NCBI RefSeq assembly: GCF_000384395.1
Contig: NZ_ARWE01000001.1
Span: 1,426,001-1,490,000, forward strand
DNA length: 64,000 nt
Direction of reading: 5' to 3'
Source: Geopsychrobacter electrodiphilus DSM 16401
Lineage (GTDB): Bacteria > Desulfobacterota > Desulfuromonadia > Desulfuromonadales > Geopsychrobacteraceae
The notes beneath the pieces are model-generated. The model saw only the letters and a list, made by a program, of their open reading frames with translations. It made no database searches and had not been told where the DNA came from. Made by a program: the position numbers and the translations under genes. Of this stretch, positions 1-64,000 are shown one piece after another (the stretch's first letter is position 1; every line of letters starts with the position of its first letter).

Positions 1-1170
1 GCGATCGTTCCGCTTTTGGCCCTGACCTTCGCGCTGCTCAAAGCGTTCGGGGTGCAAAACACTCTGGAACCACTGATTCTGGACAAATTAAATGTTGGTT
101 CACATGAGGTCGTGACCTCGCTGCTGACCTATGTCAACAATACCCAGGTAGGAAAGCTCGGAGCTTTCGGTCTGCTCTTCCTGCTGATTGCGGTTACTTC
201 GCTGCTCTCAAATATTGAAGACAGCTTCAATCATGTCTGGGGGGTAAAGGGGTTGCGTCCGTTGATCAGGCGCTTTTCCGATTATCTGTCAGTGCTGCTG
301 GTTGGGCCGGTGCTGCTGATCTCTGCGATCTCCATGACCTCTTCCCTGACCAGTCATAAACTGGTGCAGCGTTTAATTGACATGGAAGTGGTTGGCAGTC
401 TGATTTTGACCTTGTTTAAGATGGGGCCTTATCTGCTGATGTGGATCGCCTTTGCAGTGCTGTACGTGTTTATGTCCAACACGCGCGTTGAATGGTCGTC
501 AGCTTTTGCCGGAGGGATTATCGGGGGGACACTTTGGCAGTTGGCGCAGTGGAGTTATGTCAATTTTCAGGTTGGCGTTGCCAAATATAATGCCATTTAC
601 GGCACCATGGCGGCGCTGCCTATCTTTATGATCTGGGTCTATCTCTCCTGGAATATTGTATTACTGGGGCTTGAATTTACCTATGCTCGACAGAATTTGC
701 GCACTTGGGGGCGCGATCTGCACGGATATGAAGTTAATCGAAGTAGTTACGAACGGGTAGCTTTGATTCTGCTGCTGTCGTTGGCAACCAGATTTTATCG
801 GGCCATGGATTCCGCCAGCAAAGAAAGCTTGTCTCGGCAGTTGGGGATTCCTCCGCGGTTGTGTGAACATATTTTAGCTGAACTTGTTGAACTTGGTTTC
901 GTTAGTGAAACCTCAGGCGGGGGTAGAAATATAAAACGCTACCAATTGGGGCGAGCGGCGGAGGCTTTAAGCGTTAGTTATATTCTGTCAAGACTGCGCG
1001 GACATGGTATAGAAGTTCTTCATTTAAAACCGCATTTCGTAGTTGAAGTTGCGAGCCAGAGCCTGGCTGATATGGCACTTACCGAGCAGAAGAGTGGAGC
1101 GATCACCTTAAAAACTTTGGTTGATCAATGTACCCGGTCGGATGAGGCATCTGAAAAGTCTGAGTCTTGA
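1..1170 (+). CDS. YihY/BrkB family inner membrane protein (5' end outside window)
   Basis: The reading frame is open to the first base, so the N-terminus lies upstream of the window. An internal TTG at 16 is probably not the start. About the first 230 residues carry several hydrophobic segments and the family features of YihY/BrkB (formerly called ribonuclease BN): a GTMAALPIFMIWVYLSW stretch and the NIEDSFNHVWGV segment. The last ~140 residues are soluble and look like a winged-helix domain (LSRQLGIPPRLCEHILAELVELG region). Transport or membrane role is not established for the family. The 3' end overlaps the convergent lpxH gene by 46 bp. Confidence 0.85.
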   Translation, partial: AIVPLLALTFALLKAFGVQNTLEPLILDKLNVGSHEVVTSLLTYVNNTQVGKLGAFGLLFLLIAVTSLLSNIEDSFNHVWGVKGLRPLIRRFSDYLSVLLVGPVLLISAISMTSSLTSHKLVQRLIDMEVVGSLILTLFKMGPYLLMWIAFAVLYVFMSNTRVEWSSAFAGGIIGGTLWQLAQWSYVNFQVGVAKYNAIYGTMAALPIFMIWVYLSWNIVLLGLEFTYARQNLRTWGRDLHGYEVNRSSYERVALILLLSLATRFYRAMDSASKESLSRQLGIPPRLCEHILAELVELGFVSETSGGGRNIKRYQLGRAAEALSVSYILSRLRGHGIEVLHLKPHFVVEVASQSLADMALTEQKSGAITLKTLVDQCTRSDEASEKSES

Positions 1171-1868
1171 AATGATTTCAACTCTGCCTTGCCGTTGATC
1201 AATTCCAGATAAGAGAATTGATGAATCCAGTCGCCTAAAACAGTGACCTTCATCTCAGAGATACTGGTTTGCAGTGGGTAGTGGAAATGGCCACAGATGA
1301 AACAGTCAGCCCCCTGCTTCAACGCCTGTTCAGCATAGGGCAGAACGAGAGCCGAGGGGTCATGGTGGTGATGGGTTTTTTTTCGGCTCTGTTCACAGAG
1401 GTAATTTCCAAAACGCCAGGCGGTATCCGGTGGGACAATTTTTGCCATAAACTTCAGGAATCGACTGCGCCAGAAGGCACGCATCAGACGATAGCTCTTT
1501 GCTTTGGGGTCGGCAAGGTCTCCGTGGCAGATAAATATTTTCTGTCCGTTCCAGTCGACAATCTGCTGGTCAGGGACCACCGTGCACTTCAGGGTTGTGC
1601 CGAAAAACCCTTCGAGGTTGAAGTCGTGATTCCCCTCTACATAGAAAAGCTGACATCCTTCACTGACGAGTTGCTGCAGGCGGGTGAGTAGTGGGAGATG
1701 CTCTGAAAAAACAACGTGCTGATATCCGATCCAGAACTCGAAAATATCTCCTAGCAGAAACAGCGCGTCGAGGTTACCCTGTTGCTGGTCGAGAAATGCG
1801 AGCAGTGTCCGATAATTTGTGTCAGAAGGATGGCGCAGGTGCGCATCTGAAATAAAGAGGGCTCTCAT
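1125..1868 (-). CDS. lpxH: UDP-2,3-diacylglucosamine diphosphatase LpxH
   Basis: Calcineurin-like metallophosphoesterase that hydrolyses UDP-2,3-diacylglucosamine to lipid X in lipid A synthesis at the inner face of the membrane. The metal-site motifs are all present in order: SDAHL, LGDIFEFWIGY, EGNHDF, CHGD and GHFHYP. I chose the ATG at 1868 rather than the upstream TTG at 1877, because it places the first ligands at D8 and H10 as in E. coli LpxH. This gives 247 residues, close to the usual ~240. No clear ribosome binding site is visible before either start. Its presence indicates a lipid A-bearing outer membrane. It overlaps the convergent YihY gene. Confidence 0.88.
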   Translation of the reverse strand: MRALFISDAHLRHPSDTNYRTLLAFLDQQQGNLDALFLLGDIFEFWIGYQHVVFSEHLPLLTRLQQLVSEGCQLFYVEGNHDFNLEGFFGTTLKCTVVPDQQIVDWNGQKIFICHGDLADPKAKSYRLMRAFWRSRFLKFMAKIVPPDTAWRFGNYLCEQSRKKTHHHHDPSALVLPYAEQALKQGADCFICGHFHYPLQTSISEMKVTVLGDWIHQFSYLELINGKAELKSFQDSDFSDASSDRVH

Positions 1869-1955
1869 GGCCGCCAACTATAGATAGACGGTCAGGCGCT
1901 GTCAACTGACCAGTAATAACTACTTTTCAGTAAACATTATGTTAAAGGAGATCCT

Positions 1956-2360
1956 ATGCTGAACTATCCCATGATTCATATCTGTTACCGTGTCCTCGAT
2001 CTTCAAGCCTCTGAGGCGTTTTATCAGAAAGCGTTCGGGTTTGAAGTCGGGCGCAAAAAAGATTTCCCCGAAGGGGGCTTTACCCTGAGCTATCTGGTGA
2101 GTCCGGGGCTGCCCTTTGAGCTGGAGTTGACTTATAACTACGGGCAGAAAGAGGCCTATGTTATTGGGAATGGCTATTCGCATCTTGCCGTCGGGGTCGA
2201 AGATCTTGAAGGCTCACATCGGCGACATAGTGACGACGGGCTTAATCCGACTCCCATCAAGGGGCTGACCCCAGGGAAGGGGAAGTTCTACTTTCTGACT
2301 GATCCCGATGGTTTTCGGGTTGAGGTGGTTCGCCTTACGCAATCCAAAATGGAGATATAA
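1956..2360 (+). CDS. glyoxalase I-like (lactoylglutathione lyase family) protein
   Basis: A 134-residue vicinal oxygen chelate protein covering the full length of bacterial glyoxalase I. The metal ligands line up as H8, E57, H76 and E123, close to the H5/E56/H74/E122 set of E. coli GloA. The C-terminal FLTDPDGFRVEVV motif is typical. This supports conversion of the methylglyoxal-glutathione hemithioacetal to lactoylglutathione, although many delta-proteobacteria lack much glutathione and the thiol partner could differ. A strong AAAGGAG precedes the ATG. The TPR gene follows after 3 bp, so the two are probably co-transcribed. Confidence 0.8.
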   Translation: MLNYPMIHICYRVLDLQASEAFYQKAFGFEVGRKKDFPEGGFTLSYLVSPGLPFELELTYNYGQKEAYVIGNGYSHLAVGVEDLEGSHRRHSDDGLNPTPIKGLTPGKGKFYFLTDPDGFRVEVVRLTQSKMEI

Positions 2361-2363
2361 ATA

Positions 2364-3143
2364 ATGGGCCGACTGAGTGAACTACTGGGGCAGGGACGAG
2401 TTCTGGTTGAAGAAGGAGAGTTCAAGCAGGCCCTGCCGCTGCTACGCGAAGCCGAGGCGCTTTGTGCCGATAGTCCTGAGCTCTGCCTGCTGCTGGCCGA
2501 GGTGTTGGTGGAAGAAGGCCAAACTAATGAAGCTCTGACCTGTCTCCGCCGTGGGCAAAAAAATGAAGCGGACAATATTGATCTTCTCTATGCCCTGGGG
2601 GATCTGCTCCTTGCCGCTGGGCAGAGCAAGGAGGCACTGGAGTGTTATGGCAGAATTGTCGGGTTAGATGCTGAGGAAGCAGATGCCTGGGTCAGTCAGG
2701 CTCTGGTCTATGTTTCCCTGGAACAACCGCAGCAGGCTGAACAAGCCTGTCGCAGTGCCTTGCAGGTTGACCCTGACTCAACCTTTGCGCTGAACGCGCT
2801 GGGGGATGTTTGTGATAGCCTCGGCAAAGAAACAGAAGCCTTGTCCTGCTACCGCAAGGTTCTTGAACTCGATCCTGAGGATGCACAGGCCCATTTGAAT
2901 TTAGGGGAATATTATTACGCCGGTGGAGATCTGGCTCATGCCGAAAAACACTGTCAGTTGGCGTTGGAATTTGACCCGGGTTTGACCTTCGCCTGTTTGA
3001 CCCTCGGGAATATCTGTATGGACCTTGATCGTAATGAAGACGCTGTGAACTGGTTTCAGCAGTTTCTTACCCTTGAACAGGATCCGGCCGCCAAGCAGAT
3101 TCGTGAAGAAGTTGCAGCGGTGATTGATGGCTTGAACTCCTGA
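2364..3143 (+). CDS. tetratricopeptide repeat protein
   Basis: A 259-residue protein built almost entirely of TPR-type helix pairs; repeats such as ALNALGDVCDSLGKETEALSC and AHLNLGEYYYAGGDLAHAEKH show the W-LG-Y-A-F-A-P pattern. No signal peptide or membrane segment is visible, so it is probably a cytoplasmic protein-protein interaction scaffold. The partner cannot be read from the sequence. It starts 3 bp after the glyoxalase-like gene and is followed 30 bp later by the lrgA-type gene with its own ribosome binding site. Specific function is unknown. Confidence 0.75.
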   Translation: MGRLSELLGQGRVLVEEGEFKQALPLLREAEALCADSPELCLLLAEVLVEEGQTNEALTCLRRGQKNEADNIDLLYALGDLLLAAGQSKEALECYGRIVGLDAEEADAWVSQALVYVSLEQPQQAEQACRSALQVDPDSTFALNALGDVCDSLGKETEALSCYRKVLELDPEDAQAHLNLGEYYYAGGDLAHAEKHCQLALEFDPGLTFACLTLGNICMDLDRNEDAVNWFQQFLTLEQDPAAKQIREEVAAVIDGLNS

Positions 3144-3173
3144 CATTGACCGATTAGACCAGAGGAGTTACTT

Positions 3174-3515
3174 GTGCTACAGGGTTTGGTGTTGTTATTT
3201 GGCTTTCAATTTATTGGTGAGTTGCTCTCTCACCTCTTCGCACTCCCAATTCCGGGAAATGTGATTGGCATGGCTTTAATGCTGGTGGCCTTGACCAGTG
3301 GCATAGTGAAAGAGGAATCGATATCTGAGGCCGGGGAGCTTCTGCTTAAATATATGGCACTGTTTTTTGTGCCGGCCGGTGTCGGGGTGATGCTCTATTT
3401 TGATCTGATCGCGCGCGAGTGGTTGCCGATCATTGTCGGCACTGTCGTGAGTACCTTTGTCGTCATGGCGGTCACCGGGTGGACAGAACAGCTGCTTGGG
3501 GGGGCAGATGACTGA
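3174..3515 (+). CDS. lrgA: LrgA/CidA family holin-like protein
   Basis: A 113-residue very hydrophobic protein with about four predicted membrane segments and the conserved family stretch LFALPIPGNVIGMALM. In Firmicutes, LrgA/CidA act with LrgB/CidB in murein hydrolase export control or in pyruvate/glycolate-linked transport; the role in this organism is unknown. The start is a GTG preceded by AGAGGAG. The stop overlaps the lrgB start by 8 bp (ATGACTGA), which indicates translational coupling. Confidence 0.85.
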   Translation: MLQGLVLLFGFQFIGELLSHLFALPIPGNVIGMALMLVALTSGIVKEESISEAGELLLKYMALFFVPAGVGVMLYFDLIAREWLPIIVGTVVSTFVVMAVTGWTEQLLGGADD

Positions 3516-4203
3516 GCTTGTTACGACCCCTCTGTTTGGTATTATCCTGACTCTGGCAACCTTTTGGATTGCCGAGCTGGTATATCGACGTACCGGTTTT
3601 ATTCTGCTGAATCCGGTGTTTGTTTCGATCTGTAGCATCATTATTTTTTTAAAAATGACGCATATCGACTATGCCGCATATGCCAGCGGCGGGAAACTGC
3701 TTTTGTTCCTGCTGGGCCCGTCGGTTGTCGCGCTGGCCCTGCCTCTATGGCAACGGCGTGAGCAGATTCTTAAACGGAAACTGCCGATTTTGGTCGGTGT
3801 CTGTGCCGGAGCGTTGTCATCAATCATCTCAGCTGCAGGGACTGCCTGGCTGTTGGGCGGAAGTCATAAGGTCGTACTCTCGCTTGTGCCTAAATCGGTA
3901 ACAACCCCGATCGCCATCGGCATCAGCGAAAAAATCGGCGGCATCGTGCCGCTAACGGCAGCGTTGGTCGTATTGACTGGCTGTATCGGCGCTATTTGCG
4001 GGCCGGAGTTCTGTCGTTTGATCCGGATTCGCAAGGCCACGTCGATGGGCCTGGCAATTGGTACGGCGAGTCATGGTATCGGAACAGCGCGGGTACTGGA
4101 AGAAGATCGTCTGGCGGGCGCCGTCTCGGGACTTGCCATCGGATTGAACGGCTTGGCGACAGCTATTCTGGTGCCGCTTCTGTGGTTTTTATTCGGCTGG
4201 TAA
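3508..4203 (+). CDS. lrgB: LrgB/CidB family membrane protein
   Basis: A 231-residue polytopic membrane protein, the usual partner of LrgA. The conserved LVPKSVTTPIAIGISEKIGG block and the later TASHGIGTARVLEED segment are diagnostic of the family. The start at 3508 (MTELVTTPLFG) was preferred over a frame-open start at 3457, because it follows a G-rich binding site and overlaps the lrgA stop by 8 bp in the usual coupled arrangement. Its 3' end overlaps the convergent rarD gene by 15 bp. Confidence 0.87.
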   Translation: MTELVTTPLFGIILTLATFWIAELVYRRTGFILLNPVFVSICSIIIFLKMTHIDYAAYASGGKLLLFLLGPSVVALALPLWQRREQILKRKLPILVGVCAGALSSIISAAGTAWLLGGSHKVVLSLVPKSVTTPIAIGISEKIGGIVPLTAALVVLTGCIGAICGPEFCRLIRIRKATSMGLAIGTASHGIGTARVLEEDRLAGAVSGLAIGLNGLATAILVPLLWFLFGW

Positions 4204-5112
4204 GTTTGGGACGATTTTGATCGAGGTAGAGCCATGCCGGTTTGATGCCTGGCGGAGCGCATTGACCGAATAAAGCAGCAGGCCGCTCCAGACTAGACAG
4301 AAGCCTAGAAGTCGGCCCTGATCAAAGGGCTCATTGAACAGAAATACTGCCGATAAAAATTGCATGCTGGGTGTGATGTATTGCAAAAAGCCCATTGTTA
4401 CCAGACGCAGGCGCTTGGCGGCTGCGTTGAACCAGATCAAGGGGAGAGCAGTGACGACCCCGCAGAGCGGTAGCCAGAGATCGAGAATTGTCCCGCCGCC
4501 AAAACAGAGTTCGCCTTTGAAATGAAGCACATAAAGAAAAAACAGGGCAAAAGGCGACAGGAGTAGGGTTTCTATGCTCAATCCCAGAATCGGGCCGACA
4601 CCTGCCTGTTTCCGGAGCAGACCGTACAGCGCAAAACTGAACGCGAGACTCAAGGCGATCCAAGGCAACTCACCTTGCTGCAGGGTCAGGTAGATGACCC
4701 CGGCGGTCGCCAGCAGCAAACTGCAGGATTGAAGCAGGTTGAGTCTTTCCTTGAGAAAGGTAACTCCGAGCAGGGCGCTGACGAGTGGACCGATGAAATA
4801 CCCAAGACTGGATTGCAAAACGTGGCCTGCAGAGACGGCGTAGATGAAGACCAGCCAGTTAATGGCGATTAAAATGGTTGTTGCTGTCAGCTGGAGCAAT
4901 AACCTGGGTTGTCGAAGCAGGCGTTGTAACTCGGGTTGTTGGCGGCGCAAGAAGACCAGGCCCAGAAGAAAAAGAGCCGACCAGAGAATGCGATGGCCCA
5001 GTACTTCGGTTGCTGGTACCGTCGCTACCTGCTTGAAATAGAGCGGGAAAAACCCCCATACCAGATAGGCGGCCAGACCAAAGAACACCCCGGTTTTTTC
5101 TTCGTCCGCCAT
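4189..5112 (-). CDS. rarD: RarD-type EamA family transporter
   Basis: A 307-residue protein with about ten hydrophobic segments, matching the drug/metabolite transporter superfamily. The N-terminal GLAAYLVWGFFPLYFKQV and the following EVLGHRILWS are hallmarks of the RarD subfamily. The substrate is unknown; the name comes from a chloramphenicol-sensitivity association in other bacteria. It lies just downstream of the PxxKW gene on the same strand, separated by a strong terminator-like hairpin, so it probably has its own promoter or depends on read-through. Confidence 0.85.
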   Translation of the reverse strand: MADEEKTGVFFGLAAYLVWGFFPLYFKQVATVPATEVLGHRILWSALFLLGLVFLRRQQPELQRLLRQPRLLLQLTATTILIAINWLVFIYAVSAGHVLQSSLGYFIGPLVSALLGVTFLKERLNLLQSCSLLLATAGVIYLTLQQGELPWIALSLAFSFALYGLLRKQAGVGPILGLSIETLLLSPFALFFLYVLHFKGELCFGGGTILDLWLPLCGVVTALPLIWFNAAAKRLRLVTMGFLQYITPSMQFLSAVFLFNEPFDQGRLLGFCLVWSGLLLYSVNALRQASNRHGSTSIKIVPNLPAE

Positions 5113-5135
5113 GGAGTAATCCCGGAAAAGGAAAA

Positions 5136-5168
5136 GGAAAAGGCCCTCGCGGGGCGAAGGCCTTTTCC
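5136..5168 (-). terminator. terminator-like hairpin after PxxKW gene
   Basis: Ten-base perfect arms GGAAAAGGCC (5136-5145) and GGCCTTTTCC (5159-5168) with a GC-rich loop. Read on the minus strand it is followed by TTTTCC repeats, as expected for a Rho-independent terminator closing the gene that ends at 5193. Confidence 0.7.
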
Positions 5169-5192
5169 CAGGTCAGAAATGTGTTGCGCTGG

Positions 5193-5483
5193 TTATTTCT
5201 TCTTGGACGCTGCCGCGCGTTTGGCCGCTTTGAGCGGATTGATACGAGCGTCATTCACCTTGATATCAACCTTACGGTGGGTGGCATAGTTGCAGAGGCC
5301 ACTCTTCCATTTTGCTGCGGGGCTTGGGTACGCGGTGCAGACATCGCCAATAGTCCCTTTGGCGATGCGCTCGCATCCGATACAGTCTTCGACAATAACC
5401 TGGCAGCTGCCACCTTCAGCGGCGCAACCTGATTTTTTCCAGAAGGTACACTCGGTACCAGCAAGTACGGTTTGGCACTGCAT
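5193..5483 (-). CDS. PxxKW family cysteine-rich protein
   Basis: A 96-residue protein with eight cysteines (3, 12, 20, 27, 34, 37, 49, 64) followed by a lysine/alanine-rich tail. The PAAKW at residues 55-59 matches the signature for which this delta-proteobacterial family is named. Cysteine spacing, including the C34-x2-C37 pair, suggests metal or Fe-S binding, but this is inference and the function is unknown. A GGAGG lies 11 bases before the ATG. It is transcribed away from the YkgJ-like cysteine cluster gene, with which it shares a 159 bp intergenic region. Confidence 0.78.
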   Translation of the reverse strand: MQCQTVLAGTECTFWKKSGCAAEGGSCQVIVEDCIGCERIAKGTIGDVCTAYPSPAAKWKSGLCNYATHRKVDIKVNDARINPLKAAKRAAASKKK

Positions 5484-5549
5484 GATCTTTATATCCTCCG
5501 ATATCTATGTGTCTCTTTGTGTCCAGAACGGCTACTAATACACAAGAAG

Positions 5550-5599
5550 CAGGGGCTGAGTCAATGCTTTTTTCATATTTTAATCGGGCTCAGTCCCTG
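5550..5599. repeat. 11-bp inverted repeat between divergent cysteine-rich genes
   Basis: Arms CAGGGGCTGAG (5550-5560) and CTCAGTCCCTG (5589-5599), complementary apart from one G-T pair, flank a 28-base AT-rich loop. It sits between two divergently transcribed small cysteine-rich protein genes. It could be an operator or an RNA hairpin; neither is shown. Confidence 0.4.
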
Positions 5600-5642
5600 T
5601 GAGACAATTGACCCTTTTGCTGTGATTGTTTAGGCTGGACCG

Positions 5643-5960
5643 ATGAATTCAAAAATCGAGAAACTTAAAAAATTGACTCAGGAGCAGTGGGAGGGGCTAT
5701 GTCAGCGCTGCGCCCGCTGTTGTTATGAAAAAATCGATTTTAACGGGCATATTTTTTATACCCGGATTCCCTGTGATCAACTTGATCTGGAGACACAACG
5801 CTGCCAGATTTATAACGAGCGGGACCAGGTTCGTACAGATTGTCAACGCTTGACACCCGAGGTGGTTGAGGCTGGAATTTTGCCGGCTGATTGCCCCTAC
5901 GCCCTTCTGGTCGATGATTACGTCGGGCCGTCGCTGGGCACTGAAACATCAAACAAGTGA
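5643..5960 (+). CDS. YkgJ/YcgN-like cysteine cluster protein
   Basis: A 105-residue protein with an N-terminal CQRCARCC cluster and later single cysteines (RIPCDQLD, QRCQIYNERDQVRTDC, ADCPYALL) in the order seen in the YcgN/YkgJ UPF0260-type family, predicted to bind zinc or an Fe-S centre. Function is unknown. The start ATG follows a GGCTGGA sequence. It stands alone, with a 132 bp gap before the phosphomutase gene, and is divergent from the PxxKW gene. Confidence 0.75.
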   Translation: MNSKIEKLKKLTQEQWEGLCQRCARCCYEKIDFNGHIFYTRIPCDQLDLETQRCQIYNERDQVRTDCQRLTPEVVEAGILPADCPYALLVDDYVGPSLGTETSNK

Positions 5961-6092
5961 GCGCGAGGCGATGATTGGAGTTATAATTGGCCCGTTAAAA
6001 CCTGAATTCTGTTTTTGGCCTACTTCGTGGTAATTTTGCTAGCAGCTGAGTCAGATGTTTCTTTTACGCTGATTAATATTGGAGGGCATTGA

Positions 6093-7517
6093 ATGGACCG
6101 AATTAAATTTGGCACGTCCGGCTGGCGTGGCATTCTGGCTGAGAGCTTTAACTTAGAGAATGTCCGCATAGTTACTCAATCAATTGCAGATCATCTGCAT
6201 GCAGAAGGGCTTGGCAAGCAGGGCGTTGTCATCGGTTACGATGCACGCTTTATGGGGCGTGATTTTGCGAGGGAGGCGGTCAGGGTGCTGACAGGGGCAG
6301 GTATCCGCAGCTATTTTTGCATGCGCGACACCCCGACGCCGGTCATCGCACACGCTTTGCTGAAACTTAAGGCCGACGGCGCGATCAACTTCACTGCCAG
6401 CCATAATCCCTATGATTACAATGGCATTAAATTTTCTCCCGCCTGGGGGGGGCCGGCATTACCGGAAACTACTAAGGATATTGAAGATCGGGCCAATGCC
6501 TTGCAGGGGGAGATCTGTTACAAGCAGATGCGCTTGGACGATGCCTCTGATCAAGGTCTGTTCGTAGAAATCGACCCGGCACCTGATTATTTCGCACGTC
6601 TTGCTGATCTGGTTGATCTGCAGGCGATAGCTGCGTCAGGGATGAAAATTGCGGTCAACCCGCTTTACGGTTCGGGCCGTGGCTATCTGGACAAAATCCT
6701 GCTTGATGCGGGAGTCGAAATTGTATCAATCAATGACCACGTAGACCCTTATTTTGGTGGTGAACCACCGGAGCCGGCGGAGGCTCATATTGCTGATTTT
6801 ATTGATCTGGTAAAAAGTGATGCTTCAATCATGCTTGGTCTTGCCACCGACGGAGACTCCGATCGCTTCGGGATAGTTGATCGTGACGGAGGCTATATAG
6901 AGCCTAACTATATTTTGGCGCTGTTGTTTGATTACCTGATCCGTCGCAAAGGACAAAAAGGGGACGCGGCTCGCAGCGTTGCAACATCACACCTGATTGA
7001 TGCGGTTGCTGCACATCATGGTGTCAAGGTCCTGGAAACACCGGTCGGATTTAAGTTTATCGGCGAATATATTGCCGCAAACCGTATTCTGATTGGCGGG
7101 GAAGAAAGTGCCGGCTTAACGATCCGAGGTCATGTTCCCGAGAAAGATGGTATTCTTGCCTGCTTGCTTGTAGCTGAAATGGTCGCCGTTGAGCGCCGGT
7201 CATTGAGTGAACTCCTGGCTGAGTTGTATGCCCGGGTCGGTAGCTTTTATACGCGTCGCACCAATTTGCGCTTGACCGGTGACCTGGCTGAGGGCATCAG
7301 TTCGCGCCTTGAAAATCCTCCGGCCGCAATAGGTGGACGCAGCATACGCAACGTTATCCGTCTCGATGGGAGCAAATACCTGTTTGAAGATGGCTCGTGG
7401 ATGCTCTTTCGTAAATCAGGGACCGAACCGGTCGTGCGCCTGTACGGAGAGGCCAGTTCTGAGGCGGCACTCGATGAATTAATGGCGGCAGGTGAAAAGT
7501 TTATCCTCAAAGGGTGA
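6093..7517 (+). CDS. phosphoglucomutase/phosphomannomutase family protein
   Basis: A 474-residue alpha-D-phosphohexomutase. The four family landmarks are present in order: FGTSGWRG at the N-terminus, the active-site serine loop TASHNPYDYNG, the metal loop DGDSDRFG, and the sugar loop GGEESAGL, followed by the phosphate-binding RKSGTEPVVRLY near the C-terminus. It interconverts hexose-1- and hexose-6-phosphates; glucose, mannose or glucosamine specificity cannot be settled from sequence alone. A GGAGGG precedes the ATG. The gene is monocistronic, closed by a bidirectional terminator. Confidence 0.9.
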   Translation: MDRIKFGTSGWRGILAESFNLENVRIVTQSIADHLHAEGLGKQGVVIGYDARFMGRDFAREAVRVLTGAGIRSYFCMRDTPTPVIAHALLKLKADGAINFTASHNPYDYNGIKFSPAWGGPALPETTKDIEDRANALQGEICYKQMRLDDASDQGLFVEIDPAPDYFARLADLVDLQAIAASGMKIAVNPLYGSGRGYLDKILLDAGVEIVSINDHVDPYFGGEPPEPAEAHIADFIDLVKSDASIMLGLATDGDSDRFGIVDRDGGYIEPNYILALLFDYLIRRKGQKGDAARSVATSHLIDAVAAHHGVKVLETPVGFKFIGEYIAANRILIGGEESAGLTIRGHVPEKDGILACLLVAEMVAVERRSLSELLAELYARVGSFYTRRTNLRLTGDLAEGISSRLENPPAAIGGRSIRNVIRLDGSKYLFEDGSWMLFRKSGTEPVVRLYGEASSEAALDELMAAGEKFILKG

Positions 7518-7647
7518 CCGCTTTGTTTCTAACCCTACTTGCTGTTGCAACCGTACATTTTACACCTGGTCGTAGTTAATTATAGTCGCAGGAAGTCTTG
7601 GGTTAGGCCGGTTGGGACAGGATCAGATTCCCGTAGATCATCACCGT

Positions 7648-7686
7648 AAAAAAAGGGCGAAGTCGTTATGACTTCGCCCTTTTTTT
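7648..7686. terminator. bidirectional terminator between phosphomutase and hcp
   Basis: Perfect arms GGGCGAAGTC (7655-7664) and GACTTCGCCC (7670-7679) with a five-base loop, flanked by seven A on the left and seven T on the right, so it can stop transcription from both convergent genes. Confidence 0.9.
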
Positions 7687-7705
7687 ACTCTGTGGAAGAG
7701 ACCGT

Positions 7706-9337
7706 TTAGCCGAGGATCTGTTTGAGATCCGCCTCGGCCGTGGTGATCGGCCCGATGTTGAAATTCTCAACCAGGAAATTGAGTACATTCGGGGTAATAA
7801 ATGCCGGCAGATTCGGTCCGATTTTGATGTCCCGTATGCCGAGGTGCAGCAGGGTCAACAGGATTGCAACCGCTTTCTGTTCATACCAGGAGAGGATGAA
7901 CGAGAGCGGCAGGTCATTGACGCCACATTCAAACGCGTTGGCCAGAGCGACGGCAATCTGAACGGCCGAGTATGCATCGTTGCATTGTCCGATATCCAGC
8001 AGGCGCGGAATGCCGCCAATGTCACCGAATTCCATCTTGTTGAAGCGATATTTACCACAGGCCAGGGTCAGGATGACGGTATCCTTGGGAGCCTTCTCGG
8101 CGAACTCGGTGTAGTAGTTACGGCCAGTTTCGGCACCATCGCAACCACCGACCAGGAAGAAATGCTTGATCGCGCCAGACTTGACCGCATCAATCACCTT
8201 GTCAGCCACGCCGAGGACGGCGTTATGTCCGAAACCGGTAAGAATTTTCTGTCCCGGAGCCTCAGGGAAGCCTTTTCCGGCCAGGGCACAATTGATTACT
8301 TCGGAAAAATCCCAGCCATCGATATGTTTCACATCAGGGAACTGGACACGATCCCAGGTGAAGAGGCGATCTTTATAGTTCTCTGCTGGCTTCTGGATAC
8401 AATTGGTGTTGAAGACGATTGCACCCGGGAAGCTCTGGAATTCCTTGTGTTGATCCTGCCAGGCGCCGCCCCAGTTGCCCGCCAGATGGCTGAACTTTTT
8501 CAGTTCTGGATAACCGTGGGCTGGCAGCATTTCACCGTGGGTATAGATGTTGATCCCTTTCCCTTCGGTCTGCTTGAGAATCTCTTCGAGGAAGCGCATG
8601 TCGTGCCCTGAAACCAGAATGGCTTTACCTGCCTTGGTGCCAAGTTCAACGGGGGTCGGTACTGGATGTCCGTAGCGATCAGTGTGAGCCTTGTTGAGCA
8701 GTTCCATGGTCACCAGGTTGATACGACCGCATTCCATGGCGATGCCGACGAGATCCATCAGCCCGAGGCTGTCGTTTTGCAGGTCGGTCAGGGCCTTGTG
8801 GGTAAACGCATAGATTTCATCGCTTTGGCGCTCAAGGATGATGGCGTGGTCGGCATAAGCGGCATACCCCTTGATCCCGAACAGAATCGTGCTGCGCATT
8901 GACTGCAGGTCAGCATCCAGTTTGGCGTCCTTGACGCCGTGCAGCTGAGCAAGGGCCAGCTGGGCAGAGCGTTCTGTTGGAAATGCCCAGTTTTGTGCGG
9001 CTTCAGGGACAGTACCGCCGAACGCACCGCCATTGGCTTTCTCGAAAAGTTGACGGGCTGTTTCACGCAGGCTTACAGCTTCGGCAATGATCTTCGCGAT
9101 GGAGTCGTCGGCAAAGTCAACATTGGTCACAGTGGTGAACAGCGCCTTGATTACAAACTGGTCAAGTTCATTTGAATGAGCACCTTTTTGACGTGCCTGA
9201 TGCGCCCAGAAGCTGACGCCTTTAACAGAATAGACCAGGAGATCCTGAAGATCTGATGTGGTTGGCTGTTTGCCACAAACGCCAACTTTGTCACATCCGA
9301 CTCCTTTGGCTGCGGTTTCACATTGGTAACAAAACAT
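7706..9337 (-). CDS. hcp: hydroxylamine reductase / hybrid cluster protein (class I)
   Basis: A 543-residue prismane protein of cytoplasm, linked to NO and nitrosative stress defence and able to reduce hydroxylamine or NO. The N-terminal cysteines C3, C6, C15 and C21 give the Cx2Cx8Cx5C spacing of class I enzymes, which carry a [4Fe-4S] proximal cluster as in Desulfovibrio. Hybrid-cluster ligand segments are visible: GHDMRF, HGEMLPAHGYPEL, FNTNCIQ, VGGCDG, LACGKYRF and DIGQCNDAY. An excellent GAAGGAGG site precedes the ATG. It is a single-gene unit with an FNR/HcpR-like site upstream and no adjacent hcr reductase gene, so electrons must come from another donor. Confidence 0.95.
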   Translation of the reverse strand: MFCYQCETAAKGVGCDKVGVCGKQPTTSDLQDLLVYSVKGVSFWAHQARQKGAHSNELDQFVIKALFTTVTNVDFADDSIAKIIAEAVSLRETARQLFEKANGGAFGGTVPEAAQNWAFPTERSAQLALAQLHGVKDAKLDADLQSMRSTILFGIKGYAAYADHAIILERQSDEIYAFTHKALTDLQNDSLGLMDLVGIAMECGRINLVTMELLNKAHTDRYGHPVPTPVELGTKAGKAILVSGHDMRFLEEILKQTEGKGINIYTHGEMLPAHGYPELKKFSHLAGNWGGAWQDQHKEFQSFPGAIVFNTNCIQKPAENYKDRLFTWDRVQFPDVKHIDGWDFSEVINCALAGKGFPEAPGQKILTGFGHNAVLGVADKVIDAVKSGAIKHFFLVGGCDGAETGRNYYTEFAEKAPKDTVILTLACGKYRFNKMEFGDIGGIPRLLDIGQCNDAYSAVQIAVALANAFECGVNDLPLSFILSWYEQKAVAILLTLLHLGIRDIKIGPNLPAFITPNVLNFLVENFNIGPITTAEADLKQILG

Positions 9338-9412
9338 GCATGTCCTCCTTCTAAAGGTTTTTGGGCCACTTGTAGCCGAGTTTTAAATGCTATCTCGTAT
9401 TGAGATGGATGC

Positions 9413-9454
9413 AAGATAACAGAGGTTTTCAGCTTAAACTTTGACGCTGGTCAA
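9413..9454 (-). promoter_or_regulatory. hcp promoter with FNR/HcpR-like operator
   Basis: A perfect palindrome TTGAC-GCTG-GTCAA occupies 9441-9454, the form bound by several CRP/FNR-family regulators (DNR/HcpR type). On the minus strand a TATCTT hexamer (9418-9413) lies downstream; a start near 9406 would put the operator centre at about -41.5, the class II activation position. The operator match is seen; the regulator and start site are inferred. Confidence 0.55.
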
Positions 9455-9464
9455 GAAATGTCCA

Positions 9465-9489
9465 AAAGATGATTTAAATTGTCATCTTT
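9465..9489. repeat. 8-bp inverted repeat upstream of the hcp operator
   Basis: Arms AAAGATGA (9465-9472) and TCATCTTT (9482-9489) with a nine-base AT-rich centre. It could be a second regulator site or part of a stem. It overlaps the stop codon of a short minus-strand open frame. Confidence 0.4.
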
Positions 9490-10031
9490 CAGCCTTGATC
9501 GTTAGGTTATAAGGGTAAATGCTGTCGAGTTTAACGGTATAACTCAGATACTGATTTAGGCTCGAGTCGAGACCTTTGAACTTTTCGCTTAAGAGCATTT
9601 CGGCTGCGGTATGAAGGGCTGGATAACCTCCTGATGAATTCTCCGTCTATACGTCAAAACTGTGTCTGGCGATTTCAGCCTCAATAATTCCCTAAGATTT
9701 GAGAATTTTCAGATGGCCCGCTTGCGGGGTCGGTCATGTTGCCAGCATAAAATGTCCTTTGGGGATGACAAGATTCGTGGCCGGAGTGTCAGGTCATAAA
9801 CAAAAACACAAGTTATATTAAACCCCAATTGGAATTTATCTTTGTTTCGCTTGCCATCAGGTCTTAAGTACAGGCTGATGGTCGGACTATAAATAAGAGA
9901 CATTCCTTGTATACATATTTGTTATGTCAGTCTGGATTTGGCGCTGGTATAGTTAGGGATCAATTTTGAATATATCAGGTATTTAAAGGCTCCCAGATTG
10001 GCTCTTGATACATGGTTAGGGAAGGCATTTC

Positions 10032-12395
10032 ATGAGTAAAATAAAGACAATTATACTGGGAATTTTTGTTGTATCGGGTCTCTTTATTGCTGTGTCAGCC
10101 CTACTGGTCAAACTATACGTTACGCCCGAAAGAGTACGGACTCTCGTCCAGACGGGACTCGAAGAGGCATTGCAGAGACCGGTAACATTGGGAGCGGTCT
10201 CTGTTGGGCTCTTTACCGGGATCCGGATGGAAGAGCTTAAAATCAAAGGGAAAAAATCGGACGATGTTCTTCTTTCGGCCCAAAATATTGAAATGTCATA
10301 TGACTTTAATTCTCTTTTCCATGGTGAATTACGCTTGGGGAAGATTTTGATTATGCAGCCACAACTGAGGTTGGTGCGTGAAGCTGATGGTCGCTTGAAT
10401 ATCGATGATCTACTCAAGGGGCATTCGGCTCGGGAGAATGACGTCGCTGCCAGTTCCCCAACAAAGGGGGCAGCAGCACCGATCTCCTTTATTGTGAAAC
10501 GATTTTCACTGGAGGGAGGCAGCCTGCTGTTCCTGGATCGCAGGTTGAACCAGGTCTCGCCCTATCGCTACAAGCTGGATGATCTGGGTGTGGATGTTGA
10601 AAATTTTGCCCTCGGTGAAGTTTTTCCTGTGAGGATAAGAGCCAAATTGAACGACAGACCATTTTCAATGGAGATGCGTTTCAGCTTTGAGGATGGTCTG
10701 GAGCAGTTACACTTTAAGTCGCATCAACTGGATCTTGTCCCGTTTCTCCCTTATCTGAAAGGTTATTTGCCGGGAAGCCTTGGGCGCGGGCTCCTTTCGA
10801 CAGATATTTCCATAGATAGGGAACATGATGATTTTGTAGCGAAGGGTGACCTGACCCTTGAGAAAGTTGATCTCAGCCTGAACCTCAAGAATCCCTTACA
10901 CTGGAATCAGGTAAGGATTGCTGTGACCCATGAATTGACTTATCACACGCGTGATCAGGTCGTTGACGTTAAAAAGTTGCGGCTCGAAATAGATGGTCTC
11001 ACCGCGGATTACCAGGGGAAAATATTACTGAATCAGGTTCCGCAGGTTGCAGGCGAAGCCAGTCTTCAAATTCTGGATTTACGTAAAATTTCCTCTCTAT
11101 TGCCACTTGAAATTCGTGAGCAGGTCGCGACATATGGGATCGCGGGTGCTTTGGATCTGCAGGTTCAGGTCGAGGGGGAGCCAGTGGTTGCACAGGCTGT
11201 TCGTCAGGCAACCCTAAAGGTCAGCGAGCTTCAGGCCAGCCTTGGAGGGGTACGTCCTGCCCTTAATGGGACTCTCAGTTATAAAGCCGGGCGAATCAGG
11301 GGCTCACAATTAAAAGTAGACCTCAACGATCAGCATTTGCAACTGGATCTGGAGGCGACGCAGGTTTTTTCGAATTTACCGCACCTGGAAATGACTGTTT
11401 CTACGGATAAATTCAACCTTGATCCCTTTTTCCCAGGATCGCGCGTCGGCGAGAATTCGGCTCAGGCAACTCGGTCGCAAGTTGGTTCTGTTGTCCCCAA
11501 GGCTCCCCTGCGGGGCACCCCGGCACCTCCGCTGTCTGTCAAAGCTCTGCTGAAGATAAAAGACCTCAATTACCGCGAAGTTTTATTTGAGAATATTGAA
11601 GGCCAGATGGTTTTGCAGGACGGTCTATTTCGAATTGATCATATGATTGCCGACCTCGCTGGTGGTCACGTCAAACTTTCGACCGTTACTGTTCTCGGAG
11701 AGGCTGATCTTCCTTTGAGTGGCGATTTTAGTTGTAAGGGAATAACTCTTTCGACCTTGACCGATGCTCTTTTGCCTAAAGAAAAAGGGAGCATCAGTGG
11801 TTCCTTGACGGCTACGAGCCACTTCAGCACGCACGGCGGAGCGATTGATCCGCTTGCTGTCCTGCAGGCAAAGGGAACCTTTGATTTACAAAGTGGTGAG
11901 ATTAAAGGTGGCCCTCTGCTCGCCGAATTCTCTCGCTTTCTGGCTAATCCTGAGCTTCAGGTTGTTGGTTTTAGTCGGTTTTCAGGGACCTATGGAATAA
12001 AGCTAAAAGAAGGGACGATAGACTCAAAGTTGGAAAGTCGTCACATATCTATTGCCCCCAAAGGGCAGTTTACTTTGAATGGTGGCCTGGATCTGACGCT
12101 GGAAACCCGATTCGACCCGGAGACGATGGCAAAAGTTGGTGTCGGGGGCAAAGGGCTGAATTTATTAAAAGACGAGCTGGGTTGGAGCCTGTTCCCCCTT
12201 AAGGTCAAGGGGACGTATACCAGCCCCCGTTTTCTTCTTGATTCTTCCAGTCTTACAAAACAGCTAAAAAAGGGAGTTGTCCAGGAGCTTGAACGGGAGC
12301 TGCAGAATAAATTGGGGGGAAAGACCGAAAACGTACAAAAACAGCAGATGCGGCAACTTCTGAACGGGACACTGAAGCAGTTGTTCGGCAATTAG
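10032..12395 (+). CDS. AsmA family protein
   Basis: A 787-residue envelope protein with a single N-terminal membrane anchor (about residues 7-28) and a long beta-rich periplasmic part. The segment after the anchor (RVRTLVQTGLEEALQRPVTLGAVSVGLFTGIRMEEL region) is the classic AsmA start, and the C-terminal part (KGTFDLQSGEIKGGPL region) resembles the AsmA_2 domain. Members of this family are related to bridge-like lipid transfer proteins that move phospholipid towards the outer membrane; that role is inferred here. A proline-rich linker lies near residues 480-505. The gene starts after a large non-coding region and is alone on its strand except for the downstream ferritin-like gene. Confidence 0.82.
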   Translation: MSKIKTIILGIFVVSGLFIAVSALLVKLYVTPERVRTLVQTGLEEALQRPVTLGAVSVGLFTGIRMEELKIKGKKSDDVLLSAQNIEMSYDFNSLFHGELRLGKILIMQPQLRLVREADGRLNIDDLLKGHSARENDVAASSPTKGAAAPISFIVKRFSLEGGSLLFLDRRLNQVSPYRYKLDDLGVDVENFALGEVFPVRIRAKLNDRPFSMEMRFSFEDGLEQLHFKSHQLDLVPFLPYLKGYLPGSLGRGLLSTDISIDREHDDFVAKGDLTLEKVDLSLNLKNPLHWNQVRIAVTHELTYHTRDQVVDVKKLRLEIDGLTADYQGKILLNQVPQVAGEASLQILDLRKISSLLPLEIREQVATYGIAGALDLQVQVEGEPVVAQAVRQATLKVSELQASLGGVRPALNGTLSYKAGRIRGSQLKVDLNDQHLQLDLEATQVFSNLPHLEMTVSTDKFNLDPFFPGSRVGENSAQATRSQVGSVVPKAPLRGTPAPPLSVKALLKIKDLNYREVLFENIEGQMVLQDGLFRIDHMIADLAGGHVKLSTVTVLGEADLPLSGDFSCKGITLSTLTDALLPKEKGSISGSLTATSHFSTHGGAIDPLAVLQAKGTFDLQSGEIKGGPLLAEFSRFLANPELQVVGFSRFSGTYGIKLKEGTIDSKLESRHISIAPKGQFTLNGGLDLTLETRFDPETMAKVGVGGKGLNLLKDELGWSLFPLKVKGTYTSPRFLLDSSSLTKQLKKGVVQELERELQNKLGGKTENVQKQQMRQLLNGTLKQLFGN

Positions 12396-12477
12396 TTGCA
12401 TTGCCTGGTTCGGCTTTATCAATTGCCACAACTGGTCTGGACAGATTGCAGAGAAAAAGGTAATTTGATGGCCGAAA

Positions 12478-12505
12478 TTGCATAAGGAATTTTGCATAAG
12501 GAATT
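12478..12505 (+). repeat. 14-bp direct tandem repeat (two copies)
   Basis: The unit TTGCATAAGGAATT is repeated exactly twice, immediately before the ribosome binding site (CAGGAG) of the ferritin-like gene. Each copy contains AAGGA. It may be a simple duplication or a translational or operator element. Confidence 0.7.
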
Positions 12506-12526
12506 TTATTCAGGAGATAAAACCCT

Positions 12527-13018
12527 ATGTCTGGAACAGATGATTTTAGTGGTTTCGAGGTAATTCGAGCCGCGATGGAAGTTGAGAAAAATGGACATCG
12601 TTTTTACGCAGCAATGGTTGAAAAATCTCATACGCAACTGGCGCGGGAACTCTTTGCGCAGTTGGCCCAAGATGAGGTGGGGCATTTGCGGACACTGGAA
12701 AATTTAGCAACCACGTACGAAGATGGTGCCTTCTGGGAAGGGGAGGAGGAGTTTCTTCCTTACCTGCGACGTTTTAACGATAAAGAGGTTTTCCCCTCAA
12801 CTGAGCAGGTTGCAGCCGTACTGGTCAGCAAGGAAGGGGATATCCGGGCACTGGAGTTGGCGATAGACGCCGAAGAAAAGTTCGCCGCTTTCTTCCAGAC
12901 CGCGACTCTAAACGCCAGGGACCCCGAAGGGAAGAAAGCTTTTGCCTGGTTGGCTGCAGAAGAGGGCCGTCATGCGGCGATTTTAAAAGAGCGGAAAGCA
13001 AAAATTCTCGGGCACTGA
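12527..13018 (+). CDS. ferritin-like diiron (rubrerythrin-type) protein
   Basis: A 163-residue four-helix protein with the diiron ligand set of the ferritin/rubrerythrin superfamily: E20 in EVEKNGHRFY, E50 and H53 in DEVGHL, E116/E117 in AEEKFAAFF and E146/H149 in EEGRH. No C-terminal rubredoxin domain is present, so it is not a complete rubrerythrin. Related delta-proteobacterial proteins are linked to peroxide or iron handling, which is only an inference here. The CAGGAG site and a tandem repeat precede the ATG, and a strong terminator follows. Confidence 0.8.
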   Translation: MSGTDDFSGFEVIRAAMEVEKNGHRFYAAMVEKSHTQLARELFAQLAQDEVGHLRTLENLATTYEDGAFWEGEEEFLPYLRRFNDKEVFPSTEQVAAVLVSKEGDIRALELAIDAEEKFAAFFQTATLNARDPEGKKAFAWLAAEEGRHAAILKERKAKILGH

Positions 13019-13033
13019 AAAGATTTTTGATCC

Positions 13034-13089
13034 AACCTGAGTTAACAGGAGTTCCGATAGCGATAATTCCCGTTAACTCAGGTTTTTTT
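13034..13089 (+). terminator. Rho-independent terminator after the ferritin-like gene
   Basis: AACCTGAGTTAAC and GTTAACTCAGGTT arms (from about 13034 and 13072) with one mismatch near the loop, followed by seven T at 13083-13089. Confidence 0.85.
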
Positions 13090-13166
13090 GCGCCCAAATG
13101 CAGCGAAAAGGCCCTGATGTCCCATGGTGCTTGCTGTGAATTTTTCCTGAGTGAGGTCTATCGATT

Positions 13167-14555
13167 CTAGCCGACTTCATTATACTCACGCGCGCGAAAT
13201 TCAACCCCAAGATCCTCTGCCACTTTGCGACAGGCCGCGATGTCTACACCCGGGTAACTGACCGCGCTGGCAATAACTTCGGGGATATAGGTCGGGGCCT
13301 GCTTGAGAAAATCCTTGACCGCTTCATATCCAATTTCGGGATACTTTGAGCGGCAGAGTTTTTGATACTGTGTGGCGTCGGGTGCATTGAGTGAAACCGA
13401 GAGTGCATCAACTTTCCCCGCCAGGTCTGGCAGAATATTGCGACCGTGCACCAGATTAGCCTGTCCGTCAGTATTGATGCGAACCTTGACCTGATGTGTT
13501 TTTAGCCAGGCTGATAGTTCGCATATCAGTTCGAGACGCAACAGTGGTTCGCCGTAGCCGCAAAAAACCACTTCCCGATATTTTTTCGGGTCACCAATGG
13601 CACGTTTCAGCTCTTCAATGTCCGGTTCATGATCGAGTTTAAGTTCATGCCCCTTGACGACAAAATCATCAAATTTGGCGCAGAAGACACAACTGTTCGT
13701 GCAGCGGTTGGTGATATTGAGATAGAGCGAATCGCGGATCTGATAGGCAATTTTTGTCTGCTGGTCGACAGCACCGATGCCGAACAGATCATAGACATTG
13801 CGACTGGTTACGCGGGCGACATCGCTTAAGGTTAAGCCTTTTATTTCGGCCAGCTTTTCGGCTGTATAGCGGACATAGGCAGGTTCATTGCGTTTGCCCC
13901 GATGCGGGACAGGTGCGAGGTAGGGGCAATCAGTTTCGATCATCATGCGGTCAATCGGGACGGCGGCCACAACTTCACGCTGGGCTTCATTTTTGGGATA
14001 ACTGATCGTGCCAGGGAAAGACAGGTAAAAGCCGAGGTCCAGACAGGCGCGGGCCATCGTGATATCGCCGCTGAAGCAGTGCAGCACTCCACCGCAGTCT
14101 GCAGCATGCTCCTCATGTAAAATCTGGAGCACTTCAGCGTGGGCCTCACGATCATGCACAATAATCGGCTTCTGATGTTTTCGCGCCAGGCGGATCTGTT
14201 GGCGAAATGCCGTTCGCTGCTGGTCACGGGGCGAGTGGTCGCGGAAGAAGTCGAGACCGATCTCGCCAACGGCCACCACCTTCGGCGCAGCCAGCAGACT
14301 CTCAATTAACGCGAGCCCTTCCGCAGTGGCTTCGCCGGCATCATGTGGATGAATGCCGACCGCAGCATGGACCTGAGCATACTGTGCGGCCAGGGTGACA
14401 CTTCTGGCAGAACTCTGAAGATCACAACCGATGGTCAGAATCTGTTTGATCCCAGCCTCATCGGCCCTCTGCAGGATCTGTTCAAGCTCATCGCCAAACT
14501 GGCTGCTATCGAGATGGGCGTGGCTGTCGATCAGGGTCAGAAGCTTTTCGTTCAT
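13167..14555 (-). CDS. TatD-family deoxyribonuclease fused to a radical SAM domain
   Basis: A 462-residue two-domain protein. Residues 1-260 are a complete TatD metal-dependent hydrolase: D10/H12/H14 (DSHAHLD), E98 (VGEIGLDFFRD), H134 (IVHDREAH), H159 (LHCFSG) and D209 (IETDCPYL). Residues 275-462 are a radical SAM domain with C285-x3-C289-x2-C292, of the type elsewhere encoded next to tatD as a separate TatD-linked radical SAM protein. FCGYGEPLL provides the GGE-like SAM motif. The substrate of the radical half is unknown. It is the last gene of the tmk-holB-PSP1-metG unit, 20 bp after metG. I see no stop or frameshift at the junction. Confidence 0.88.
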   Translation of the reverse strand: MNEKLLTLIDSHAHLDSSQFGDELEQILQRADEAGIKQILTIGCDLQSSARSVTLAAQYAQVHAAVGIHPHDAGEATAEGLALIESLLAAPKVVAVGEIGLDFFRDHSPRDQQRTAFRQQIRLARKHQKPIIVHDREAHAEVLQILHEEHAADCGGVLHCFSGDITMARACLDLGFYLSFPGTISYPKNEAQREVVAAVPIDRMMIETDCPYLAPVPHRGKRNEPAYVRYTAEKLAEIKGLTLSDVARVTSRNVYDLFGIGAVDQQTKIAYQIRDSLYLNITNRCTNSCVFCAKFDDFVVKGHELKLDHEPDIEELKRAIGDPKKYREVVFCGYGEPLLRLELICELSAWLKTHQVKVRINTDGQANLVHGRNILPDLAGKVDALSVSLNAPDATQYQKLCRSKYPEIGYEAVKDFLKQAPTYIPEVIASAVSYPGVDIAACRKVAEDLGVEFRAREYNEVG

Positions 14556-14575
14556 GTCTGTTTTCTCATCCGGCC

Positions 14576-16105
14576 TTATTCGGCCTCTATCCGAGGGAAG
14601 AGTGGGCTGGCCTTTTTGATTTTGCTGCCCGCCTGCAAGGCACCCCAGGTATCATTGTCAGCCAGATTCGCCTTGGGGTCGACCCCTAGCAAGGCCAGGA
14701 TCTTCTCAGCGGTCTCTGGCATGAAGGGGGCAATCTGGAGCGCGATCAGCCGTTGAGCCTCGAGCAGATTATAGAGCACCCGGCCCAAGCGTCCCTGTTG
14801 CGCCGGGTCTTTGGCCAGAGCCCAGGGGGCAGTTTCGTCAATATATTTATTGCCGGCCGAAATGAGTTCCCAAATCGTCTGCAGTACCTTGTTGAAGGCC
14901 ATATCCTCATAGAGCTTGTCAATCTTTGCTGTCGCCAGCGGAAAGAGGTCGATATACGCTTGATCGATCTCATCGGCATGATCTGGACTCTGTACCACCC
15001 CGTCGAAATATTTGCCGAGCATGGCGGTTGAACGGCTGAGCAGGTTTCCGAGGTCGTTGGCCAGGTCGGAATTGATCCGCGAAATGAGCGAGCTGTGGGA
15101 AAAATCTCCATCAAGCCCAAAGGGGACTTCGCGCAATAGAAAGTAGCGGATGGCATCGACGCCATATTTATCGATCAACATGTTCGGTTCCACTACATTG
15201 CGCAGACTCTTACTCATCTTCTGCCCTTCAACAGTCCACCAGCCGTGAGCGAAGACCTTTTTGGGGAGCGGCAGACCGGCAGCCATAAGAAAGGTCGGCC
15301 AGTAGACGGCGTGAAAACGCAGGATGTCCTTGCCGATAACATGAACGTCGACCGGCCAGAAATTTTCGTAGAGACCGTCCTTGTCCTCGGGATAGCCTAG
15401 AGCCGAAATGTAGTTGGACAGGGCATCAAACCAGACATAAATGACATGTTTCTCATTGCCCGGCACTGGAATTCCCCAGGAGAAAGAGGTGCGTGAAATC
15501 GAAAGATCACGCAGCCCCTCTTTGATAAAGGAGATGATCTCGTTGCGGCGTGATTTCGGTTGAATAAAGTCGGGATTTTCCTCAATGTGCCTTACCAGTT
15601 GCTCCTGATATTGACTCATGCGAAAGAAATAGGACTCTTCTTTTAACTTGGTTGTCGGACGCCCGCAATCGGGGCAGGTCCCGTCGAGCAGTTGGGTCTC
15701 GGTCCAGAAGGTTTCACAAGGGGTACAGTACCAGTCTTCGTATTCGCCGAGGAAGATATCGCCCTTCGCTTCGAGTTTGCGAAACTGTTCTGAAACCGCA
15801 CGCTTGTGCCGTTCTTGCGTGGTGCGGATGAAGTCATTGTGGCTGATATTGAGTTTGTCCCACAGGGCTTGATAACGTTTAACCACGCGATCGGCCAGTT
15901 CGAGCGGGGTCTCGCCGTTGGCGTCGGCGGCAGCCTCGACTTTTTGTCCATGCTCATCGGTGCCGGTCAAAAAATAGACGTCATACCCGCGTGAGCGTTT
16001 GTAGCGTGAGATAACATCGCACGCCAAGGTGGTGTATGCATGCCCGATGTGCGGGACATCATTGACGTAGTAAATCGGAGTGGTGACGTAAAATGTTCCG
16101 GCCAT
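14576..16105 (-). CDS. metG: methionyl-tRNA synthetase
   Basis: A 509-residue class I synthetase that charges tRNA-Met. The HIGH motif occurs in PIYYVNDVPHIGHAY, the zinc knuckle as CTPCETFW plus CPDCGRPT, and the KMSKS loop in GQKMSKSLRN. The frame stays open to 16399, but that extension overlaps the upstream PSP1 gene and is basic low-complexity sequence; the ATG at 16105 follows AAGGAGG and begins with the expected MAGTFYVTTP. The protein lacks the C-terminal tRNA-binding/dimerisation domain found in ~650-residue MetG forms, so it should be monomeric or rely on a separate protein. Confidence 0.95.
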   Translation of the reverse strand: MAGTFYVTTPIYYVNDVPHIGHAYTTLACDVISRYKRSRGYDVYFLTGTDEHGQKVEAAADANGETPLELADRVVKRYQALWDKLNISHNDFIRTTQERHKRAVSEQFRKLEAKGDIFLGEYEDWYCTPCETFWTETQLLDGTCPDCGRPTTKLKEESYFFRMSQYQEQLVRHIEENPDFIQPKSRRNEIISFIKEGLRDLSISRTSFSWGIPVPGNEKHVIYVWFDALSNYISALGYPEDKDGLYENFWPVDVHVIGKDILRFHAVYWPTFLMAAGLPLPKKVFAHGWWTVEGQKMSKSLRNVVEPNMLIDKYGVDAIRYFLLREVPFGLDGDFSHSSLISRINSDLANDLGNLLSRSTAMLGKYFDGVVQSPDHADEIDQAYIDLFPLATAKIDKLYEDMAFNKVLQTIWELISAGNKYIDETAPWALAKDPAQQGRLGRVLYNLLEAQRLIALQIAPFMPETAEKILALLGVDPKANLADNDTWGALQAGSKIKKASPLFPRIEAE

Positions 16106-16148
16106 TACAGCCTCCTTTTGCTCTATGCTATGTAATAAAATTAATAAA

Positions 16149-17336
16149 TTATTCGCTCTTCTGTGGTGCTGAACCCTGGTCCGATTTGCGACGTGGGCGT
16201 CTTCTATTCCGTCTGCGCGGGCGCTCGGGCGAATTCCCATCCTTTTGGGCACTCGGTTTGGAATCCGCTGTCGGGGCTGCAGGCTTGGCACTCTGTGTCG
16301 GTGGTATGTTTTCAGTGTGTGTTTGTTGCTCTGTTTTGCGCGACGAGCTGTTGCGGCCACCACGTCTGCGTGGACGTCTTTGGCTTTTGGCCTCTTCACC
16401 CTTAATCAATTCTGGCTCAGTCTGCTTTTCAGGTGACACGACAACGTTCGCACGTTCAGGCAGTTTTCGTTCTGCTTGTCTCCGTTCAGACTGTTTCCTG
16501 GGTGCTGGTACCCGTTCTTCCTGCGGGATCGATTGTTGGGGCTTATGGAGATCATCGATATGCACCTCGCGGCGGCCATCCTTATCGGCGACCGTAACTT
16601 TTTGCGCCAGGACATTCAGCGAGACGACATCGGCCGGCCCGTCGGGCAGGTTCAGCTTTTTGCCGCACTTCGGTAAATTTTTACGCAGTTCGTTATAGGT
16701 GTCATATTCATAACCAAGACAACAGAGCAAACGTCCGCATTGGCCACTGATTTTACTCGGGTTTAAAGCAAGCCCTTGGGCCTTGGCCATTTTGACAGAG
16801 ACGGGGGCAAAGCTGCGTAGGTAGCTACTGCAGCAGAGCTCGCGGCCGCAACAGCCGAGGCCACCAACCATTTTGGCTTCATCCCGTACCCCGATCTGAC
16901 GCATCTCGATTCGGGTTCTGAAATGCTGTGCAAGATCGCGAACCAAATCCCTGAAATCGATACGACCGTCAGCAGTAAAGTAAAAAATGATCTTTGAACC
17001 ATCGAACAGATATTCAGCACGGACCAGTTTCATCTCCATGGCACGCTCGATGACTCGTTTTTTGCAGAACCTCAAGGCCTCTTCCTCGCGTTCGGCATTT
17101 GTAGCCGCCATTTGAAGGTCCTGCTCATTGGCTTTGCGGATGATGGCCTTCAATTTGGAGTGAGCACTGTCGGGCACTTCATTACGGACCAGACCGATAA
17201 CTGTGCCCAGTGATTTGCCGCGTTCCGTTTCAACGATAACCTGATCCCGGTTGTTCAGGTCCAAGTCGAGGGCATCAAAATCAAACAGTTTGCCGGCGCA
17301 CTGAAAGGAGACTGCAACGATTCGTTTCTTTTCCAT
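16149..17336 (-). CDS. PSP1 domain protein, RicT/YaaT-like, with basic C-terminal tail
   Basis: A 395-residue protein. Residues 1-250 match the PSP1 family of B. subtilis YaaT (RicT), including the cysteine-rich LGCCGRELCCSSYLRSF and GQCGRLLCCLGYEYDTY blocks that in RicT help hold Fe-S clusters. In Bacillus the Ric complex acts with RNase Y in mRNA maturation. The last ~140 residues are a low-complexity tail rich in arginine, proline and serine (RRPRRRGGRN, RRRNRRRPRRKSD), probably disordered and RNA-binding. It lies between holB and metG, the order also seen around yaaT in Firmicutes. The tail is not part of the Bacillus protein. Confidence 0.85.
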   Translation of the reverse strand: MEKKRIVAVSFQCAGKLFDFDALDLDLNNRDQVIVETERGKSLGTVIGLVRNEVPDSAHSKLKAIIRKANEQDLQMAATNAEREEEALRFCKKRVIERAMEMKLVRAEYLFDGSKIIFYFTADGRIDFRDLVRDLAQHFRTRIEMRQIGVRDEAKMVGGLGCCGRELCCSSYLRSFAPVSVKMAKAQGLALNPSKISGQCGRLLCCLGYEYDTYNELRKNLPKCGKKLNLPDGPADVVSLNVLAQKVTVADKDGRREVHIDDLHKPQQSIPQEERVPAPRKQSERRQAERKLPERANVVVSPEKQTEPELIKGEEAKSQRRPRRRGGRNSSSRKTEQQTHTENIPPTQSAKPAAPTADSKPSAQKDGNSPERPRRRNRRRPRRKSDQGSAPQKSE

Positions 17337-17366
17337 GAATATCTAAAACTCTCTTTAATCAAGTGG

Positions 17367-18338
17367 TTAGGCGGCAGTCATCGCCATCAACATCGCTTCC
17401 ATCGCGAGCTGGCGGTTGACGTTGCGTTGCAGGTGGAGTCGGGCCAGGTCAAGGCACTCCAGCTTTTTCAATAGCCCGCTGACTCTTTCGTTTCGGGCTT
17501 GGGCATATAGTGTTTCGCGTAGATCGATGTTAACCAGCTCGCTATTTGGACGACCATGCAGGAGCAGCAGAAGATCGCGATAGAACGATTGGAAGATGTC
17601 GAGGATTTCGGCCAGGCGCTCTTTGTCATCGGCCAGCTGTTGAGCAAGTTCAAACAGCGGGAAGATTGAGCCGCTCGACAGTGAAATCAGGCTGTTGATC
17701 AGCTTCTTGCGTTGCTCAAGGTAGAGCTCGCGATTTTCACCAAAGGCCTGTTTGAAACTTCCGTTGGAGAGCGCAGCCATGACTAGCGCTTCTGCTTCCG
17801 ATAATCCCAGGCGGCGTTCCAGAATGCCGGCGAGCCGATTGCGTGAAAGGCGATTGAAACGTAATCGCTGACACCGGGAACGAATCGTATCCAGCAGCAT
17901 TTCAGGTTTCGCGCTGAGCAGGATCAGCAGGGTGCCGGGGAGTGGCTCCTCAAGTGTTTTCAGCAATGCATTGCTGGCGGCCGGATTCAGGGCCTCAGCG
18001 CAGTCAATCAAACAGATTTTAACCTTGGCCTCGAGCGGTCTGAGGGAGATATCCTGTTGTAATTTCCGGATCTGATCAATCTTGATCTGGGCCCCCTCGG
18101 CCATCACTAGGTGGAGATCGGGATGATTCAGGTGGTCGACCTTGCGGCAGGCAGGACATTCGCCACAGCCTTCGCCATCGTCACAGAAGAGGGCCCGGGC
18201 GAGTGCCAGCGCCATGAGCTTTTTGCCGATACCCTCTGGCCCTTCAAACAGGTAGGCGTGGGCGAGCCGTTGGTTCTGTAACGCCAGGCGCAGAATCTTT
18301 TTTTGACGATCATGATCTATAATGTTGGCAAAGGTCAC
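17367..18338 (-). CDS. holB: DNA polymerase III delta prime subunit
   Basis: A 323-residue clamp-loader subunit. It has a P-loop-type GPEGIGKKLMALALA segment, a four-cysteine zinc module (CDDGEGCGECPAC), and the LKTLEEPLPGTLLILLSAKPEMLLDTIRSRCQ region typical of delta prime and DnaX relatives, including the SRC motif. It works in the cytoplasm in loading the beta clamp. Its ATG overlaps the tmk stop by 4 bp, so translation is coupled to thymidylate kinase, a pairing common in bacteria. Confidence 0.9.
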   Translation of the reverse strand: MTFANIIDHDRQKKILRLALQNQRLAHAYLFEGPEGIGKKLMALALARALFCDDGEGCGECPACRKVDHLNHPDLHLVMAEGAQIKIDQIRKLQQDISLRPLEAKVKICLIDCAEALNPAASNALLKTLEEPLPGTLLILLSAKPEMLLDTIRSRCQRLRFNRLSRNRLAGILERRLGLSEAEALVMAALSNGSFKQAFGENRELYLEQRKKLINSLISLSSGSIFPLFELAQQLADDKERLAEILDIFQSFYRDLLLLLHGRPNSELVNIDLRETLYAQARNERVSGLLKKLECLDLARLHLQRNVNRQLAMEAMLMAMTAA

Positions 18339-18988
18339 AGTTGCCCCTTGCTTTGTGCGATAAAGTCAAAAGTAGTTTTCTCGATTTTGGCAGCCAGCAG
18401 ATCGATAGAGAGTGCGCCATCAAATTGCCTGAACCGGTGTGGTTCAGCGGCGGCCAGTTTTAGATAACCCTCGCGGACGCGTTGATGAAAGGCGATCTCT
18501 TCCCGTTCAAAACGTCCTTCGGAACTGTCTTGCAGATCGATTTCGCGAGCGAAGGCGCGACCGAGCCCGGTTTCCACCTTGAGATCGATCAGCATAGTCA
18601 GGTCGGGAGAGGTTTCTTGTGTGGCTACGTAGTTAAGTTGGCTAATCAGCTGGCGGTCGAGTTGGCGTCCGTCCCCTTGATAGGTGAGGGTGGCATCGGT
18701 GTATCGATCGCACAGAACTATATGACCCTGTTGCAGGGCAGGGCGGATTATTTCACAGACATGCTGGGCTCGTGCTGCTGCATACAAAAGTAGTTCGGCC
18801 GTAGGTTCAAGCGCTGTATTCTGTGGGTGAAGCAAGATCCTGCGGATCTGGTCGGCGATGTCACAACCGCCAGGTTCACGTGTCTGAAGAACCACATGCC
18901 CCGCCCGCTCTAACGCCTGGCGCAACAGGGTAATCTGGGTTGATTTCCCGGAGCCCTCAATCCCCTCAAATGTTATGAAAAAACCCAT
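18335..18988 (-). CDS. tmk: thymidylate kinase
   Basis: A 217-residue P-loop kinase that phosphorylates dTMP to dTDP. It has FEGIEGSGKST near the N-terminus, the DR[YH]-type motif in CDRYTDATLTYQG, and TREPGG. It is the first gene of a minus-strand unit reaching the TatD fusion, driven by a likely promoter about 100 bp upstream. Length is normal for the family. Confidence 0.94.
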   Translation of the reverse strand: MGFFITFEGIEGSGKSTQITLLRQALERAGHVVLQTREPGGCDIADQIRRILLHPQNTALEPTAELLLYAAARAQHVCEIIRPALQQGHIVLCDRYTDATLTYQGDGRQLDRQLISQLNYVATQETSPDLTMLIDLKVETGLGRAFAREIDLQDSSEGRFEREEIAFHQRVREGYLKLAAAEPHRFRQFDGALSIDLLAAKIEKTTFDFIAQSKGQL

Positions 18989-19087
18989 CAGTGTTCGATC
19001 TGCTTAAGAGTTGGTGGTCTTTAACTGGCCTATAAGGCATTTTGATCAGGGATCTGGCTGGACGGTGCTCCTGACCTAAAGCGGCTT

Positions 19088-19117
19088 ATTATAGAGAATT
19101 ATTTAGAGATGACGCAA
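19088..19117 (-). promoter_or_regulatory. sigma70-type promoter for the tmk operon
   Basis: On the minus strand TTGCGT (19117-19112) and a perfect TATAAT (19093-19088) are separated by 18 bases, ~100 bp before tmk. The -35 half is weak. Confidence 0.45.
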
Positions 19118-19227
19118 GGAGAAACGCGGGTTTCCCCAGCAGACGACGGGGGGTTGTCTGGTTATTTGGTGCAGTGTCACGTCGATCTGATGGGTGAGTG
19201 ATGTCCCAGGTGTTGTTTGGTGTAAAT

Positions 19228-19743
19228 TCAAGCTGTACGGGTGAACTGCTGGAGAAGCTCGGCAATTAAATCTTTCTGGGTGCGGCCACTGGTTGAAATC
19301 TGGGTGAATTGCTGGTAACTGGCTGCACGCTGTTCGAGAAGTTGATGAATTTTTGCCAGTGGATTCTGATCCTGCAGTAGCGGTCGTATATGTTGCTGGT
19401 TTGAAATCCGCTCCAGAATTTCTTCAGCGGTTGCCGTCAGGCAGAAGATCTGACCCGTCTGTGCCAGAGCTTTGGCGTTTACAGGGTTTAGAATCAAGCC
19501 GCCGCCGGTAGCGATGACTAACTTGCGCTGGTGGGTGAGGGCGAGGACCAGTTCCTCTTCTTTTTTGCGAAAGGCCACCTCTCCTGCTTGTGCGAAAAAA
19601 TCGGCAATCGTTTGACCGAGCTCTGCTTCGAGCAATTGATCGGTGTCGACAAAACGATAATCCAGTTCCTGGGCAAGAAGCCGTCCCAGAGTCGATTTTC
19701 CGGTGCCCATGAACCCTGTCAGGATGATATTTGTTTTGGGCAT
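19228..19743 (-). CDS. aroK: shikimate kinase
   Basis: A 171-residue P-loop kinase of the aromatic amino acid pathway that phosphorylates shikimate at the 3-hydroxyl. The Walker A is GFMGTGKST (residues 10-18), the shikimate-binding ATGGGLIL and the adenine-lid RPLL segment follow. I chose the ATG at 19743 because the P-loop then starts at the usual distance from the N-terminus; in-frame ATGs at 19761, 19776 and 19779 cannot be excluded, since none has a well-spaced ribosome binding site. It stands alone, 239 bp from tmk and divergent from typA. Confidence 0.88.
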   Translation of the reverse strand: MPKTNIILTGFMGTGKSTLGRLLAQELDYRFVDTDQLLEAELGQTIADFFAQAGEVAFRKKEEELVLALTHQRKLVIATGGGLILNPVNAKALAQTGQIFCLTATAEEILERISNQQHIRPLLQDQNPLAKIHQLLEQRAASYQQFTQISTSGRTQKDLIAELLQQFTRTA

Positions 19744-19889
19744 AGTCCTTATGGGTTCCATTGGATAGCGGGGCATCATGTTGAATGCTTATGTATGAAA
19801 ATAGGCAAATCTATATAAGCCTGTCAAGTTGGATGAAAGCGAAACGGCGCGGGTAAGGCAGAATAGTTTTTTGAGACATACGTATTTTC

Positions 19890-19918
19890 TTGGCTTTAGG
19901 CTAGATATTTGATAACAT
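19890..19918 (+). promoter_or_regulatory. possible promoter for typA
   Basis: TTGGCT (19890-19895) and TAACAT (19913-19918) with a 17-base spacer, about 90 bp before typA. Both boxes are imperfect. Confidence 0.3.
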
Positions 19919-20005
19919 TATACGGTTTTGCAAAGCCTGACCCGATCAGTCTGCTTCTCGCACACGTGGGGCCAGGTCACTAACGATTTATAAAGGGTTT
20001 AGCTC

Positions 20006-21814
20006 ATGCCGCAAGCAATTCGTAACATCGCAATTATCGCCCACGTTGACCACGGTAAGACCACCCTGGTTGATGCCATGTTGGTTCAATCTGGGGTGTT
20101 TCGTGAACATCAGGTCATCACTGAGCGTGTGATGGACAGCAACGATCTTGAAAAAGAACGGGGTATTACCATTCTGGCCAAAAATCTGTCCGTGCAGCGA
20201 GATGGACTTAAGATCAACATCGTCGATACCCCGGGTCACGCCGACTTCGGGGGTGAAGTTGAGCGGATCTTGAAGATGGTCGATTCGGTCCTGCTGCTGG
20301 TCGACGCCTTCGACGGCCCGATGCCGCAAACTCGTTTTGTGTTGAAGAAAAGCCTCGAGCTCGGTCTTAAGCCGATTGTTGTGATCAACAAGATCGATCG
20401 CCCCGGTGCACGTCCAACCCAGGTTGTTGATATGGTCTTCGACCTCTTCTGCGAACTCAACGCCAATGAGAAGCAACTCGATTTTCCGATCGTCTATGCT
20501 AGCGCCAAGTTCGGTATCGCCAAAACGGAACTGGTGGATGAATCCTCAGATCTGCAGCCGCTCTTTGATGTCATCCGTGACCGGGTTGATCCTCCGGAAG
20601 GCGATACCACCGCGCCTTTTCAGATGCTGGTTTCGAATATCGATTACAATAAATTTATTGGCCGTACTGCCACTGGTAAAATTTCCAATGGTATTGTCAA
20701 GTCTGGTCAGACGGTGGCGCATATCGACCGCAATGGCAAGATCTCACAGGGACGCATCAGTAAACTGCTCGGCTATCAGGGTCTGCAGCAGATTGAGATC
20801 GAGTCTGCCTTTGCTGGTGATATAGTGACCATCGCCGGATTTGAGGAGTTGGGCATCGGTGAGACCCTGGCTTCGGCTGAGACCCCGATTGCTCTCCCCT
20901 ATGTGGCGATTGATGAGCCGACATTGTCGATGAACTTTATCGTCAACTCTTCCCCCTTTGCAGGGAAGGAAGGGAAGTACGTCACTTCGCGGAATATCCG
21001 TGATCGTCTGCACAGGGAACTACGTACCAACGTGGCGCTTAAGGTTGAAGATACCGACAATACCGACACCTTCAAGGTCAGCGGGCGAGGAGAATTACAC
21101 CTGTCGATTTTGATCGAAAACATGCGGCGGGAGGGCTTCGAGCTGGCTGTCTCCAAGCCAGAAGTTATCTTTCGTGAAATTGATGGCGTACGCTGTGAGC
21201 CGATGGAATATCTGACCATCGACGTCCCTGAGGAACATCAGGGGACCGTCATTGAAAAACTTGGCAAGCGGAAAGCCGAGATGTCTTCGATGACCGCGAT
21301 GGAAGGGGTGAATCGCCTCGAATTTATTATCCCGTCCCGTGGGTTGATCGGCTATCGAACCGAATTTATGACCGATACCCGTGGTACCGGGGTGCTTAAT
21401 CATGTATTTCACGAGTATGCCCCTTACAAAGGTGCAATCGAAGGGCGTAAAAACGGCGTGTTGATTGCGATGGACTCTGGTGAAACTGTGGCTTACGCTC
21501 TATTTAATATCCAGGAGCGTGGTATTTTGTTTGTTGGTCCCGGTGTGCAGTTTTATGACGGCATGATTATCGGTCAGCATGCCAAAGAGAGCGATCTGGT
21601 AGTTAACTGTAACCGTGGGAAAAAACTGACCAACGTCCGCTCTTCGGGGACTGACGAAGCGATCCGCATTATTCCGCCGCGCATTCTCACTCTGGAGCAA
21701 GCGCTTGAATTTATTGCGGATGATGAGCTGGTCGAAGTTACCCCGAAATCGATCCGCATGCGTAAGCGTTATCTTGATGCTAATGAACGCAAAAAGATGG
21801 AAAAACGCAAGTAA
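20006..21814 (+). CDS. typA: ribosome-associated GTPase TypA/BipA
   Basis: A 602-residue translational GTPase of the EF-G class that assists 50S maturation and stress growth. G motifs are clear: [10 protein letters not shown] (G1), ERGITI (G2/switch I region), [11 protein letters not shown] (G3), NKIDRPGA (G4). Domains II, III and V follow, and the C-terminal BipA-specific region has the [18 protein letters not shown] block. AAAGGG precedes the ATG. It is a single-gene unit closed by a terminator that sits before the convergent response regulator. Confidence 0.95.
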
Positions 21815-21842
21815 GTCAAGGGTCAACCAGGTTCGATCACCA

Positions 21843-21879
21843 GGGCCGGACGGTATACGTCTGGTCCTTTTATTTTTTT
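21843..21879 (+). terminator. Rho-independent terminator after typA
   Basis: GGGCCGGACG (21843-21852) pairs with CGTCTGGTCC (21858-21867) through two G-U pairs, with a GTATA loop and a T-rich tail. Confidence 0.8.
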
Positions 21880-21924
21880 ATTGTTCGGCGAATGTTTTTT
21901 GCTTTTGAATTTGCTGGCAGGTGT

Positions 21925-23298
21925 TTAGATTTTCAAGCGTTTGATTTTTTCGACCAGGGTAGTGCGGTTAATACGGAGAAGTTCGGCAGCTCGGGCTTTA
22001 ACCCCTCCCGCGCGCGCCATCGCCTGACGGATCATTTGACGTTCGATATCGGCAATGACCGCTGCCATATCGGTGCCGCCAGCAGGGAGTTGGGTTGCCA
22101 GCGATGGATGAATGTTATCATTCTCGGCAATGTTCGGCGGCAGGTCATTCAGTTCGATAATGTCGCCGTCGGCAAGAGCCACGGTCCTTTCTATGACATT
22201 CTCCATCTCGCGAACATTGCCGGGCCAGTGATAAGCCTCAAGTGCGCGCATCGCGTCCTTGCTGGTAGGCATGAGGGGGCGATTCATCTCGTGACAGATT
22301 TTTTCTAGAAAGTAGCGCGTCAAAAGCGGGATATCACCCCTACGTTCACTCAGTGGGGGGAGGGTGATGGGGATGACGTTGAGGCGATAGTAGAGGTCTT
22401 CGCGAAAGTTGCCATTGGAAATCTCTTTAAGGATGTCGGCGTTGGTTGCAGAGATCAGCCGGACATTGAGGCGGATTTTCTTGGTTGAGCCAACCCGCTC
22501 AAACTCGTACTCCTGCAACACACGCAACATTTTCATCTGGAGTTGTAGCGGCATATTGCCGATTTCATCCAGAAAGATGGTGCCGCCGTTAGCGATTTCA
22601 AATTTGCCGGGCTTGTCGGCGATGGCGCTGGTGAAGGCGCCCTTGACGTGTCCGAAGAGTTCTGATTCGAGCAGGTCTGCCGGAATTGCGCCACAGTTGA
22701 TGGCAACAAAGGGTTTATCGCGGCGATGGCTGTTGTAGTGGATCGCCTTGGCGACTAATTCTTTACCTGTGCCCGAAGCACCAAGAACCAGAATGGTTGA
22801 ATCCGTAGAAGCGACCTTTTCCATGCGGGTAAAGACTTTTTGCATCGGCAGACTGCTGCCGATAATGTTGTCGAAGCGATAACGACCGTGAAGTTGTTGA
22901 CGCAGATACAGGTTTTCGGCCAGAAGTTGACTCTTCTCCAGTGCCTTGGAGACCTGAAGTTTGAGCTTTTCGAAGTTGAAGGGTTTGGTAACGTAGTCGA
23001 AGGCGCCTTCTTTCATTGCTTCGACCGCAGTTTCGGCTGAGGCGTTGCCGGTGATCAGGATGAAGCAGGTGCGGGGTGAACTCTCCTTAACCTTTTTGAG
23101 GATGTCGATGCCGCTGACACCAGGCAGAAAGAGATCACTGATAATCAGGTCGAAGTTCTGATTTTGCAGGATTTCGAAAGCTGCTTCACCGCTATGGGTT
23201 GAGGCAACAGCGTATCCGACCTGTCGTAGTAAGGTCGAAAGCGCAAGACAACTCTCTTTTTCATCATCGATTAGAAGAATTTGGGTTGATTGTGGCAT
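21925..23298 (-). CDS. sigma54-dependent response regulator (NtrC family), orphan
   Basis: A 457-residue three-domain regulator. The receiver has D11/D12 and the phospho-acceptor D55; the AAA+ domain has Walker A GASGTGKE and the FLDEIG Walker B region; the C-terminus is a Fis-type helix-turn-helix (ARAAELLRINRTTLVEKIKRL). The sigma54-contacting loop reads GAFTSA rather than the usual GAFTGA. I chose the ATG at 23298 with a GGAG five bases upstream; the longer frame to 23400 has no typical receiver start. No histidine kinase gene adjoins, so the cognate signal is unknown. Confidence 0.9.
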   Translation of the reverse strand: MPQSTQILLIDDEKESCLALSTLLRQVGYAVASTHSGEAAFEILQNQNFDLIISDLFLPGVSGIDILKKVKESSPRTCFILITGNASAETAVEAMKEGAFDYVTKPFNFEKLKLQVSKALEKSQLLAENLYLRQQLHGRYRFDNIIGSSLPMQKVFTRMEKVASTDSTILVLGASGTGKELVAKAIHYNSHRRDKPFVAINCGAIPADLLESELFGHVKGAFTSAIADKPGKFEIANGGTIFLDEIGNMPLQLQMKMLRVLQEYEFERVGSTKKIRLNVRLISATNADILKEISNGNFREDLYYRLNVIPITLPPLSERRGDIPLLTRYFLEKICHEMNRPLMPTSKDAMRALEAYHWPGNVREMENVIERTVALADGDIIELNDLPPNIAENDNIHPSLATQLPAGGTDMAAVIADIERQMIRQAMARAGGVKARAAELLRINRTTLVEKIKRLKI

Positions 23299-23500
23299 AC
23301 GGGCTCCAGCGTCAGATGATTGACGCGAGACTAGCATGCGTATCCAGTGTTGGCAAGCTTGAAGACGGTTGGGAATTAAAAGCGTTAAATATGTGCTCAA
23401 AATGAGCTAATATGTTTGAATATGAAAGGGATTTTCGTTATGCTTCGTCGATTATTTATCTGCGGGAACTCCTTGCGGAAAAGGAACCTGGCGTATAAAA

Positions 23501-24220
23501 ATGTCTGAATTTTTAATGGAAAAGTTGCAACTGGATCTTGGTTACACCTTCCTTAATCCCGACCTTCCCGTTCAGGCACTGACTCATAAGTCTTACAGCA
23601 ATGAATGTCGAGAGTCGGATGTTGGGCACAACGAACGTCTTGAATTTCTCGGTGACGCGGTGCTTGAACTTGCCGTCAGTGATCTGATCTATCGAATGTA
23701 CCCTGATATCCCTGAAGGGGGTCTCACCCGTATTCGCGCAGAAGTGGTTTGCGAAAAGGGGTTAAATCGTATTGCTGTGCGTTTAAACCTGGGGCCGGGT
23801 TTACGTCTGGGTCGCGGTGAAGAGAAGTGTGGAGGTCGGTCCAAGGCGAGTCTGCTCTCCGATGCCCTTGAGGCCTTGATCGGGGCAGTTTTTCTCGAGG
23901 GTGGATTTTTGGCCGCTTGTCAACTTGTCAAAAAAGTGTTTACTCCAGACCTTGAAAGATCGGCCAATCTCCGTTATGGCACCGACTATAAAACGGCACT
24001 GCAAGAGAATCTGCAGGCGCGTTTTGGACGACTGCCGGAGTACCAGTTGATTCAGATCGATGGCCCGGATCATGGACGGGTATTTACCATCCAGGTCAGT
24101 TTCGATGGGCGAGAGTTGGGTTGTGGCGAAGGTAGTAGCAAAAAACAGGCGGAACAGAACGCCGCATCCGAAGCATTGCTGCACAGTTTTGTGGTCGGAC
24201 TGGAGGAGATAGATGACTGA
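23501..24220 (+). CDS. rnc: ribonuclease III
   Basis: A 239-residue endonuclease that cuts double-stranded RNA, including rRNA precursors. The signature NERLEFLGDAVLE and the second catalytic segment SDALEALIGAVFLEGG are intact, and a double-stranded RNA binding domain (TDYKTALQENLQARFGRLPEY onward to the KKQAEQNAASEALL end) follows. An alternative in-frame ATG lies at 23516; the AAGGAA upstream is far from both. It overlaps era by 8 bp, the rnc-era pairing seen in many bacteria. Confidence 0.94.
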   Translation: MSEFLMEKLQLDLGYTFLNPDLPVQALTHKSYSNECRESDVGHNERLEFLGDAVLELAVSDLIYRMYPDIPEGGLTRIRAEVVCEKGLNRIAVRLNLGPGLRLGRGEEKCGGRSKASLLSDALEALIGAVFLEGGFLAACQLVKKVFTPDLERSANLRYGTDYKTALQENLQARFGRLPEYQLIQIDGPDHGRVFTIQVSFDGRELGCGEGSSKKQAEQNAASEALLHSFVVGLEEIDD

Positions 24221-25112
24221 ACAACAAACTTTTCGCAGCGGTTTTGTTTCGCTGGTAGGCCGACCCAATGTCGGGAAATCAACCCTGCTCAACAAAATTC
24301 TCGGGCAGAAAATTACGATTACTTCAAATAAACCTCAGACTACACGAAACCGGATTTTGGGGATTCATAATCTGGACGGGGGCCAAATTCTGTTTATCGA
24401 TACCCCGGGGATTCATAAACCCCAGGGGAAGCTTAACCAGTTTATGGTTGATCAGGCGATAGCCGCTTGTAGTGACATCGATCTGGTTCTGTTTCTTGTT
24501 GAAGCAACATCGATGGCGGGTGGCGGTGATGAGTTTGTGCTGAATATACTCAAAAAATCGGCAGTGCCGGTTGTGTTGGTGATTAATAAAATTGATCTGG
24601 TTGATCCGCCGAAACTTTTGAAATTAATTGATAACTTTTCGCAATTGCACGAATTTCATGCTGTAATCCCGCTGTCCGCTAAAACAGGCAACGGCGTTGA
24701 TCGTCTATTAAAAGAGGCTGAGCCTTTCTTGACGCCGGGTCCTCGCTATTACCCGGATGATATCATCACCGATCTCCCGGAGCGTTTTATTGTTGCCGAG
24801 ATGATTCGTGAAAAAATCATGCGGCGGACCCGGGAAGAGATTCCTTATGGGGTCGCGGTGCAGGTCGAAACCTTTACCGAGAAACCTGAAAAGAATCTCG
24901 TCGTTATCCAGGCGATGATCCACGTAGAGCGAGAGAGTCATAAACGGATTCTGGTCGGGAAGCAGGGGCGGATGATCCGCGATTTGGGGCAGGACGCCAG
25001 GATCGAGGTCGAACGTTTTCTCGGTACCCGAGTATTTTTAGAACTCTTTGTACGAGTTGATGAAAATTGGAGCCAGAGCGATCGTATGTTGCGCGAACTC
25101 GGCTACGAATAA
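24213..25112 (+). CDS. era: GTPase Era
   Basis: A 299-residue GTPase with a C-terminal KH domain, needed for 16S rRNA maturation and 30S assembly. It has [12 protein letters not shown] (G1), the QTTR switch I segment, DTPGIH (G3), NKIDLV (G4), and the KH-type VGKQGRMIRDLGQDAR loop. Start overlaps rnc by 8 bp (ATGACTGA). Confidence 0.96.
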   Translation: MTEQQTFRSGFVSLVGRPNVGKSTLLNKILGQKITITSNKPQTTRNRILGIHNLDGGQILFIDTPGIHKPQGKLNQFMVDQAIAACSDIDLVLFLVEATSMAGGGDEFVLNILKKSAVPVVLVINKIDLVDPPKLLKLIDNFSQLHEFHAVIPLSAKTGNGVDRLLKEAEPFLTPGPRYYPDDIITDLPERFIVAEMIREKIMRRTREEIPYGVAVQVETFTEKPEKNLVVIQAMIHVERESHKRILVGKQGRMIRDLGQDARIEVERFLGTRVFLELFVRVDENWSQSDRMLRELGYE

Positions 25113-25216
25113 GCCCAACATAAAATGTTTGTCCTCTGGCTGTATCGTTTAACTCTTGCGCTTTTCCCTTTATAGAGTATTTAAGAACACATTATGAATA
25201 AGGATACCCCTACCTG

Positions 25217-26530
25217 ATGTTGCCTGTTGTCGCTATCGTCGGTCGCCCTAATGTTGGTAAGTCGACGTTGTTTAATCGGATTCTCGGACAACGCAAGGCG
25301 ATTGTCGAAGACTTTGCCGGGGTCACGCGTGATAGGAACTATGCTGAAATCACGCGTTATGATAAGCCATTTTTGTTAATCGATACCGGCGGTTTTGAGC
25401 CTGCCAGCACCGATCAACTCTTATCACAGATGCGTGAGCAGTCACAACTGGCTGTGGAAGAGGCCGATGTCGTCATTATGCTCATGGATGTGCGGGATGG
25501 TTTAACTCCGTCTGACATCGAAGTCGCTCAGTTGTTGCGTAAAGTCAGGAAACCGGTGTTCTTTGTCATCAACAAGGTTGATGGAGATAAACAAGAGACT
25601 GCTACTGCCGAATTTTATGCCCTTGGTGTTGAGCAGATCCACACGATTTCTTCTGCACACGGCCGCGGAGTCGGTGAACTGCTCGATGAAGTGATGGATC
25701 TCCTGCCGGAGAATCCTCTGCCGGAAACTGAGGGTGAGGTCCGGCTGGCTGTCATTGGGCGACCGAATGTTGGAAAATCGTCGCTGGTCAATCGTCTGCT
25801 CGGGTTTGAGCGCGTGGTTGCCAATCCGACCGCAGGTACCACACGTGACAGTGTTGATACACCGTTTGACTTTGAGGGGCAACGCTATGTTCTTATCGAT
25901 ACGGCCGGGATAAGGCGCAAGGGACGCGTCAGCCAGACTCTTGAAAAATACAGTGCAGTTCAGGCGCTGAAGGCGATGGATCGAGCCCATGTGGTATTGA
26001 TGTTGATTGATGCAGAGGAGGGTGTCACGGATCAGGACCTTGCGGTCGCAGGTTATGCGTACGAACGTGGGCGGGCGTTGATTCTGGTGGTGAATAAATG
26101 GGATATCCCGGACAAGGATACCAACTCCATGAAGCGCTATCTTGAGGATGTGCGCTATCGTTTCAAATATCTACCTTTTGCGCCGGTTCTCTTTATTTCG
26201 GCTTTGACCGGTCAGCGTGTCGATAAAATTATGCCGACTGTCGCGCGCGTCAATGGTGAATTTAATCGCAGGGTCACGACTTCTGAACTGAATTCAGTCC
26301 TCGAAGAGGTCGTCGCCCGCCATCCGCCAGCGATGGTCAGTGGTCGACGGATTAAGCTCTACTATGCGACCCAGACCATGGTTCGTCCACCCACGTTTAT
26401 GATCTTTACCAATTGCCCGGATGATATCCATTTCTCCTACGAACGTTATCTGCAGAATGCTTTTCGGGAGGCTTTCGGTTTTGAAGGTGTTCCGCTTTGG
26501 ATAAAGTTTCGTGGCCGTGATAAAAAATGA
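25217..26530 (+). CDS. der: GTPase Der (EngA), double GTPase
   Basis: A 437-residue protein with two tandem G domains and a KH-like C-terminus, required for 50S assembly. The first domain begins [13 protein letters not shown] and the second [13 protein letters not shown] at about residue 175, each with its own DTGGF/DTAGI switch and NKxD motif (NKVDG, NKWDI). It follows era after 104 bp; whether it shares the transcript is not clear. Confidence 0.96.
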
Positions 26531-26633
26531 GCATTTAATAATAATCTTTACTGCTGATTGCTTCTTCGGTATTTTAAGCTAGCTTTTTCAACAGGTTCAG
26601 TTAACTTCGCATGGATTCTAGGATGATTATCCA

Positions 26634-28268
26634 ATGAGTTTGGTAGGCAACCTTGAGGATCTGGGCCTCGGCGATATTCTGCAGATTGTCAACCTCAGTA
26701 AAAAATCCGGGTTTCTTACCCTGACCTGTGGTCAGCGCCAAGGAACTGTCTCCTTTACTGATGGGTTGGTCGTGCAGGCCACTTCCAGTCTTTTTCAGTC
26801 CAGTCTGGGCAGCCTTCTGCTCAAACATAAGTTCCTGAAGCCCGAAGCTCTGGAGCTTGCTCTTGCCGAGCAGGCGACCTTGAAGCAACGAACCTTAGGC
26901 TCGATTCTTGTGTCGAACGGCCAAATCGCTTCCGAAAAAATAGAGGCCATCATTAAGGCCCAGGTTGAACGGATCGTTTATAATTTTTTCGGCTGGTTGG
27001 AAGGGACTTTCGATTTTCAACTCGATGAGTCAAATTTCCCTAGCTTGACTCCCTTGCCTTTTAGTGATTTTACTCTTGAGAATGGGCTGAATCCACAATG
27101 GTTGGTTTCTGAAGGTCGTCGGTTACTTGCCGAAGGACGTCTGGTTGCCGCTGAGACAGACATAGATTTAAATGTCGAGCTGGCTCAATCTGGCGGTCAT
27201 GTAGTTCAAGAGGCTCGACCACATTTCGCGGGTGAAAGCGGTCCGCTCTTCATCATAGATGATGATGACCCGACTCGATCGGTGTTACAAAAAGCCTTTA
27301 TTCGGGCCGGGTTTGAGGTTGAAGTTTTTGCGTTGATTTCTGACCTGGTTAATGCCTGTGCGGACAAATGTAAAATCGGGAGAAATCCGGCCTTACTAAT
27401 CGATTTAATTATGCCAAGGTTGGATGGCAATGGCATCTTGGGTGGTCTTGAAGTTATGGAGATTATTGCAGAGGAATATCCAACTCTGCCGATGATTTTA
27501 ATGACTGACCACCCCAATGCCGAGGCGGAAAAAAAAGCGAAAGAGCTTGGAGTTACTGTCGTTTTACGTAAGCCAAAGAAAATCGAAATTCGTGAAGAAC
27601 GAGGGGTTGAGATCCTTAAAAACCTGTTATTTGAAGTCGATCGGCATTTAATCACGAGGGGCTATCGACCACCTCAGAAAACAGCTGATTTTGATATTGG
27701 TCGTGATCTGGTTGATGACTTTGATCGCGTCGACCAGAGAGAAGGTCCCGAGAAAGAGGGTTCTCCCGGTCTTCATCTCCTTAAGGGCATGCTGCAAGAG
27801 CTGGTTAATCCGCTTCTGTGCGGTGGGGTTATTCTGTTGATTCTGCGTTTTGCCAGTGAGCTGTTGAATCGCGCAGTGATCTTTGATGTAAAGGGGAATG
27901 AACTCATCGGTATTGGTCAATTCGGACTGGATGAAACGACCAAAAATGCCGACAGGATGGTACGCAGTCTGCGACTCACAATTGATTCTGACTCTCTCTT
28001 TGGTCGGGTTCTGAATCAGAAATGCGCATTTCGAGGTCGGTTGGGACAGAGTGCTTCGGAAATAAAATTGCGGAATCAATTAGGAGGAGTTGTTGCTCCT
28101 GAGGTGTTTGTCGGCCCTCTGGTCAGTGGAGGGAAGGTTGTGGCCGTGCTTTACGGCGATAATTTGCCAGAATTGAGGTCAGTCGGCGATATTGAGGCTT
28201 TCGAAATTTTTCTTTCGCAAGCCGGGATGGCCATGGAAAAGGTCCTGCTGGAGAGGCGGGATACATGA
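26634..28268 (+). CDS. DUF4388 (PATAN)-receiver-GAF-like signalling protein
   Basis: A 544-residue multi-domain protein at the head of the chemotaxis-like cluster. Residues ~1-150 match the DUF4388/PATAN type (SLVGNLEDLGLGDILQIVNLSKKSG onset). Residues ~205-335 form a receiver with an acidic pocket (FIIDDDDPTR), a probable phospho-acceptor D in LLIDLIMPRLDG and a later RKPKK lysine. The C-terminal ~150 residues resemble a GAF sensor. No DNA-binding output is visible, so it may relay or bind signals by protein contact. It is inferred to be the first gene of the unit; no promoter was identified in the 103 bp before it. Confidence 0.72.
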   Translation: MSLVGNLEDLGLGDILQIVNLSKKSGFLTLTCGQRQGTVSFTDGLVVQATSSLFQSSLGSLLLKHKFLKPEALELALAEQATLKQRTLGSILVSNGQIASEKIEAIIKAQVERIVYNFFGWLEGTFDFQLDESNFPSLTPLPFSDFTLENGLNPQWLVSEGRRLLAEGRLVAAETDIDLNVELAQSGGHVVQEARPHFAGESGPLFIIDDDDPTRSVLQKAFIRAGFEVEVFALISDLVNACADKCKIGRNPALLIDLIMPRLDGNGILGGLEVMEIIAEEYPTLPMILMTDHPNAEAEKKAKELGVTVVLRKPKKIEIREERGVEILKNLLFEVDRHLITRGYRPPQKTADFDIGRDLVDDFDRVDQREGPEKEGSPGLHLLKGMLQELVNPLLCGGVILLILRFASELLNRAVIFDVKGNELIGIGQFGLDETTKNADRMVRSLRLTIDSDSLFGRVLNQKCAFRGRLGQSASEIKLRNQLGGVVAPEVFVGPLVSGGKVVAVLYGDNLPELRSVGDIEAFEIFLSQAGMAMEKVLLERRDT

Positions 28269-28325
28269 TTCAATTCGATTTAGTGATTTTTATGCCTTGG
28301 ATTTCTAGTGCGATGCGGGAGTGAT

Positions 28326-28694
28326 GTGTTGAAAAAAATTCTGGTGACAGAAGATTCTGCAGCGATGCGCGGCTTGATAGTTTCAACTCTAGAGGAGATG
28401 CAGTGCTTTGAAGTCGTTGAGGCGTGTAATGGGTTTGAGGCCCTGCGTGCTTTGCCTCGGGAGAAGGTCGATCTGATTATCACTGATATCAATATGCCCG
28501 ATATCAATGGTCTTGATCTGGTTAGCTTCTGTCGCACCAATCCCCTGTATCAGCAGACACCCGTTATTATCATCAGTACCGAAGGTAGTGAACGGGACCG
28601 CGAAAAAGGCCTGGCACTCGGTGCGAATGCTTATCTGATCAAACCCTTTCAGCCTGAAGAGTTGCAGCAGGTTGTTCGCCATTTGCTTGACTGA
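28326..28694 (+). CDS. CheY-like single-domain response regulator
   Basis: A 122-residue receiver with D10 in the acidic pocket, phospho-acceptor D54 (IITDINMPDING) and a KPF lysine near residue 105. No output domain. I take the GTG at 28326, four bases after GGGAG; a GTG at 28308 or TTG at 28329 are alternatives. It ends 13 bp before cheA, so it is a likely direct CheA target. It is similar in sequence to the receiver at 39012. Confidence 0.88.
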   Translation: MLKKILVTEDSAAMRGLIVSTLEEMQCFEVVEACNGFEALRALPREKVDLIITDINMPDINGLDLVSFCRTNPLYQQTPVIIISTEGSERDREKGLALGANAYLIKPFQPEELQQVVRHLLD

Positions 28695-28707
28695 GTGGAA
28701 GTTGTCT

Positions 28708-30735
28708 ATGGGTAAACAGCAGGCTGTAGATGAATTCCTTGCGGAAGCGGAGGAGTTGCTTGAAAAATTGAGCCAGGATCTCGCGATTTTGGGCGATGGG
28801 ATTGAGCTTGGAGACGTCAATCCAGATCTTCTCAATGGGATATTCCGTGATGCCCACTCGATGAAGGGGCTGGCCGGTATGTTCGGGTTTACTGATATCG
28901 CCGAGATTGCCCACCACCTTGAAACATTGCTCGACAAGTTACGTCTCGGCAAGGTTTCGCTTAACGGCATTCTACTTGACCTGTTGTTTGATACTATTGA
29001 GGGTGTAGGTTCTCTCGTCCGGGGAAAGTCAGATGACCCGAATTTCACGATCGACGTCAATCCCTATATTCAACGAATTGAAAACCTGCTGTCCGGGCAA
29101 GGAAAGGGTCACGCCTTCACACTTGAAGCGCTTAATCTCGATCAGTCTCTGCTGAATGTTTTGACCGAATACGAAGAGCATCGCTTGCAGGAAAACCTGA
29201 GTCAAGGGAAGCTTATGTTGCTGGCGAATATTTCGTTTCCGCTCGATAGTTTCGACAGCGAACTCTCAGAAATTATTTCAGAGTTTAAGCATCTTGGTGA
29301 GGTTGTCAGTACTTTGCCGGGCGCTTCAAATAACGATCCGAGCCGCCTTGCCTTTCGCATCCTTTTTGCGACTAAAAATACCCTTAAAGAACTCACGAAT
29401 CGTGCTGCACTGAAGGAGTGCCAATTTGACATTATCGCTGAAGCCAGAGCTGTTTCAACCGCTGGGCCGGTTCTTGACACCGGGAAGTCAACTGAACGGA
29501 CTGTTCCCATGTTTCCTGTCAGCGAGGATCCTTCAGTACGGTCAGTCAGCCATTCGGTTCGGGTTGATATTGGTAAATTGGACACCTTGATGAACCTTGT
29601 CGGCGAGTTAGGGCTGGTTAAGGGGAGTATAGCCCAGGTCGTCGGCGAACTTTCAGCGGCAGGTCTCGCCCAGTCACGAGACTTGGCCAAGGCAGCTCAT
29701 GCTTTTGATCGTCGCCTCGCCGAATTGCAGAAGGCCGTGATGGACGTGCGGATGGTTCCGGTTCGCCAGTTGTTTGACAAAATGGGGCGGATAGTCCGGC
29801 GTATGGCTCAGGAGTTGGGTAAAAAAGTCGAACTCAAAACTTTTGGTGCGGACACTGAATTTGACAAACTGATCGCCGAAGATCTGGCGGATCCATTGAT
29901 GCACATCATCCGCAATTCTCTCGACCACGGGATTGAACCGACGTCCGAACGGCTTGCCGCAGGGAAACCTGAGGTGGGTTGTATCGAATTGCGCGCTACT
30001 CAGCGTGGCAATCACGTAGTTCTTGAAATCAGCGATGACGGGAAGGGGATCGATCCAGAAGTCTTGCGCCGAAAAGGGATCAGCAATGGGCTGATTGATC
30101 CTGATGGACATTTCACGCGACAGGACCTCTTCGGTTTACTTTTTCATCCCGGTTTTTCAACACGGGAGGAGGTCAGTGAATATTCAGGCCGCGGGGTTGG
30201 TATGGACGTCGTCAAAAATAACATCTCCTCACTCTCAGGCATTATTGATATCGATAGCGTTTATGGAAAAGGCACCCTGATCAGCTTAACCCTGCCGATT
30301 ACACTGGCGATCATCAAGGCACTGGTTGTGCGCATCCAGCGTCGGGATTACGCGATCCCTTTGACGTCTGTTCTTGAGACTCTGCTCCTGGAGCCGGGAA
30401 TGATTAAGACGATTGATGGGCAGGAAGTCATCGAATTACGCCAGCAAACTTTGCCGCTGTTGCGGCTGAATCGGCTATTCGGTCTGGACCAAGAAACCAG
30501 CAAGCAGGGTGCATTTATCGTCGTGACTGGTTTTGCCGACCGCCGGATCGGAATTGTGGTTGAAGAATTGCGTGGTCAGCAGGATGTTGTGATCAAATCT
30601 CTGGGGAAATCGCTCTCGTTTGTTAAGGGGATTGCCGGTGCTGCCGATCTCGGTAATCAAAAAACAGTACTGGTGCTTGATGTCAGCAGTCTGATAACCG
30701 ACTCCTTGAGGGGGGACGGCAGCACTCATGTATAA
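28708..30735 (+). CDS. cheA: CheA-type histidine kinase
   Basis: A 675-residue chemotaxis kinase. P1 carries the phospho-acceptor H50 (FRDAHSMKGLAGMFGF). A region of unclear fold at ~140-260 replaces the usual P2. The dimerisation helix segment (LDTLMNLVGELGLVKGSI) and catalytic boxes follow: N box IIRNSLDHGIE, G1 DDGKGID, F box LLFHPGFSTR, G2 GKGTLISLTLP. A CheW-like P5 domain closes the protein. All ATP-binding motifs are intact, so it should be active. The ATG at 28708 fits the P1 start; the frame-open stretch before it overlaps the receiver gene. Its stop overlaps the next gene by 8 bp. Confidence 0.93.
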   Translation: MGKQQAVDEFLAEAEELLEKLSQDLAILGDGIELGDVNPDLLNGIFRDAHSMKGLAGMFGFTDIAEIAHHLETLLDKLRLGKVSLNGILLDLLFDTIEGVGSLVRGKSDDPNFTIDVNPYIQRIENLLSGQGKGHAFTLEALNLDQSLLNVLTEYEEHRLQENLSQGKLMLLANISFPLDSFDSELSEIISEFKHLGEVVSTLPGASNNDPSRLAFRILFATKNTLKELTNRAALKECQFDIIAEARAVSTAGPVLDTGKSTERTVPMFPVSEDPSVRSVSHSVRVDIGKLDTLMNLVGELGLVKGSIAQVVGELSAAGLAQSRDLAKAAHAFDRRLAELQKAVMDVRMVPVRQLFDKMGRIVRRMAQELGKKVELKTFGADTEFDKLIAEDLADPLMHIIRNSLDHGIEPTSERLAAGKPEVGCIELRATQRGNHVVLEISDDGKGIDPEVLRRKGISNGLIDPDGHFTRQDLFGLLFHPGFSTREEVSEYSGRGVGMDVVKNNISSLSGIIDIDSVYGKGTLISLTLPITLAIIKALVVRIQRRDYAIPLTSVLETLLLEPGMIKTIDGQEVIELRQQTLPLLRLNRLFGLDQETSKQGAFIVVTGFADRRIGIVVEELRGQQDVVIKSLGKSLSFVKGIAGAADLGNQKTVLVLDVSSLITDSLRGDGSTHV

Positions 30736-31531
30736 AGAATTCTTTAATTTCAGGGAGCGTCCTTTCAGTAAGACACCAGACCCCCTTTATCTCTATCCTT
30801 CACGGAGTCATCGTGAAGCTCTTGCCCGCCTGCTTCACGCCGTTGAAGAGCGCGAAATAATCCTGTTGACCGGAGATATCGGATGTGGGAAGACGACGCT
30901 GTCACGTGCGTTGCTTGATGAGCTTGGCGATACAGCCAGAGTCGCCCTGGTGACGAACCCTCGCCTTTCTCCGCTCGAACTGCTTTATAGTGTTGCATTT
31001 GGGTTCGGTGTTGAGACTCCCGCAAAAGATCGCCTTGGTCTTCTTGGGCAGATTGAACAGATCCTTTTTGATCTTTTTCACCAGGGGCGATTGCCGGTCC
31101 TGATAATCGATGAAGCACATCTGATTCCGCATCGCGACACCTTTGAAGAGATTCGTTTATTGACCAACTTTCAATTGGATGATGGCAACCTGTTGTCAGT
31201 TATATTTTTAGGGCAACCTGAGTTACGCCTGCGCCTTTCACATCCTGCGTATGAGCCCTTACGCCAAAGAATCGGCTTACAATATAAGGTGGGACCGCTC
31301 AGCCTGGAAGAAACAGCGGCCTATATACGTCATCGGCTCTCTTGTGCTGGATGTGTCACAGATATTTTTTTAGAGGATGCGGTCATTGCCTTATATCGTT
31401 TTTCAGGGGGCGTGCCGCGTCGAATTAATCAAGCAGCCTCTCTCGCATTGTTGGAGGCATTCGGCCGCGAACAAGCTCAGGTCGACGCGTCAATTATCGC
31501 TGAGGTTGCTGCAGAATTGTCGGGGATTTAG
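30728..31531 (+). CDS. ExeA/GspA-like AAA ATPase in the che cluster
   Basis: A 267-residue P-loop ATPase of the ExeA/TniB-like AAA group: N-terminal FFNFRERPFSKTPDP is typical of ExeA-type proteins, Walker A is LLTGDIGCGKTTLSR (about 45-58), Walker B LIIDEAHLI, and sensor segments LGQPELR and GGVPRRINQA follow. Unlike ExeA it has no transmembrane helix or peptidoglycan-binding domain. Its ATG sits inside the cheA stop (8 bp overlap), so it is translationally coupled to the kinase. Such an ATPase is not a standard chemotaxis part. Its role here is unknown. Confidence 0.82.
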   Translation: MYKEFFNFRERPFSKTPDPLYLYPSRSHREALARLLHAVEEREIILLTGDIGCGKTTLSRALLDELGDTARVALVTNPRLSPLELLYSVAFGFGVETPAKDRLGLLGQIEQILFDLFHQGRLPVLIIDEAHLIPHRDTFEEIRLLTNFQLDDGNLLSVIFLGQPELRLRLSHPAYEPLRQRIGLQYKVGPLSLEETAAYIRHRLSCAGCVTDIFLEDAVIALYRFSGGVPRRINQAASLALLEAFGREQAQVDASIIAEVAAELSGI

Positions 31532-31622
31532 AGTTTTTTAGTTTGGCCGTCCTATGTTCTGCTATACTTTGCCGGACAATAGACAGGGTCATATCTATCT
31601 TAAGCTACTTTGGATTTGCAAA

Positions 31623-32291
31623 ATGGATCTTGCGGAAATCAGAAAAAAAGCGCGCACGCAAAGCCCGATCGTGAGCAAAAGTATCCCACTGCAGAACGCT
31701 CTGATTCCGATTCAGAGTGAAACTCAGGTGCAGCCATTTGCTCAGCAAGTTCTCGATCACTTCTGGAGTGAGATGGGGGTTGAGAAAGTTTCTACTGAAG
31801 AGGAGTACACTCAGACGTTGACCGATACGATTTCGGTTGATGAAGCTTCTCAGATTCAGTGGCTTGGGTTCTATCTTGGTAAAGAGGAATATGCACTTGA
31901 TATTGAAGTTGTTTCTGAACTTATAAAACCTCGAACTTTAACCGAGCTGCCTTATGTCCCGGAATATGTCTGTGGCATAATTACCCTGCGGGGAGAAGTG
32001 ATACCGGTGGTTGACCTGGTCAGTCGACTCGGGCTTGTGCATGAAGGATATGACGATATTGATCTGAAGAGGATAGTGGTTTGTGAAGGGAGGGAGCAGC
32101 GTGTAGGGTTGCTGGTCGACCGAATTTCACAAGTTGTACGCCTCTCGGCTGATGAAATAGAAAAGCCACAGTTTTTCGGCGATAACCCGGCAACGGCATT
32201 TATTTCTGGCATCGGGCGTAAGCACGGACGCAGCCTTATACAGCTACATCCCGAAAAGGTTATAGACATTGAAAAAGGCCTGACTAACTAA
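31623..32291 (+). CDS. cheW: CheW-like coupling protein with N-terminal extension
   Basis: A 222-residue protein. The CheW domain occupies about residues 75-220 (IQWLGFYLGKEEYALDIEVVSELIKPR, then CGIITLRGEVIPVVDL). The first ~75 residues are a basic/glutamine-rich extension without recognised motif. It would couple receptors to CheA. I start at the ATG 31623 because the upstream open stretch (to 31554) has no coding character. The binding site before it is weak. One of two CheW genes in the cluster. Confidence 0.87.
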   Translation: MDLAEIRKKARTQSPIVSKSIPLQNALIPIQSETQVQPFAQQVLDHFWSEMGVEKVSTEEEYTQTLTDTISVDEASQIQWLGFYLGKEEYALDIEVVSELIKPRTLTELPYVPEYVCGIITLRGEVIPVVDLVSRLGLVHEGYDDIDLKRIVVCEGREQRVGLLVDRISQVVRLSADEIEKPQFFGDNPATAFISGIGRKHGRSLIQLHPEKVIDIEKGLTN

Positions 32292-32369
32292 GTCTCTTTT
32301 TTCAAGTTGATATCTACCGTTCTGTCAAACAGACAGTTCTGACAACAAAGTGTGGAGGGCGCTGTTAAA

Positions 32370-32744
32370 ATGCAAAAAAAAATATTGATCGTCGAAGATG
32401 AAGAGAGCTTGTTGAAGCTCGAGAGCATTTTACTGACAACCAAGGGTTATCTTGTTCAGGGAGTGACCTCCGGTTTGTCCGCTTTGGAAGCGGTCAATGA
32501 GGAGCATCCTGACCTGATTCTGTTAGACGTCATGTTGCCCAAAATGGATGGCTTTGAGGTTTGTCAGCGACTAAAAAATGATCCCGCTACGCGGGGAATC
32601 CCGGTTGTTTTGTTGACTGCCAAAAAGACACCTGAAGATCTTGCGCGCGGAGAAGAGGTCGGAGCCGATCACTACATAACCAAACCGTTTAAATCTGCCA
32701 TGGTGATCGACATTATTGAGCAGTTGGTGGGCAAAAAAAGTTGA
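32370..32744 (+). CDS. single-domain response regulator
   Basis: A 124-residue receiver with E9/D10 pocket, phospho-acceptor D53 (LLDVMLPKMDG), and K in ITKPF. No output domain. The ATG at 32370 is ten bases after GGAGGG. It lies between the two cheW genes and overlaps the second one by 4 bp. It resembles PilH/PleD-type receivers more than the CheY pair at 28326 and 39012. Confidence 0.86.
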   Translation: MQKKILIVEDEESLLKLESILLTTKGYLVQGVTSGLSALEAVNEEHPDLILLDVMLPKMDGFEVCQRLKNDPATRGIPVVLLTAKKTPEDLARGEEVGADHYITKPFKSAMVIDIIEQLVGKKS

Positions 32745-33262
32745 ACTTGAGATTTCTGCCACCAGTAAATGAGGGGGCAGCGGATAAGGAAATTAAGCTG
32801 GCCTGCTTGCGCGTAGGGTCAGCTTTTTATGCCTTGGATATCTTGGTGATTCGTGAAATTATCAGGCCCTTGCCGATTATTCCGGTCCCGCGCGCCCCTG
32901 ATTATGTAGAGGGTGTCATTACTCTGCGCAAGGCAGTGATTCCAATTCTTGATCTGCGCCGTCGTTTTGGAATTGAGCCATGTTCCGAACCTCATGAGCG
33001 GATTATTATCTGTGCGGTTGATGGGCGGATCATCGGTCTGAAGGTTGATGCGGTGACGGAGGTCGTTACTTTTTGGAGAGATGAAATACAACCTGCACCA
33101 TATTATATGGCTAGAGCCGACAGTGAATTTTTCCCAGGTGTTTGTCGCCATAAGGGGAAGCTTCTGTTTTTGCTTGATCTGCGCAAAATCCTCGTGAATA
33201 ACCATCGTATAAACGCCGCACAGCTTCAACAACAGGCGCTCGAAGGTGTAAAGAAAGATTAA
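32741..33262 (+). CDS. cheW: CheW-like coupling protein
   Basis: A 173-residue CheW-domain protein (IKLACLRVGSAFYALDILVIREIIRP, VEGVITLRKAVIPILDLRRRFG) with a short C-terminal tail. It starts at a TTG overlapping the preceding receiver stop by 4 bp, with GGTGGG at suitable distance, so translation is probably coupled. Possible separate role from the other CheW, for instance binding a different receptor class. Confidence 0.85.
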   Translation: MNLRFLPPVNEGAADKEIKLACLRVGSAFYALDILVIREIIRPLPIIPVPRAPDYVEGVITLRKAVIPILDLRRRFGIEPCSEPHERIIICAVDGRIIGLKVDAVTEVVTFWRDEIQPAPYYMARADSEFFPGVCRHKGKLLFLLDLRKILVNNHRINAAQLQQQALEGVKKD

Positions 33263-33269
33263 AATTTTA

Positions 33270-34094
33270 ATGATTATCGCCTGCCCACAATGCCAGAAAA
33301 AATTACGGATTCATGCGGGGAAGTACGCCGGAAAGAGACTTTCACTCTCATGCCGAAAATGCGGAGCTCAATTCCCCTGCCAAGTTTCCCCCGCATCAAA
33401 AATTTTACTCGCCCATGGTGACCCTGAGGTCTGCCGAACGATACTGGATGTCTGTTGTCAGGATGTGTCTGAAATTCAGACCTGTGCTGACGCCCAGCGG
33501 GCGCGACAGCTTTTAAATCAATTTTGTTTTTCGGTTCTGCTGCTTGATGTCGCGTTGCCGGGGGCTTTCCCTTTTCAACTAATTGATGAGATTCATCAAA
33601 GTGGTGAATCCACTCGGATTATCCTGATCCCTTCGGTTTACAATCGAACGGCTTATAAGAGACGTCCCTCTTCGCTCTATGGAGCAGACGCCTACCTCGA
33701 GTTGCATCACCTGTCTGATCGTCTGATTCCTTTGTTACACGAGTTGATCCCCGGGCTGACTTTGAACAGCCTTCCTTATTGCGCGATGAGCGATGTAGGA
33801 GAAGAGCGAACATTGTCACCCGAAGCGTGTCTCAACGAGCAGGCCGCAGATCTCGCGCGCATGTTAATTGCTGATATTGCTCTTTATCATCAGGATGCAA
33901 TTGACTTGGGGATTCAGCAACAGGACCTTGAGGTGCGCTTGGCGCTGCAGCTTAGTGAAGGGCGACAGATGTTGGCGCGCAGAATTCCTCAAATTGAACT
34001 AGATAAACAGGATTATTTATTAGAGGCTCTAAGTCAATTTGCAGCTGCGCGAAAAAAAGAAATGTATTCTGGCGGAGAGGCATTCAATGGCTGA
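33270..34094 (+). CDS. zinc-ribbon protein with degenerate receiver domain
   Basis: A 274-residue protein. Residues 1-40 form an MJ0042-type zinc ribbon (CPQCQKKL, then CRKCGAQFPC). Residues ~44-165 form a receiver-like fold with D in LLLDVALPGAF, but the region that normally carries the invariant lysine reads GADAYLELHHL, with no KP. Phosphorylation-driven switching is therefore doubtful. A helical C-terminal part of ~100 residues has no recognised family. It overlaps the HEAT gene by 8 bp. Zinc-ribbon receivers are known in Geobacter-group genomes; the function is unknown. Confidence 0.7.
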   Translation: MIIACPQCQKKLRIHAGKYAGKRLSLSCRKCGAQFPCQVSPASKILLAHGDPEVCRTILDVCCQDVSEIQTCADAQRARQLLNQFCFSVLLLDVALPGAFPFQLIDEIHQSGESTRIILIPSVYNRTAYKRRPSSLYGADAYLELHHLSDRLIPLLHELIPGLTLNSLPYCAMSDVGEERTLSPEACLNEQAADLARMLIADIALYHQDAIDLGIQQQDLEVRLALQLSEGRQMLARRIPQIELDKQDYLLEALSQFAAARKKEMYSGGEAFNG

Positions 34095-36105
34095 TAAGGC
34101 GCAATTGGCACTGCTGCTTGAATCCCCTGATACTGAAGAGCGAATCGCCGCCGTGAGGCAGATTGCACAGGTGACTGACGACCCGATGACACTCTTTTCT
34201 ATCGGGCTCGGGGATGGCGATTGGCGGGTTCGCAAAGCTGCGGTCGCGGCTTTTTTTCAAGTTGAGCGACCTGAAACCTATTTAGATGAGCTGATCGGGT
34301 ACTTGCATAACCCTGAAAATGCCGGTTTGCGGAATGCGTCAATTGATATTTTGACCAGCCTCGGACCTTTGGCTGTCAGCCAGTTGCGAGCAGAAATTGC
34401 CTGTGAAGATATCGAAGTGCGAAAATTTATTATCGATATTTTGGGCGAAATCGGCGACTCCAGTTGTGCTGATGAGTTGACATGTTCCTTGACCGATACC
34501 GACATTAATGTTCGCTATGCCACTGTAGAAACTCTTGGGAAGCTGCGCGTTTTGGGCGCCGTTGAACCGCTTTTAGCGTTGATGACCGATCCTGATCCCG
34601 GGCTTAAATTTACAATTTTGCAATCGTTGACGCAAATCGGTGGGTCGATACCGATTGAACCCCTGGCTATTCATTTGAAGGACCCTTTATTACGTAGGGT
34701 GCTCTTTGATTGTTTTGCCAAGGTTGGCGGTTGCGATGCGATTCCGTATCTTGTCAGGGGATTGTGTGATCCTTTGCGGCAGGTCCGCGAAGCGGCGGTC
34801 ATGGCTCTATTTGAATTGCAGAGTTCGGGACATTGTCCTCTCGACGAGGAGTTGATCAAGGTTAATGCCGGACAGATTGCTGGTGAGCTCGAACATTTGT
34901 TTTTGGATGAGAGGCATCAGCTTAAAAAGGCTGCGCTTGCGATTTATGCTCCATTTGGAAGAACGCGGGATTTGCGTCCCTTGCTTTCCTGTGTGGCTGA
35001 TGAACACCTGCGCAGTCAGGCGCTCAAGGTTTTTGCCGATCTTGGGCCGACATCCTATAACCGTTTACTTAAATCCCTCAGTGGCCCCGAACCGCAAGAG
35101 CTCATCTCTCTTATTCATATTGGAGGCGAGCTAGGTTTTGAGCAAGGGTTGTCATTTGCGTTAGATGGTATTCATGCCGAAGACCCTCAGTTACGGCATA
35201 CCTCAACCAGGACGATAGGTCAGTTAGGCAGCGCGGCAGAACTGAACCATTTATTGCGTCTGCTTGATGATGAGGTTTCTGAAATTCAGGATGCTGCAGT
35301 CGCCGCCATCGCCAGGATTGGCCGGCGGCAAAGGTCCGATATTTTACGTTCAATTGTTCCTTTCCTTGATGATCATGATGCCTCGAAACGGATGCGCACT
35401 GTGCGGATTCTTGGTTCTCTTGATGGTGAAGAGGTAGAAGCCCATCTCTTGAAAGCGTTCAAAGATTCATCGAGTCGCGTGCGTTGCGAAGCTCTCCAAG
35501 CGCTGATGGGCTGTTGCTCTGAACCCGTTATTTCAGGCGTAACTCTGGGTTTAACTGATGAATCTCCTGAAGTTAGACGCCTGGCAGTAAGTGCTCTTGG
35601 CCAATATCCTCAGTCACGAGTGCTACCAGCATTATTTCTGGCCGTCGAGGATAACGACCTGTGGGTAAGGACGGCCGTGATGCGTACATTAGGGCATTTC
35701 TCCGGTGAGGACGTAAGAAAACTTTTGCTACGCGGTATCGGAGACTCCATCGGGCTGGTAGTGATCGCCGCCCTTGAAGCTGCGATCATTGTTATTCCTG
35801 ATGAGAGTCGCGGACTGCTTGAACATGCCCTTGGGCATGTTGATGAAGAGGTTGTCAAGACTGCGATGAACCACCTCGGGCGACTAGGTGCCACGGATTG
35901 GATTGAACCTTTCGGACGAGGGTTGCTTCACCATCCTCATTGGGATGTGCGTATCCATGCAGCGAGAAATCTTGGTGACAGCGAGCTGAGTCTAGCGGCT
36001 CAATGGTTGGAGGAGCGCTTGAAGGTTGAAGAGGACGAGCTTGTGCGTCAGGCCCTGAATGCCGCCCTCTCCAGCCGATTGTGTGTCCTGAGCCGCGAGC
36101 ATTAG
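34087..36105 (+). CDS. HEAT-repeat protein of the che cluster
   Basis: A 672-residue protein made of consecutive HEAT (PBS lyase-type) repeats over its whole length, with typical phrases such as DGDWRVRKAAVAAF, VRYATVETLGKL, VREAAVMALFEL and VRRLAVSALGQYP. No membrane segment or enzyme motif. Such solenoids usually serve as protein-binding scaffolds. I chose the ATG at 34087 after GGAGAGG; it overlaps the previous gene by 8 bp. CheR follows 1 bp later. A scaffold for the Che-type complex is an inference. Confidence 0.82.
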   Translation: MADKAQLALLLESPDTEERIAAVRQIAQVTDDPMTLFSIGLGDGDWRVRKAAVAAFFQVERPETYLDELIGYLHNPENAGLRNASIDILTSLGPLAVSQLRAEIACEDIEVRKFIIDILGEIGDSSCADELTCSLTDTDINVRYATVETLGKLRVLGAVEPLLALMTDPDPGLKFTILQSLTQIGGSIPIEPLAIHLKDPLLRRVLFDCFAKVGGCDAIPYLVRGLCDPLRQVREAAVMALFELQSSGHCPLDEELIKVNAGQIAGELEHLFLDERHQLKKAALAIYAPFGRTRDLRPLLSCVADEHLRSQALKVFADLGPTSYNRLLKSLSGPEPQELISLIHIGGELGFEQGLSFALDGIHAEDPQLRHTSTRTIGQLGSAAELNHLLRLLDDEVSEIQDAAVAAIARIGRRQRSDILRSIVPFLDDHDASKRMRTVRILGSLDGEEVEAHLLKAFKDSSSRVRCEALQALMGCCSEPVISGVTLGLTDESPEVRRLAVSALGQYPQSRVLPALFLAVEDNDLWVRTAVMRTLGHFSGEDVRKLLLRGIGDSIGLVVIAALEAAIIVIPDESRGLLEHALGHVDEEVVKTAMNHLGRLGATDWIEPFGRGLLHHPHWDVRIHAARNLGDSELSLAAQWLEERLKVEEDELVRQALNAALSSRLCVLSREH

Positions 36106-36106
36106 A

Positions 36107-36985
36107 ATGTTTGTTTTCAGTCCCGATATTATCCTCGAAAGAGAAGAATTCCAGCTTTTGCGAGATTTTATATATCAGCACTGTGGCCTTCATTTTGCCG
36201 ATGAATCAAAGTATCTGCTTGAAAAACGTCTAAATAAGCGTCTGTCTGAACTTCACCTGAGTTGTTTCCGTGAGTACTATTATCAGTTGCGTTATGGCCA
36301 GAATCGAGATCAGGAACTTGCTGCGGCGATTGATCTGTTGACGACCAATGAAACCTATTTTTTCCGCGAAGATTTTCAACTGCAGACCTTTACTAATGAA
36401 GTTATTCCTGAACTGGTAAAGACTAAACTGATGCGGAGAGAGAGGTCTATCCGTATCTGGAGTGCGGGCTGTTCCAGCGGCGAAGAACCTTATACCCTTG
36501 CAATGCTTTTACTAGAAAACCCCCTATTGCAGGGATGGTCGATCGAAATAATAGGAACCGATATCAGCCAGCGGGTTTTGAAGACTGCGCGCGAAGGTCT
36601 TTATGGTCAAAATTCGTTTCGAGCGACTGATGAAAATATTTTGAAGAGGTTTTTTACCCCCGTTGGGCAGAAGTGGCAGATCGATAGTCGGGTTAAGGAT
36701 TTGGTTTCGATCAGCCATCTCAATTTTTTTGATAATCATCGAGTGGCTTTGCTCGGCATGATGGATGTTGTTTTTTGTCGAAACGTCATAATTTATTTTG
36801 ATCTGGATGCGAAAAAGAGAGCCATCAGCATTCTTCATAATCGTTTGCGTCCAGGTGGTTATCTTCTCCTGGGTCATTCTGAGTCTCTGATGAATGTCAG
36901 TTCCGATTTTTGCTTGCGGCATTTTACCAATGATATGCTTTATCAGCGACCGGATTCGGCGAAAAATGCGGAGCGGGGGAGTTGA
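36107..36985 (+). CDS. cheR: chemotaxis protein methyltransferase CheR
   Basis: A 292-residue SAM-dependent methyltransferase that modifies glutamates of chemoreceptors. It has the N-terminal helical CheR domain (TTNETYFFRE motif), the SAM site IRIWSAGCSSGEEPYTLAM and the VFCRNVIIYFD motif. It begins 1 bp after the HEAT gene and ends in a TGA that overlaps the cheB start region, so the two are coupled. Confidence 0.93.
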   Translation: MFVFSPDIILEREEFQLLRDFIYQHCGLHFADESKYLLEKRLNKRLSELHLSCFREYYYQLRYGQNRDQELAAAIDLLTTNETYFFREDFQLQTFTNEVIPELVKTKLMRRERSIRIWSAGCSSGEEPYTLAMLLLENPLLQGWSIEIIGTDISQRVLKTAREGLYGQNSFRATDENILKRFFTPVGQKWQIDSRVKDLVSISHLNFFDNHRVALLGMMDVVFCRNVIIYFDLDAKKRAISILHNRLRPGGYLLLGHSESLMNVSSDFCLRHFTNDMLYQRPDSAKNAERGS

Positions 36986-36987
36986 TG

Positions 36988-38046
36988 ATGAAAAAAATTC
37001 GAGTGCTGGTTGTTGATGATTCGGCATTCAATCGTGTCTCTATTGGGAAAATGCTGGAACAGATTTCTGAAGTCGAAATCGTTGGATACGCCGCAGATGG
37101 AGAAGCCGGCCTGCGAAAGGTTTTTGATTTAAAACCGGATCTGGTGACGCTGGATCTAGAAATGCCGAAGATGGGCGGCTTCAGCATGCTACGTTTAATA
37201 ATGAAGAGCTGTCCAACCCCTGTTCTGGTGATCTCCTCGCGCAGTGGTGATGCGGATGTTTTCAAGGCTCTAGAATTGGGGGCAATCGATTTTGTCGCCA
37301 AGCCTTCACGTCCGATCAGTTCAGAATTTTATTCGATCCAGACGGATCTCGAACGCAAAATTCGTGATTTTTCAAGTTTCGAGCCGGATCAGTTTCGGTT
37401 ACAAAACTCGTTGCGGGGGGAGGGGAAAATTTGTTCTGACGTAAGGGTATTTGCTGGGTCACCGGTGCTCCATCCTCCCAAAGCGGTGGTGATTGGCTCT
37501 TCAACAGGAGGGCCACCGGCTCTGCATCATTTTTTATCTGAATTCAAGACCTCTCCCGGCGTCAGTTTTGCGGTTGCGCAGCATATGCCCCCTGGGTTTA
37601 CTCGGAGTTTTGCCGATCGCCTAAATGATCACTCGGTCTTCACTGTGACTGAAGCAGCTACTGGTGATTGTATGCGCCCAGGCCATGTGTATATCTGTCC
37701 CGGAGGTTGCAATATGCTATTGCGCCGATTCGCAGATGAAGTGAAAATTCAAATTGTTACACCAGATGAGAGCCAGATATATACTCCGTCGGTCGATGCC
37801 CTTTTTAAATCAGCTGCAAGCGTCTATGGCGCTGAGTTGCTCGGCATTGTCCTGACCGGGATGGGGAATGATGGTGCCGCCGGTGTCCGTGACATCAAAG
37901 AAGCCGGTGGGAGAGTCATTGCCGAAGCAGAGGACTCTTGTGTTGTTTATGGTATGCCGAAGGAAGCGATCGCTACAGGGTGCGTTAGTCTGGTGGTTCC
38001 GCTTTCCGGTCTGTGCGAAGAGATTAAACGTTGTTGCGTAGGATGA
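36988..38046 (+). CDS. cheB: chemotaxis protein glutamate methylesterase CheB
   Basis: About 352 residues. The N-terminal receiver has D10/D11 and phospho-acceptor D56 (TLDLEMPKMGG). The C-terminal methylesterase has the catalytic serine in VVIGSSTGGPPALHHFL, the histidine in AQHMPPGFT and the aspartate in GMGNDGAAG. ATG codons occur at 36985 and 36988; the GGGGGAG spacing fits 36988 slightly better. It removes methyl groups from or deamidates receptors. A phosphorylatable receiver implies control by the cluster's CheA. Confidence 0.93.
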   Translation: MKKIRVLVVDDSAFNRVSIGKMLEQISEVEIVGYAADGEAGLRKVFDLKPDLVTLDLEMPKMGGFSMLRLIMKSCPTPVLVISSRSGDADVFKALELGAIDFVAKPSRPISSEFYSIQTDLERKIRDFSSFEPDQFRLQNSLRGEGKICSDVRVFAGSPVLHPPKAVVIGSSTGGPPALHHFLSEFKTSPGVSFAVAQHMPPGFTRSFADRLNDHSVFTVTEAATGDCMRPGHVYICPGGCNMLLRRFADEVKIQIVTPDESQIYTPSVDALFKSAASVYGAELLGIVLTGMGNDGAAGVRDIKEAGGRVIAEAEDSCVVYGMPKEAIATGCVSLVVPLSGLCEEIKRCCVG

Positions 38047-38157
38047 CCGCTTCTTGTAGTTTTTTTTCTGTATTTTTGCTAGGATAGCGCGATTTAATTG
38101 TTTGTTTAAACGACTTGCAGGAACAGGGGTCGAATTCACTTTTATTTGGAGAGTATT

Positions 38158-38958
38158 TTGACAGACAGTGCTGACTCAGGTGGTATCCAGTCCAGAGCCG
38201 AAGAATTTATGCAAGTCTTCAAAAAGGGAGCTGAATTTACCCAGGGGCTTCTGAAGGAGAACGAGCGGCTGCGCTATCGCGTCCTCGAAGTCGAACAACA
38301 ACTTCGAGCAGAACCCCCTGCTAACGAATTGCAGCAATTGAAGGAACGACTGCAGCGAGTTGAATTTGAAAAGCAGGAAATCCTTGATCGGATCAGTTCT
38401 GTCGAAAAAGAGAACCTTGATTTCTCCAATCGCTACCTTGAAATTGAGGCCGAAAATAATCTGCTGGCAAATCTTTACATCACGACCTATCAGTTGCATT
38501 CAACCTTTGAGGTCCAGGAATTATTCAGGATTATCGAGGAGATTCTCTTGAATCTTGTCGGAGTCGAGGAGTTCCTTCTGCTGTTGCGCAACGAGAATGG
38601 CGAAATTGTTCAGTCGGTTGTCTCCGATTCAGGTGATTACCAATTGAAGTGTATTGAAATTGTTGAGCCTAAGATAATCGAGGGATTTTCCACCGGTCAG
38701 AGCTGGGTTGCAAGTGCTGAACAATTGCTTCAACTTTCCCCCGCAGCTCCTTTGGCAGTTATCCCGCTGCTGGTTGGGGATGAGATCGTCGGATTGCTTG
38801 CTGTCCAGCGTCTGTTGGCCCAGAAGCAAGGCTTTACCAATACTGATGAAGAGATTTTCGGTTTGCTGAGAGGTCATGCTGCAATGGCGATTTGTACCGC
38901 TGTCCTGCGGCTTGAAAACAAGGGTCGTCTCGGTTTTAGGTCCGGGCCTTTAGGGTAA
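38158..38958 (+). CDS. coiled-coil GAF domain protein
   Basis: A 266-residue protein. Residues ~10-100 form a coiled coil (LLKENERLRYRVLEVEQQL, LKERLQRVEFEKQEIL), and residues ~105-250 resemble a GAF sensor domain. No kinase or output domain. A TTG at 38158, five bases after GGAGAG, is the best start; a TTG at 38146 has no site in front. It is separated from cheB by 111 bp, so it may have its own promoter, and it precedes a CheY gene. Ligand unknown. Confidence 0.72.
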   Translation: MTDSADSGGIQSRAEEFMQVFKKGAEFTQGLLKENERLRYRVLEVEQQLRAEPPANELQQLKERLQRVEFEKQEILDRISSVEKENLDFSNRYLEIEAENNLLANLYITTYQLHSTFEVQELFRIIEEILLNLVGVEEFLLLLRNENGEIVQSVVSDSGDYQLKCIEIVEPKIIEGFSTGQSWVASAEQLLQLSPAAPLAVIPLLVGDEIVGLLAVQRLLAQKQGFTNTDEEIFGLLRGHAAMAICTAVLRLENKGRLGFRSGPLG

Positions 38959-39011
38959 AATAATTTTATTGAGTTTATTTAAATAAATCGTACCGCAGGA
39001 GAGAGGCTGTT

Positions 39012-39386
39012 ATGTCTGAGTTTAAGGTTCTGGTCGTTGAAGATTCTCCGACCATGCGGCAGTTAATTGTTTTTGCGCTTAAACGTATTCGCAACCTGCA
39101 CATTGAAGAGGCTGGTGACGGTGTCGGTGGTCTTAAAAAACTATCGGCACAGAAATTTGATCTGATAGTAACCGATATCAATATGCCGATTATGGATGGT
39201 CTTAAGCTGGTCAGCCTGATCCGGAACGATCCCCAGTATAAGGATGTACCTGTGGTGGTCATAACTACAGAAGGGGCGGTCGAAGATCGTGATCGAGCAC
39301 TAAGCCTCGGCGCCAATGAGTATATTACCAAACCGATTCAAACAGCTCGGATTCTAGAAGTTGCTAAAAAGCTTCTCGGTATCTGA
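39012..39386 (+). CDS. CheY-like single-domain response regulator
   Basis: A 124-residue receiver with E10/D11, phospho-acceptor D55 (IVTDINMPIMDG) and the conserved K in ITKPI. An excellent CAGGAGAG precedes the ATG. Close in sequence to the receiver at 28326, which suggests duplication. It ends the signalling cluster, 102 bp before infA. Confidence 0.9.
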   Translation: MSEFKVLVVEDSPTMRQLIVFALKRIRNLHIEEAGDGVGGLKKLSAQKFDLIVTDINMPIMDGLKLVSLIRNDPQYKDVPVVVITTEGAVEDRDRALSLGANEYITKPIQTARILEVAKKLLGI

Positions 39387-39398
39387 TCCTGCTTGAAC

Positions 39399-39427
39399 TT
39401 GACAGGTTTTTTAGTTCATGACATAAG
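39399..39427 (+). promoter_or_regulatory. sigma70-type promoter for infA
   Basis: Perfect TTGACA (39399-39404), a 17-base spacer and CATAAG (39422-39427), about 60 bp before the infA start. Confidence 0.5.
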
Positions 39428-39488
39428 ACGCTCAAAGCAGTCGTAAGTAGTGCCCTTGTATGGGCGGTTGGTATCTCAGGAGGAACTC

Positions 39489-39707
39489 TTGTCTAAAGAA
39501 GAAGCAATTGAGGTCGAAGGTGTGGTTGTTGAGCCTTTGCCGAACGCGATGTTTCGCGTTAAGCTCGACAATGATCATGTTGTCCTAGCGCATATTTCCG
39601 GGAAAATGCGCAAATATTATATTCGTATTTTGCCGGGTGACCGGGTGACGGTGGAACTTTCCCCCTATGACCTGACTCGTGGGCGGATTACTTATCGCGC
39701 AAAGTAG
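39489..39707 (+). CDS. infA: translation initiation factor IF-1
   Basis: The 72-residue product matches the standard IF-1 length when started at the TTG 39489, which lies five bases after CAGGAGGA. The frame is open further upstream to 39450, but that extension is not part of IF-1. Single S1-like OB fold with [18 protein letters not shown] and [16 protein letters not shown]. Binds the A site of the 30S subunit during initiation. The TTG start may keep expression low, although this is inference. Confidence 0.93.
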
Positions 39708-39729
39708 ACCCAACTCTTAAGAGTTAATT

Positions 39730-39783
39730 CAGGCCCTTGGCCTGTTTTAATGCCCTGACATGATACCGGCTTGTGCCGGTTTT
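39730..39783 (+). terminator. two tandem hairpins between infA and leuS
   Basis: CAGGCC-CTT-GGCCTG followed by TTTT (39730-39748), then ACCGGC-TTGT-GCCGGT followed by TTT (39765-39783). Both are short with weak T-tracts; they could terminate or attenuate transcription into leuS. Confidence 0.45.
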
Positions 39784-39836
39784 CGTGTATCTGACCAAAA
39801 AAATTCTGAACCGGACGCTTAGGTTGCGGAGGACCA

Positions 39837-42395
39837 ATGGAACGCCTGTACATCCCTGGTGAAATCGAAGAGAAGTGGCAAGGGTTCTGGGAAAAAAATG
39901 AATCCTTCAAGGTCGATGAACTTAATGATAAGCAGAAATATTATTTACTCGAAATGTTTCCTTATCCTTCAGGTCGCATCCATATGGGGCATGTACGCAA
40001 TTATGCGATCGGCGATGTTGTCGCGCGGTTTAAGCGTCTGCAGGGGTTTAATGTTTTGCATCCAATGGGCTGGGATGCTTTCGGCATGCCAGCTGAAAAT
40101 GCGGCGATTGAACATGGCACTCATCCGGGAAAATGGACCTATGAAAACATTGAGAGCATGCGTGTTCAGTTAAAAAGGATTGGTCTGAGTTATGACTGGT
40201 CACGGGAGTTTGCAACCTGTGACGTTGAATATTCACGCTGGGAACAGCTTATTTTCCTGCGTATGCTGGAAAAAGGTCTGGCTTATAAAAAAACCTCGAA
40301 CGTTAACTGGTGCAACGACTGTCAAACAGTTTTGGCCAATGAACAGGTTGAAGATGGTTGCTGCTGGCGTTGCAGCAATCAGGTCACGCAGAAAGAATTG
40401 GATCAGTGGTTCTTTCGTATTACCAAGTACGCTGATGAATTGCTCAATGAGAGCGAAAATCTAACGGGTTGGCCAGAGAAAGTTCTGGCGATGCAGCGGC
40501 ACTGGATCGGTAAAAGCTACGGCTGTGAAATAGATTTTGCTATCAAGGGAGCGACGCAAAAGATCAAGGTCTTCACCACGCGGCCAGATACCCTGTTTGG
40601 CGCAACATTTATGAGCCTGGCTCCTGAACACCCCTTGGTGAATGTCTTGGTGGGCGTTGGACAAAAGGGCGAGGTCGATGCCTTCATCGAAGAAGTTTCA
40701 CGTCAGGATAAACTCGATCGGACCAGTGGTGAGCTTGAGAAAAAAGGCGTTTTTACCGGTAGCTATTGTATCAACCCATTGACCGGCAAAGAGATCCCGG
40801 TCTTTCTAGCCAATTTTGTTTTGATGGACTATGGCACTGGTGCGGTCATGGCGGTTCCGGCACATGATCAACGCGATTTTGAGTTTGCCCGTAAATACAA
40901 TTTGCCGATTCAGGTGGTTATTCAACCTGAAGGTCAACTGCTTCAGCCTGATACCATGTCTGAGGCGATGACGGGTGTTGGCACTTTGATCAATTCGGGC
41001 GACTTTGATGGTCTCGCCAACGCAGATGCGAAGGAAAAAATAGCCAGTTTTCTTGACGATAACAAGCAGGGGCGTAAATCGATTAATTATCGTCTGCGAG
41101 ATTGGGGAGTCTCACGCCAGCGTTACTGGGGGACGCCAATCCCGATCATTTACTGTGACGCCTGCGGAACAGTCCCTGTCCCTGAAAAAGATCTGCCGGT
41201 CAAGTTGCCAATGGATGTTCAGATTACCGGGGAAGGCGGCAGTCCCCTGGCTCGGCACAAGTCATTTCTGGCCGTTGATTGCCCCTGTTGTGGTGCTCCG
41301 GCCCGTCGCGAAAGCGATACCTTTGATACCTTTGTTGAGAGCTCCTGGTATTTCGCGCGCTATGCCTGTCCGCAGTATGATAAATCTCCACTGGACAGCG
41401 CAGCCGTCAATTACTGGCTGCCGGTTGACCAATACATTGGTGGCATTGAACATGCGGTTATGCATCTGCTTTATGCGCGTTTCTTTACCAAGGTATTGCG
41501 TGATCTTGGAATGGTGAAAGTAAACGAACCTTTTACCAACCTTTTGACCCAGGGAATGGTCTGCATGGAATCCCAGCGCTGCGCCGAACATGGCTGGCTC
41601 TATCCGGAACAGGTCAGCGAAGGGGCCTGTACCCTGTGTGGCAAACTTGTTGAGCTTGGTCGCACCGAAAAAATGAGTAAATCGAAAAAGAATGTTGTCG
41701 ACCCAAATGAGTTGATAGCCCGTTATGGCGCCGATACCGCGCGCTTGTTCTCTCTATTTGCAGCGCCTCCCGAAAAAGACCTTGAGTGGAACGAACAGGG
41801 TGTCGAGGGGTGTTATCGATTTTTGGGCCGTGTCTGGCGGTCCGTTCACGATAACCTGGACTTATTGGCCGGCAACGATGAGAGTGGCGAGTTGACAGGG
41901 ATAACCTCTGATTTACGCCGCAAGACGCATCAAACGATTAAAAAAGTTACGGAAGATGTTGATGGCCGGTTTCACTTTAATACCGCGATCTCTTCAGTTA
42001 TGGAGTTGGTCAATGCGATCTACGCCTGTGACAAAAAATTAGAGGCGCCGCCGATTTTGCGAGAAGCGATTGAATCTGTGGTGCGTTTGCTTTCTCCATT
42101 TGTGCCGCATATTTGTGAAGAGCTCTGGGAGCGACTGGGCCACTCGGGTGGTATCGAAAAGTTTGGTTGGCCTAGCGTTGATGCCGCCGCGCTGATGACC
42201 AATGAACTTGAACTAGTGGTCCAGGTTAATGGCAAAGTCCGCGGCAAGGTAATAGTTGCTGTCGGGGCAGAGAATGCCGCTCTGGAAAGGGCTGCCTTGT
42301 CGGAGCCGAATGTGGCCCGTTTTATTGAAGGTCAACAGGTGCGCAAAGTTATCTGCGTCCCAGGTCGCTTGATCAATATTGTCGTCAGCGGATGA
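39837..42395 (+). CDS. leuS: leucyl-tRNA synthetase
   Basis: An 852-residue class I synthetase with the HIGH-equivalent HMGH in [13 protein letters not shown], the KMSKS in [13 protein letters not shown], and the CP1 editing domain with [13 protein letters not shown] cysteine-containing zinc segment and the C-terminal VNGKVRGK domain are present. Length fits the E. coli enzyme (860). GCGGAGGA precedes the ATG. Its stop overlaps the lptE ATG by 4 bp. Confidence 0.97.
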
Positions 42396-42886
42396 AATCT
42401 CTTATCCTGTTACTTCTTTTGTTGTCAGGCTGTGGTTACCAGTTCTCTGGAGGTCAGTTACCTGGCGATATACGTCTGCTGTATCTCCCTCTGGCTGCTA
42501 ACCGCACCGCTGAGCCTCTGCTGGAAAATAAGTTGGCGGGACCTGTTACTGCTGTCCTTGCCCGGCAAAAAGGGGTCGAACTGGTTGCGTCTGAGTCCCA
42601 CGCAGATGCTGTGTTAAACGGCACGATCTCACGTTATTCTGTTATCCCAATTTCCTATGATGCCAACGACCGGATCAGTGTACTTCAGGCCACCATGGTG
42701 GTCCGGTATCAGCTGGTGCAGCAGAGAGATGGAAAACTATTATGGCAGGGTGACCTCATGCGCCAGGAAACCTACAATGCAGTGGTTGATAAGAATGCGC
42801 AGGAGGATCTCGAGTCGATCGCGATTGAGATGCTGGCAAAAAATATAGCGGATGATCTGCTCTCCCGCCTGGTGAACCGGTTCTAG
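42392..42886 (+). CDS. lptE: LPS assembly lipoprotein LptE
   Basis: A 164-residue outer-membrane lipoprotein with a short signal peptide and lipobox LLSGC (C14 becomes the lipidated N-terminus), followed by GYQFSGG, the usual first motif of LptE/RlpB. It forms the plug of LptD for lipopolysaccharide insertion. It lies between leuS and holA, the same order as in E. coli (leuS-lptE-holA), which supports the assignment even though LptE sequence is poorly conserved. Confidence 0.87.
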
Positions 42887-42888
42887 GT

Positions 42889-43908
42889 ATGACGCCCGAG
42901 GTCCTACAACAGCTCATTCAAAGCCACACCCTACCGCCGGTGCTCTATCTCTTTGGCGGGGAACCATTTCTCCAGCAGAGCATTTTGCAACAAATTGAAA
43001 AAGCGGTTTTATCCCCTGGCAGCGAAGATTTTAATCGTGATTTGTTTCATGGTAAGGGAGTCGCCGTTGATAAAATTTTAGAAACTGTTATGACCTATCC
43101 CGTTTTCGCTGAAAGACGCCTGGTTCTGGTTAAGGATGCTCAATCACTAACCACATCAGATTATGATGCACTCCTCGAATATATTCAGAACCCCGCCCCT
43201 GAGACTTGTTTGATTTTTAGCGGTGACAAGATTGATAGTCGCCGCAAGTTTTTTCAAACGCTCAAGAAACACGATGCGCTGGTTGAATTCAAAGCATTGA
43301 ATGAACGCCAGATTCCGGGGTTTATCAGGCACCAATTGGATGTTTCTGGTTTCTCAATGACTGGAGATGCTCTCAGCCTTTTTGTCAATCGGGTCGGGAG
43401 CAGTCTGTTCGAAGTGATGATTGAGCTTGAAAAATTATTTCTTTATGTCGGGGAAGGCCGGTTGATTGATGTGCCGGATGTTCGCGCGGTGGTCTCAAGC
43501 ATACGCGCGGAAAATATATTTGAAATTGGCAATGCTGTCGGATGTCAGGACGCCGGCCGGGCGTTGAACCTGGGGCGTCACCTGATCGCTGATGGCGAGG
43601 CCCCACTGAAAATTCTGTCACTTCTCGTTCGGCATTTCCGGCAACTCTGGAAAGCGCGAGAGTTGCAGGTAGAAGAGCGCCCGAGCAATGAAATTGCCCG
43701 TAGAGTTGGTGTGCCTCCATTTGTTGTAGAAGGTTTGATTGTACAGGGTCGTCGCTATTCACGCGTTGACTTCAGACGTGCATTCGGCCTCTTTGTCGAA
43801 GCTGACCTTGCGATGAAATCGAGTGGTTCTCAACCTGAGGTTGTTTTGGAGGATCTGCTGTTAAAGCTCGCGGGGGAGAATTCCAGAAATAAAAAGGGAC
43901 CTCGTTGA
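42889..43908 (+). CDS. holA: DNA polymerase III delta subunit
   Basis: A 339-residue clamp-loader wrench subunit. It has the N-terminal PPVLYLFGGEPFLQQ motif and the family's helical C-terminal domain (LLVRHFRQLWKARELQ, LKSSGSQPEVVLEDLLLKL). Two bases separate it from lptE. Its TGA stop lies inside the terminator hairpin that follows, within the first base of the right arm. Confidence 0.92.
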   Translation: MTPEVLQQLIQSHTLPPVLYLFGGEPFLQQSILQQIEKAVLSPGSEDFNRDLFHGKGVAVDKILETVMTYPVFAERRLVLVKDAQSLTTSDYDALLEYIQNPAPETCLIFSGDKIDSRRKFFQTLKKHDALVEFKALNERQIPGFIRHQLDVSGFSMTGDALSLFVNRVGSSLFEVMIELEKLFLYVGEGRLIDVPDVRAVVSSIRAENIFEIGNAVGCQDAGRALNLGRHLIADGEAPLKILSLLVRHFRQLWKARELQVEERPSNEIARRVGVPPFVVEGLIVQGRRYSRVDFRRAFGLFVEADLAMKSSGSQPEVVLEDLLLKLAGENSRNKKGPR

Positions 43909-43919
43909 GGTCCCTTTTT
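43891..43919. terminator. bidirectional terminator between holA and rpsT
   Basis: AAAAAGGGACCTC (43891-43903), GTT loop, GAGGTCCCTTTTT (43907-43919). Thirteen-base perfect symmetry serves both convergent genes; it includes the last codons and stop of holA. Confidence 0.92.
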
Positions 43920-43941
43920 ATTATTTCTATATAGGCGTTAC

Positions 43942-44205
43942 TCAGCCGAGGGTATTGACAAGTTTGGTCAGGCGCGCAATTTTGCGACTTGCGGTCGACT
44001 TGTGAATAACACCCTTGGTAGAGATTTTGTCAATGCAGGGGATTGCAAGCTTCAGCGATTGCTGCGCAAGTTCATTATCCCCAGCCGCAACTGCTTCACG
44101 AACTGTTTTAACAAGGTTTCGCATGGTGGAACGGAGATGATTGTTGCGAGCATTACGCGCTTGATTTTGGTTGTTGCGTTTGATCGCTGATTTGTGATTT
44201 GCCAC
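43942..44205 (-). CDS. rpsT: 30S ribosomal protein S20
   Basis: An 87-residue basic protein with the S20 N-terminus MANHKSAIKRNNQNQARN and C-terminal HKSTASRKIARL. Starts at GTG with AAGGAGT in good position. Binds 16S rRNA in early 30S assembly. It is monocistronic, with its own promoter and a terminator shared with holA. Confidence 0.97.
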   Translation of the reverse strand: MANHKSAIKRNNQNQARNARNNHLRSTMRNLVKTVREAVAAGDNELAQQSLKLAIPCIDKISTKGVIHKSTASRKIARLTKLVNTLG

Positions 44206-44261
44206 GATAAACTCCTTTTAAGACGATCTGGCCGTCAGTTGTTGTTTTAAACAGGCGCACT

Positions 44262-44289
44262 ATTTAACATTCGAATCTCACACAGTCAA
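44262..44289 (-). promoter_or_regulatory. promoter for rpsT
   Basis: On the minus strand TTGACT (44289-44284) and TTAAAT (44267-44262) with a 16-base spacer, ~60 bp before the rpsT start. Confidence 0.45.
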
Positions 44290-44392
44290 GTTAAAATGCA
44301 CTTAAATTTCTTAAAAAAACACAAACTATCGGGGTGTTAGGAATTTTAATCTTGGTATTAAAAAATAACAATATTGATTGGACTTGGCTGGA

Positions 44393-45973
44393 ATGAGTCA
44401 TCGAAGGAAAATATCAACTGCAGCACTGGTCATGGCGCTTGCAACATTTATCAGTCGAATTGCTGGTCTGGTGCGGGATGTAGTGGTGGCCAGAATTTTT
44501 GGTGCTGGTTTTGTCAGTGACGCCTTCTTTATGGCTTTCACCATCCCGAATCTGTTACGGCGTTTTTTTGGTGAAGGCGCTCTGACCGCTGCGTTTGTGC
44601 CTGTTTATACTGAGATTTCTGCTCAGCAGGGGGAAGAAGAATCCCGTCTGTTGGCATGCCGTTGTGTCACCTTGTTGAGTATGGTCATGCTTATAGTAGT
44701 TGCTGCGGGCATGTTGCTGGCGCCCTGGGTCGTCAAAGGGATTGGATTTGGCTTCAGTGACATCAGTGGCAAACTTGAACTTACCACCCGCTTAACCCAG
44801 ATCATGTTCCCATACGTTGGTCTTGTCAGCCTGCTGGCCCTTTTAACCGGAATTCTTAACGTCAGGGGACATTTTTTTCTCCCGTCTCTTTCCCCACTAT
44901 TGCTGAATGCAGGTATGATTTTTGGTGCTTTGTGGCTCGGGAGCTATTTTACACATCCGATCTATGGGTTAGCAACGGGTGTTTTACTCGGGGGGGGGGC
45001 TCAATTGTTGCTGCAGTATCCGGTTCTGTTGCGCTACAGGGTGCGATTGCGGCCTGATTTCCATTTTAGGGGAGATCCCGCGCTGCGACAAATCTTTCGT
45101 TTGATGTTACCTGGTATCGCGGGTGTGGCGATTTACCAAATAAATGTGGTCGTGACGAGACTCCTCGCATCATTTTTGCCACAAGGGAGTGTTTCCTATC
45201 TGTATTATGCCCAGCGACTGTTTGAATTTCCACAGGGGATCTTCATCGTTTCGCTGGCACAGGCCGTTTTGCCAATGATGAGTCGGCATGTAGCAGATGG
45301 AGATGAGCACGCGTTTAAGGACTCACTGCAATTCGCGCTCTCTCTAATGGTTGTTTTTACGCTCCCCGCTCTCTTGGGACTGATAATTTGTGCACGGCCT
45401 ATTTATAGCCTGTTTTTTATGGGTGGTGAATTTGGTACAACCGCGCTTGATGCAACCTCTTTGACATTGATGTATTACGCCCCGGGTTTACTTTTTGTTG
45501 GGCTCAGCCGGGTCGCTGCGCAAACATTTTATGCCCTGAAGGATACACGAACTCCTGTTCTGGTCTCGTTTTGGACGCTTCTGGTTAATGTCAGTCTCGG
45601 ACTGATGTTGATGGGGCCAATGCAGTACCTGGGCTTGGCTTTGTCCCTCACTCTGGCCTCGGCTTTTAATGCTTTTTTGTTGATTTTTCTGCTCCGAAGG
45701 CGGGTTGGGCCTTTTCTGCGTGAGGCTATGATCAGACCTTTGCGTGGCGTGCTTCCTGCGACAATAGGGATGGGTCTTGTGGCTTATGTTGTTGTCAATC
45801 TGTGTGATTGGACGCAGCCGGGTGCTGTCTGGCTTAAGAGTTTTCTTCTTTTGGGTTCGATTACTGCTGGTGTCTCTGTTTTTCTGCTGATCTGTGCCTT
45901 GTTGAAAGTTGATGAAATTGCACGTGGTTGGCAATTATTACGTGGATCCAGAGGAAAAGGGCATAATGCCTGA
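44393..45973 (+). CDS. murJ: lipid II flippase MurJ
   Basis: A 526-residue polytopic membrane protein of the MOP superfamily with about 14 membrane segments. The N-terminal block ALATFISRIAGLVRDVV and the FFGEGALTAAFVPVY motif are diagnostic. It moves lipid II across the inner membrane for peptidoglycan synthesis. Start taken at the ATG 44393 (CTGGA upstream); a codon at 44378 is open but adds no family sequence. Divergent from rpsT. Confidence 0.94.
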   Translation: MSHRRKISTAALVMALATFISRIAGLVRDVVVARIFGAGFVSDAFFMAFTIPNLLRRFFGEGALTAAFVPVYTEISAQQGEEESRLLACRCVTLLSMVMLIVVAAGMLLAPWVVKGIGFGFSDISGKLELTTRLTQIMFPYVGLVSLLALLTGILNVRGHFFLPSLSPLLLNAGMIFGALWLGSYFTHPIYGLATGVLLGGGAQLLLQYPVLLRYRVRLRPDFHFRGDPALRQIFRLMLPGIAGVAIYQINVVVTRLLASFLPQGSVSYLYYAQRLFEFPQGIFIVSLAQAVLPMMSRHVADGDEHAFKDSLQFALSLMVVFTLPALLGLIICARPIYSLFFMGGEFGTTALDATSLTLMYYAPGLLFVGLSRVAAQTFYALKDTRTPVLVSFWTLLVNVSLGLMLMGPMQYLGLALSLTLASAFNAFLLIFLLRRRVGPFLREAMIRPLRGVLPATIGMGLVAYVVVNLCDWTQPGAVWLKSFLLLGSITAGVSVFLLICALLKVDEIARGWQLLRGSRGKGHNA

Positions 45974-46064
45974 AGTTTATTTTATAAAAATTTAGCGCTC
46001 ATTTGTCGCCAGGTCAGATGACAACATATGCACTCCTGGTTTGGCAGGCATGCTCCAATCATTT

Positions 46065-46457
46065 TTATTTACGATATATACGCAGATTTCCTGTGGCCAA
46101 TTTTTTCTCAAAAGCTTTGATCAGCCAACTTTTCAAGAAAACCCGACTGAAAGGTGCAAGGAGAAAAAAACCAGCCAAATCAGTGCAAAATCCCGGTGTT
46201 AAAAGGAGTAACCCCCCGACAAGGACCATGGCTCCGTCAATCAACTCTTCAGTGGGCATGCGACCGGCGGCCATTTCCTGCTGTATCCTCTTCACTAAGA
46301 CTATTCCCTGACTTCTGGCTAAATGAGCACCTGCAACTCCAGTTGCGAGGACCATGAAAATTGTTGGGGCGATGCCGATGGTATTTCCTACAGCGAGAAG
46401 AACGTAAATCTCTAGAATCGGGACTAAAATAAACAGGCTAAGAAATATTATAAACAT
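46065..46457 (-). CDS. fxsA: FxsA family membrane protein
   Basis: A 130-residue small membrane protein with three hydrophobic segments (about 1-24, 26-46 and 75-100). The N-terminal FILVPILEIYVLLAVG and the LLLTPGFCTDLAGFFLL segment match FxsA, a protein that reduces phage T7 exclusion by F plasmids in E. coli, with no clear normal role. GAGG lies before the ATG. Convergent with murJ. Confidence 0.85.
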   Translation of the reverse strand: MFIIFLSLFILVPILEIYVLLAVGNTIGIAPTIFMVLATGVAGAHLARSQGIVLVKRIQQEMAAGRMPTEELIDGAMVLVGGLLLLTPGFCTDLAGFFLLAPFSRVFLKSWLIKAFEKKLATGNLRIYRK

Positions 46458-46734
46458 GGAGAATCCTCTATATAGGGGGGGAATTAAAATTTACATAGGT
46501 GGTATCTGGTAATTCATTCTAGATGGGTTTACTTTCTGTAAGTAGTTGAAAATAAAAGAGAAAAAAAGTGATTAAAATTTATGCAAGATGCTGAGGTTGC
46601 CGTTTCTCCCTGTGCCCTGGAGATTATTCACAGTCCTGTCAACAGGTTTTGCACAGATGATGTTGAAAAACAAGAAACCCCCTTGAAAGATCTACATTTT
46701 TTTGTTTCCAATGTTTTTCGGCAAATAATACATA

Positions 46735-47400
46735 TCATTGTTGTCCATTCTGGTCTGCTTTCAGAGCGAGATTCAGAACATAGCGCCGCAGCGCTAAATC
46801 TGTGTCGATGTTCTGTTGCTGGGCTTGTTTGACGAGTTTAAAAATTGCGGCAGAGATGCTCTCTGGGCTCTGTTGAATATTTTGCTGTTCATCAACCCTG
46901 GGGGGTAAGGTTGATTTATTATGACCTGAATTTTTTTGTTGTTGGCGACACCATTTGTCAGCGAGTTTTAATGCCGGAAGATTTAGGGGTTGACGTGCCC
47001 CGAAAGTTGTTGCTTGCCCTTTTGCTTTTAGTTCAAGTTGCTTGATCTGCTCCCAGTCAGGGTATTCTTCATCTGTGTCCGTTAAGGCGAAGATGTGAGG
47101 ATGACGACGTTTCAGCTTTTGGTCAATCGACTCGGCAATGGCGCCGATTCCGAAGAGCCCTCTTTCGGAGTAGATCTGTGCCTGGAAAATGACTTGTAGA
47201 AGAAGATCTCCTAATTCAGCAAGGATTTCAGCGGGGTCGCCTTTTTCTATCGCGTCCACAAGCTCATAGGCTTCTTCCAGAATATAGGGTCGCAGGCTTT
47301 CGGGGGTTTGGTTGCGATCCCAGTCGCAGCCATCTGCCGAACGTAGATGTCGCATCGTCTTTACCAGGGAGGCCATCTGATCCATCTCTTGGGCATTCAT
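46735..47400 (-). CDS. mazG: MazG-family nucleoside triphosphate pyrophosphohydrolase
   Basis: A 221-residue protein with one clear MazG domain: CDWDRNQTPESLRPYILEEAYELVDAI and EILAELGDLLLQVIFQAQ contain the EExxE...ExxD magnesium site. E. coli MazG (~263 residues) has a second MazG domain; here the C-terminal third (KNSGHNKSTLPPRVDEQQNIQQ onward) is divergent and glutamine-rich, so only the first domain is likely active. It hydrolyses NTPs to NMPs, possibly housecleaning or ppGpp-related. It is divergent from the fab cluster. The 277 bp between it and fxsA holds nothing I can call. Confidence 0.85.
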   Translation of the reverse strand: MNAQEMDQMASLVKTMRHLRSADGCDWDRNQTPESLRPYILEEAYELVDAIEKGDPAEILAELGDLLLQVIFQAQIYSERGLFGIGAIAESIDQKLKRRHPHIFALTDTDEEYPDWEQIKQLELKAKGQATTFGARQPLNLPALKLADKWCRQQQKNSGHNKSTLPPRVDEQQNIQQSPESISAAIFKLVKQAQQQNIDTDLALRRYVLNLALKADQNGQQ

Positions 47401-47559
47401 TCTTTTTAGACCCTTACGGATTGTTGTGAATTTCTGTGATGAAGTTTACTTGCCCCTGTTATTCTGTCATGTTTTAGAGGCCGAGCAAATTGAAAATAAA
47501 GTCTTGCAAAGCCCTGAACGATGGGCTATCTAATGTCGCCCGTTTTTACTGGAATTTCC

Positions 47560-47587
47560 TTGACATGATTCGGCGCTCTTATATAGT
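47560..47587 (+). promoter_or_regulatory. strong sigma70-type promoter of the yceD-rpmF-plsX-fab unit
   Basis: Perfect TTGACA (47560-47565), 16-base spacer and TATAGT (47582-47587). A start near 47594 would lie downstream of the GTG at 47588, which argues that yceD starts at 47615. Confidence 0.7.
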
Positions 47588-47614
47588 GTGTCGCTTTGCC
47601 TTGGGGATAGGTTG

Positions 47615-48160
47615 TTGCGTCTGTTTATAGATAAAATTACAGATATTGGCAGGCCATACACCCAAGTATTGTCCGCTGACGAAATGAATCAACAAATTGG
47701 GACTGGTCGTGAGAACTTCTTGTCTCTCTTTGTCGGCGATACTTATATCAGCTATAGGCTCTCTCGCAGCGAAGACAATCTTCTGCTTGATGGTGAAATT
47801 ACAGGCAAATTCGCAGTGCAGTGTAGTCGTTGTCTGGCCGATATCTCAACTGACTTGTGCGAGACGTTTTCAATGGCGCTGTTTCTTGTGTCTGATGAAG
47901 GCTTGACTGCTGAAGAGTTGGAGCTGGATGAAGAGTTGATCAATAGTATTCCTGTTAATGGTGGCGAGGTCGATCTCACCCCTGTTTTGACCGAGCAGGT
48001 ATTACTTAGTCTTCCAACTCATCCGCTTTGTGATGTCTCATGTGCAGGGCTCTGCCCCTACTGTGGCGTCGATCGCAATAGGACATCCTGTACGTGTGAA
48101 CCGAAACCTTTTAACAATCGTTTCGGAAAGCTTGTTAATATCAAAGTTGGTCGGTCTTAG
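47615..48160 (+). CDS. yceD: YceD/DUF177 family protein
   Basis: A 181-residue protein usually found immediately before rpmF and implicated in 23S rRNA/50S maturation or L32 handling. It opens MRLFIDKITDIGRPY, has a QCSRCL pair in the middle and a C-terminal cysteine-rich metal site (CDVSCAGLCPYCG, CTC). The start is a TTG at 47615, chosen because the promoter's inferred start lies after the GTG at 47588 and GGGGATAGG precedes it at a suitable distance. Confidence 0.85.
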   Translation: MRLFIDKITDIGRPYTQVLSADEMNQQIGTGRENFLSLFVGDTYISYRLSRSEDNLLLDGEITGKFAVQCSRCLADISTDLCETFSMALFLVSDEGLTAEELELDEELINSIPVNGGEVDLTPVLTEQVLLSLPTHPLCDVSCAGLCPYCGVDRNRTSCTCEPKPFNNRFGKLVNIKVGRS

Positions 48161-48257
48161 CAGTCAATTATGGCCGCTCACCCGAGAGTTCTGTTTCTTT
48201 CGGGGGTAATTTATTAAACAATGATCGGCTCTCGGTCGGTCGCAAGGAGACATCAAG

Positions 48258-48440
48258 ATGGCAGTTCCGAAGAAGAAAACTTCAAAGTCAAAAAAGAATA
48301 TGCGTCGTTCCCACGATTTTATCACCGCTCCCGGGATTTCTACCTGTCCACAGTGCCAGGAGCCGAAACTTCCACATCGTGTATGCGCAAATTGCGGGAC
48401 CTACAAAGGGAAAGAAATCCTCAACAATACAAATATTTGA
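48258..48440 (+). CDS. rpmF: 50S ribosomal protein L32
   Basis: A 60-residue basic protein with the L32 N-terminus [17 protein letters not shown] and a zinc-binding CPQC...CANCG pair, so the zinc-containing form. AAGGAG precedes the ATG. Lies between yceD and plsX as in most bacteria. Confidence 0.97.
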
Positions 48441-48460
48441 TCTGACAGTGACTTAATATT

Positions 48461-49447
48461 ATGTCTATCAGAGTTGCTGTTGATGCGATGGGTGGGGATT
48501 TTGCTCCGGTGTCTGAAGTGGCTGGAGCTGTTTCTGCCTGTCGGCGTTGGGGTTGCGACGTCGTGTTGGTTGGCGATGAAACACTCGTTCGTGCTGAGTT
48601 GGCCAAGCACCAGACGGAGAATCTAAAAATCTCTATTCATCACGCCAGCCAGGTCGTGGGGATGGAAGATTCTGCCTCGGATGCTGTGCGAAAAAAGAAA
48701 GATTCTTCAATCCGGGTTGCTTTCGATCTGGTGAAAAGCGGAGAGGCTCACGCGGTTGTCAGTACCGGTAATTCTGGAGCAACCATGGCTGCCGGGATGT
48801 TTGTTCTCAAGCGTGTTAAAGGGATAGATCGTCCAGCCATTGGGACCCTTTTACCCAATGTAAAAGGAATGACTTTGGTTCTCGATATGGGAGCTAATGT
48901 TGATTGTAAACCGTTGAACCTTAAGCAGTTCGCCATCATGGGTAGTCTTTATATGCAGCATGTTGCCGGGGTTAAGTCTCCGCGTGTCGGGTTGCTGTCT
49001 AATGGTGAGGAAGAAAAAAAAGGCACTGAACTGACTCGAGGTGCTCATCATCTGCTGGTTGAGACAGATCTCAACTATGTCGGTAATGTTGAAGGTGGCG
49101 ATGTCTTTAACGGTTCAGTTGACGTAGTTGTCTGTGATGGCTTTGTTGGAAATGTATTACTTAAGGTGGCTGAGGGTCTGGCAGTAGCGATGACCAGCAT
49201 GCTACGCTCCGAAATAGAAGGACGTTTTCTATCAAAAATTGGCGCTCTTCTGAGTCGATCCGCCTTTCGCGCTTTCAAAAAAAAGGTTGACCCTTGTGAA
49301 TATGGTGGGGCTCCGTTATTAGGTCTCGACGGGACCGGGGTGGTCTGTCATGGCAAGGCGACACCTTTAGCTATTGCGATTGCTATTCGTCAAGCACAAG
49401 AATTTGCTGGCATTCGAGTTGAAGAGAAACTGGTTCATTTCATCTAA
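48461..49447 (+). CDS. plsX: phosphate acyltransferase PlsX
   Basis: A 328-residue enzyme that makes acyl-phosphate from acyl-ACP for phospholipid synthesis by the PlsX/PlsY route. It has [12 protein letters not shown] at the start, [24 protein letters not shown] and [13 protein letters not shown]. It normally precedes fabH; here a 524 bp gap without a gene separates it from fabD. Confidence 0.95.
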
Positions 49448-49971
49448 TGATAAGCCGTCTATTCAAGTGTAGGTAAGGTTAGTGTTTGGTGTTTCTAACT
49501 GTCGCCCATTACAATCAATGTCGAGAGGCATCATCTGGGTCGTCTCTCAGTACAAACCTCTTGCCGAGTATGTAGGGAGGGCAACGATTGTTCTTGATTA
49601 CTCAAAAGGCTGGAGGATAAAGACTATTTAATGGAATGTGTGCTCCCTGGCGGATTTTTCCATTTATGCTCTCGAAGCTAAACAACCAGAGCGCAGTTGA
49701 TCCTTCCTCTTACTCCCGCGTTCAGGCTGACCCGCGTATTATTGATACGATGGCCAAGCGGGTCAAGTGATCTGATGGGCGGGTCTGTATTTAAATTAAT
49801 GTAAACTAGGGTAGCTATTTAGAGTGGAGTCTCTTGCTTTGCGCTGTATGAGAAAAATTGGGGCGGGTCGGAATACTGAGCTTACAAGGTACTTTTCTGT
49901 TTGCGTCTTTAGAGGGAGATTTTCCGAAGCCCCCCTGAATTGTGGATAGGTACAGAAAAGGGATAAAAATA
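49448..49971. other. 524 bp gap at the usual position of fabH
   Basis: No FabH-like sequence can be read in any frame. The region holds inverted arms TGACCCGC (49728-49735) and GCGGGTCA (49758-49765), a third GCGGGTC copy at about 49779, and two short open frames: one from GTG 49481 (47 codons) and one from ATG 49666. It probably includes a promoter for fabD, which I could not fix. No riboswitch consensus was recognised. Confidence 0.6.
49666..49770 (+). CDS. possible 34-residue small protein in the plsX-fabD gap
   Basis: An ATG-initiated frame (an upstream ATG at 49636 would give 44 residues) with protein-like composition: it ends DPRIIDTMAKRVK after a serine/tyrosine segment. A GGAGG lies at 49612-49616, rather far from either ATG. 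I do not recognise a family. It may be a real small protein, the relic of a longer gene, or chance. Confidence 0.2.
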   Translation: MLSKLNNQSAVDPSSYSRVQADPRIIDTMAKRVK

Positions 49972-50895
49972 ATGATTGCGTTTTTATTTCCCGGGCAGGG
50001 ATCACAATACCCTGGGATGGGTCAACAGTTGGTTGATAATTTCCCTGAGGCACGTCGCGTTTTCGATGAAGCGAGCGATGCCCTGGGATTTGATATGGCT
50101 GAGCTCTGTTTTCGCGGTTCGGAAGATGATTTGCGGATGACTGCAAACACCCAGCCGGCTATTTTGACAACCAGTATTGCTGCCTTACGTGTTTTGGAGC
50201 AGGAAACGGGGCTGTCCCCTGCATATGCGGCCGGTCATTCATTGGGCGAATTTTCGGCATTGGTTGCGGTTGGAGCACTCGGCTTTGCTGATGCTGTGCG
50301 GACGGTACGTCAGCGCGGTACCTTTATGCAGGAGGCTGTTCCGGTGGGCGTCGGCGCCATGGCCGCTATAATGGGCGTTGAGCGTGAGATTCTGGAGATA
50401 ATTTGCCAGCAGGCTTCCGCTGACGAGATTGTCTCTCCCGCCAATTTTAACAGCCCTGGCCAGATAGTTATTGCTGGTCATGCCGTTGCGGTGGAGCGGG
50501 CAATTACCTTGGCCAAAGAACAGGGGGCCAAGAGGGCTATGCTCTTGCCTGTCAGTGCGCCATTTCATTCAGCTTTAATGCAACCTGCTGCTAAACGTCT
50601 CGCAGAGGTTTTGATTGCGCTTGAAATTGGTCAGTTTCGTTGTCCGGTTGTTGGTAATGTTGAGGCCCTCATTTACACCGTGCCTGAGCGGGTTAAACCG
50701 CTTCTTGTGCAGCAGGTTTGTGCTCCTGTTCGTTGGGATGAATCTGTGCTTGAGATGGACCGACTCGGCGTTAAGCGTTATGTTGAAATTGGTCCGGGGA
50801 AAGTGCTCTGCGGGTTGGTTAAACGTATTGTTAGGGGGAGCGAAACGGCGCAGGTCGATTCGGTAGATACTTTGGCCCAATTGGTTGACTGCTGA
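49972..50895 (+). CDS. fabD: malonyl-CoA-ACP transacylase
   Basis: A 307-residue enzyme that loads malonyl groups onto ACP. GQGSQ near the N-terminus, nucleophile S90 in AGHSLGEF and the catalytic histidine in SAPFHSALM are present. The ATG at 49972 follows AAAAGGGA; the frame is open to 49942 without family sequence. First gene of the fabD-fabG-acpP-fabF set. Confidence 0.95.
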   Translation: MIAFLFPGQGSQYPGMGQQLVDNFPEARRVFDEASDALGFDMAELCFRGSEDDLRMTANTQPAILTTSIAALRVLEQETGLSPAYAAGHSLGEFSALVAVGALGFADAVRTVRQRGTFMQEAVPVGVGAMAAIMGVEREILEIICQQASADEIVSPANFNSPGQIVIAGHAVAVERAITLAKEQGAKRAMLLPVSAPFHSALMQPAAKRLAEVLIALEIGQFRCPVVGNVEALIYTVPERVKPLLVQQVCAPVRWDESVLEMDRLGVKRYVEIGPGKVLCGLVKRIVRGSETAQVDSVDTLAQLVDC

Positions 50896-50929
50896 CTTGA
50901 TTCAACCTCTGTATGGGGGAGTAAATATT

Positions 50930-51667
50930 ATGTTACAAGGTAAGGTAGCAATAGTCACAGGTGCTTCACGAGGGATAGGACGTTGTACAGCGCTTGAGCT
51001 CGCGCGGGCTGGTGCTGATCTCGTTGTTTGTGCCAGATCGGTTGCTCCACTCCAGACCCTTGTCACCGAAATTGAGGGCTTGGGTCGCAAAGCGCTTGCG
51101 GTGGTCGTTGATGTGGTTAATCCAGAGGATGTCAGTCATTTGATTGATAAGACGCTGAAGACCTTCGGTCGGATCGATATCCTGGTGAATAACGCGGGCA
51201 TCACACGAGATGGTCTACTGTTGCGCATGAAGGATAGTGACTGGGATCAGGTGCTTGACACCAACCTCAAGAGTGCTTTTCTCATGACCCGTGCCGTTGC
51301 TAAAATTATGAGTAAACAACGCTCCGGTCGAATGATTAATATTTCGTCAGTAGTGGGCGAAATGGGCAATCCTGGGCAGGTGAACTATAGTGCCAGTAAG
51401 GCCGGTCTGATCGGCCTCACCAAGTCCGTTGCACGCGAACTTGCGCGGCGTAACGTGACTGTCAATGCGATTACCCCGGGATTCATAGAGACAGATATGA
51501 CGAACGAACTCGGTGAAAAAGCTCGCACCGAGCTTGCTTCACAGATCCCCCTTGGCCGACTAGGTCAGGCGGAAGATATTGCACACGCTGTCATCTATCT
51601 CGCTTCCGATTTTTCCGGGTATATTACCGGTCAGGTTCTTGGCGTGAATGGCGGAATGTACATGTAA
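50930..51667 (+). CDS. fabG: 3-oxoacyl-ACP reductase
   Basis: A 245-residue short-chain dehydrogenase that reduces 3-ketoacyl-ACP with NADPH. It has TGASRGIG, NNAGITRD, the catalytic S in INISSVVGEMGN and Y-x3-K in YSASKAG. The GGGGGAG site supports the ATG at 50930. Follows fabD after 34 bp. Confidence 0.95.
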   Translation: MLQGKVAIVTGASRGIGRCTALELARAGADLVVCARSVAPLQTLVTEIEGLGRKALAVVVDVVNPEDVSHLIDKTLKTFGRIDILVNNAGITRDGLLLRMKDSDWDQVLDTNLKSAFLMTRAVAKIMSKQRSGRMINISSVVGEMGNPGQVNYSASKAGLIGLTKSVARELARRNVTVNAITPGFIETDMTNELGEKARTELASQIPLGRLGQAEDIAHAVIYLASDFSGYITGQVLGVNGGMYM

Positions 51668-51742
51668 CTGACTGACTTCAGTCGCACATAAACCTTGTCT
51701 ATCGGGCCCGTAAACAGGGTCTCAACAACAGGAGGAAACCAA

Positions 51743-51976
51743 ATGGCTTCTATTGAAGAACGTGTAAAACAGATTGTTGCCGAACAACTTGGCGTTGATG
51801 AGGATCAAGTTACGAATGGGGCTTCCTTTATGGATGATCTCGGTGCGGATTCTTTGGATACCGTAGAGTTAGTTATGGCTCTTGAAGAGGAGTTTGATAT
51901 TGAAATCTCCGATGAAGATGCTGAAAAGATTCAAAAAGTACAGGACGCAGTTGACTATATCAGTCAGGCCTCCTGA
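51743..51976 (+). CDS. acpP: acyl carrier protein
   Basis: A 77-residue acidic protein with the phosphopantetheine serine S37 in [12 protein letters not shown]. The ATG at 51743 follows AGGAGG; the open stretch before it is not part of ACP. The gene is followed by a stable hairpin. Confidence 0.97.
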
Positions 51977-51984
51977 TTAGTTGA

Positions 51985-52017
51985 AATCGGGGGTAGCGAA
52001 AACCGTTGCCCCCGATT
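51985..52017 (+). other. stable hairpin between acpP and fabF
   Basis: AATCGGGGG (51985-51993) pairs with CCCCCGATT (52009-52017) with a 15-base loop that can pair further. No T-tract follows, so it is more likely a processing or stabilising element than a terminator. Confidence 0.55.
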
Positions 52018-52095
52018 CTGCATACCCGCCATACGTCATACGCTGTGTATGGCAGTATCCAGAGCTTCCATTTAACTACAGGAAAAGAGAGTCGT

Positions 52096-53328
52096 ATGCG
52101 TAGAGTAGTGGTGACCGGTGTCGGGATGGTTACTCCCCTGGGGATCGGTGTAGCAAAAACCTGGGATGCCTTGCTGGCAGGGCGTTCTGGCATCGACAAA
52201 ATTACCCGGTTTGACGCTTCGAATCTGCCGACCCAGATTGCCGGTGAAATCAAAGATTTTGTTGCTGAAGATTTCATTGACAGAAAAGAGGTCAAGAAGA
52301 TGGATCTCTTTATTCAGTATGGCTTGGCTGCCAGTCAAGAAGCCTTTGATGACTCCGGGCTGAAAATAACCGATGAAAACGCCGAACGTGTAGGGGTTAT
52401 CGTTGGGTCAGGTCTTGGCGGTCTACCAACTATTGAAAATTATCATTCGGCCTTACTTGAGCGGGGCTACAAGAAAATTTCCCCCTTCTTTATTCCGATG
52501 CTGATTATAAACCTTGCACCTGGTCAGATTTCGATTCGTTTTGGCGCCAAGGGCCCAAACGCCTCTACTGTTTCTGCCTGTGCCACCGGAACTCATTCGA
52601 TTGGTGATGCCTACCATGTTATCAAGCGTGGCGATGCTGACGCGATGTTTGCTGGAGGGACCGAGTCGACGATTACGGAACTCGGTATTGGTGGTTTCAA
52701 TGTTATGAAGGCCCTTTCGACGCGAAATGACAATCCGCAGGCCGCCAGTCGTCCGTTCGAAAATGGACGTGATGGCTTTGTTATGGCTGAGGGAGCAGGG
52801 ATTGTGATTCTTGAAGAATATGAACAGGCCAAGGCGCGTGGCGCCAAGGTCTATTGCGAAATCATTGGATACGGAGCAAGTTCAGACGCTTTTCACCTTA
52901 CGCAACCGGCTGCGGGGGGTGAAGGTGCGGCACGTTGTATCGCCATGGCCCTTAAAAATGGTGGCATCAAGCCCGAAGAGGTCGACTACATTAACGCTCA
53001 TGGCACCTCGACCCACTTTAATGATCTTTATGAAACTATGGCGATCAAAACAGTCCTGGGCGAGCATGCTCACAAGGTCATGGTCAACTCAACCAAGAGT
53101 ATGCTTGGCCACTCTCTGGGCGCAGCTGGTGGAATGGAAGCGGTTATATCAGCCATGGCTATTGATCGTGGCATTTCTCCGCCAACTATCAATTATGATG
53201 AGGCTGACCCTGAGTGCGATCTTGACTATGTGCCGAACAAGGCGCGCCAGGCTGTGATAAACGTTGCCTTGTCGAATTCATTCGGTTTTGGTGGGACTAA
53301 CGCAACTTTGGCGTTTCGCAAGATCTGA
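52096..53328 (+). CDS. fabF: 3-oxoacyl-ACP synthase II
   Basis: A 410-residue condensing enzyme for chain elongation. Catalytic C162 in [12 protein letters not shown], and histidines in [11 protein letters not shown] and [12 protein letters not shown]. The ATG at 52096 follows CAGGAAAAG; a longer open frame from 52006 overlaps the hairpin and has no FabF sequence. It elongates but does not normally initiate chains, relevant to the missing fabH. Confidence 0.96.
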
Positions 53329-53336
53329 GGCCGAAA

Positions 53337-53780
53337 ATGATAGCTGTTGGTAGTGATCATGGTGGGTTGGACCTGAAAAATGCGGTTTGCGCTTTACTGA
53401 TAACTCGCGGACTTGCTTTTTCCGATATGGGAACGGTTGATACGAATTCAGTTGATTATCCTGATTTTGGTTTCAGGGTCGCCAGTGCTGTCGCTGGTGG
53501 GGGGTATACTGAAGGTATCCTGATCTGTGGGACCGGTATCGGTATGTCTATTGCGGCGAACAAGGTCAACGGTATTCGCGCTGCGCTGGTTCACGATCCT
53601 TTTACCGCTCAGATGGCGAAACAACATAATAATGCCAATGTGCTGGTTATGGGAGGTCGTGTTTTAACTTGCGAGCAGGGGTGTGAGCTGGTTGAGATCT
53701 GGTTGGATACTCTTTTTGAAGGTGGCCGTCATCAGTCCCGGCTTGAGAAAATCCAACAAATAGAGTTGGATCAAAAGTAA
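53337..53780 (+). CDS. rpiB: ribose 5-phosphate isomerase B
   Basis: A 147-residue isomerase of the pentose phosphate pathway (RpiB/LacAB family) with AVGSDHGGLDLKN, catalytic cysteine in LICGTGIGMSIAANK and RAALVHD. Eight bases after fabF, so co-transcribed. A hairpin follows before glyA. Confidence 0.94.
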   Translation: MIAVGSDHGGLDLKNAVCALLITRGLAFSDMGTVDTNSVDYPDFGFRVASAVAGGGYTEGILICGTGIGMSIAANKVNGIRAALVHDPFTAQMAKQHNNANVLVMGGRVLTCEQGCELVEIWLDTLFEGGRHQSRLEKIQQIELDQK

Positions 53781-53801
53781 ATTTAGTTCTTTAGTGTTTT
53801 G

Positions 53802-53829
53802 CGGGGCGGACTTGTTCGCCCCGTTACTT
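53802..53829 (+). terminator. weak terminator-like hairpin after rpiB
   Basis: CGGGGCG (53802-53808) pairs with CGCCCCG (53817-53823) around an eight-base loop, followed by TTACTTT. The T-tract is broken. Confidence 0.5.
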
Positions 53830-53863
53830 TATAAAATGACCAATAGAGTTCGGAGAAATACGC

Positions 53864-55117
53864 ATGATTGAACAGTCCCTTGCCGAATTTGATCCCGAAA
53901 TTGCCAAAACGATTTTCGAGGAGACAAGCCGCCAGGAATATAACCTTGAGTTTATCGCTTCGGAAAACTTTGTAAGTGAAGCAGTCCTTGAGGCCCAAGG
54001 TTCTGTCTTGACCAACAAATATGCCGAAGGCTATCCAGGCAAACGTTACTATGGCGGCTGCGAAGTGGTCGACATTGCCGAGCAGCTGGCAATTGATCGT
54101 GCGAAAGAACTCTTCGGTGCTGAGCATGTCAATGTTCAGGCACATTCAGGCTCTCAGGCCAATATGGCGGTGTATTTTACCGTTTGTAAGCCAGGAGATA
54201 CGGTGCTGGGGATGAATTTGGCGCATGGTGGACACTTAACCCACGGTTCCCCTGTCAATTTTTCGGGAAAGCTCTTCAATATTGTCGCTTATGGGGTCAA
54301 GAAAGAGACCGGCATGATCGATTATGAAGAGGTTGCGACCCTTGCACGTGAGCATAAGCCGAAGCTGATTGTGGTCGGCGCAAGTGCTTATACCCGCACC
54401 ATAGATTTTGCGGAATTTCGGCGCATCGCTGATGAAGTCGGAGCGGTGGTCATGGTCGATATGGCCCACATCGCCGGACTTGTTGCGGGGGGGCAACACC
54501 CCAATCCGGTGCCCTATGCCGAGTTCGTGACGACGACCACGCACAAAACCTTGCGTGGCCCGCGCGGTGGCATGATCATGTGTACCGACGAGTGGGCCAA
54601 AAAACTTAACAGCAATATTTTTCCTGGGATTCAGGGTGGCCCCCTGATGCATGTTATAGCGGCCAAGGCCGTTGCTTTTAAGGAGGCCCTGAGCCCTGAG
54701 TTTAAGGCCTATTCCGCACAAGTTGTGGCTAACGCCAAGGCTTTAGCCGAGGCACTGGTCGCTAAAGGTTATAAACTGGTTTCAGGCGGTACAGATAACC
54801 ACCTGATGTTACTTGATTTTAGCGGCACCGAGATTACCGGGAAAGTCGCCGAGGAGACGCTTGAAAAAGCTGGGTTGACGGTCAATAAAAACGCGGTGCC
54901 TTTTGATACTCGGTCGCCATTTGTAACGAGCGGAGTACGGATCGGCACCCCAGCCACTACGACACGTGGTCTGAAGGAAGTCGAAATGCGCCAGGTGGCC
55001 GCCTGGATAGATCGTGCGCTTAAGGTGATTGGTGATGAGCAGGCTCTGGCAACAATCCGTGCTGAGGTCAAGGAGCTCTGCCTGCGCTTCCCACTCTACG
55101 CACATCGGTTGATTTAG
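53864..55117 (+). CDS. glyA: serine hydroxymethyltransferase
   Basis: A 417-residue PLP enzyme interconverting serine and glycine with tetrahydrofolate. The PLP lysine lies in [32 protein letters not shown] and [11 protein letters not shown] are also typical. A GGAGA precedes the ATG. It starts a run of closely spaced genes leading to the riboflavin set. Confidence 0.97.
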
Positions 55118-55125
55118 GCAGAAGT

Positions 55126-55578
55126 ATGCGTCCGACCTGGGACCAATATTTTATGCAGATCACCACGTTGGTAGCCACTCGCTCGACCTGTCTGCGTCGT
55201 CAGGTCGGGGCGTTGCTGGTCAAGCACAAGAATATTCTGGCGACCGGATATAACGGGGTTCCCAGCGGCATTTGTCACTGTGAGGAGGTTGGTTGTTTGC
55301 GTGAACAACTTAAGGTCCCCTCTGGTGAACGGCATGAGCTGTGTCGTGGTCTGCATGCTGAGCAGAATGCGATCATCCAGGCCGCGCGACATGGAATTAA
55401 TATTGAGGGCTCAACCCTTTACTGTACCGATTCCCCCTGTATTATCTGCACTAAGATGTTGATCAACGCAGGTGTTAAGCAGGTCATCTTTGGACGTGGC
55501 TATCCCGATATCCTTTCGAAAGAGATGCTCGGTGAGGCAGGTATCGAAACGGTTCAGTTTGAGGGAGCCGCCGAGTGA
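55126..55578 (+). CDS. comEB: deoxycytidylate (dCMP) deaminase, ComEB-like
   Basis: A 150-residue zinc deaminase with [11 protein letters not shown] and [16 protein letters not shown] zinc ligands, plus the [11 protein letters not shown] and [11 protein letters not shown] segments of the ComEB/dCMP deaminase group. It makes dUMP for thymidylate synthesis. It starts 8 bp after glyA and overlaps nrdR by 4 bp. Confidence 0.92.
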
Positions 55579-56030
55579 ACTGCCCCTTTTGTACTCATGG
55601 TGATACGCGTGTCGTCGATTCTCGACTCGGCAAAGAGGGGAATAATGTTCGTCGTCGACGCGAATGTCCGGAATGCGAGCGGCGCTTTACGACATATGAA
55701 CGTGTCGAGGAGATGCTCCCTCTGGTCATCAAAAAAGATGGCCGACGCGAGGCCTTCGATCGTGCAAAAATTATTTCGGGGATGCAACGGGCTTGTGAAA
55801 AGCGGCCTGTTTCGATAGAGCAGATTGAGTTGATGGTAGATCGTCTCGAACGCTATTTTCAAGAGAGCGGTGAAAAAGAGATCAGGGCCAGTGTCGTCGG
55901 TGAAGAGGTCATGACGGCGCTTCAGCAGGTTGATGAAGTTGCTTATGTGCGTTTCGCCTCGGTTTATCGTCAGTTTAAAGACATAAATGAATTCATGCAT
56001 GAACTGAAGGACCTGCTTGCCAAGCCCTGA
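55575..56030 (+). CDS. nrdR: transcriptional repressor NrdR
   Basis: A 151-residue regulator of ribonucleotide reductase genes. Zinc ribbon cysteines C3, C6, C31 and C34, then an ATP-cone domain ([17 protein letters not shown]). The GTG start overlaps the comEB stop (GTGA). A terminator-like hairpin follows. No ribonucleotide reductase gene is in the window, so targets lie elsewhere. Confidence 0.96.
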
Positions 56031-56060
56031 TTACGTAGAGCCAGCAGGAGAATCCAATGC

Positions 56061-56100
56061 CAGCCGGGGCACCTTAAAGGGCCCCGGCTGTGTGGTTTTT
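56061..56100 (+). terminator. terminator-like hairpin between nrdR and ribD
   Basis: CAGCCGGGGC (56061-56070) pairs perfectly with GCCCCGGCTG (56081-56090), loop ACCTTAAAGG; TTTTT follows after TGTGG. The late T-tract leaves terminator or attenuator open. Confidence 0.65.
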
Positions 56101-56120
56101 ATCACCCCGGGGTTTTAGTC

Positions 56121-57230
56121 ATGGCAGAGTCGCAAGTCTATATGCAGCGTGCCATTGAGCTCGCGCGCAACGCTCTGGGCCGGACTGCGCCTAATCCTCC
56201 TGTCGGAGCTGTGATTGTGCGGGATGGCCTGATTGTCGGTGAGGGGTTTCATCCTCGGGCCGGCGATCCCCATGCCGAAATTTTTGCCTTGAGAGCCGCC
56301 GGCGTTCGAGCCTGTGGTGCGGATATATATGTAACCCTCGAGCCCTGTTCTCATCGAGGGCGAACCGGGCCCTGTGCCGATGCGTTGATCGCAGCCGGTA
56401 TCCGGAGGGTTTTTGTCGGGACGGTTGATCCGAACCCTCTGGTCGCCGGTCGTGGAATCCAACGGCTCAAGGCGGCTGGTCTTGAAGTTGGAATTGGCCT
56501 CAATGAGGATGCTTGCCGCGAATTGATTGCTCCCTTCGCCTGGCATATTACCTCTGGCCTTCCGTTTACCGTCTACAAGGCAGCCATGACCCTGGATGGT
56601 CAGCTTGCGACATGTGCAGGTGATTCCCGCTGGGTTTCATGCGCAGACAGCCGACAGCGCGTCCATCAACTTCGCGATCAGGTCGATGCAATTATGATCG
56701 GCGTTCAGACTATTTTGGCCGATAATCCGCAGTTGACGACCCGCTTGGATCAGGGGGGGCGTGATCCGCTTCGAGTTGTGGTTGACAGTCACCTGCGTAT
56801 CCCGCTTGAGAGTCGTATTCTGACACAGCCTTCAGCTGCACGGACTTTGGTTGCGACGACCACGCTAGCTCCTGCGGCAAAGTTAGTCGCACTTGAGAAG
56901 TTGAACGCTGAGGTGCTCGTGCTTCCGGTGGTAGAAGGGCGGGTTTCGTTATGCGCTCTCTGGCAGGAGTTGGGGCGCAGAAGTGTGCAGCATCTTTTGC
57001 TTGAGGGGGGGAGAACTCTTGCCTCTGCCGCACTTCATGCACGGCTGATAAACAGCATTCAGGTTTATATCGCACCTAAATTATTAGGGGGCGAAGGCCT
57101 CTCCGGTTTGTTTGCCGGCGAGGGGAGTTCCTTAATGGATGATGCGATTCCCCTTGAGAATTTACGGGTTGAATCGGTGGGAGCGGATCTGCTATTGACA
57201 GCTGAGGTGAAAAGATGTTTACCGGATTGA
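56121..57230 (+). CDS. ribD: bifunctional riboflavin deaminase/reductase RibD
   Basis: A 369-residue two-domain enzyme. The N-terminal deaminase has HAEIFAL and the EPCSHRGRTGPC zinc motif; the C-terminal reductase has KAAMTLDGQLAT and LLLEGGRTLASA. It converts the pyrimidinone of GTP cyclohydrolase II product in two steps to the ribityl form. Its 3' end overlaps ribE by 16 bp. No FMN riboswitch consensus is visible upstream. Confidence 0.96.
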   Translation: MAESQVYMQRAIELARNALGRTAPNPPVGAVIVRDGLIVGEGFHPRAGDPHAEIFALRAAGVRACGADIYVTLEPCSHRGRTGPCADALIAAGIRRVFVGTVDPNPLVAGRGIQRLKAAGLEVGIGLNEDACRELIAPFAWHITSGLPFTVYKAAMTLDGQLATCAGDSRWVSCADSRQRVHQLRDQVDAIMIGVQTILADNPQLTTRLDQGGRDPLRVVVDSHLRIPLESRILTQPSAARTLVATTTLAPAAKLVALEKLNAEVLVLPVVEGRVSLCALWQELGRRSVQHLLLEGGRTLASAALHARLINSIQVYIAPKLLGGEGLSGLFAGEGSSLMDDAIPLENLRVESVGADLLLTAEVKRCLPD

Positions 57231-57868
57231 TCGAAGGTAGCGGCACCCTTGCCCATATTGAGAAAAATGGCACACTCTGCCGCATAAGAATTAACACTGA
57301 GTTGGCTCAGGCAGACTTGCAGCTGGGTGAAAGCATTGCGGTTAATGGTGTTTGCTTGACCTTGACGGCTTGGGATCAGCGAAGTTTTTTGGCAGATGTC
57401 TCCTCTGAGACACTCAAGGTTACGACTCTGGGCCGCCTGGAACATGGCGCTCCTGTGAACCTTGAACGGGCTTTACGTCTGTGTGATCGACTCGGCGGTC
57501 ATCTCGTCAGTGGCCATGTTGACGCTATTGGCATATTACAGGCGAGAATTGGTGAAGGGGAGGCGCAGCGCCTCGAATTCAGTTTGCCGCAAGAGATCAG
57601 ACGCTACGTTGCCTCCAAGGGGTCTATTGCAATCGACGGAATCAGCCTTACGGTCAATGAAGTTTCCGCTGACAGTTTCTCCGTCATGCTCATTCCACAT
57701 ACCCTAGGGAGAACAACCTTGAAGTCAATGCGTATCGGAGGGGAAGTCAACCTCGAATCGGATATGCTAGCGCGCTACATCGAAAGATTGACCAGTTTCA
57801 GTGCCGAAACAGGGAGTAAAACATCCGGTCTTTCGCTTGAGTTTCTTGCCAAGAATGGCTTTATGTGA
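57215..57868 (+). CDS. ribE: riboflavin synthase alpha chain
   Basis: A 217-residue lumazine-binding enzyme with two tandem lumazine barrels: MFTGLIEGSGTLAHIEK with NGVCLTL, then GHVDAIGIL with IDGISLTVNEV. It dismutates two lumazines to riboflavin. Starts inside ribD (16 bp overlap), indicating coupling. Length typical. Confidence 0.96.
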   Translation: MFTGLIEGSGTLAHIEKNGTLCRIRINTELAQADLQLGESIAVNGVCLTLTAWDQRSFLADVSSETLKVTTLGRLEHGAPVNLERALRLCDRLGGHLVSGHVDAIGILQARIGEGEAQRLEFSLPQEIRRYVASKGSIAIDGISLTVNEVSADSFSVMLIPHTLGRTTLKSMRIGGEVNLESDMLARYIERLTSFSAETGSKTSGLSLEFLAKNGFM

Positions 57869-57941
57869 CATGATTCGCGCCTGCCGCCGCCGGGGCTGCA
57901 GATCAATATTCTTTCAGTACCGCGAACGGAAAGACTAAGCA

Positions 57942-59144
57942 ATGCCGATAGCAAAGGTTGAAGCCGCCCTTGAGGATATCCAGGCCGGTAAAATGGTCAT
58001 TCTGGTTGATGATGAGGATCGTGAAAACGAAGGGGATCTCACCATGGCCGCTGAGTTGGTGACGCCGGAGGCGATCAATTTCATGGCGACCGAAGGTCGC
58101 GGCCTGATCTGCCTCTCACTCACCGAAGAGCGTGCTGACCACCTTAATTTGCCGTTAATGGTTTCTGATAACAGCTCATCTTTTGGGACGGGATTCACGG
58201 TTTCGATCGAGGCTCGGAAAGGTGTTACGACGGGGATTTCAGCTGCAGACCGCGCTAAAACAATTCAGGTCGCACTAGCAGACGAGAGTATCGCTTACGA
58301 TCTGGCCCGTCCCGGCCATGTCTTCCCGTTACGTGCACGCAAGGGTGGGGTCATGGTGCGTACGGGGCAGACCGAAGGTTCCGTTGATCTCGCGCGTTTG
58401 GCAGGATTGAAGCCTGCCGGGGTGATTTGCGAAATCATGAACGCTGACGGCACCATGGCGCGGATGCCGCAACTTATGGAATTCGCTGAAAAATTTGGCA
58501 TGAAGATTGTGTCTATTGCTGATCTCATCGCATATCGCATGCGTAAGGAATTGTTGGTCCGTCGGGCCGCAGAAACAATTCTACCGACCAGCTATGGTGG
58601 AGAATTCAAGGCGATTGTCTACGAAAATGATGTCGATAAGGCGCAACATGTCGCTCTGATCAAGGGAGATATTGATACGAGTAAGCCGGTTCTGGTCCGT
58701 GTTCATTCAGAATGCCTGACGGGAGATGTCTTCGGTTCACAGCGTTGTGACTGTGCCGATCAACTACACGCGGCTATGCAGAAGGTAGCGGATGAAGGTG
58801 CTGGCGTTATCCTGTATATGCGTCAGGAAGGACGCGGTATTGGTCTGGTCAACAAGATCAAGGCCTATGCGCTACAGGATGAAGGCAGTGATACCGTCGA
58901 AGCGAATGAAGAACTCGGATTCGGCGCCGATCTGCGAGACTATGGTATTGGTGCCCAGATGCTGACCGATCTTGGCATTTCGCAGCTACGCTTGATGACA
59001 AATAACCCGAAAAAAATTGTTGGACTTGAAGGCTATGGGATTGAAATTTGCGAACGGATTCCGATTGAAATCGCTGCTCAGGATAGCAATCGTAAATATT
59101 TGAAGACCAAACGGGAAAAACTTGGTCACATGTTGGAACTTTGA
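57942..59144 (+). CDS. ribBA: bifunctional DHBP synthase/GTP cyclohydrolase II
   Basis: A 400-residue fusion. Residues 1-200 are dihydroxybutanone phosphate synthase ([16 protein letters not shown], and [12 protein letters not shown]). Residues 205-400 are GTP cyclohydrolase II with zinc cysteines in [17 protein letters not shown] and the RQEGRGIGL motif. It makes both precursors for riboflavin. The 73 bp gap from ribE shows no clear signal. Confidence 0.96.
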
Positions 59145-59177
59145 TCCTTATTTTCCTAACGATAGGGAGAGGTCGCT

Positions 59178-59642
59178 ATGTCGAATCTGATTGAAGGAAA
59201 ACTTGACGCCGCTGGCTTCAAATTTGCGCTGGTTGTCAGTCGTTTTAACAGCTTTATTTGTGATCGTTTGGTTGAGGGAGCAATCGATACCCTCAAGCGT
59301 CACGGTGCCGACGATGCGGGCCTGACCCTGGTCAAGGTGCCGGGTGCGTTTGAAATCCCGCTTGTGGCCAAGAAATTGGCAGCCAGTGGCCAGTATGATG
59401 CTTTAATCTGCCTTGGCGCTGTTATCCGCGGTGGTACACCCCATTTTGAATATGTAAGCGCAGAGGTCTCCAAGGGCATTGCCGGTGCTTCCCTCGATAC
59501 TGGTGTTCCCATTGCGTTCGGCGTGTTGACCACAGACAGTGTCGAACAGGCCATTGAGCGTGCGGGCACTAAGGCGGGAAACAAGGGGAGCGAAGCCGCC
59601 ATGACGGCCATTGAGATGGTCAACCTCTTTAAGGCTCTATAA
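59178..59642 (+). CDS. ribH: lumazine synthase
   Basis: A 154-residue subunit of 6,7-dimethyl-8-ribityllumazine synthase ([43 protein letters not shown]). Condenses the RibD and RibBA products. Start follows GGGAGAGG. nusB is 6 bp downstream, a common rib-nusB arrangement. Confidence 0.97.
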
Positions 59643-59648
59643 GTATCG

Positions 59649-60122
59649 ATGCAAATTCAACATCGTAGGCTCGGGCGAGAATGTGCCCTCAAAATTCTGT
59701 TCGCTTTGCGCCTCGATACCAATCTGGGGCTGGAAGAGTTACTCGAGCGCTTCTGGCAGGGCTTTCGTTTTGCCGATGACGCCCTGGGCGAACCCCTCGA
59801 TAGTCTTGATAAACCGGTCCCTGAATCAGCTAAACGTTTCACCGAGCAGTTGGTGCGGGGCATTGTTGAGTATCGTTCGGTTTTGGATCAGCGGATCAGT
59901 GAGGCGGCCAAAAACTGGTCACTCGAACGGATGACTGCCGTCGACCTGTCCATTCTGCGTGTTGCCGTTTTTGAACTGTGTTACATGTCCGACATCCCTT
60001 CTCCGGTTACCATGAATGAAGCGATTGAAATTGCTAAACGCTATGGGACCAAAGAATCCCCTGCCTTTATTAATGGCTTACTTGACAAAATTTCAAAAAC
60101 TGTTGATAAAAAAGATAGTTAA
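59649..60122 (+). CDS. nusB: transcription antitermination factor NusB
   Basis: A 157-residue all-helical protein that binds boxA RNA with S10. RRLGRECALKILFALRL opens the domain, WSLERMTAVDLSILRVAVFEL and EAIEIAKRYGTKESPAFINGLLDKI close it. It is somewhat longer than E. coli NusB (139). Six bases after ribH; co-transcribed. Confidence 0.95.
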   Translation: MQIQHRRLGRECALKILFALRLDTNLGLEELLERFWQGFRFADDALGEPLDSLDKPVPESAKRFTEQLVRGIVEYRSVLDQRISEAAKNWSLERMTAVDLSILRVAVFELCYMSDIPSPVTMNEAIEIAKRYGTKESPAFINGLLDKISKTVDKKDS

Positions 60123-60158
60123 CTATAAAGAGTTCATTGGTTGTCTAGGACTATTCTG

Positions 60159-61475
60159 ATGCTCAAAACACAAATTAATGTCGGACTTCTCGGTTTAGGA
60201 ACCATCGGCACCGGTGTGGTGAAAGTTTTTCAGCAGAATGCTGATATTGTCCGCCAGCGGACCGGCATTGAAATGCGTCTGACCCGAATTGCTGATCTTG
60301 ATACGAAGACGGATCGTGGTGTCTCGCTTCCCGATGGGGTCCTGACCAATGACGCGGATGCGGTCTTGACCGATCCGAATATCGATATTGTGATCGAGTT
60401 AATCGGGGGGTATAAGCCTGCGCTGCAGTTTATTCTGAAGGCGATCGAGAACGGCAAGCATATTGTCACTGCAAACAAGGCACTGATGGCTGTGCATGGT
60501 CAGGAGATCATCGCGGCAGCTGGTCGAGCCAAGGTCGACGTGATGTTCGAGGCCGCCGTGGGAGGTGGGATCCCGGTGATCTCAGCGATTAATGAAAATC
60601 TGTGTGCAAACCGGTTTTCTACAGTGCTTGGTATATTGAATGGCACCTGTAATTTTATTCTGACCAAAATGACCGATGAGGGGAGTGACTTCGTCCCGGT
60701 TTTGGCCGAAGCACAGAGACTCGGCTATGCCGAGGCGGACCCGACCTTTGATATAGAAGGAGTTGATACTGCCCATAAAATTACACTGCTCTCTGAGCTC
60801 TGTTTCGGGACGCGCATTGATTTTGATCAGGTTTACACTGAGGGGATTACCAAGATCTCCGCGGTTGATATCGATTTTGCTACCCAGATGGGTTACAAAA
60901 TCAAACTGCTGGCGATTGGTAAGCTCTCTGATGGCGTAGTAGAGGTTCGCGTCCACCCAACCATGATCCCGGTCAGTTTTCAGTTGGCTGATGTTGATGG
61001 TGTGTTTAATGCTGTTCGCCTGTCGGGGGATTTTCTCGGACCCGTAATGCTCTACGGTAGCGGTGCTGGAATGAATGCTACTGCCAGTGCGGTTATGGGA
61101 AACGTGATGTCTATTGGGCGCAATATCTGTCATGGGTCTGCCGGTCGGACGCCGATCATGGGCTACTGTCAGGATCAGATTATTGATCTCCCTCTGCGAC
61201 CGATGAGCGAGATTATCAGTCGCTTCTACTTACGCTTTACAACCCTTGATCAAACTGGTGTCTTAGCGAAAATTTCCACCATTCTGGGTCAGCATGATAT
61301 CAGCATCCAGTCAATGATCCAGCCAGAGAGTCATGCGGCGGATTCTGTGCCGATTGTGCTGATGACCCATGAGGCGCGGGAGGTGGATATTGTCAATGCG
61401 CTTGAAGAAATTGGACGACTCGATATTATCCAGCAACCGACTCGTCTGATCCGGGTGGTGGACGATTTAGATTGA
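60159..61475 (+). CDS. hom: homoserine dehydrogenase
   Basis: A 438-residue NAD(P)-dependent enzyme making homoserine for threonine and methionine. N-terminal GLLGLGTIGTGVVKVF is the nucleotide loop; TANKALMA and EAAVGGGIPVI follow; the C-terminal ~85 residues are an ACT domain (FYLRFTTLDQTGVLAKISTIL), allowing feedback control. The ATG at 60159 follows AGGA at nine bases; a start at 60141 is less supported. Confidence 0.95.
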   Translation: MLKTQINVGLLGLGTIGTGVVKVFQQNADIVRQRTGIEMRLTRIADLDTKTDRGVSLPDGVLTNDADAVLTDPNIDIVIELIGGYKPALQFILKAIENGKHIVTANKALMAVHGQEIIAAAGRAKVDVMFEAAVGGGIPVISAINENLCANRFSTVLGILNGTCNFILTKMTDEGSDFVPVLAEAQRLGYAEADPTFDIEGVDTAHKITLLSELCFGTRIDFDQVYTEGITKISAVDIDFATQMGYKIKLLAIGKLSDGVVEVRVHPTMIPVSFQLADVDGVFNAVRLSGDFLGPVMLYGSGAGMNATASAVMGNVMSIGRNICHGSAGRTPIMGYCQDQIIDLPLRPMSEIISRFYLRFTTLDQTGVLAKISTILGQHDISIQSMIQPESHAADSVPIVLMTHEAREVDIVNALEEIGRLDIIQQPTRLIRVVDDLD

Positions 61476-61494
61476 ATTCAGTCTGATGATGAGA

Positions 61495-61528
61495 AAAGGG
61501 GTCCACTTCACATGAGGCGGATTCCTTT
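61495..61528 (+). terminator. possible terminator after hom
   Basis: AAAGGGGTCC (61495-61504) pairs with GGATTCCTTT (61519-61528) through two G-U pairs; a T-rich run follows. Moderate stability. Confidence 0.35.
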
Positions 61529-61539
61529 CTTTATGATTT

Positions 61540-63396
61540 TTATTCTTCTGTTGATATCGTCGGTTCAATGGCGAAACGTTTGATTTTACGCGTTGTCGTC
61601 TTAGGGAATTCATCTTCTCGTAGATTGAATTTTTTGACTCGCTTGTAATCTGAGAGCTCATTACCATATTTCAGGACTTCCTTGCGGATCAAAGTTTCAA
61701 CTTCTACGGGAGACAGGGGGCCTTTCCCCAGTTGCTGCTGGTATTCAAATAAGGCTTCTTCGTTGGGGAAAATACTGGCGTAGACCTCCTCGGCGGTGGA
61801 ACTTACCTTGTGACCATAAACCATAATCTCCGCGATAAACGGACTGTTGGCGAGCTGATTCTCGATCTCTTCTGGGTAGACGTTTTTACCATTCGGCGTC
61901 ACGATGAGGTTTTTAACCCGCCCACAGATTGTCAGAGTCCCGTCACTGGCGATGGTGCCCAGGTCGCCGGTGCGGTACCAGTTGTCCTGTAAAACTTCCT
62001 GTGTTGCCAGTTCATTCTTATAGTAACCCAGCATCACATTAGGTCCACGGACCTGGATCTCGCCAGCCCCTTCGGCATCAGGATTGTCGATTCTGATCTC
62101 CACGTTTTCAAGAGGAAGACCAACACTCCCAGCCCTTAGACAATCTGGCGTTTCAGCCGCGATTACCGGTGAGGTTTCGGTGATGCCGTATCCCTGAAGA
62201 AGCGTCAGACCCAATTCTTTGAAACCAAGTGCGATCGCAGGATCCAGCGCGGCACCACCACTGACAAAAATCGTCGTCTTTCCAAAAACTTTTTGAATTT
62301 TACCGGTGACAATCTTGCGGCCTAACGGCAGAGAAAAGAGCAGGCGCGAAAGTTTTTTGCTGTTGATATTCTTCATGATGCGGTCAAAAAGCAGCCTGTA
62401 AACGGCCGGGACTCCGAGAAGGAAGCTCGGTTTAATCTCGTGCAGGTTGTCCCCCAATTTTTTAATAGATTCGGCAAAGGTGACTTTTCCGCCCAGTGAA
62501 AGAGGAAGAAGCACGCCGCATACCTGTTCAAAGACATGATTAATCGGAAGGAATGAAAGGGTGTGAATACTGCTATCTAACTTGAATTGCCTGGCCGTCG
62601 CCTTGATGTTGCTGACGATATTGCTATGGCTGAGCATGGCCCCCTTAGAGCGGCCAGTTGTGCCCGAGGTGTAAAGGATAACAGCGCAGTCTAGGGCATT
62701 GTGTCTTGCTGGCGGCAAAGAGACGTCCGATTTTAATTCATTGAGATACTGGAGTCGATGAATATCACGCAGATGCCGGTACATATCTTCGTTAATACCC
62801 AGAATATTGGCTTTTTCCTTCTGGTTTTTGGGGTCTGGCCCGATTTCAAGCAGCAATTTATGGTTCAGGGCGATAACAAGATTTTGTTTGTCTGCCGTGA
62901 GACCCGGTTCTGTCGAGAGGGTCTTAAGGGCCCCTGAAACCTCGGAGAGAAGTCCATTGATGCTGCTTTGACCTGTCTGCTGCCGCGGATCGATATCTAT
63001 CAGAATAATCTGTTTGAGGTTGGGGAGATCGTCGACAATTTCCAATAGAGTTTCAAGTTGCTGTCCCCCTACAAAAACAAGTTTGGCGTCAGAGTCAGCC
63101 AGGATGTGTCTGAGTTCAGCAGATTTAAGTTCTTTATCTATTGGGATGGCAATCCCACTGTTGCGCAGAACGCCGAGGTAACAGGCGATCCAATGGGGAG
63201 AAGATGGGGCGAGCAACGCAACATGGTCACCTGGTGCAACACCTGAAGCTCTTAACCCGGCAGCAATAGCTTCAGTTTTGGTCCACAGGGACTCAAAACT
63301 GGTTTCTGTCCAGATGTTGTTCTGTTTGTATTGCAACGCACATCTGTCAGGATTTTGCAGACAACTGCTGGCGATAATGTGATCGATGGTTTGCAC
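61540..63396 (-). CDS. AMP-dependent long-chain acyl-CoA synthetase-type ligase
   Basis: A 618-residue adenylate-forming enzyme. P-loop LYTSGTTGRSKGAMLSH, the GYGITETSPV motif, the YRTGDLGTIASDG hinge and RVKNLIVTPNGKNVYPEE identify the FadD/FACS long-chain group. It activates fatty acids with ATP and CoA, most likely at the membrane. A ~60-residue insertion sits before the P-loop. The start is a GTG with ACGGAG ten bases away. The exact substrate cannot be determined from sequence. Convergent with hom. Confidence 0.88.
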   Translation of the reverse strand: MQTIDHIIASSCLQNPDRCALQYKQNNIWTETSFESLWTKTEAIAAGLRASGVAPGDHVALLAPSSPHWIACYLGVLRNSGIAIPIDKELKSAELRHILADSDAKLVFVGGQQLETLLEIVDDLPNLKQIILIDIDPRQQTGQSSINGLLSEVSGALKTLSTEPGLTADKQNLVIALNHKLLLEIGPDPKNQKEKANILGINEDMYRHLRDIHRLQYLNELKSDVSLPPARHNALDCAVILYTSGTTGRSKGAMLSHSNIVSNIKATARQFKLDSSIHTLSFLPINHVFEQVCGVLLPLSLGGKVTFAESIKKLGDNLHEIKPSFLLGVPAVYRLLFDRIMKNINSKKLSRLLFSLPLGRKIVTGKIQKVFGKTTIFVSGGAALDPAIALGFKELGLTLLQGYGITETSPVIAAETPDCLRAGSVGLPLENVEIRIDNPDAEGAGEIQVRGPNVMLGYYKNELATQEVLQDNWYRTGDLGTIASDGTLTICGRVKNLIVTPNGKNVYPEEIENQLANSPFIAEIMVYGHKVSSTAEEVYASIFPNEEALFEYQQQLGKGPLSPVEVETLIRKEVLKYGNELSDYKRVKKFNLREDEFPKTTTRKIKRFAIEPTISTEE

Positions 63397-63573
63397 TCTG
63401 TGTACTCCGTGTCGGTGTCTGACTTGTTTGCATCATGTTTAAAATAGGTTCCTAAATCTAACTTTTTGCAATGTTCAGGGCAAGCAGATAACGGCAGGAG
63501 ACGTCCGAACACGCTTTCATTAATAAGAAGGCTGGTCAATTATGAAATTAAATGTTTGAACTGCTAAAATCCC

Positions 63574-63603
63574 TTGACAGGTTGGGAGGCGGTTTGGTAA
63601 AAC
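63574..63603 (+). promoter_or_regulatory. promoter for tRNA-Val
   Basis: Perfect TTGACA (63574-63579) and TAAAAC (63598-63603) with an 18-base spacer, ending 17 bp before the tRNA. Confidence 0.55.
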
Positions 63604-63619
63604 AGCGCCCGTTGGTTGC

Positions 63620-63694
<75 letters not shown>

Positions 63695-63734
63695 TGGCCA
63701 AAAGAGATACACGAAAATAATAAATTGATAACCT

Positions 63735-63764
63735 GAGGCATCGCTTAAGATGCCTCTTTCTGTT
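63735..63764 (+). terminator. hairpin between tRNA-Val and thrS
   Basis: GAGGCATC (63735-63742) and GATGCCTC (63749-63756), loop GCTTAA, then TTTCTGTTT. It could end the tRNA transcript or attenuate thrS. Confidence 0.65.
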
Positions 63765-63777
63765 TCGGGAGTCTGTT

Positions 63778-64000
63778 ATGGCGATTATTCATATTGAACT
63801 GCCAGACGGCTCGGTCAAGGACATCGCGGCCGGGTCAACTCCGTATCATGTCGCGTTGTCCATCGGCGAGGGTCTGGCACGGCAGGCGATTGCTGCGAAG
63901 TTTGATGGGCATCTGGTTGATATGTCGTTCCCGCTTGAAACCTCTGGCGGGCTGACACTCATTACCCTCAATTCTCCTGAAGCTCTTGGGCTTATTCGCC
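63778..64000 (+). CDS. thrS: threonyl-tRNA synthetase, N-terminal part
   Basis: Truncated by the window end. The visible 74 residues (AIIHIELPDGSVKDIAAGSTPY, then IGEGLARQAIAAKFDGHLVDMS) are the N-terminal TGS domain of ThrS. TCGGGAG lies before the ATG. Catalytic motifs lie beyond the window. Confidence 0.9.
   Translation, partial: MAIIHIELPDGSVKDIAAGSTPYHVALSIGEGLARQAIAAKFDGHLVDMSFPLETSGGLTLITLNSPEALGLIR

Follow-up and report, generated by a model that had tools for sequence, protein, structure and literature searches.

An Esn-type, beta-group Che cluster without a local MCP in Geopsychrobacter electrodiphilus and its likely receptors in trans

Matching receptors to kinases in cells that contain several chemosensory systems is an open question, and it is hardest when the genes are unlinked. 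The beta group of Che clusters has cheA, cheW, cheB and cheR and no mcp gene, and is conserved in the Geobacteraceae and other delta-proteobacteria; a gene for an HD-domain protein is the mark of the alpha group (PMC2577667; this and the other papers are cited for the parts of their text that were accessible). Unpublished knockouts of the beta cluster of Geobacter sulfurreducens that affect the matrix are cited in the same study. In G. sulfurreducens, the genes for a CheW (GSU2220), an ATPase (GSU2221) and a CheA (GSU2222) are consecutive; GSU2220 and GSU2222 are EsnB and EsnC, and EsnA (GSU1704) is an unlinked MCP with a GAF domain that contacted both of them in two-hybrid assays (PMC5585712). 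Single esn deletions caused growth to fail on electrodes and not on Fe(III) oxide (PMC5585712). EsnD makes c-di-GMP (PMC6456294), and insertions in esnB and in pilB both raised a cGAMP reporter (PMC8835794). Beta clusters and EsnA homologues occur in five Desulfuromonas genomes, three of which have no flagellar cluster (PMC8235581). Outside this group, PilB is a binding partner of PATAN-REC proteins in Synechocystis (PMC10519157, PMC9090330).

Gene content and conservation of the cluster

The window, which is the whole stretch of 64,000 nucleotides analyzed here, contains thirteen consecutive plus-strand open reading frames at positions 26634-39386 of its ORF list, and the domains that an earlier note had read from the sequence were found in them by Pfam. 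First in order is a protein with a DUF4388 domain, which we take to be PATAN, a receiver and a weakly GAF-like C-terminus (26634..28268; PF14332, 8.4e-26; PF00072, 2e-10; GAF_2, 17.7 bits against a Pfam cut-off of 28.6). It is followed by CheY1, a stand-alone receiver (28308..28694; PF00072, 1.1e-28), and by CheA (28708..30735), which has the Pfam plan P1-P3-P4-P5 (Hpt-dimer-HATPase-CheW) without a receiver and, by motif scan, the phosphoacceptor motif AHSMKG. An AAA_22 ATPase (30728..31531; PF13401, 2e-23) related to the XrtA/PEP-CTERM ATPase family (TIGR03015, 239.6 bits, under the cut-off of 324.5) precedes CheW a (31554..32291; PF01584, 9.3e-34), CheY2 (32352..32744; PF00072, 5e-28) and CheW b (32741..33262; PF01584, 4e-33); sequence comparison with solved structures gave no informative relative of the ATPase. 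The remaining genes encode a zinc ribbon with a degenerate receiver (33270..34094; PF13717, 1.4e-8; PF00072, 28.0 bits, under the cut-off of 30.2), a HEAT-repeat solenoid (34087..36105; PF13646, 3.1e-68), CheR (36107..36985; PF01739, 1.3e-54), CheB, with its Ser, His and Asp motifs found by motif scan (36982..38046; PF01339, 5.9e-62), a GAF protein with an N-terminal helical stretch read from its sequence (38146..38958; PF01590, 2.6e-6) and CheY3 (39012..39386; PF00072, 5.4e-29).

Two gene starts were revised. Alignment places the start of CheA most likely at ATG 28708 and not TTG 28672, so CheA and CheY1 do not overlap. Ortholog alignment places that of the HEAT protein most likely at ATG 34087 and not TTG 34039, and the revised start gives an 8-bp overlap with the zinc-ribbon gene. 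The receiver of the zinc-ribbon protein may be a pseudo-receiver because its PF00072 score is below the cut-off and a motif scan of the protein found no K-P motif.

The cluster contains no MCP, CheC, CheD or CheX gene, in agreement with the earlier reading. Pfam matched neither the last three nor an HD domain among the 13 proteins, no MCP tip motif was detected in window ORFs of at least 150 aa, and a genome-wide search placed all five MCPs outside the window. A pattern scan of the gap upstream of the cluster found no sigma-54 promoter. With cheA, cheW, cheB and cheR together, no mcp, no stand-alone HD gene and conservation in the class, the cluster is of the MCP-less beta-group Che type of the delta-proteobacteria and of the Esn-containing kind. 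Judged by the order of the genes, their domain plan and the numbering in print, it has the counterparts of EsnC (its CheA), EsnB (CheW) and the ATPase GSU2221, and the same criteria link the EsnA-type MCP described below to GSU1704. The earlier reading is right about the missing local MCP but incomplete: the system probably does have receptors, and its combination of genes has been published, as far as the accessible text shows (PMC2577667, PMC5585712, PMC8235581).

The CheA of the cluster was found in 163 of 200 genomes of the class. The search for the same gene order in relatives, which the earlier note had proposed, showed conservation far beyond chance: loci throughout the taxonomic order keep it, as do three of the five that were taken from different families of the class. 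All 13 genes are present in three genomes (G121, G143, and G126) and part of them in two (G197 and G203); Anaeromyxobacter oryzae has a partial cluster. The ATPase, zinc-ribbon, GAF or DUF4388 gene is missing from some relatives' loci. Two conserved flanks, both on the plus strand, lie outside the system. The upstream gene (25217..26530) is presumably der, and era-der precedes the cluster in 30 of the 32 loci from relatives, the other two being short contigs that start later; the downstream gene (39837..42395), which we take to be leuS, is in place in 22 of 32, the other ten being contigs that end before its position.

Candidate receptors in trans and their tip residues

The five MCPs of the genome comprise two that are linked to the clusters of its other two CheAs and three orphans, including an unlinked MCP of the EsnA type with a transmembrane region and a cytoplasmic GAF domain. 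The arms of EsnA-type MCPs extend about 180-200 residues from the tip, a length that does not fix the heptad class (EsnA is 40H), and exbB-exbD lie upstream in 9 of 12 loci. On the question raised in the earlier note, whether MCPs encoded elsewhere co-occur with the cluster, raw counts that ignore kinship showed an association: an EsnA-type MCP was detected in 154/163 class genomes with the CheA of the cluster vs. 2/37 without it, and in a set of 60 genomes the figures were 28/36 vs. 0/24. No EsnA-type MCP was found in nine genomes with the cluster. Of the two genomes counted as having EsnA and lacking the CheA, one (G156) gave a CheA match of 5.6e-111, near the gap in the match values. A second orphan, a short MCP with two transmembrane segments, was included as an EsnA control whose result was open at the outset, and it co-occurred too (50/53 cluster genomes vs. 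0/35 others at order level, kinship again ignored), with overlapping MCP counts as the sole counter-check. It was present in all eight order-level cluster genomes without EsnA, so that at least one of the two orphans occurred in 53/53 order-level genomes with the cluster and 0/35 without it. Beyond this order the second MCP gave weak matches only (E 1e-11 or weaker), and one of the nine cluster genomes without EsnA (G210) lacks it as well. These patterns suggest that the receptors of the cluster are likely MCPs encoded elsewhere in the genome, with which its CheA would pair; the cluster would then look devoid of receptors simply because the genes for its probable sensors lie at other loci.

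The tips of these receptors are distinctive. At the positions of Tsr E385 and R388, the "ionic lock," all three orphan MCPs of the genome have I with Q or K, whereas the two cluster-linked MCPs keep E/R. EsnA-type MCPs of relatives had I/Q in 14 of 14 cases and second-MCP regions had I in 10 of 13, three being unread. No readable tip was found in one second-MCP region (L173) or in two from another family (L184 and L185), and the latter leave a second receptor outside this order unestablished. The background was 80 diverse loci among the matches listed, with no G. sulfurreducens locus in them, and 40 of these yielded 59 tips: 56 E/R, one E/N, one E/Q and one I/Q. The single I/Q tip belongs to an MCP inside the beta-type cluster of a distant relative (L072). 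The wide pattern used for these counts reads all 29 tips of a positive check; a narrower one gave 54/56 E/R in 38 loci and does not recognize the second orphan's tip. Because E385-R388' is a lock at the trimer contact (PMC8144572), tips with I and Q or K should favor trimers among the orphan receptors, apart from the two E/R receptors, and the changed tip may insulate their array. No published account of this signature was found in the accessible open-licence literature.

Two other explanations of the receptor data were weighed. Signaling without an MCP, in which CheA takes its input straight from the DUF4388, GAF or HEAT proteins, would suit a cluster that has no MCP of its own and encodes one GAF protein and one weakly GAF-like region, but the co-occurrence of the orphan MCPs in 53/53 order-level genomes, the presence of at least five MCPs in 36/36 cluster genomes of the 60-genome set (both MCP-free genomes lack the cluster), the in-cluster MCP of the distant relative and the EsnA contacts with EsnB and EsnC (PMC5585712) disfavor it, and we regard it as very unlikely. 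Shared ancestry, with joint loss in a few lineages and no functional link, could also make cluster and orphan MCPs co-occur; the counts ignore the tree, and the absences are concentrated in three families (f4, f18 and f7) and parts of a fourth (f1). Other MCPs nonetheless persist in the cluster-less genomes (range 0 to 28; medians 8 vs. 11.5), as, mostly, do other CheAs, and the tip signature is an independent link among the orphans and between them and the MCP within the cluster of the distant relative, which makes ancestry alone an unlikely explanation.

The DUF4388/PATAN protein and the output of the pathway

PF14332 and PF00072 identify the first protein of the cluster as a PATAN/DUF4388 domain with a receiver; PF14332 also matches in Synechococcus elongatus. 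In several relatives the receiver is missing, so the protein cannot be a universal phospho-output. Residues 53-113 are predicted to form a helical module like that of MshE and PilB. The NF053729 profile reached 29.8 bits against a cut-off of 38, and all nine PDB sequence matches at E up to 1 were PilB or PilF; the best (E 0.0048) owes part of its score to an apparent expression tag of the PilB construct and the next (E 0.022) begins at residue 55, beyond the tag stretch. The ten best fold matches of the predicted model were all MshE, PilF or PilB, with Z of 6.3-4.1 (values under 8 are weak taken alone) and 3.2 for the next, unrelated match, and the model superposed on MshE over 60 residues at 1.5 Å. 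Foldseek gave no match to the model at E<=0.001; its MshE and PilF matches had probabilities of 0.99-1.00 and E values of 0.5-0.9, and since these E values are weak the assignment leans on profile, PDB and fold matches together. The two tandem 24-residue motifs and the helical fold are those of the MshEN c-di-GMP domain (PMC5013675), with a spacer of 6 instead of 5 and a position inside the DUF4388 domain as differences. Ser and Thr replace the RLG Arg in the two motifs of the window protein, and among 31 proteins this Arg was present in 0/31 for motif I and 15/31 for motif II. All four Gly3 and Gln24 residues are present in the window protein; the respective counts were 28/31 and 27/31 in motif I and 23/31 and 24/31 in motif II. 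The module may bind a cyclic dinucleotide; the absence of both Arg from the window protein counts against this. The open-licence literature, in its accessible text, gave no account of such a module inside DUF4388.

In the proposed mechanism, the unlinked MCPs (the membrane-anchored, EsnA-like receptor with cytoplasmic GAF domain, the short two-TM receptor and probably the third orphan) would form arrays with CheA and the two CheWs, and CheR and CheB would adapt them. CheA would phosphorylate CheB, the CheYs and the receiver of the DUF4388/PATAN protein. The output is most likely exerted through type IV pili or the biofilm state by way of PATAN and c-di-GMP: the PATAN protein may contact PilB, by analogy with Synechocystis, and the pilus motor would respond together with the biofilm state, c-di-GMP being a partner signal read partly by the MshE-like module. 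The ATPase, HEAT and GAF proteins have putative roles in this scheme. The PilT family was found in 60 of 60 genomes and does not discriminate.

The output is most likely non-flagellar in G. electrodiphilus, given that no flagellin, the one flagellar marker searched, was found in its 100% complete genome and no MCP in the window. This agrees with the earlier suggestion of an alternative-function Che system of the Geobacter group, which is the most likely assignment. An ordinary flagellar chemotaxis pathway with flagellar genes elsewhere in the genome would account for the complete core set of CheA, CheW, CheR, CheB and CheY and for the flagellin in 18 of the 36 genomes that carry the cluster. 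The other 18, of which 13 have a completeness of 95% or more, retain the CheA and have no flagellin; CheA and flagellin are not associated (Fisher p=0.43), and with the own genome lacking this single marker the flagellar reading was rejected as hardly credible. A closer contender accepts the receptor link and confines the output to control of matrix and exopolysaccharide and EsnD-type c-di-GMP synthesis, with PATAN not acting on pili. The matrix knockouts cited in PMC2577667, the EsnD phenotype (PMC6456294) and the absence, in some relatives, of the receiver or of the entire DUF4388 gene speak for it; the DUF4388 gene in 29 of 30 loci that cover its place, the binding of PilB by cyanobacterial PATAN-REC proteins (PMC10519157, PMC9090330) and the shift of the cGAMP reporter in the same direction by pilB and esnB insertions (PMC8835794) speak against it. 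We give this contender substantial weight, short of preferring it. The preferred explanation as a whole, a beta-group, Esn-type system with receptors elsewhere that have a changed tip and with a non-flagellar output in surface behavior, is in our judgment probable. A more specific version is offered tentatively and is itself rather doubtful: a private receptor code (I with Q or K for E385/R388) would give one unlinked CheA its own array, and a two-input PATAN protein, with phospho-receiver and PilB/MshE cyclic-dinucleotide module, would connect that array with the motor of the type IV pili and with the c-di-GMP/cGAMP decision for life on electrodes or on minerals.

The pathway concerned governs electrode colonization in a current-producing bacterium, and the Geobacter counterpart of the operon (esnB and esnC) is needed for growth on electrodes (PMC5585712). 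If the two tip residues mark which orphan MCPs belong with an MCP-less CheA, receptors could be assigned from sequence and the assignment tested by point mutation; an MshE-type module in DUF4388/PATAN, if real, would provide a concrete path by which Che signaling could reach cyclic dinucleotides as well as the pilus motor.

Comparison with described systems

As far as the accessible text of each paper allows, the cluster has the cheA, cheW, cheB and cheR genes of the described beta-group clusters, no mcp and no HD gene, and no decisive difference from them, gene-by-gene order being outside the comparison (PMC2577667). It shares the CheA-ATPase-CheW triplet and the unlinked TM-GAF MCP with EsnABCD of G. 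sulfurreducens (PMC5585712), the comparison covering gene order and domain plan. The Desulfuromonas study described the same mcp-less cluster and EsnA homologue, including strains without flagellar genes, in five genomes (PMC8235581), compared with 200 in this work, which also covers the second receptor, the tip and the fold analysis. Like Tax1 and Tax3 of Synechocystis (PMC10519157, PMC7690835), the cluster is a Che system with a PATAN-receiver protein as the likely contact to the pilus motor; the PATAN proteins of Synechocystis are CheY-like, whereas here a DUF4388-REC protein has a weakly GAF-like end and is accompanied by HEAT, ATPase and zinc-ribbon proteins. To published beta-group work this analysis adds the likely receptors in trans, their tip residues and the predicted MshE-like module.

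The Che-like cluster and its genomic place

All 13 plus-strand open reading frames that the earlier note had listed (window 26634-39386) were found, with the domains claimed for them (Pfam), in a source genome that is a single, 100% complete contig of 4,241,730 bases, of which the window covers bases 1426001-1490000. Ortholog alignment shifted the starts of CheA and the HEAT protein to ATG 28708 and ATG 34087, respectively. Genes are closely packed, with a spacing of -8 between CheA and the ATPase, -4 for both CheY2-CheW and CheR-CheB, and -8 between the zinc ribbon-receiver protein (ZnREC) and HEAT once the HEAT start is revised. The phosphoacceptor motif is present in CheA and the catalytic motifs are present in CheB; the receiver domain of ZnREC is weak and degenerate-looking (Pfam; motif scan). 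An infA-like (IF-1-like) gene lies between the Che cluster and leuS (window 39450-39707) and, among open reading frames of at least 80 aa, at the same place in relatives L048, L051, L061, and L063.

The cluster is a conserved unit at a fixed genomic place. Its CheA was detected in 36 genomes of a 60-genome set that included the source genome (full or split matches, E <1e-150), and the best match in the other 24 was 2e-106 or weaker. Thirty-two loci (5.5 to 19.5 kb) fetched from the 35 other CheA-bearing genomes shared, as far as the contigs reach, the order DUF4388-CheY-CheA-ATPase-CheW-CheY-CheW-ZnREC-HEAT-CheR-CheB-GAF-CheY, with variants. The era-der genes precede the cluster in 30 of the 32 loci and leuS follows it in 22; the remaining contigs stop short of era-der or leuS, respectively. 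Profile searches over open reading frames of at least 80 aa did not find ZnREC in L045, L046, L050, L056, L066, and L070, the GAF gene in L044, L045, L046, L050, L056, L058, and L067, the ATPase in L066, CheY3 in L050 and L056, or the DUF4388 gene in L050. Among five loci from other families of the class, all 13 genes lie between der and leuS in three (G121, G143, and G126), and only part of the set was found in G197 and G203. Partial versions occur, among the matches listed, on contigs of Myxococcota and other delta-proteobacteria, including Anaeromyxobacter oryzae. At three loci (L213 676-3558, L214 653-3502, and L215 978-3860) the ATPase follows the stop codon of CheA immediately and in frame, a single TAG interrupting about 970 otherwise open codons; read-through would yield a CheA-ATPase fusion.

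With flagellin as the marker, the cluster is not flagellar in this genome, as a search of the complete source genome did not find flagellin. No flagellin was detected above the cut-off in 18 of the 36 genomes with the cluster CheA (13 of these 18 at least 95% complete) or in 9 of the 24 without the cluster. PilT-family ATPases were detected in all 60.

Probable receptors encoded outside the cluster

The absence of a chemoreceptor, also claimed in the earlier note, holds within the locus and fails genome-wide, where co-occurring orphan MCPs were found. The source genome encodes three CheAs and five MCPs, two of which adjoin the other two CheAs (loci L007 and L008) and three of which are orphans. 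Congeners carry more MCPs (8 to 17), among them a high-scoring class (E near 1e-50) absent from the source genome, which also lacks flagellin.

One orphan (G000:C1:2022970-2025030, minus strand) combines a hydrophobic N-terminal segment with a GAF domain, the domain plan of EsnA. Its N-terminal region, queried without the shared signalling domain, had strong matches in 28 of the 36 cluster genomes and in none of the other 24. In a wider set of 200 class genomes, each at least 90% complete, cut-offs were placed in E-value gaps (no best value between 6.5e-139 and 5.6e-111 for the cluster CheA, or between 1.2e-46 and 1.5e-20 for the TM-GAF profile). The cluster CheA was present in 163, and the TM-GAF MCP accompanied it in 154 of these vs. 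2 of the 37 genomes without it, counts that are not tree-corrected. The exceptions were G014, G021, G029, G037, G057, G064, G085, G100, and G210 (CheA only) and G145 and G156 (MCP only; best CheA match in G156, 5.6e-111). In 9 of 12 loci from relatives, the EsnA-type MCP gene is preceded, at a distance of no more than a few kb, by exbB-exbD, and a functional link is possible. In the source genome they are directly upstream (L004 5083-6089).

Within the order, a second orphan (G000:C1:4194411-4196102; 563 aa, two hydrophobic segments) was detected in 50 of 53 genomes with the cluster vs. 0 of 35 without it (not tree-corrected). The other three had none (G063), a fragment with a stop (G068), or a 41-residue piece (G098). 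All eight order-level genomes without EsnA contained it, and at least one of the two orphans was present in 53 of 53 cluster genomes vs. 0 of 35 others, again not tree-corrected. The absences are concentrated in families f4, f18, and f7 and in some of f1. Beyond the order, matches to the second orphan were weak (E 1e-11 or weaker).

The orphans also share an unusual residue at the trimer-contact tip, read at positions that we take to correspond to Tsr 385 and 388. I/Q is found in the EsnA-type MCP and in the 813-aa orphan, I/K in the 563-aa orphan, and E/R in the two MCPs adjoining the other CheAs. EsnA-type MCPs of relatives had I/Q in 12 of 12 order-level loci and in both loci of another family. 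I occupied the first position in 10 of 13 fetched second-receptor regions, followed by K (six), Q (three), or R (one); the tip-pattern scan found no readable tip in L173, L184, and L185. As background, 59 tips could be read from 40 loci out of 80 diverse named ones among the matches listed: 56 E/R and one each of E/N, E/Q, and I/Q; a narrower pattern gave E/R for 54 of 56 tips. The sole background I/Q belongs to an 862-aa MCP on delta-proteobacterial contig L072, where, within a beta-type cluster, it is flanked by the second CheW gene and the zinc-ribbon gene, so that here the receptor is inside the cluster. The best-scoring 20 MCPs of the order were all E/R, which adds little weight since they were score-selected and have near-identical tips. 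Dimers in the receptor trimer of Tsr are joined by an ionic lock between E385 and R388' (PMC8144572). Both the tip signature and the second receptor are leads rather than proven mechanisms, and are new as far as literature searches show.

The DUF4388 protein and a possible output

Residues 58-110 of the DUF4388 protein match an NCBIfam MshE-related c-di-GMP motif (29.8 bits, under the cut-off of 38). All nine PDB sequence matches at E up to 1 were PilB or PilF (best E 0.0048, aided by expression-tag residues; next 0.022). A predicted model of residues 1-175 (four-row alignment, mean pLDDT 83.5) aligned with MshE 5htl over 60 residues (1.5 A, Z 6.3) and with PilF-GSPIIB over 57 (1.2 A, 37% identity). 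The first ten fold matches were all MshE, PilF, or PilB, with the following row at Z 3.2; Foldseek gave no match to the model at E up to 0.001. The MshE-like module (residues 53-113) makes up the helical region of the DUF4388 domain, which we take to be PATAN. Several relatives (for example, L055, L058, L060, and L067) retain this domain and lack the receiver. Both copies of the 24-residue c-di-GMP motif (Wang et al., 2016; PMC5013675) retain Gly3 and Gln24 in the window protein. Because the motif Arg is missing (motif I, 31 of 31 aligned proteins; motif II, 16 of 31), binding of c-di-GMP or cGAMP by the module is proposed only as a hypothesis. The module itself is a lead, not a proven mechanism, and literature searches revealed no precedent. 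A second DUF4388-receiver protein is encoded two genes ahead of the receiver-bearing CheA of the source genome. At that locus (L008 6508-11662; G000:C1:1636507-1641661) the receiver-DUF4388 protein and a 455-aa Hpt-CheW protein precede CheA, and the MCP lies behind it on the opposite strand.

Most likely, the orphan I-tipped MCPs would join the cluster CheA and its CheWs, one of them sensing in the cytoplasm through GAF, and would be adapted by CheR and CheB. Phosphate would then pass to CheB, the three CheYs, and the PATAN receiver, which together with c-di-GMP may bias pili and biofilm state. Contacts between PATAN-receiver proteins and PilB are described from Synechocystis (PMC10519157, PMC9090330), and c-di-GMP is made by EsnD in Geobacter (PMC6456294). 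A cGAMP reporter in G. sulfurreducens rises with an esnB insertion and with pilB insertions (PMC8835794), which fits a pilus/biofilm output and does not prove it.

Relation to beta-group and Esn systems

The cluster belongs to an already known kind, as indicated by the beta-group definition, the match to the Esn triplet, and the beta clusters of Desulfuromonas. Tran et al. (2008) define beta-group clusters as cheA, cheW, cheB, and cheR without mcp, conserved among delta-proteobacteria, and cite unpublished knockouts that point to the extracellular matrix (PMC2577667). In Desulfuromonas, five strains are described that carry a beta cluster together with homologues of EsnA; three of the five have no flagellar cluster (PMC8235581). 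Using Tn-Seq and scarless deletion, Chan et al. (2017) reported that EsnA, EsnB (GSU2220, CheW), and EsnC (GSU2222, CheA) are required for growth on electrodes and dispensable on Fe(III) oxide; the GSU2221 ATPase was a Tn-Seq hit (PMC5585712). EsnA (GSU1704) is a GAF MCP unlinked to the EsnB and EsnC genes and gave two-hybrid signals with itself, EsnB, and EsnC (PMC5585712). The CheA-ATPase-CheW triplet is common to the Esn genes of G. sulfurreducens and the window.
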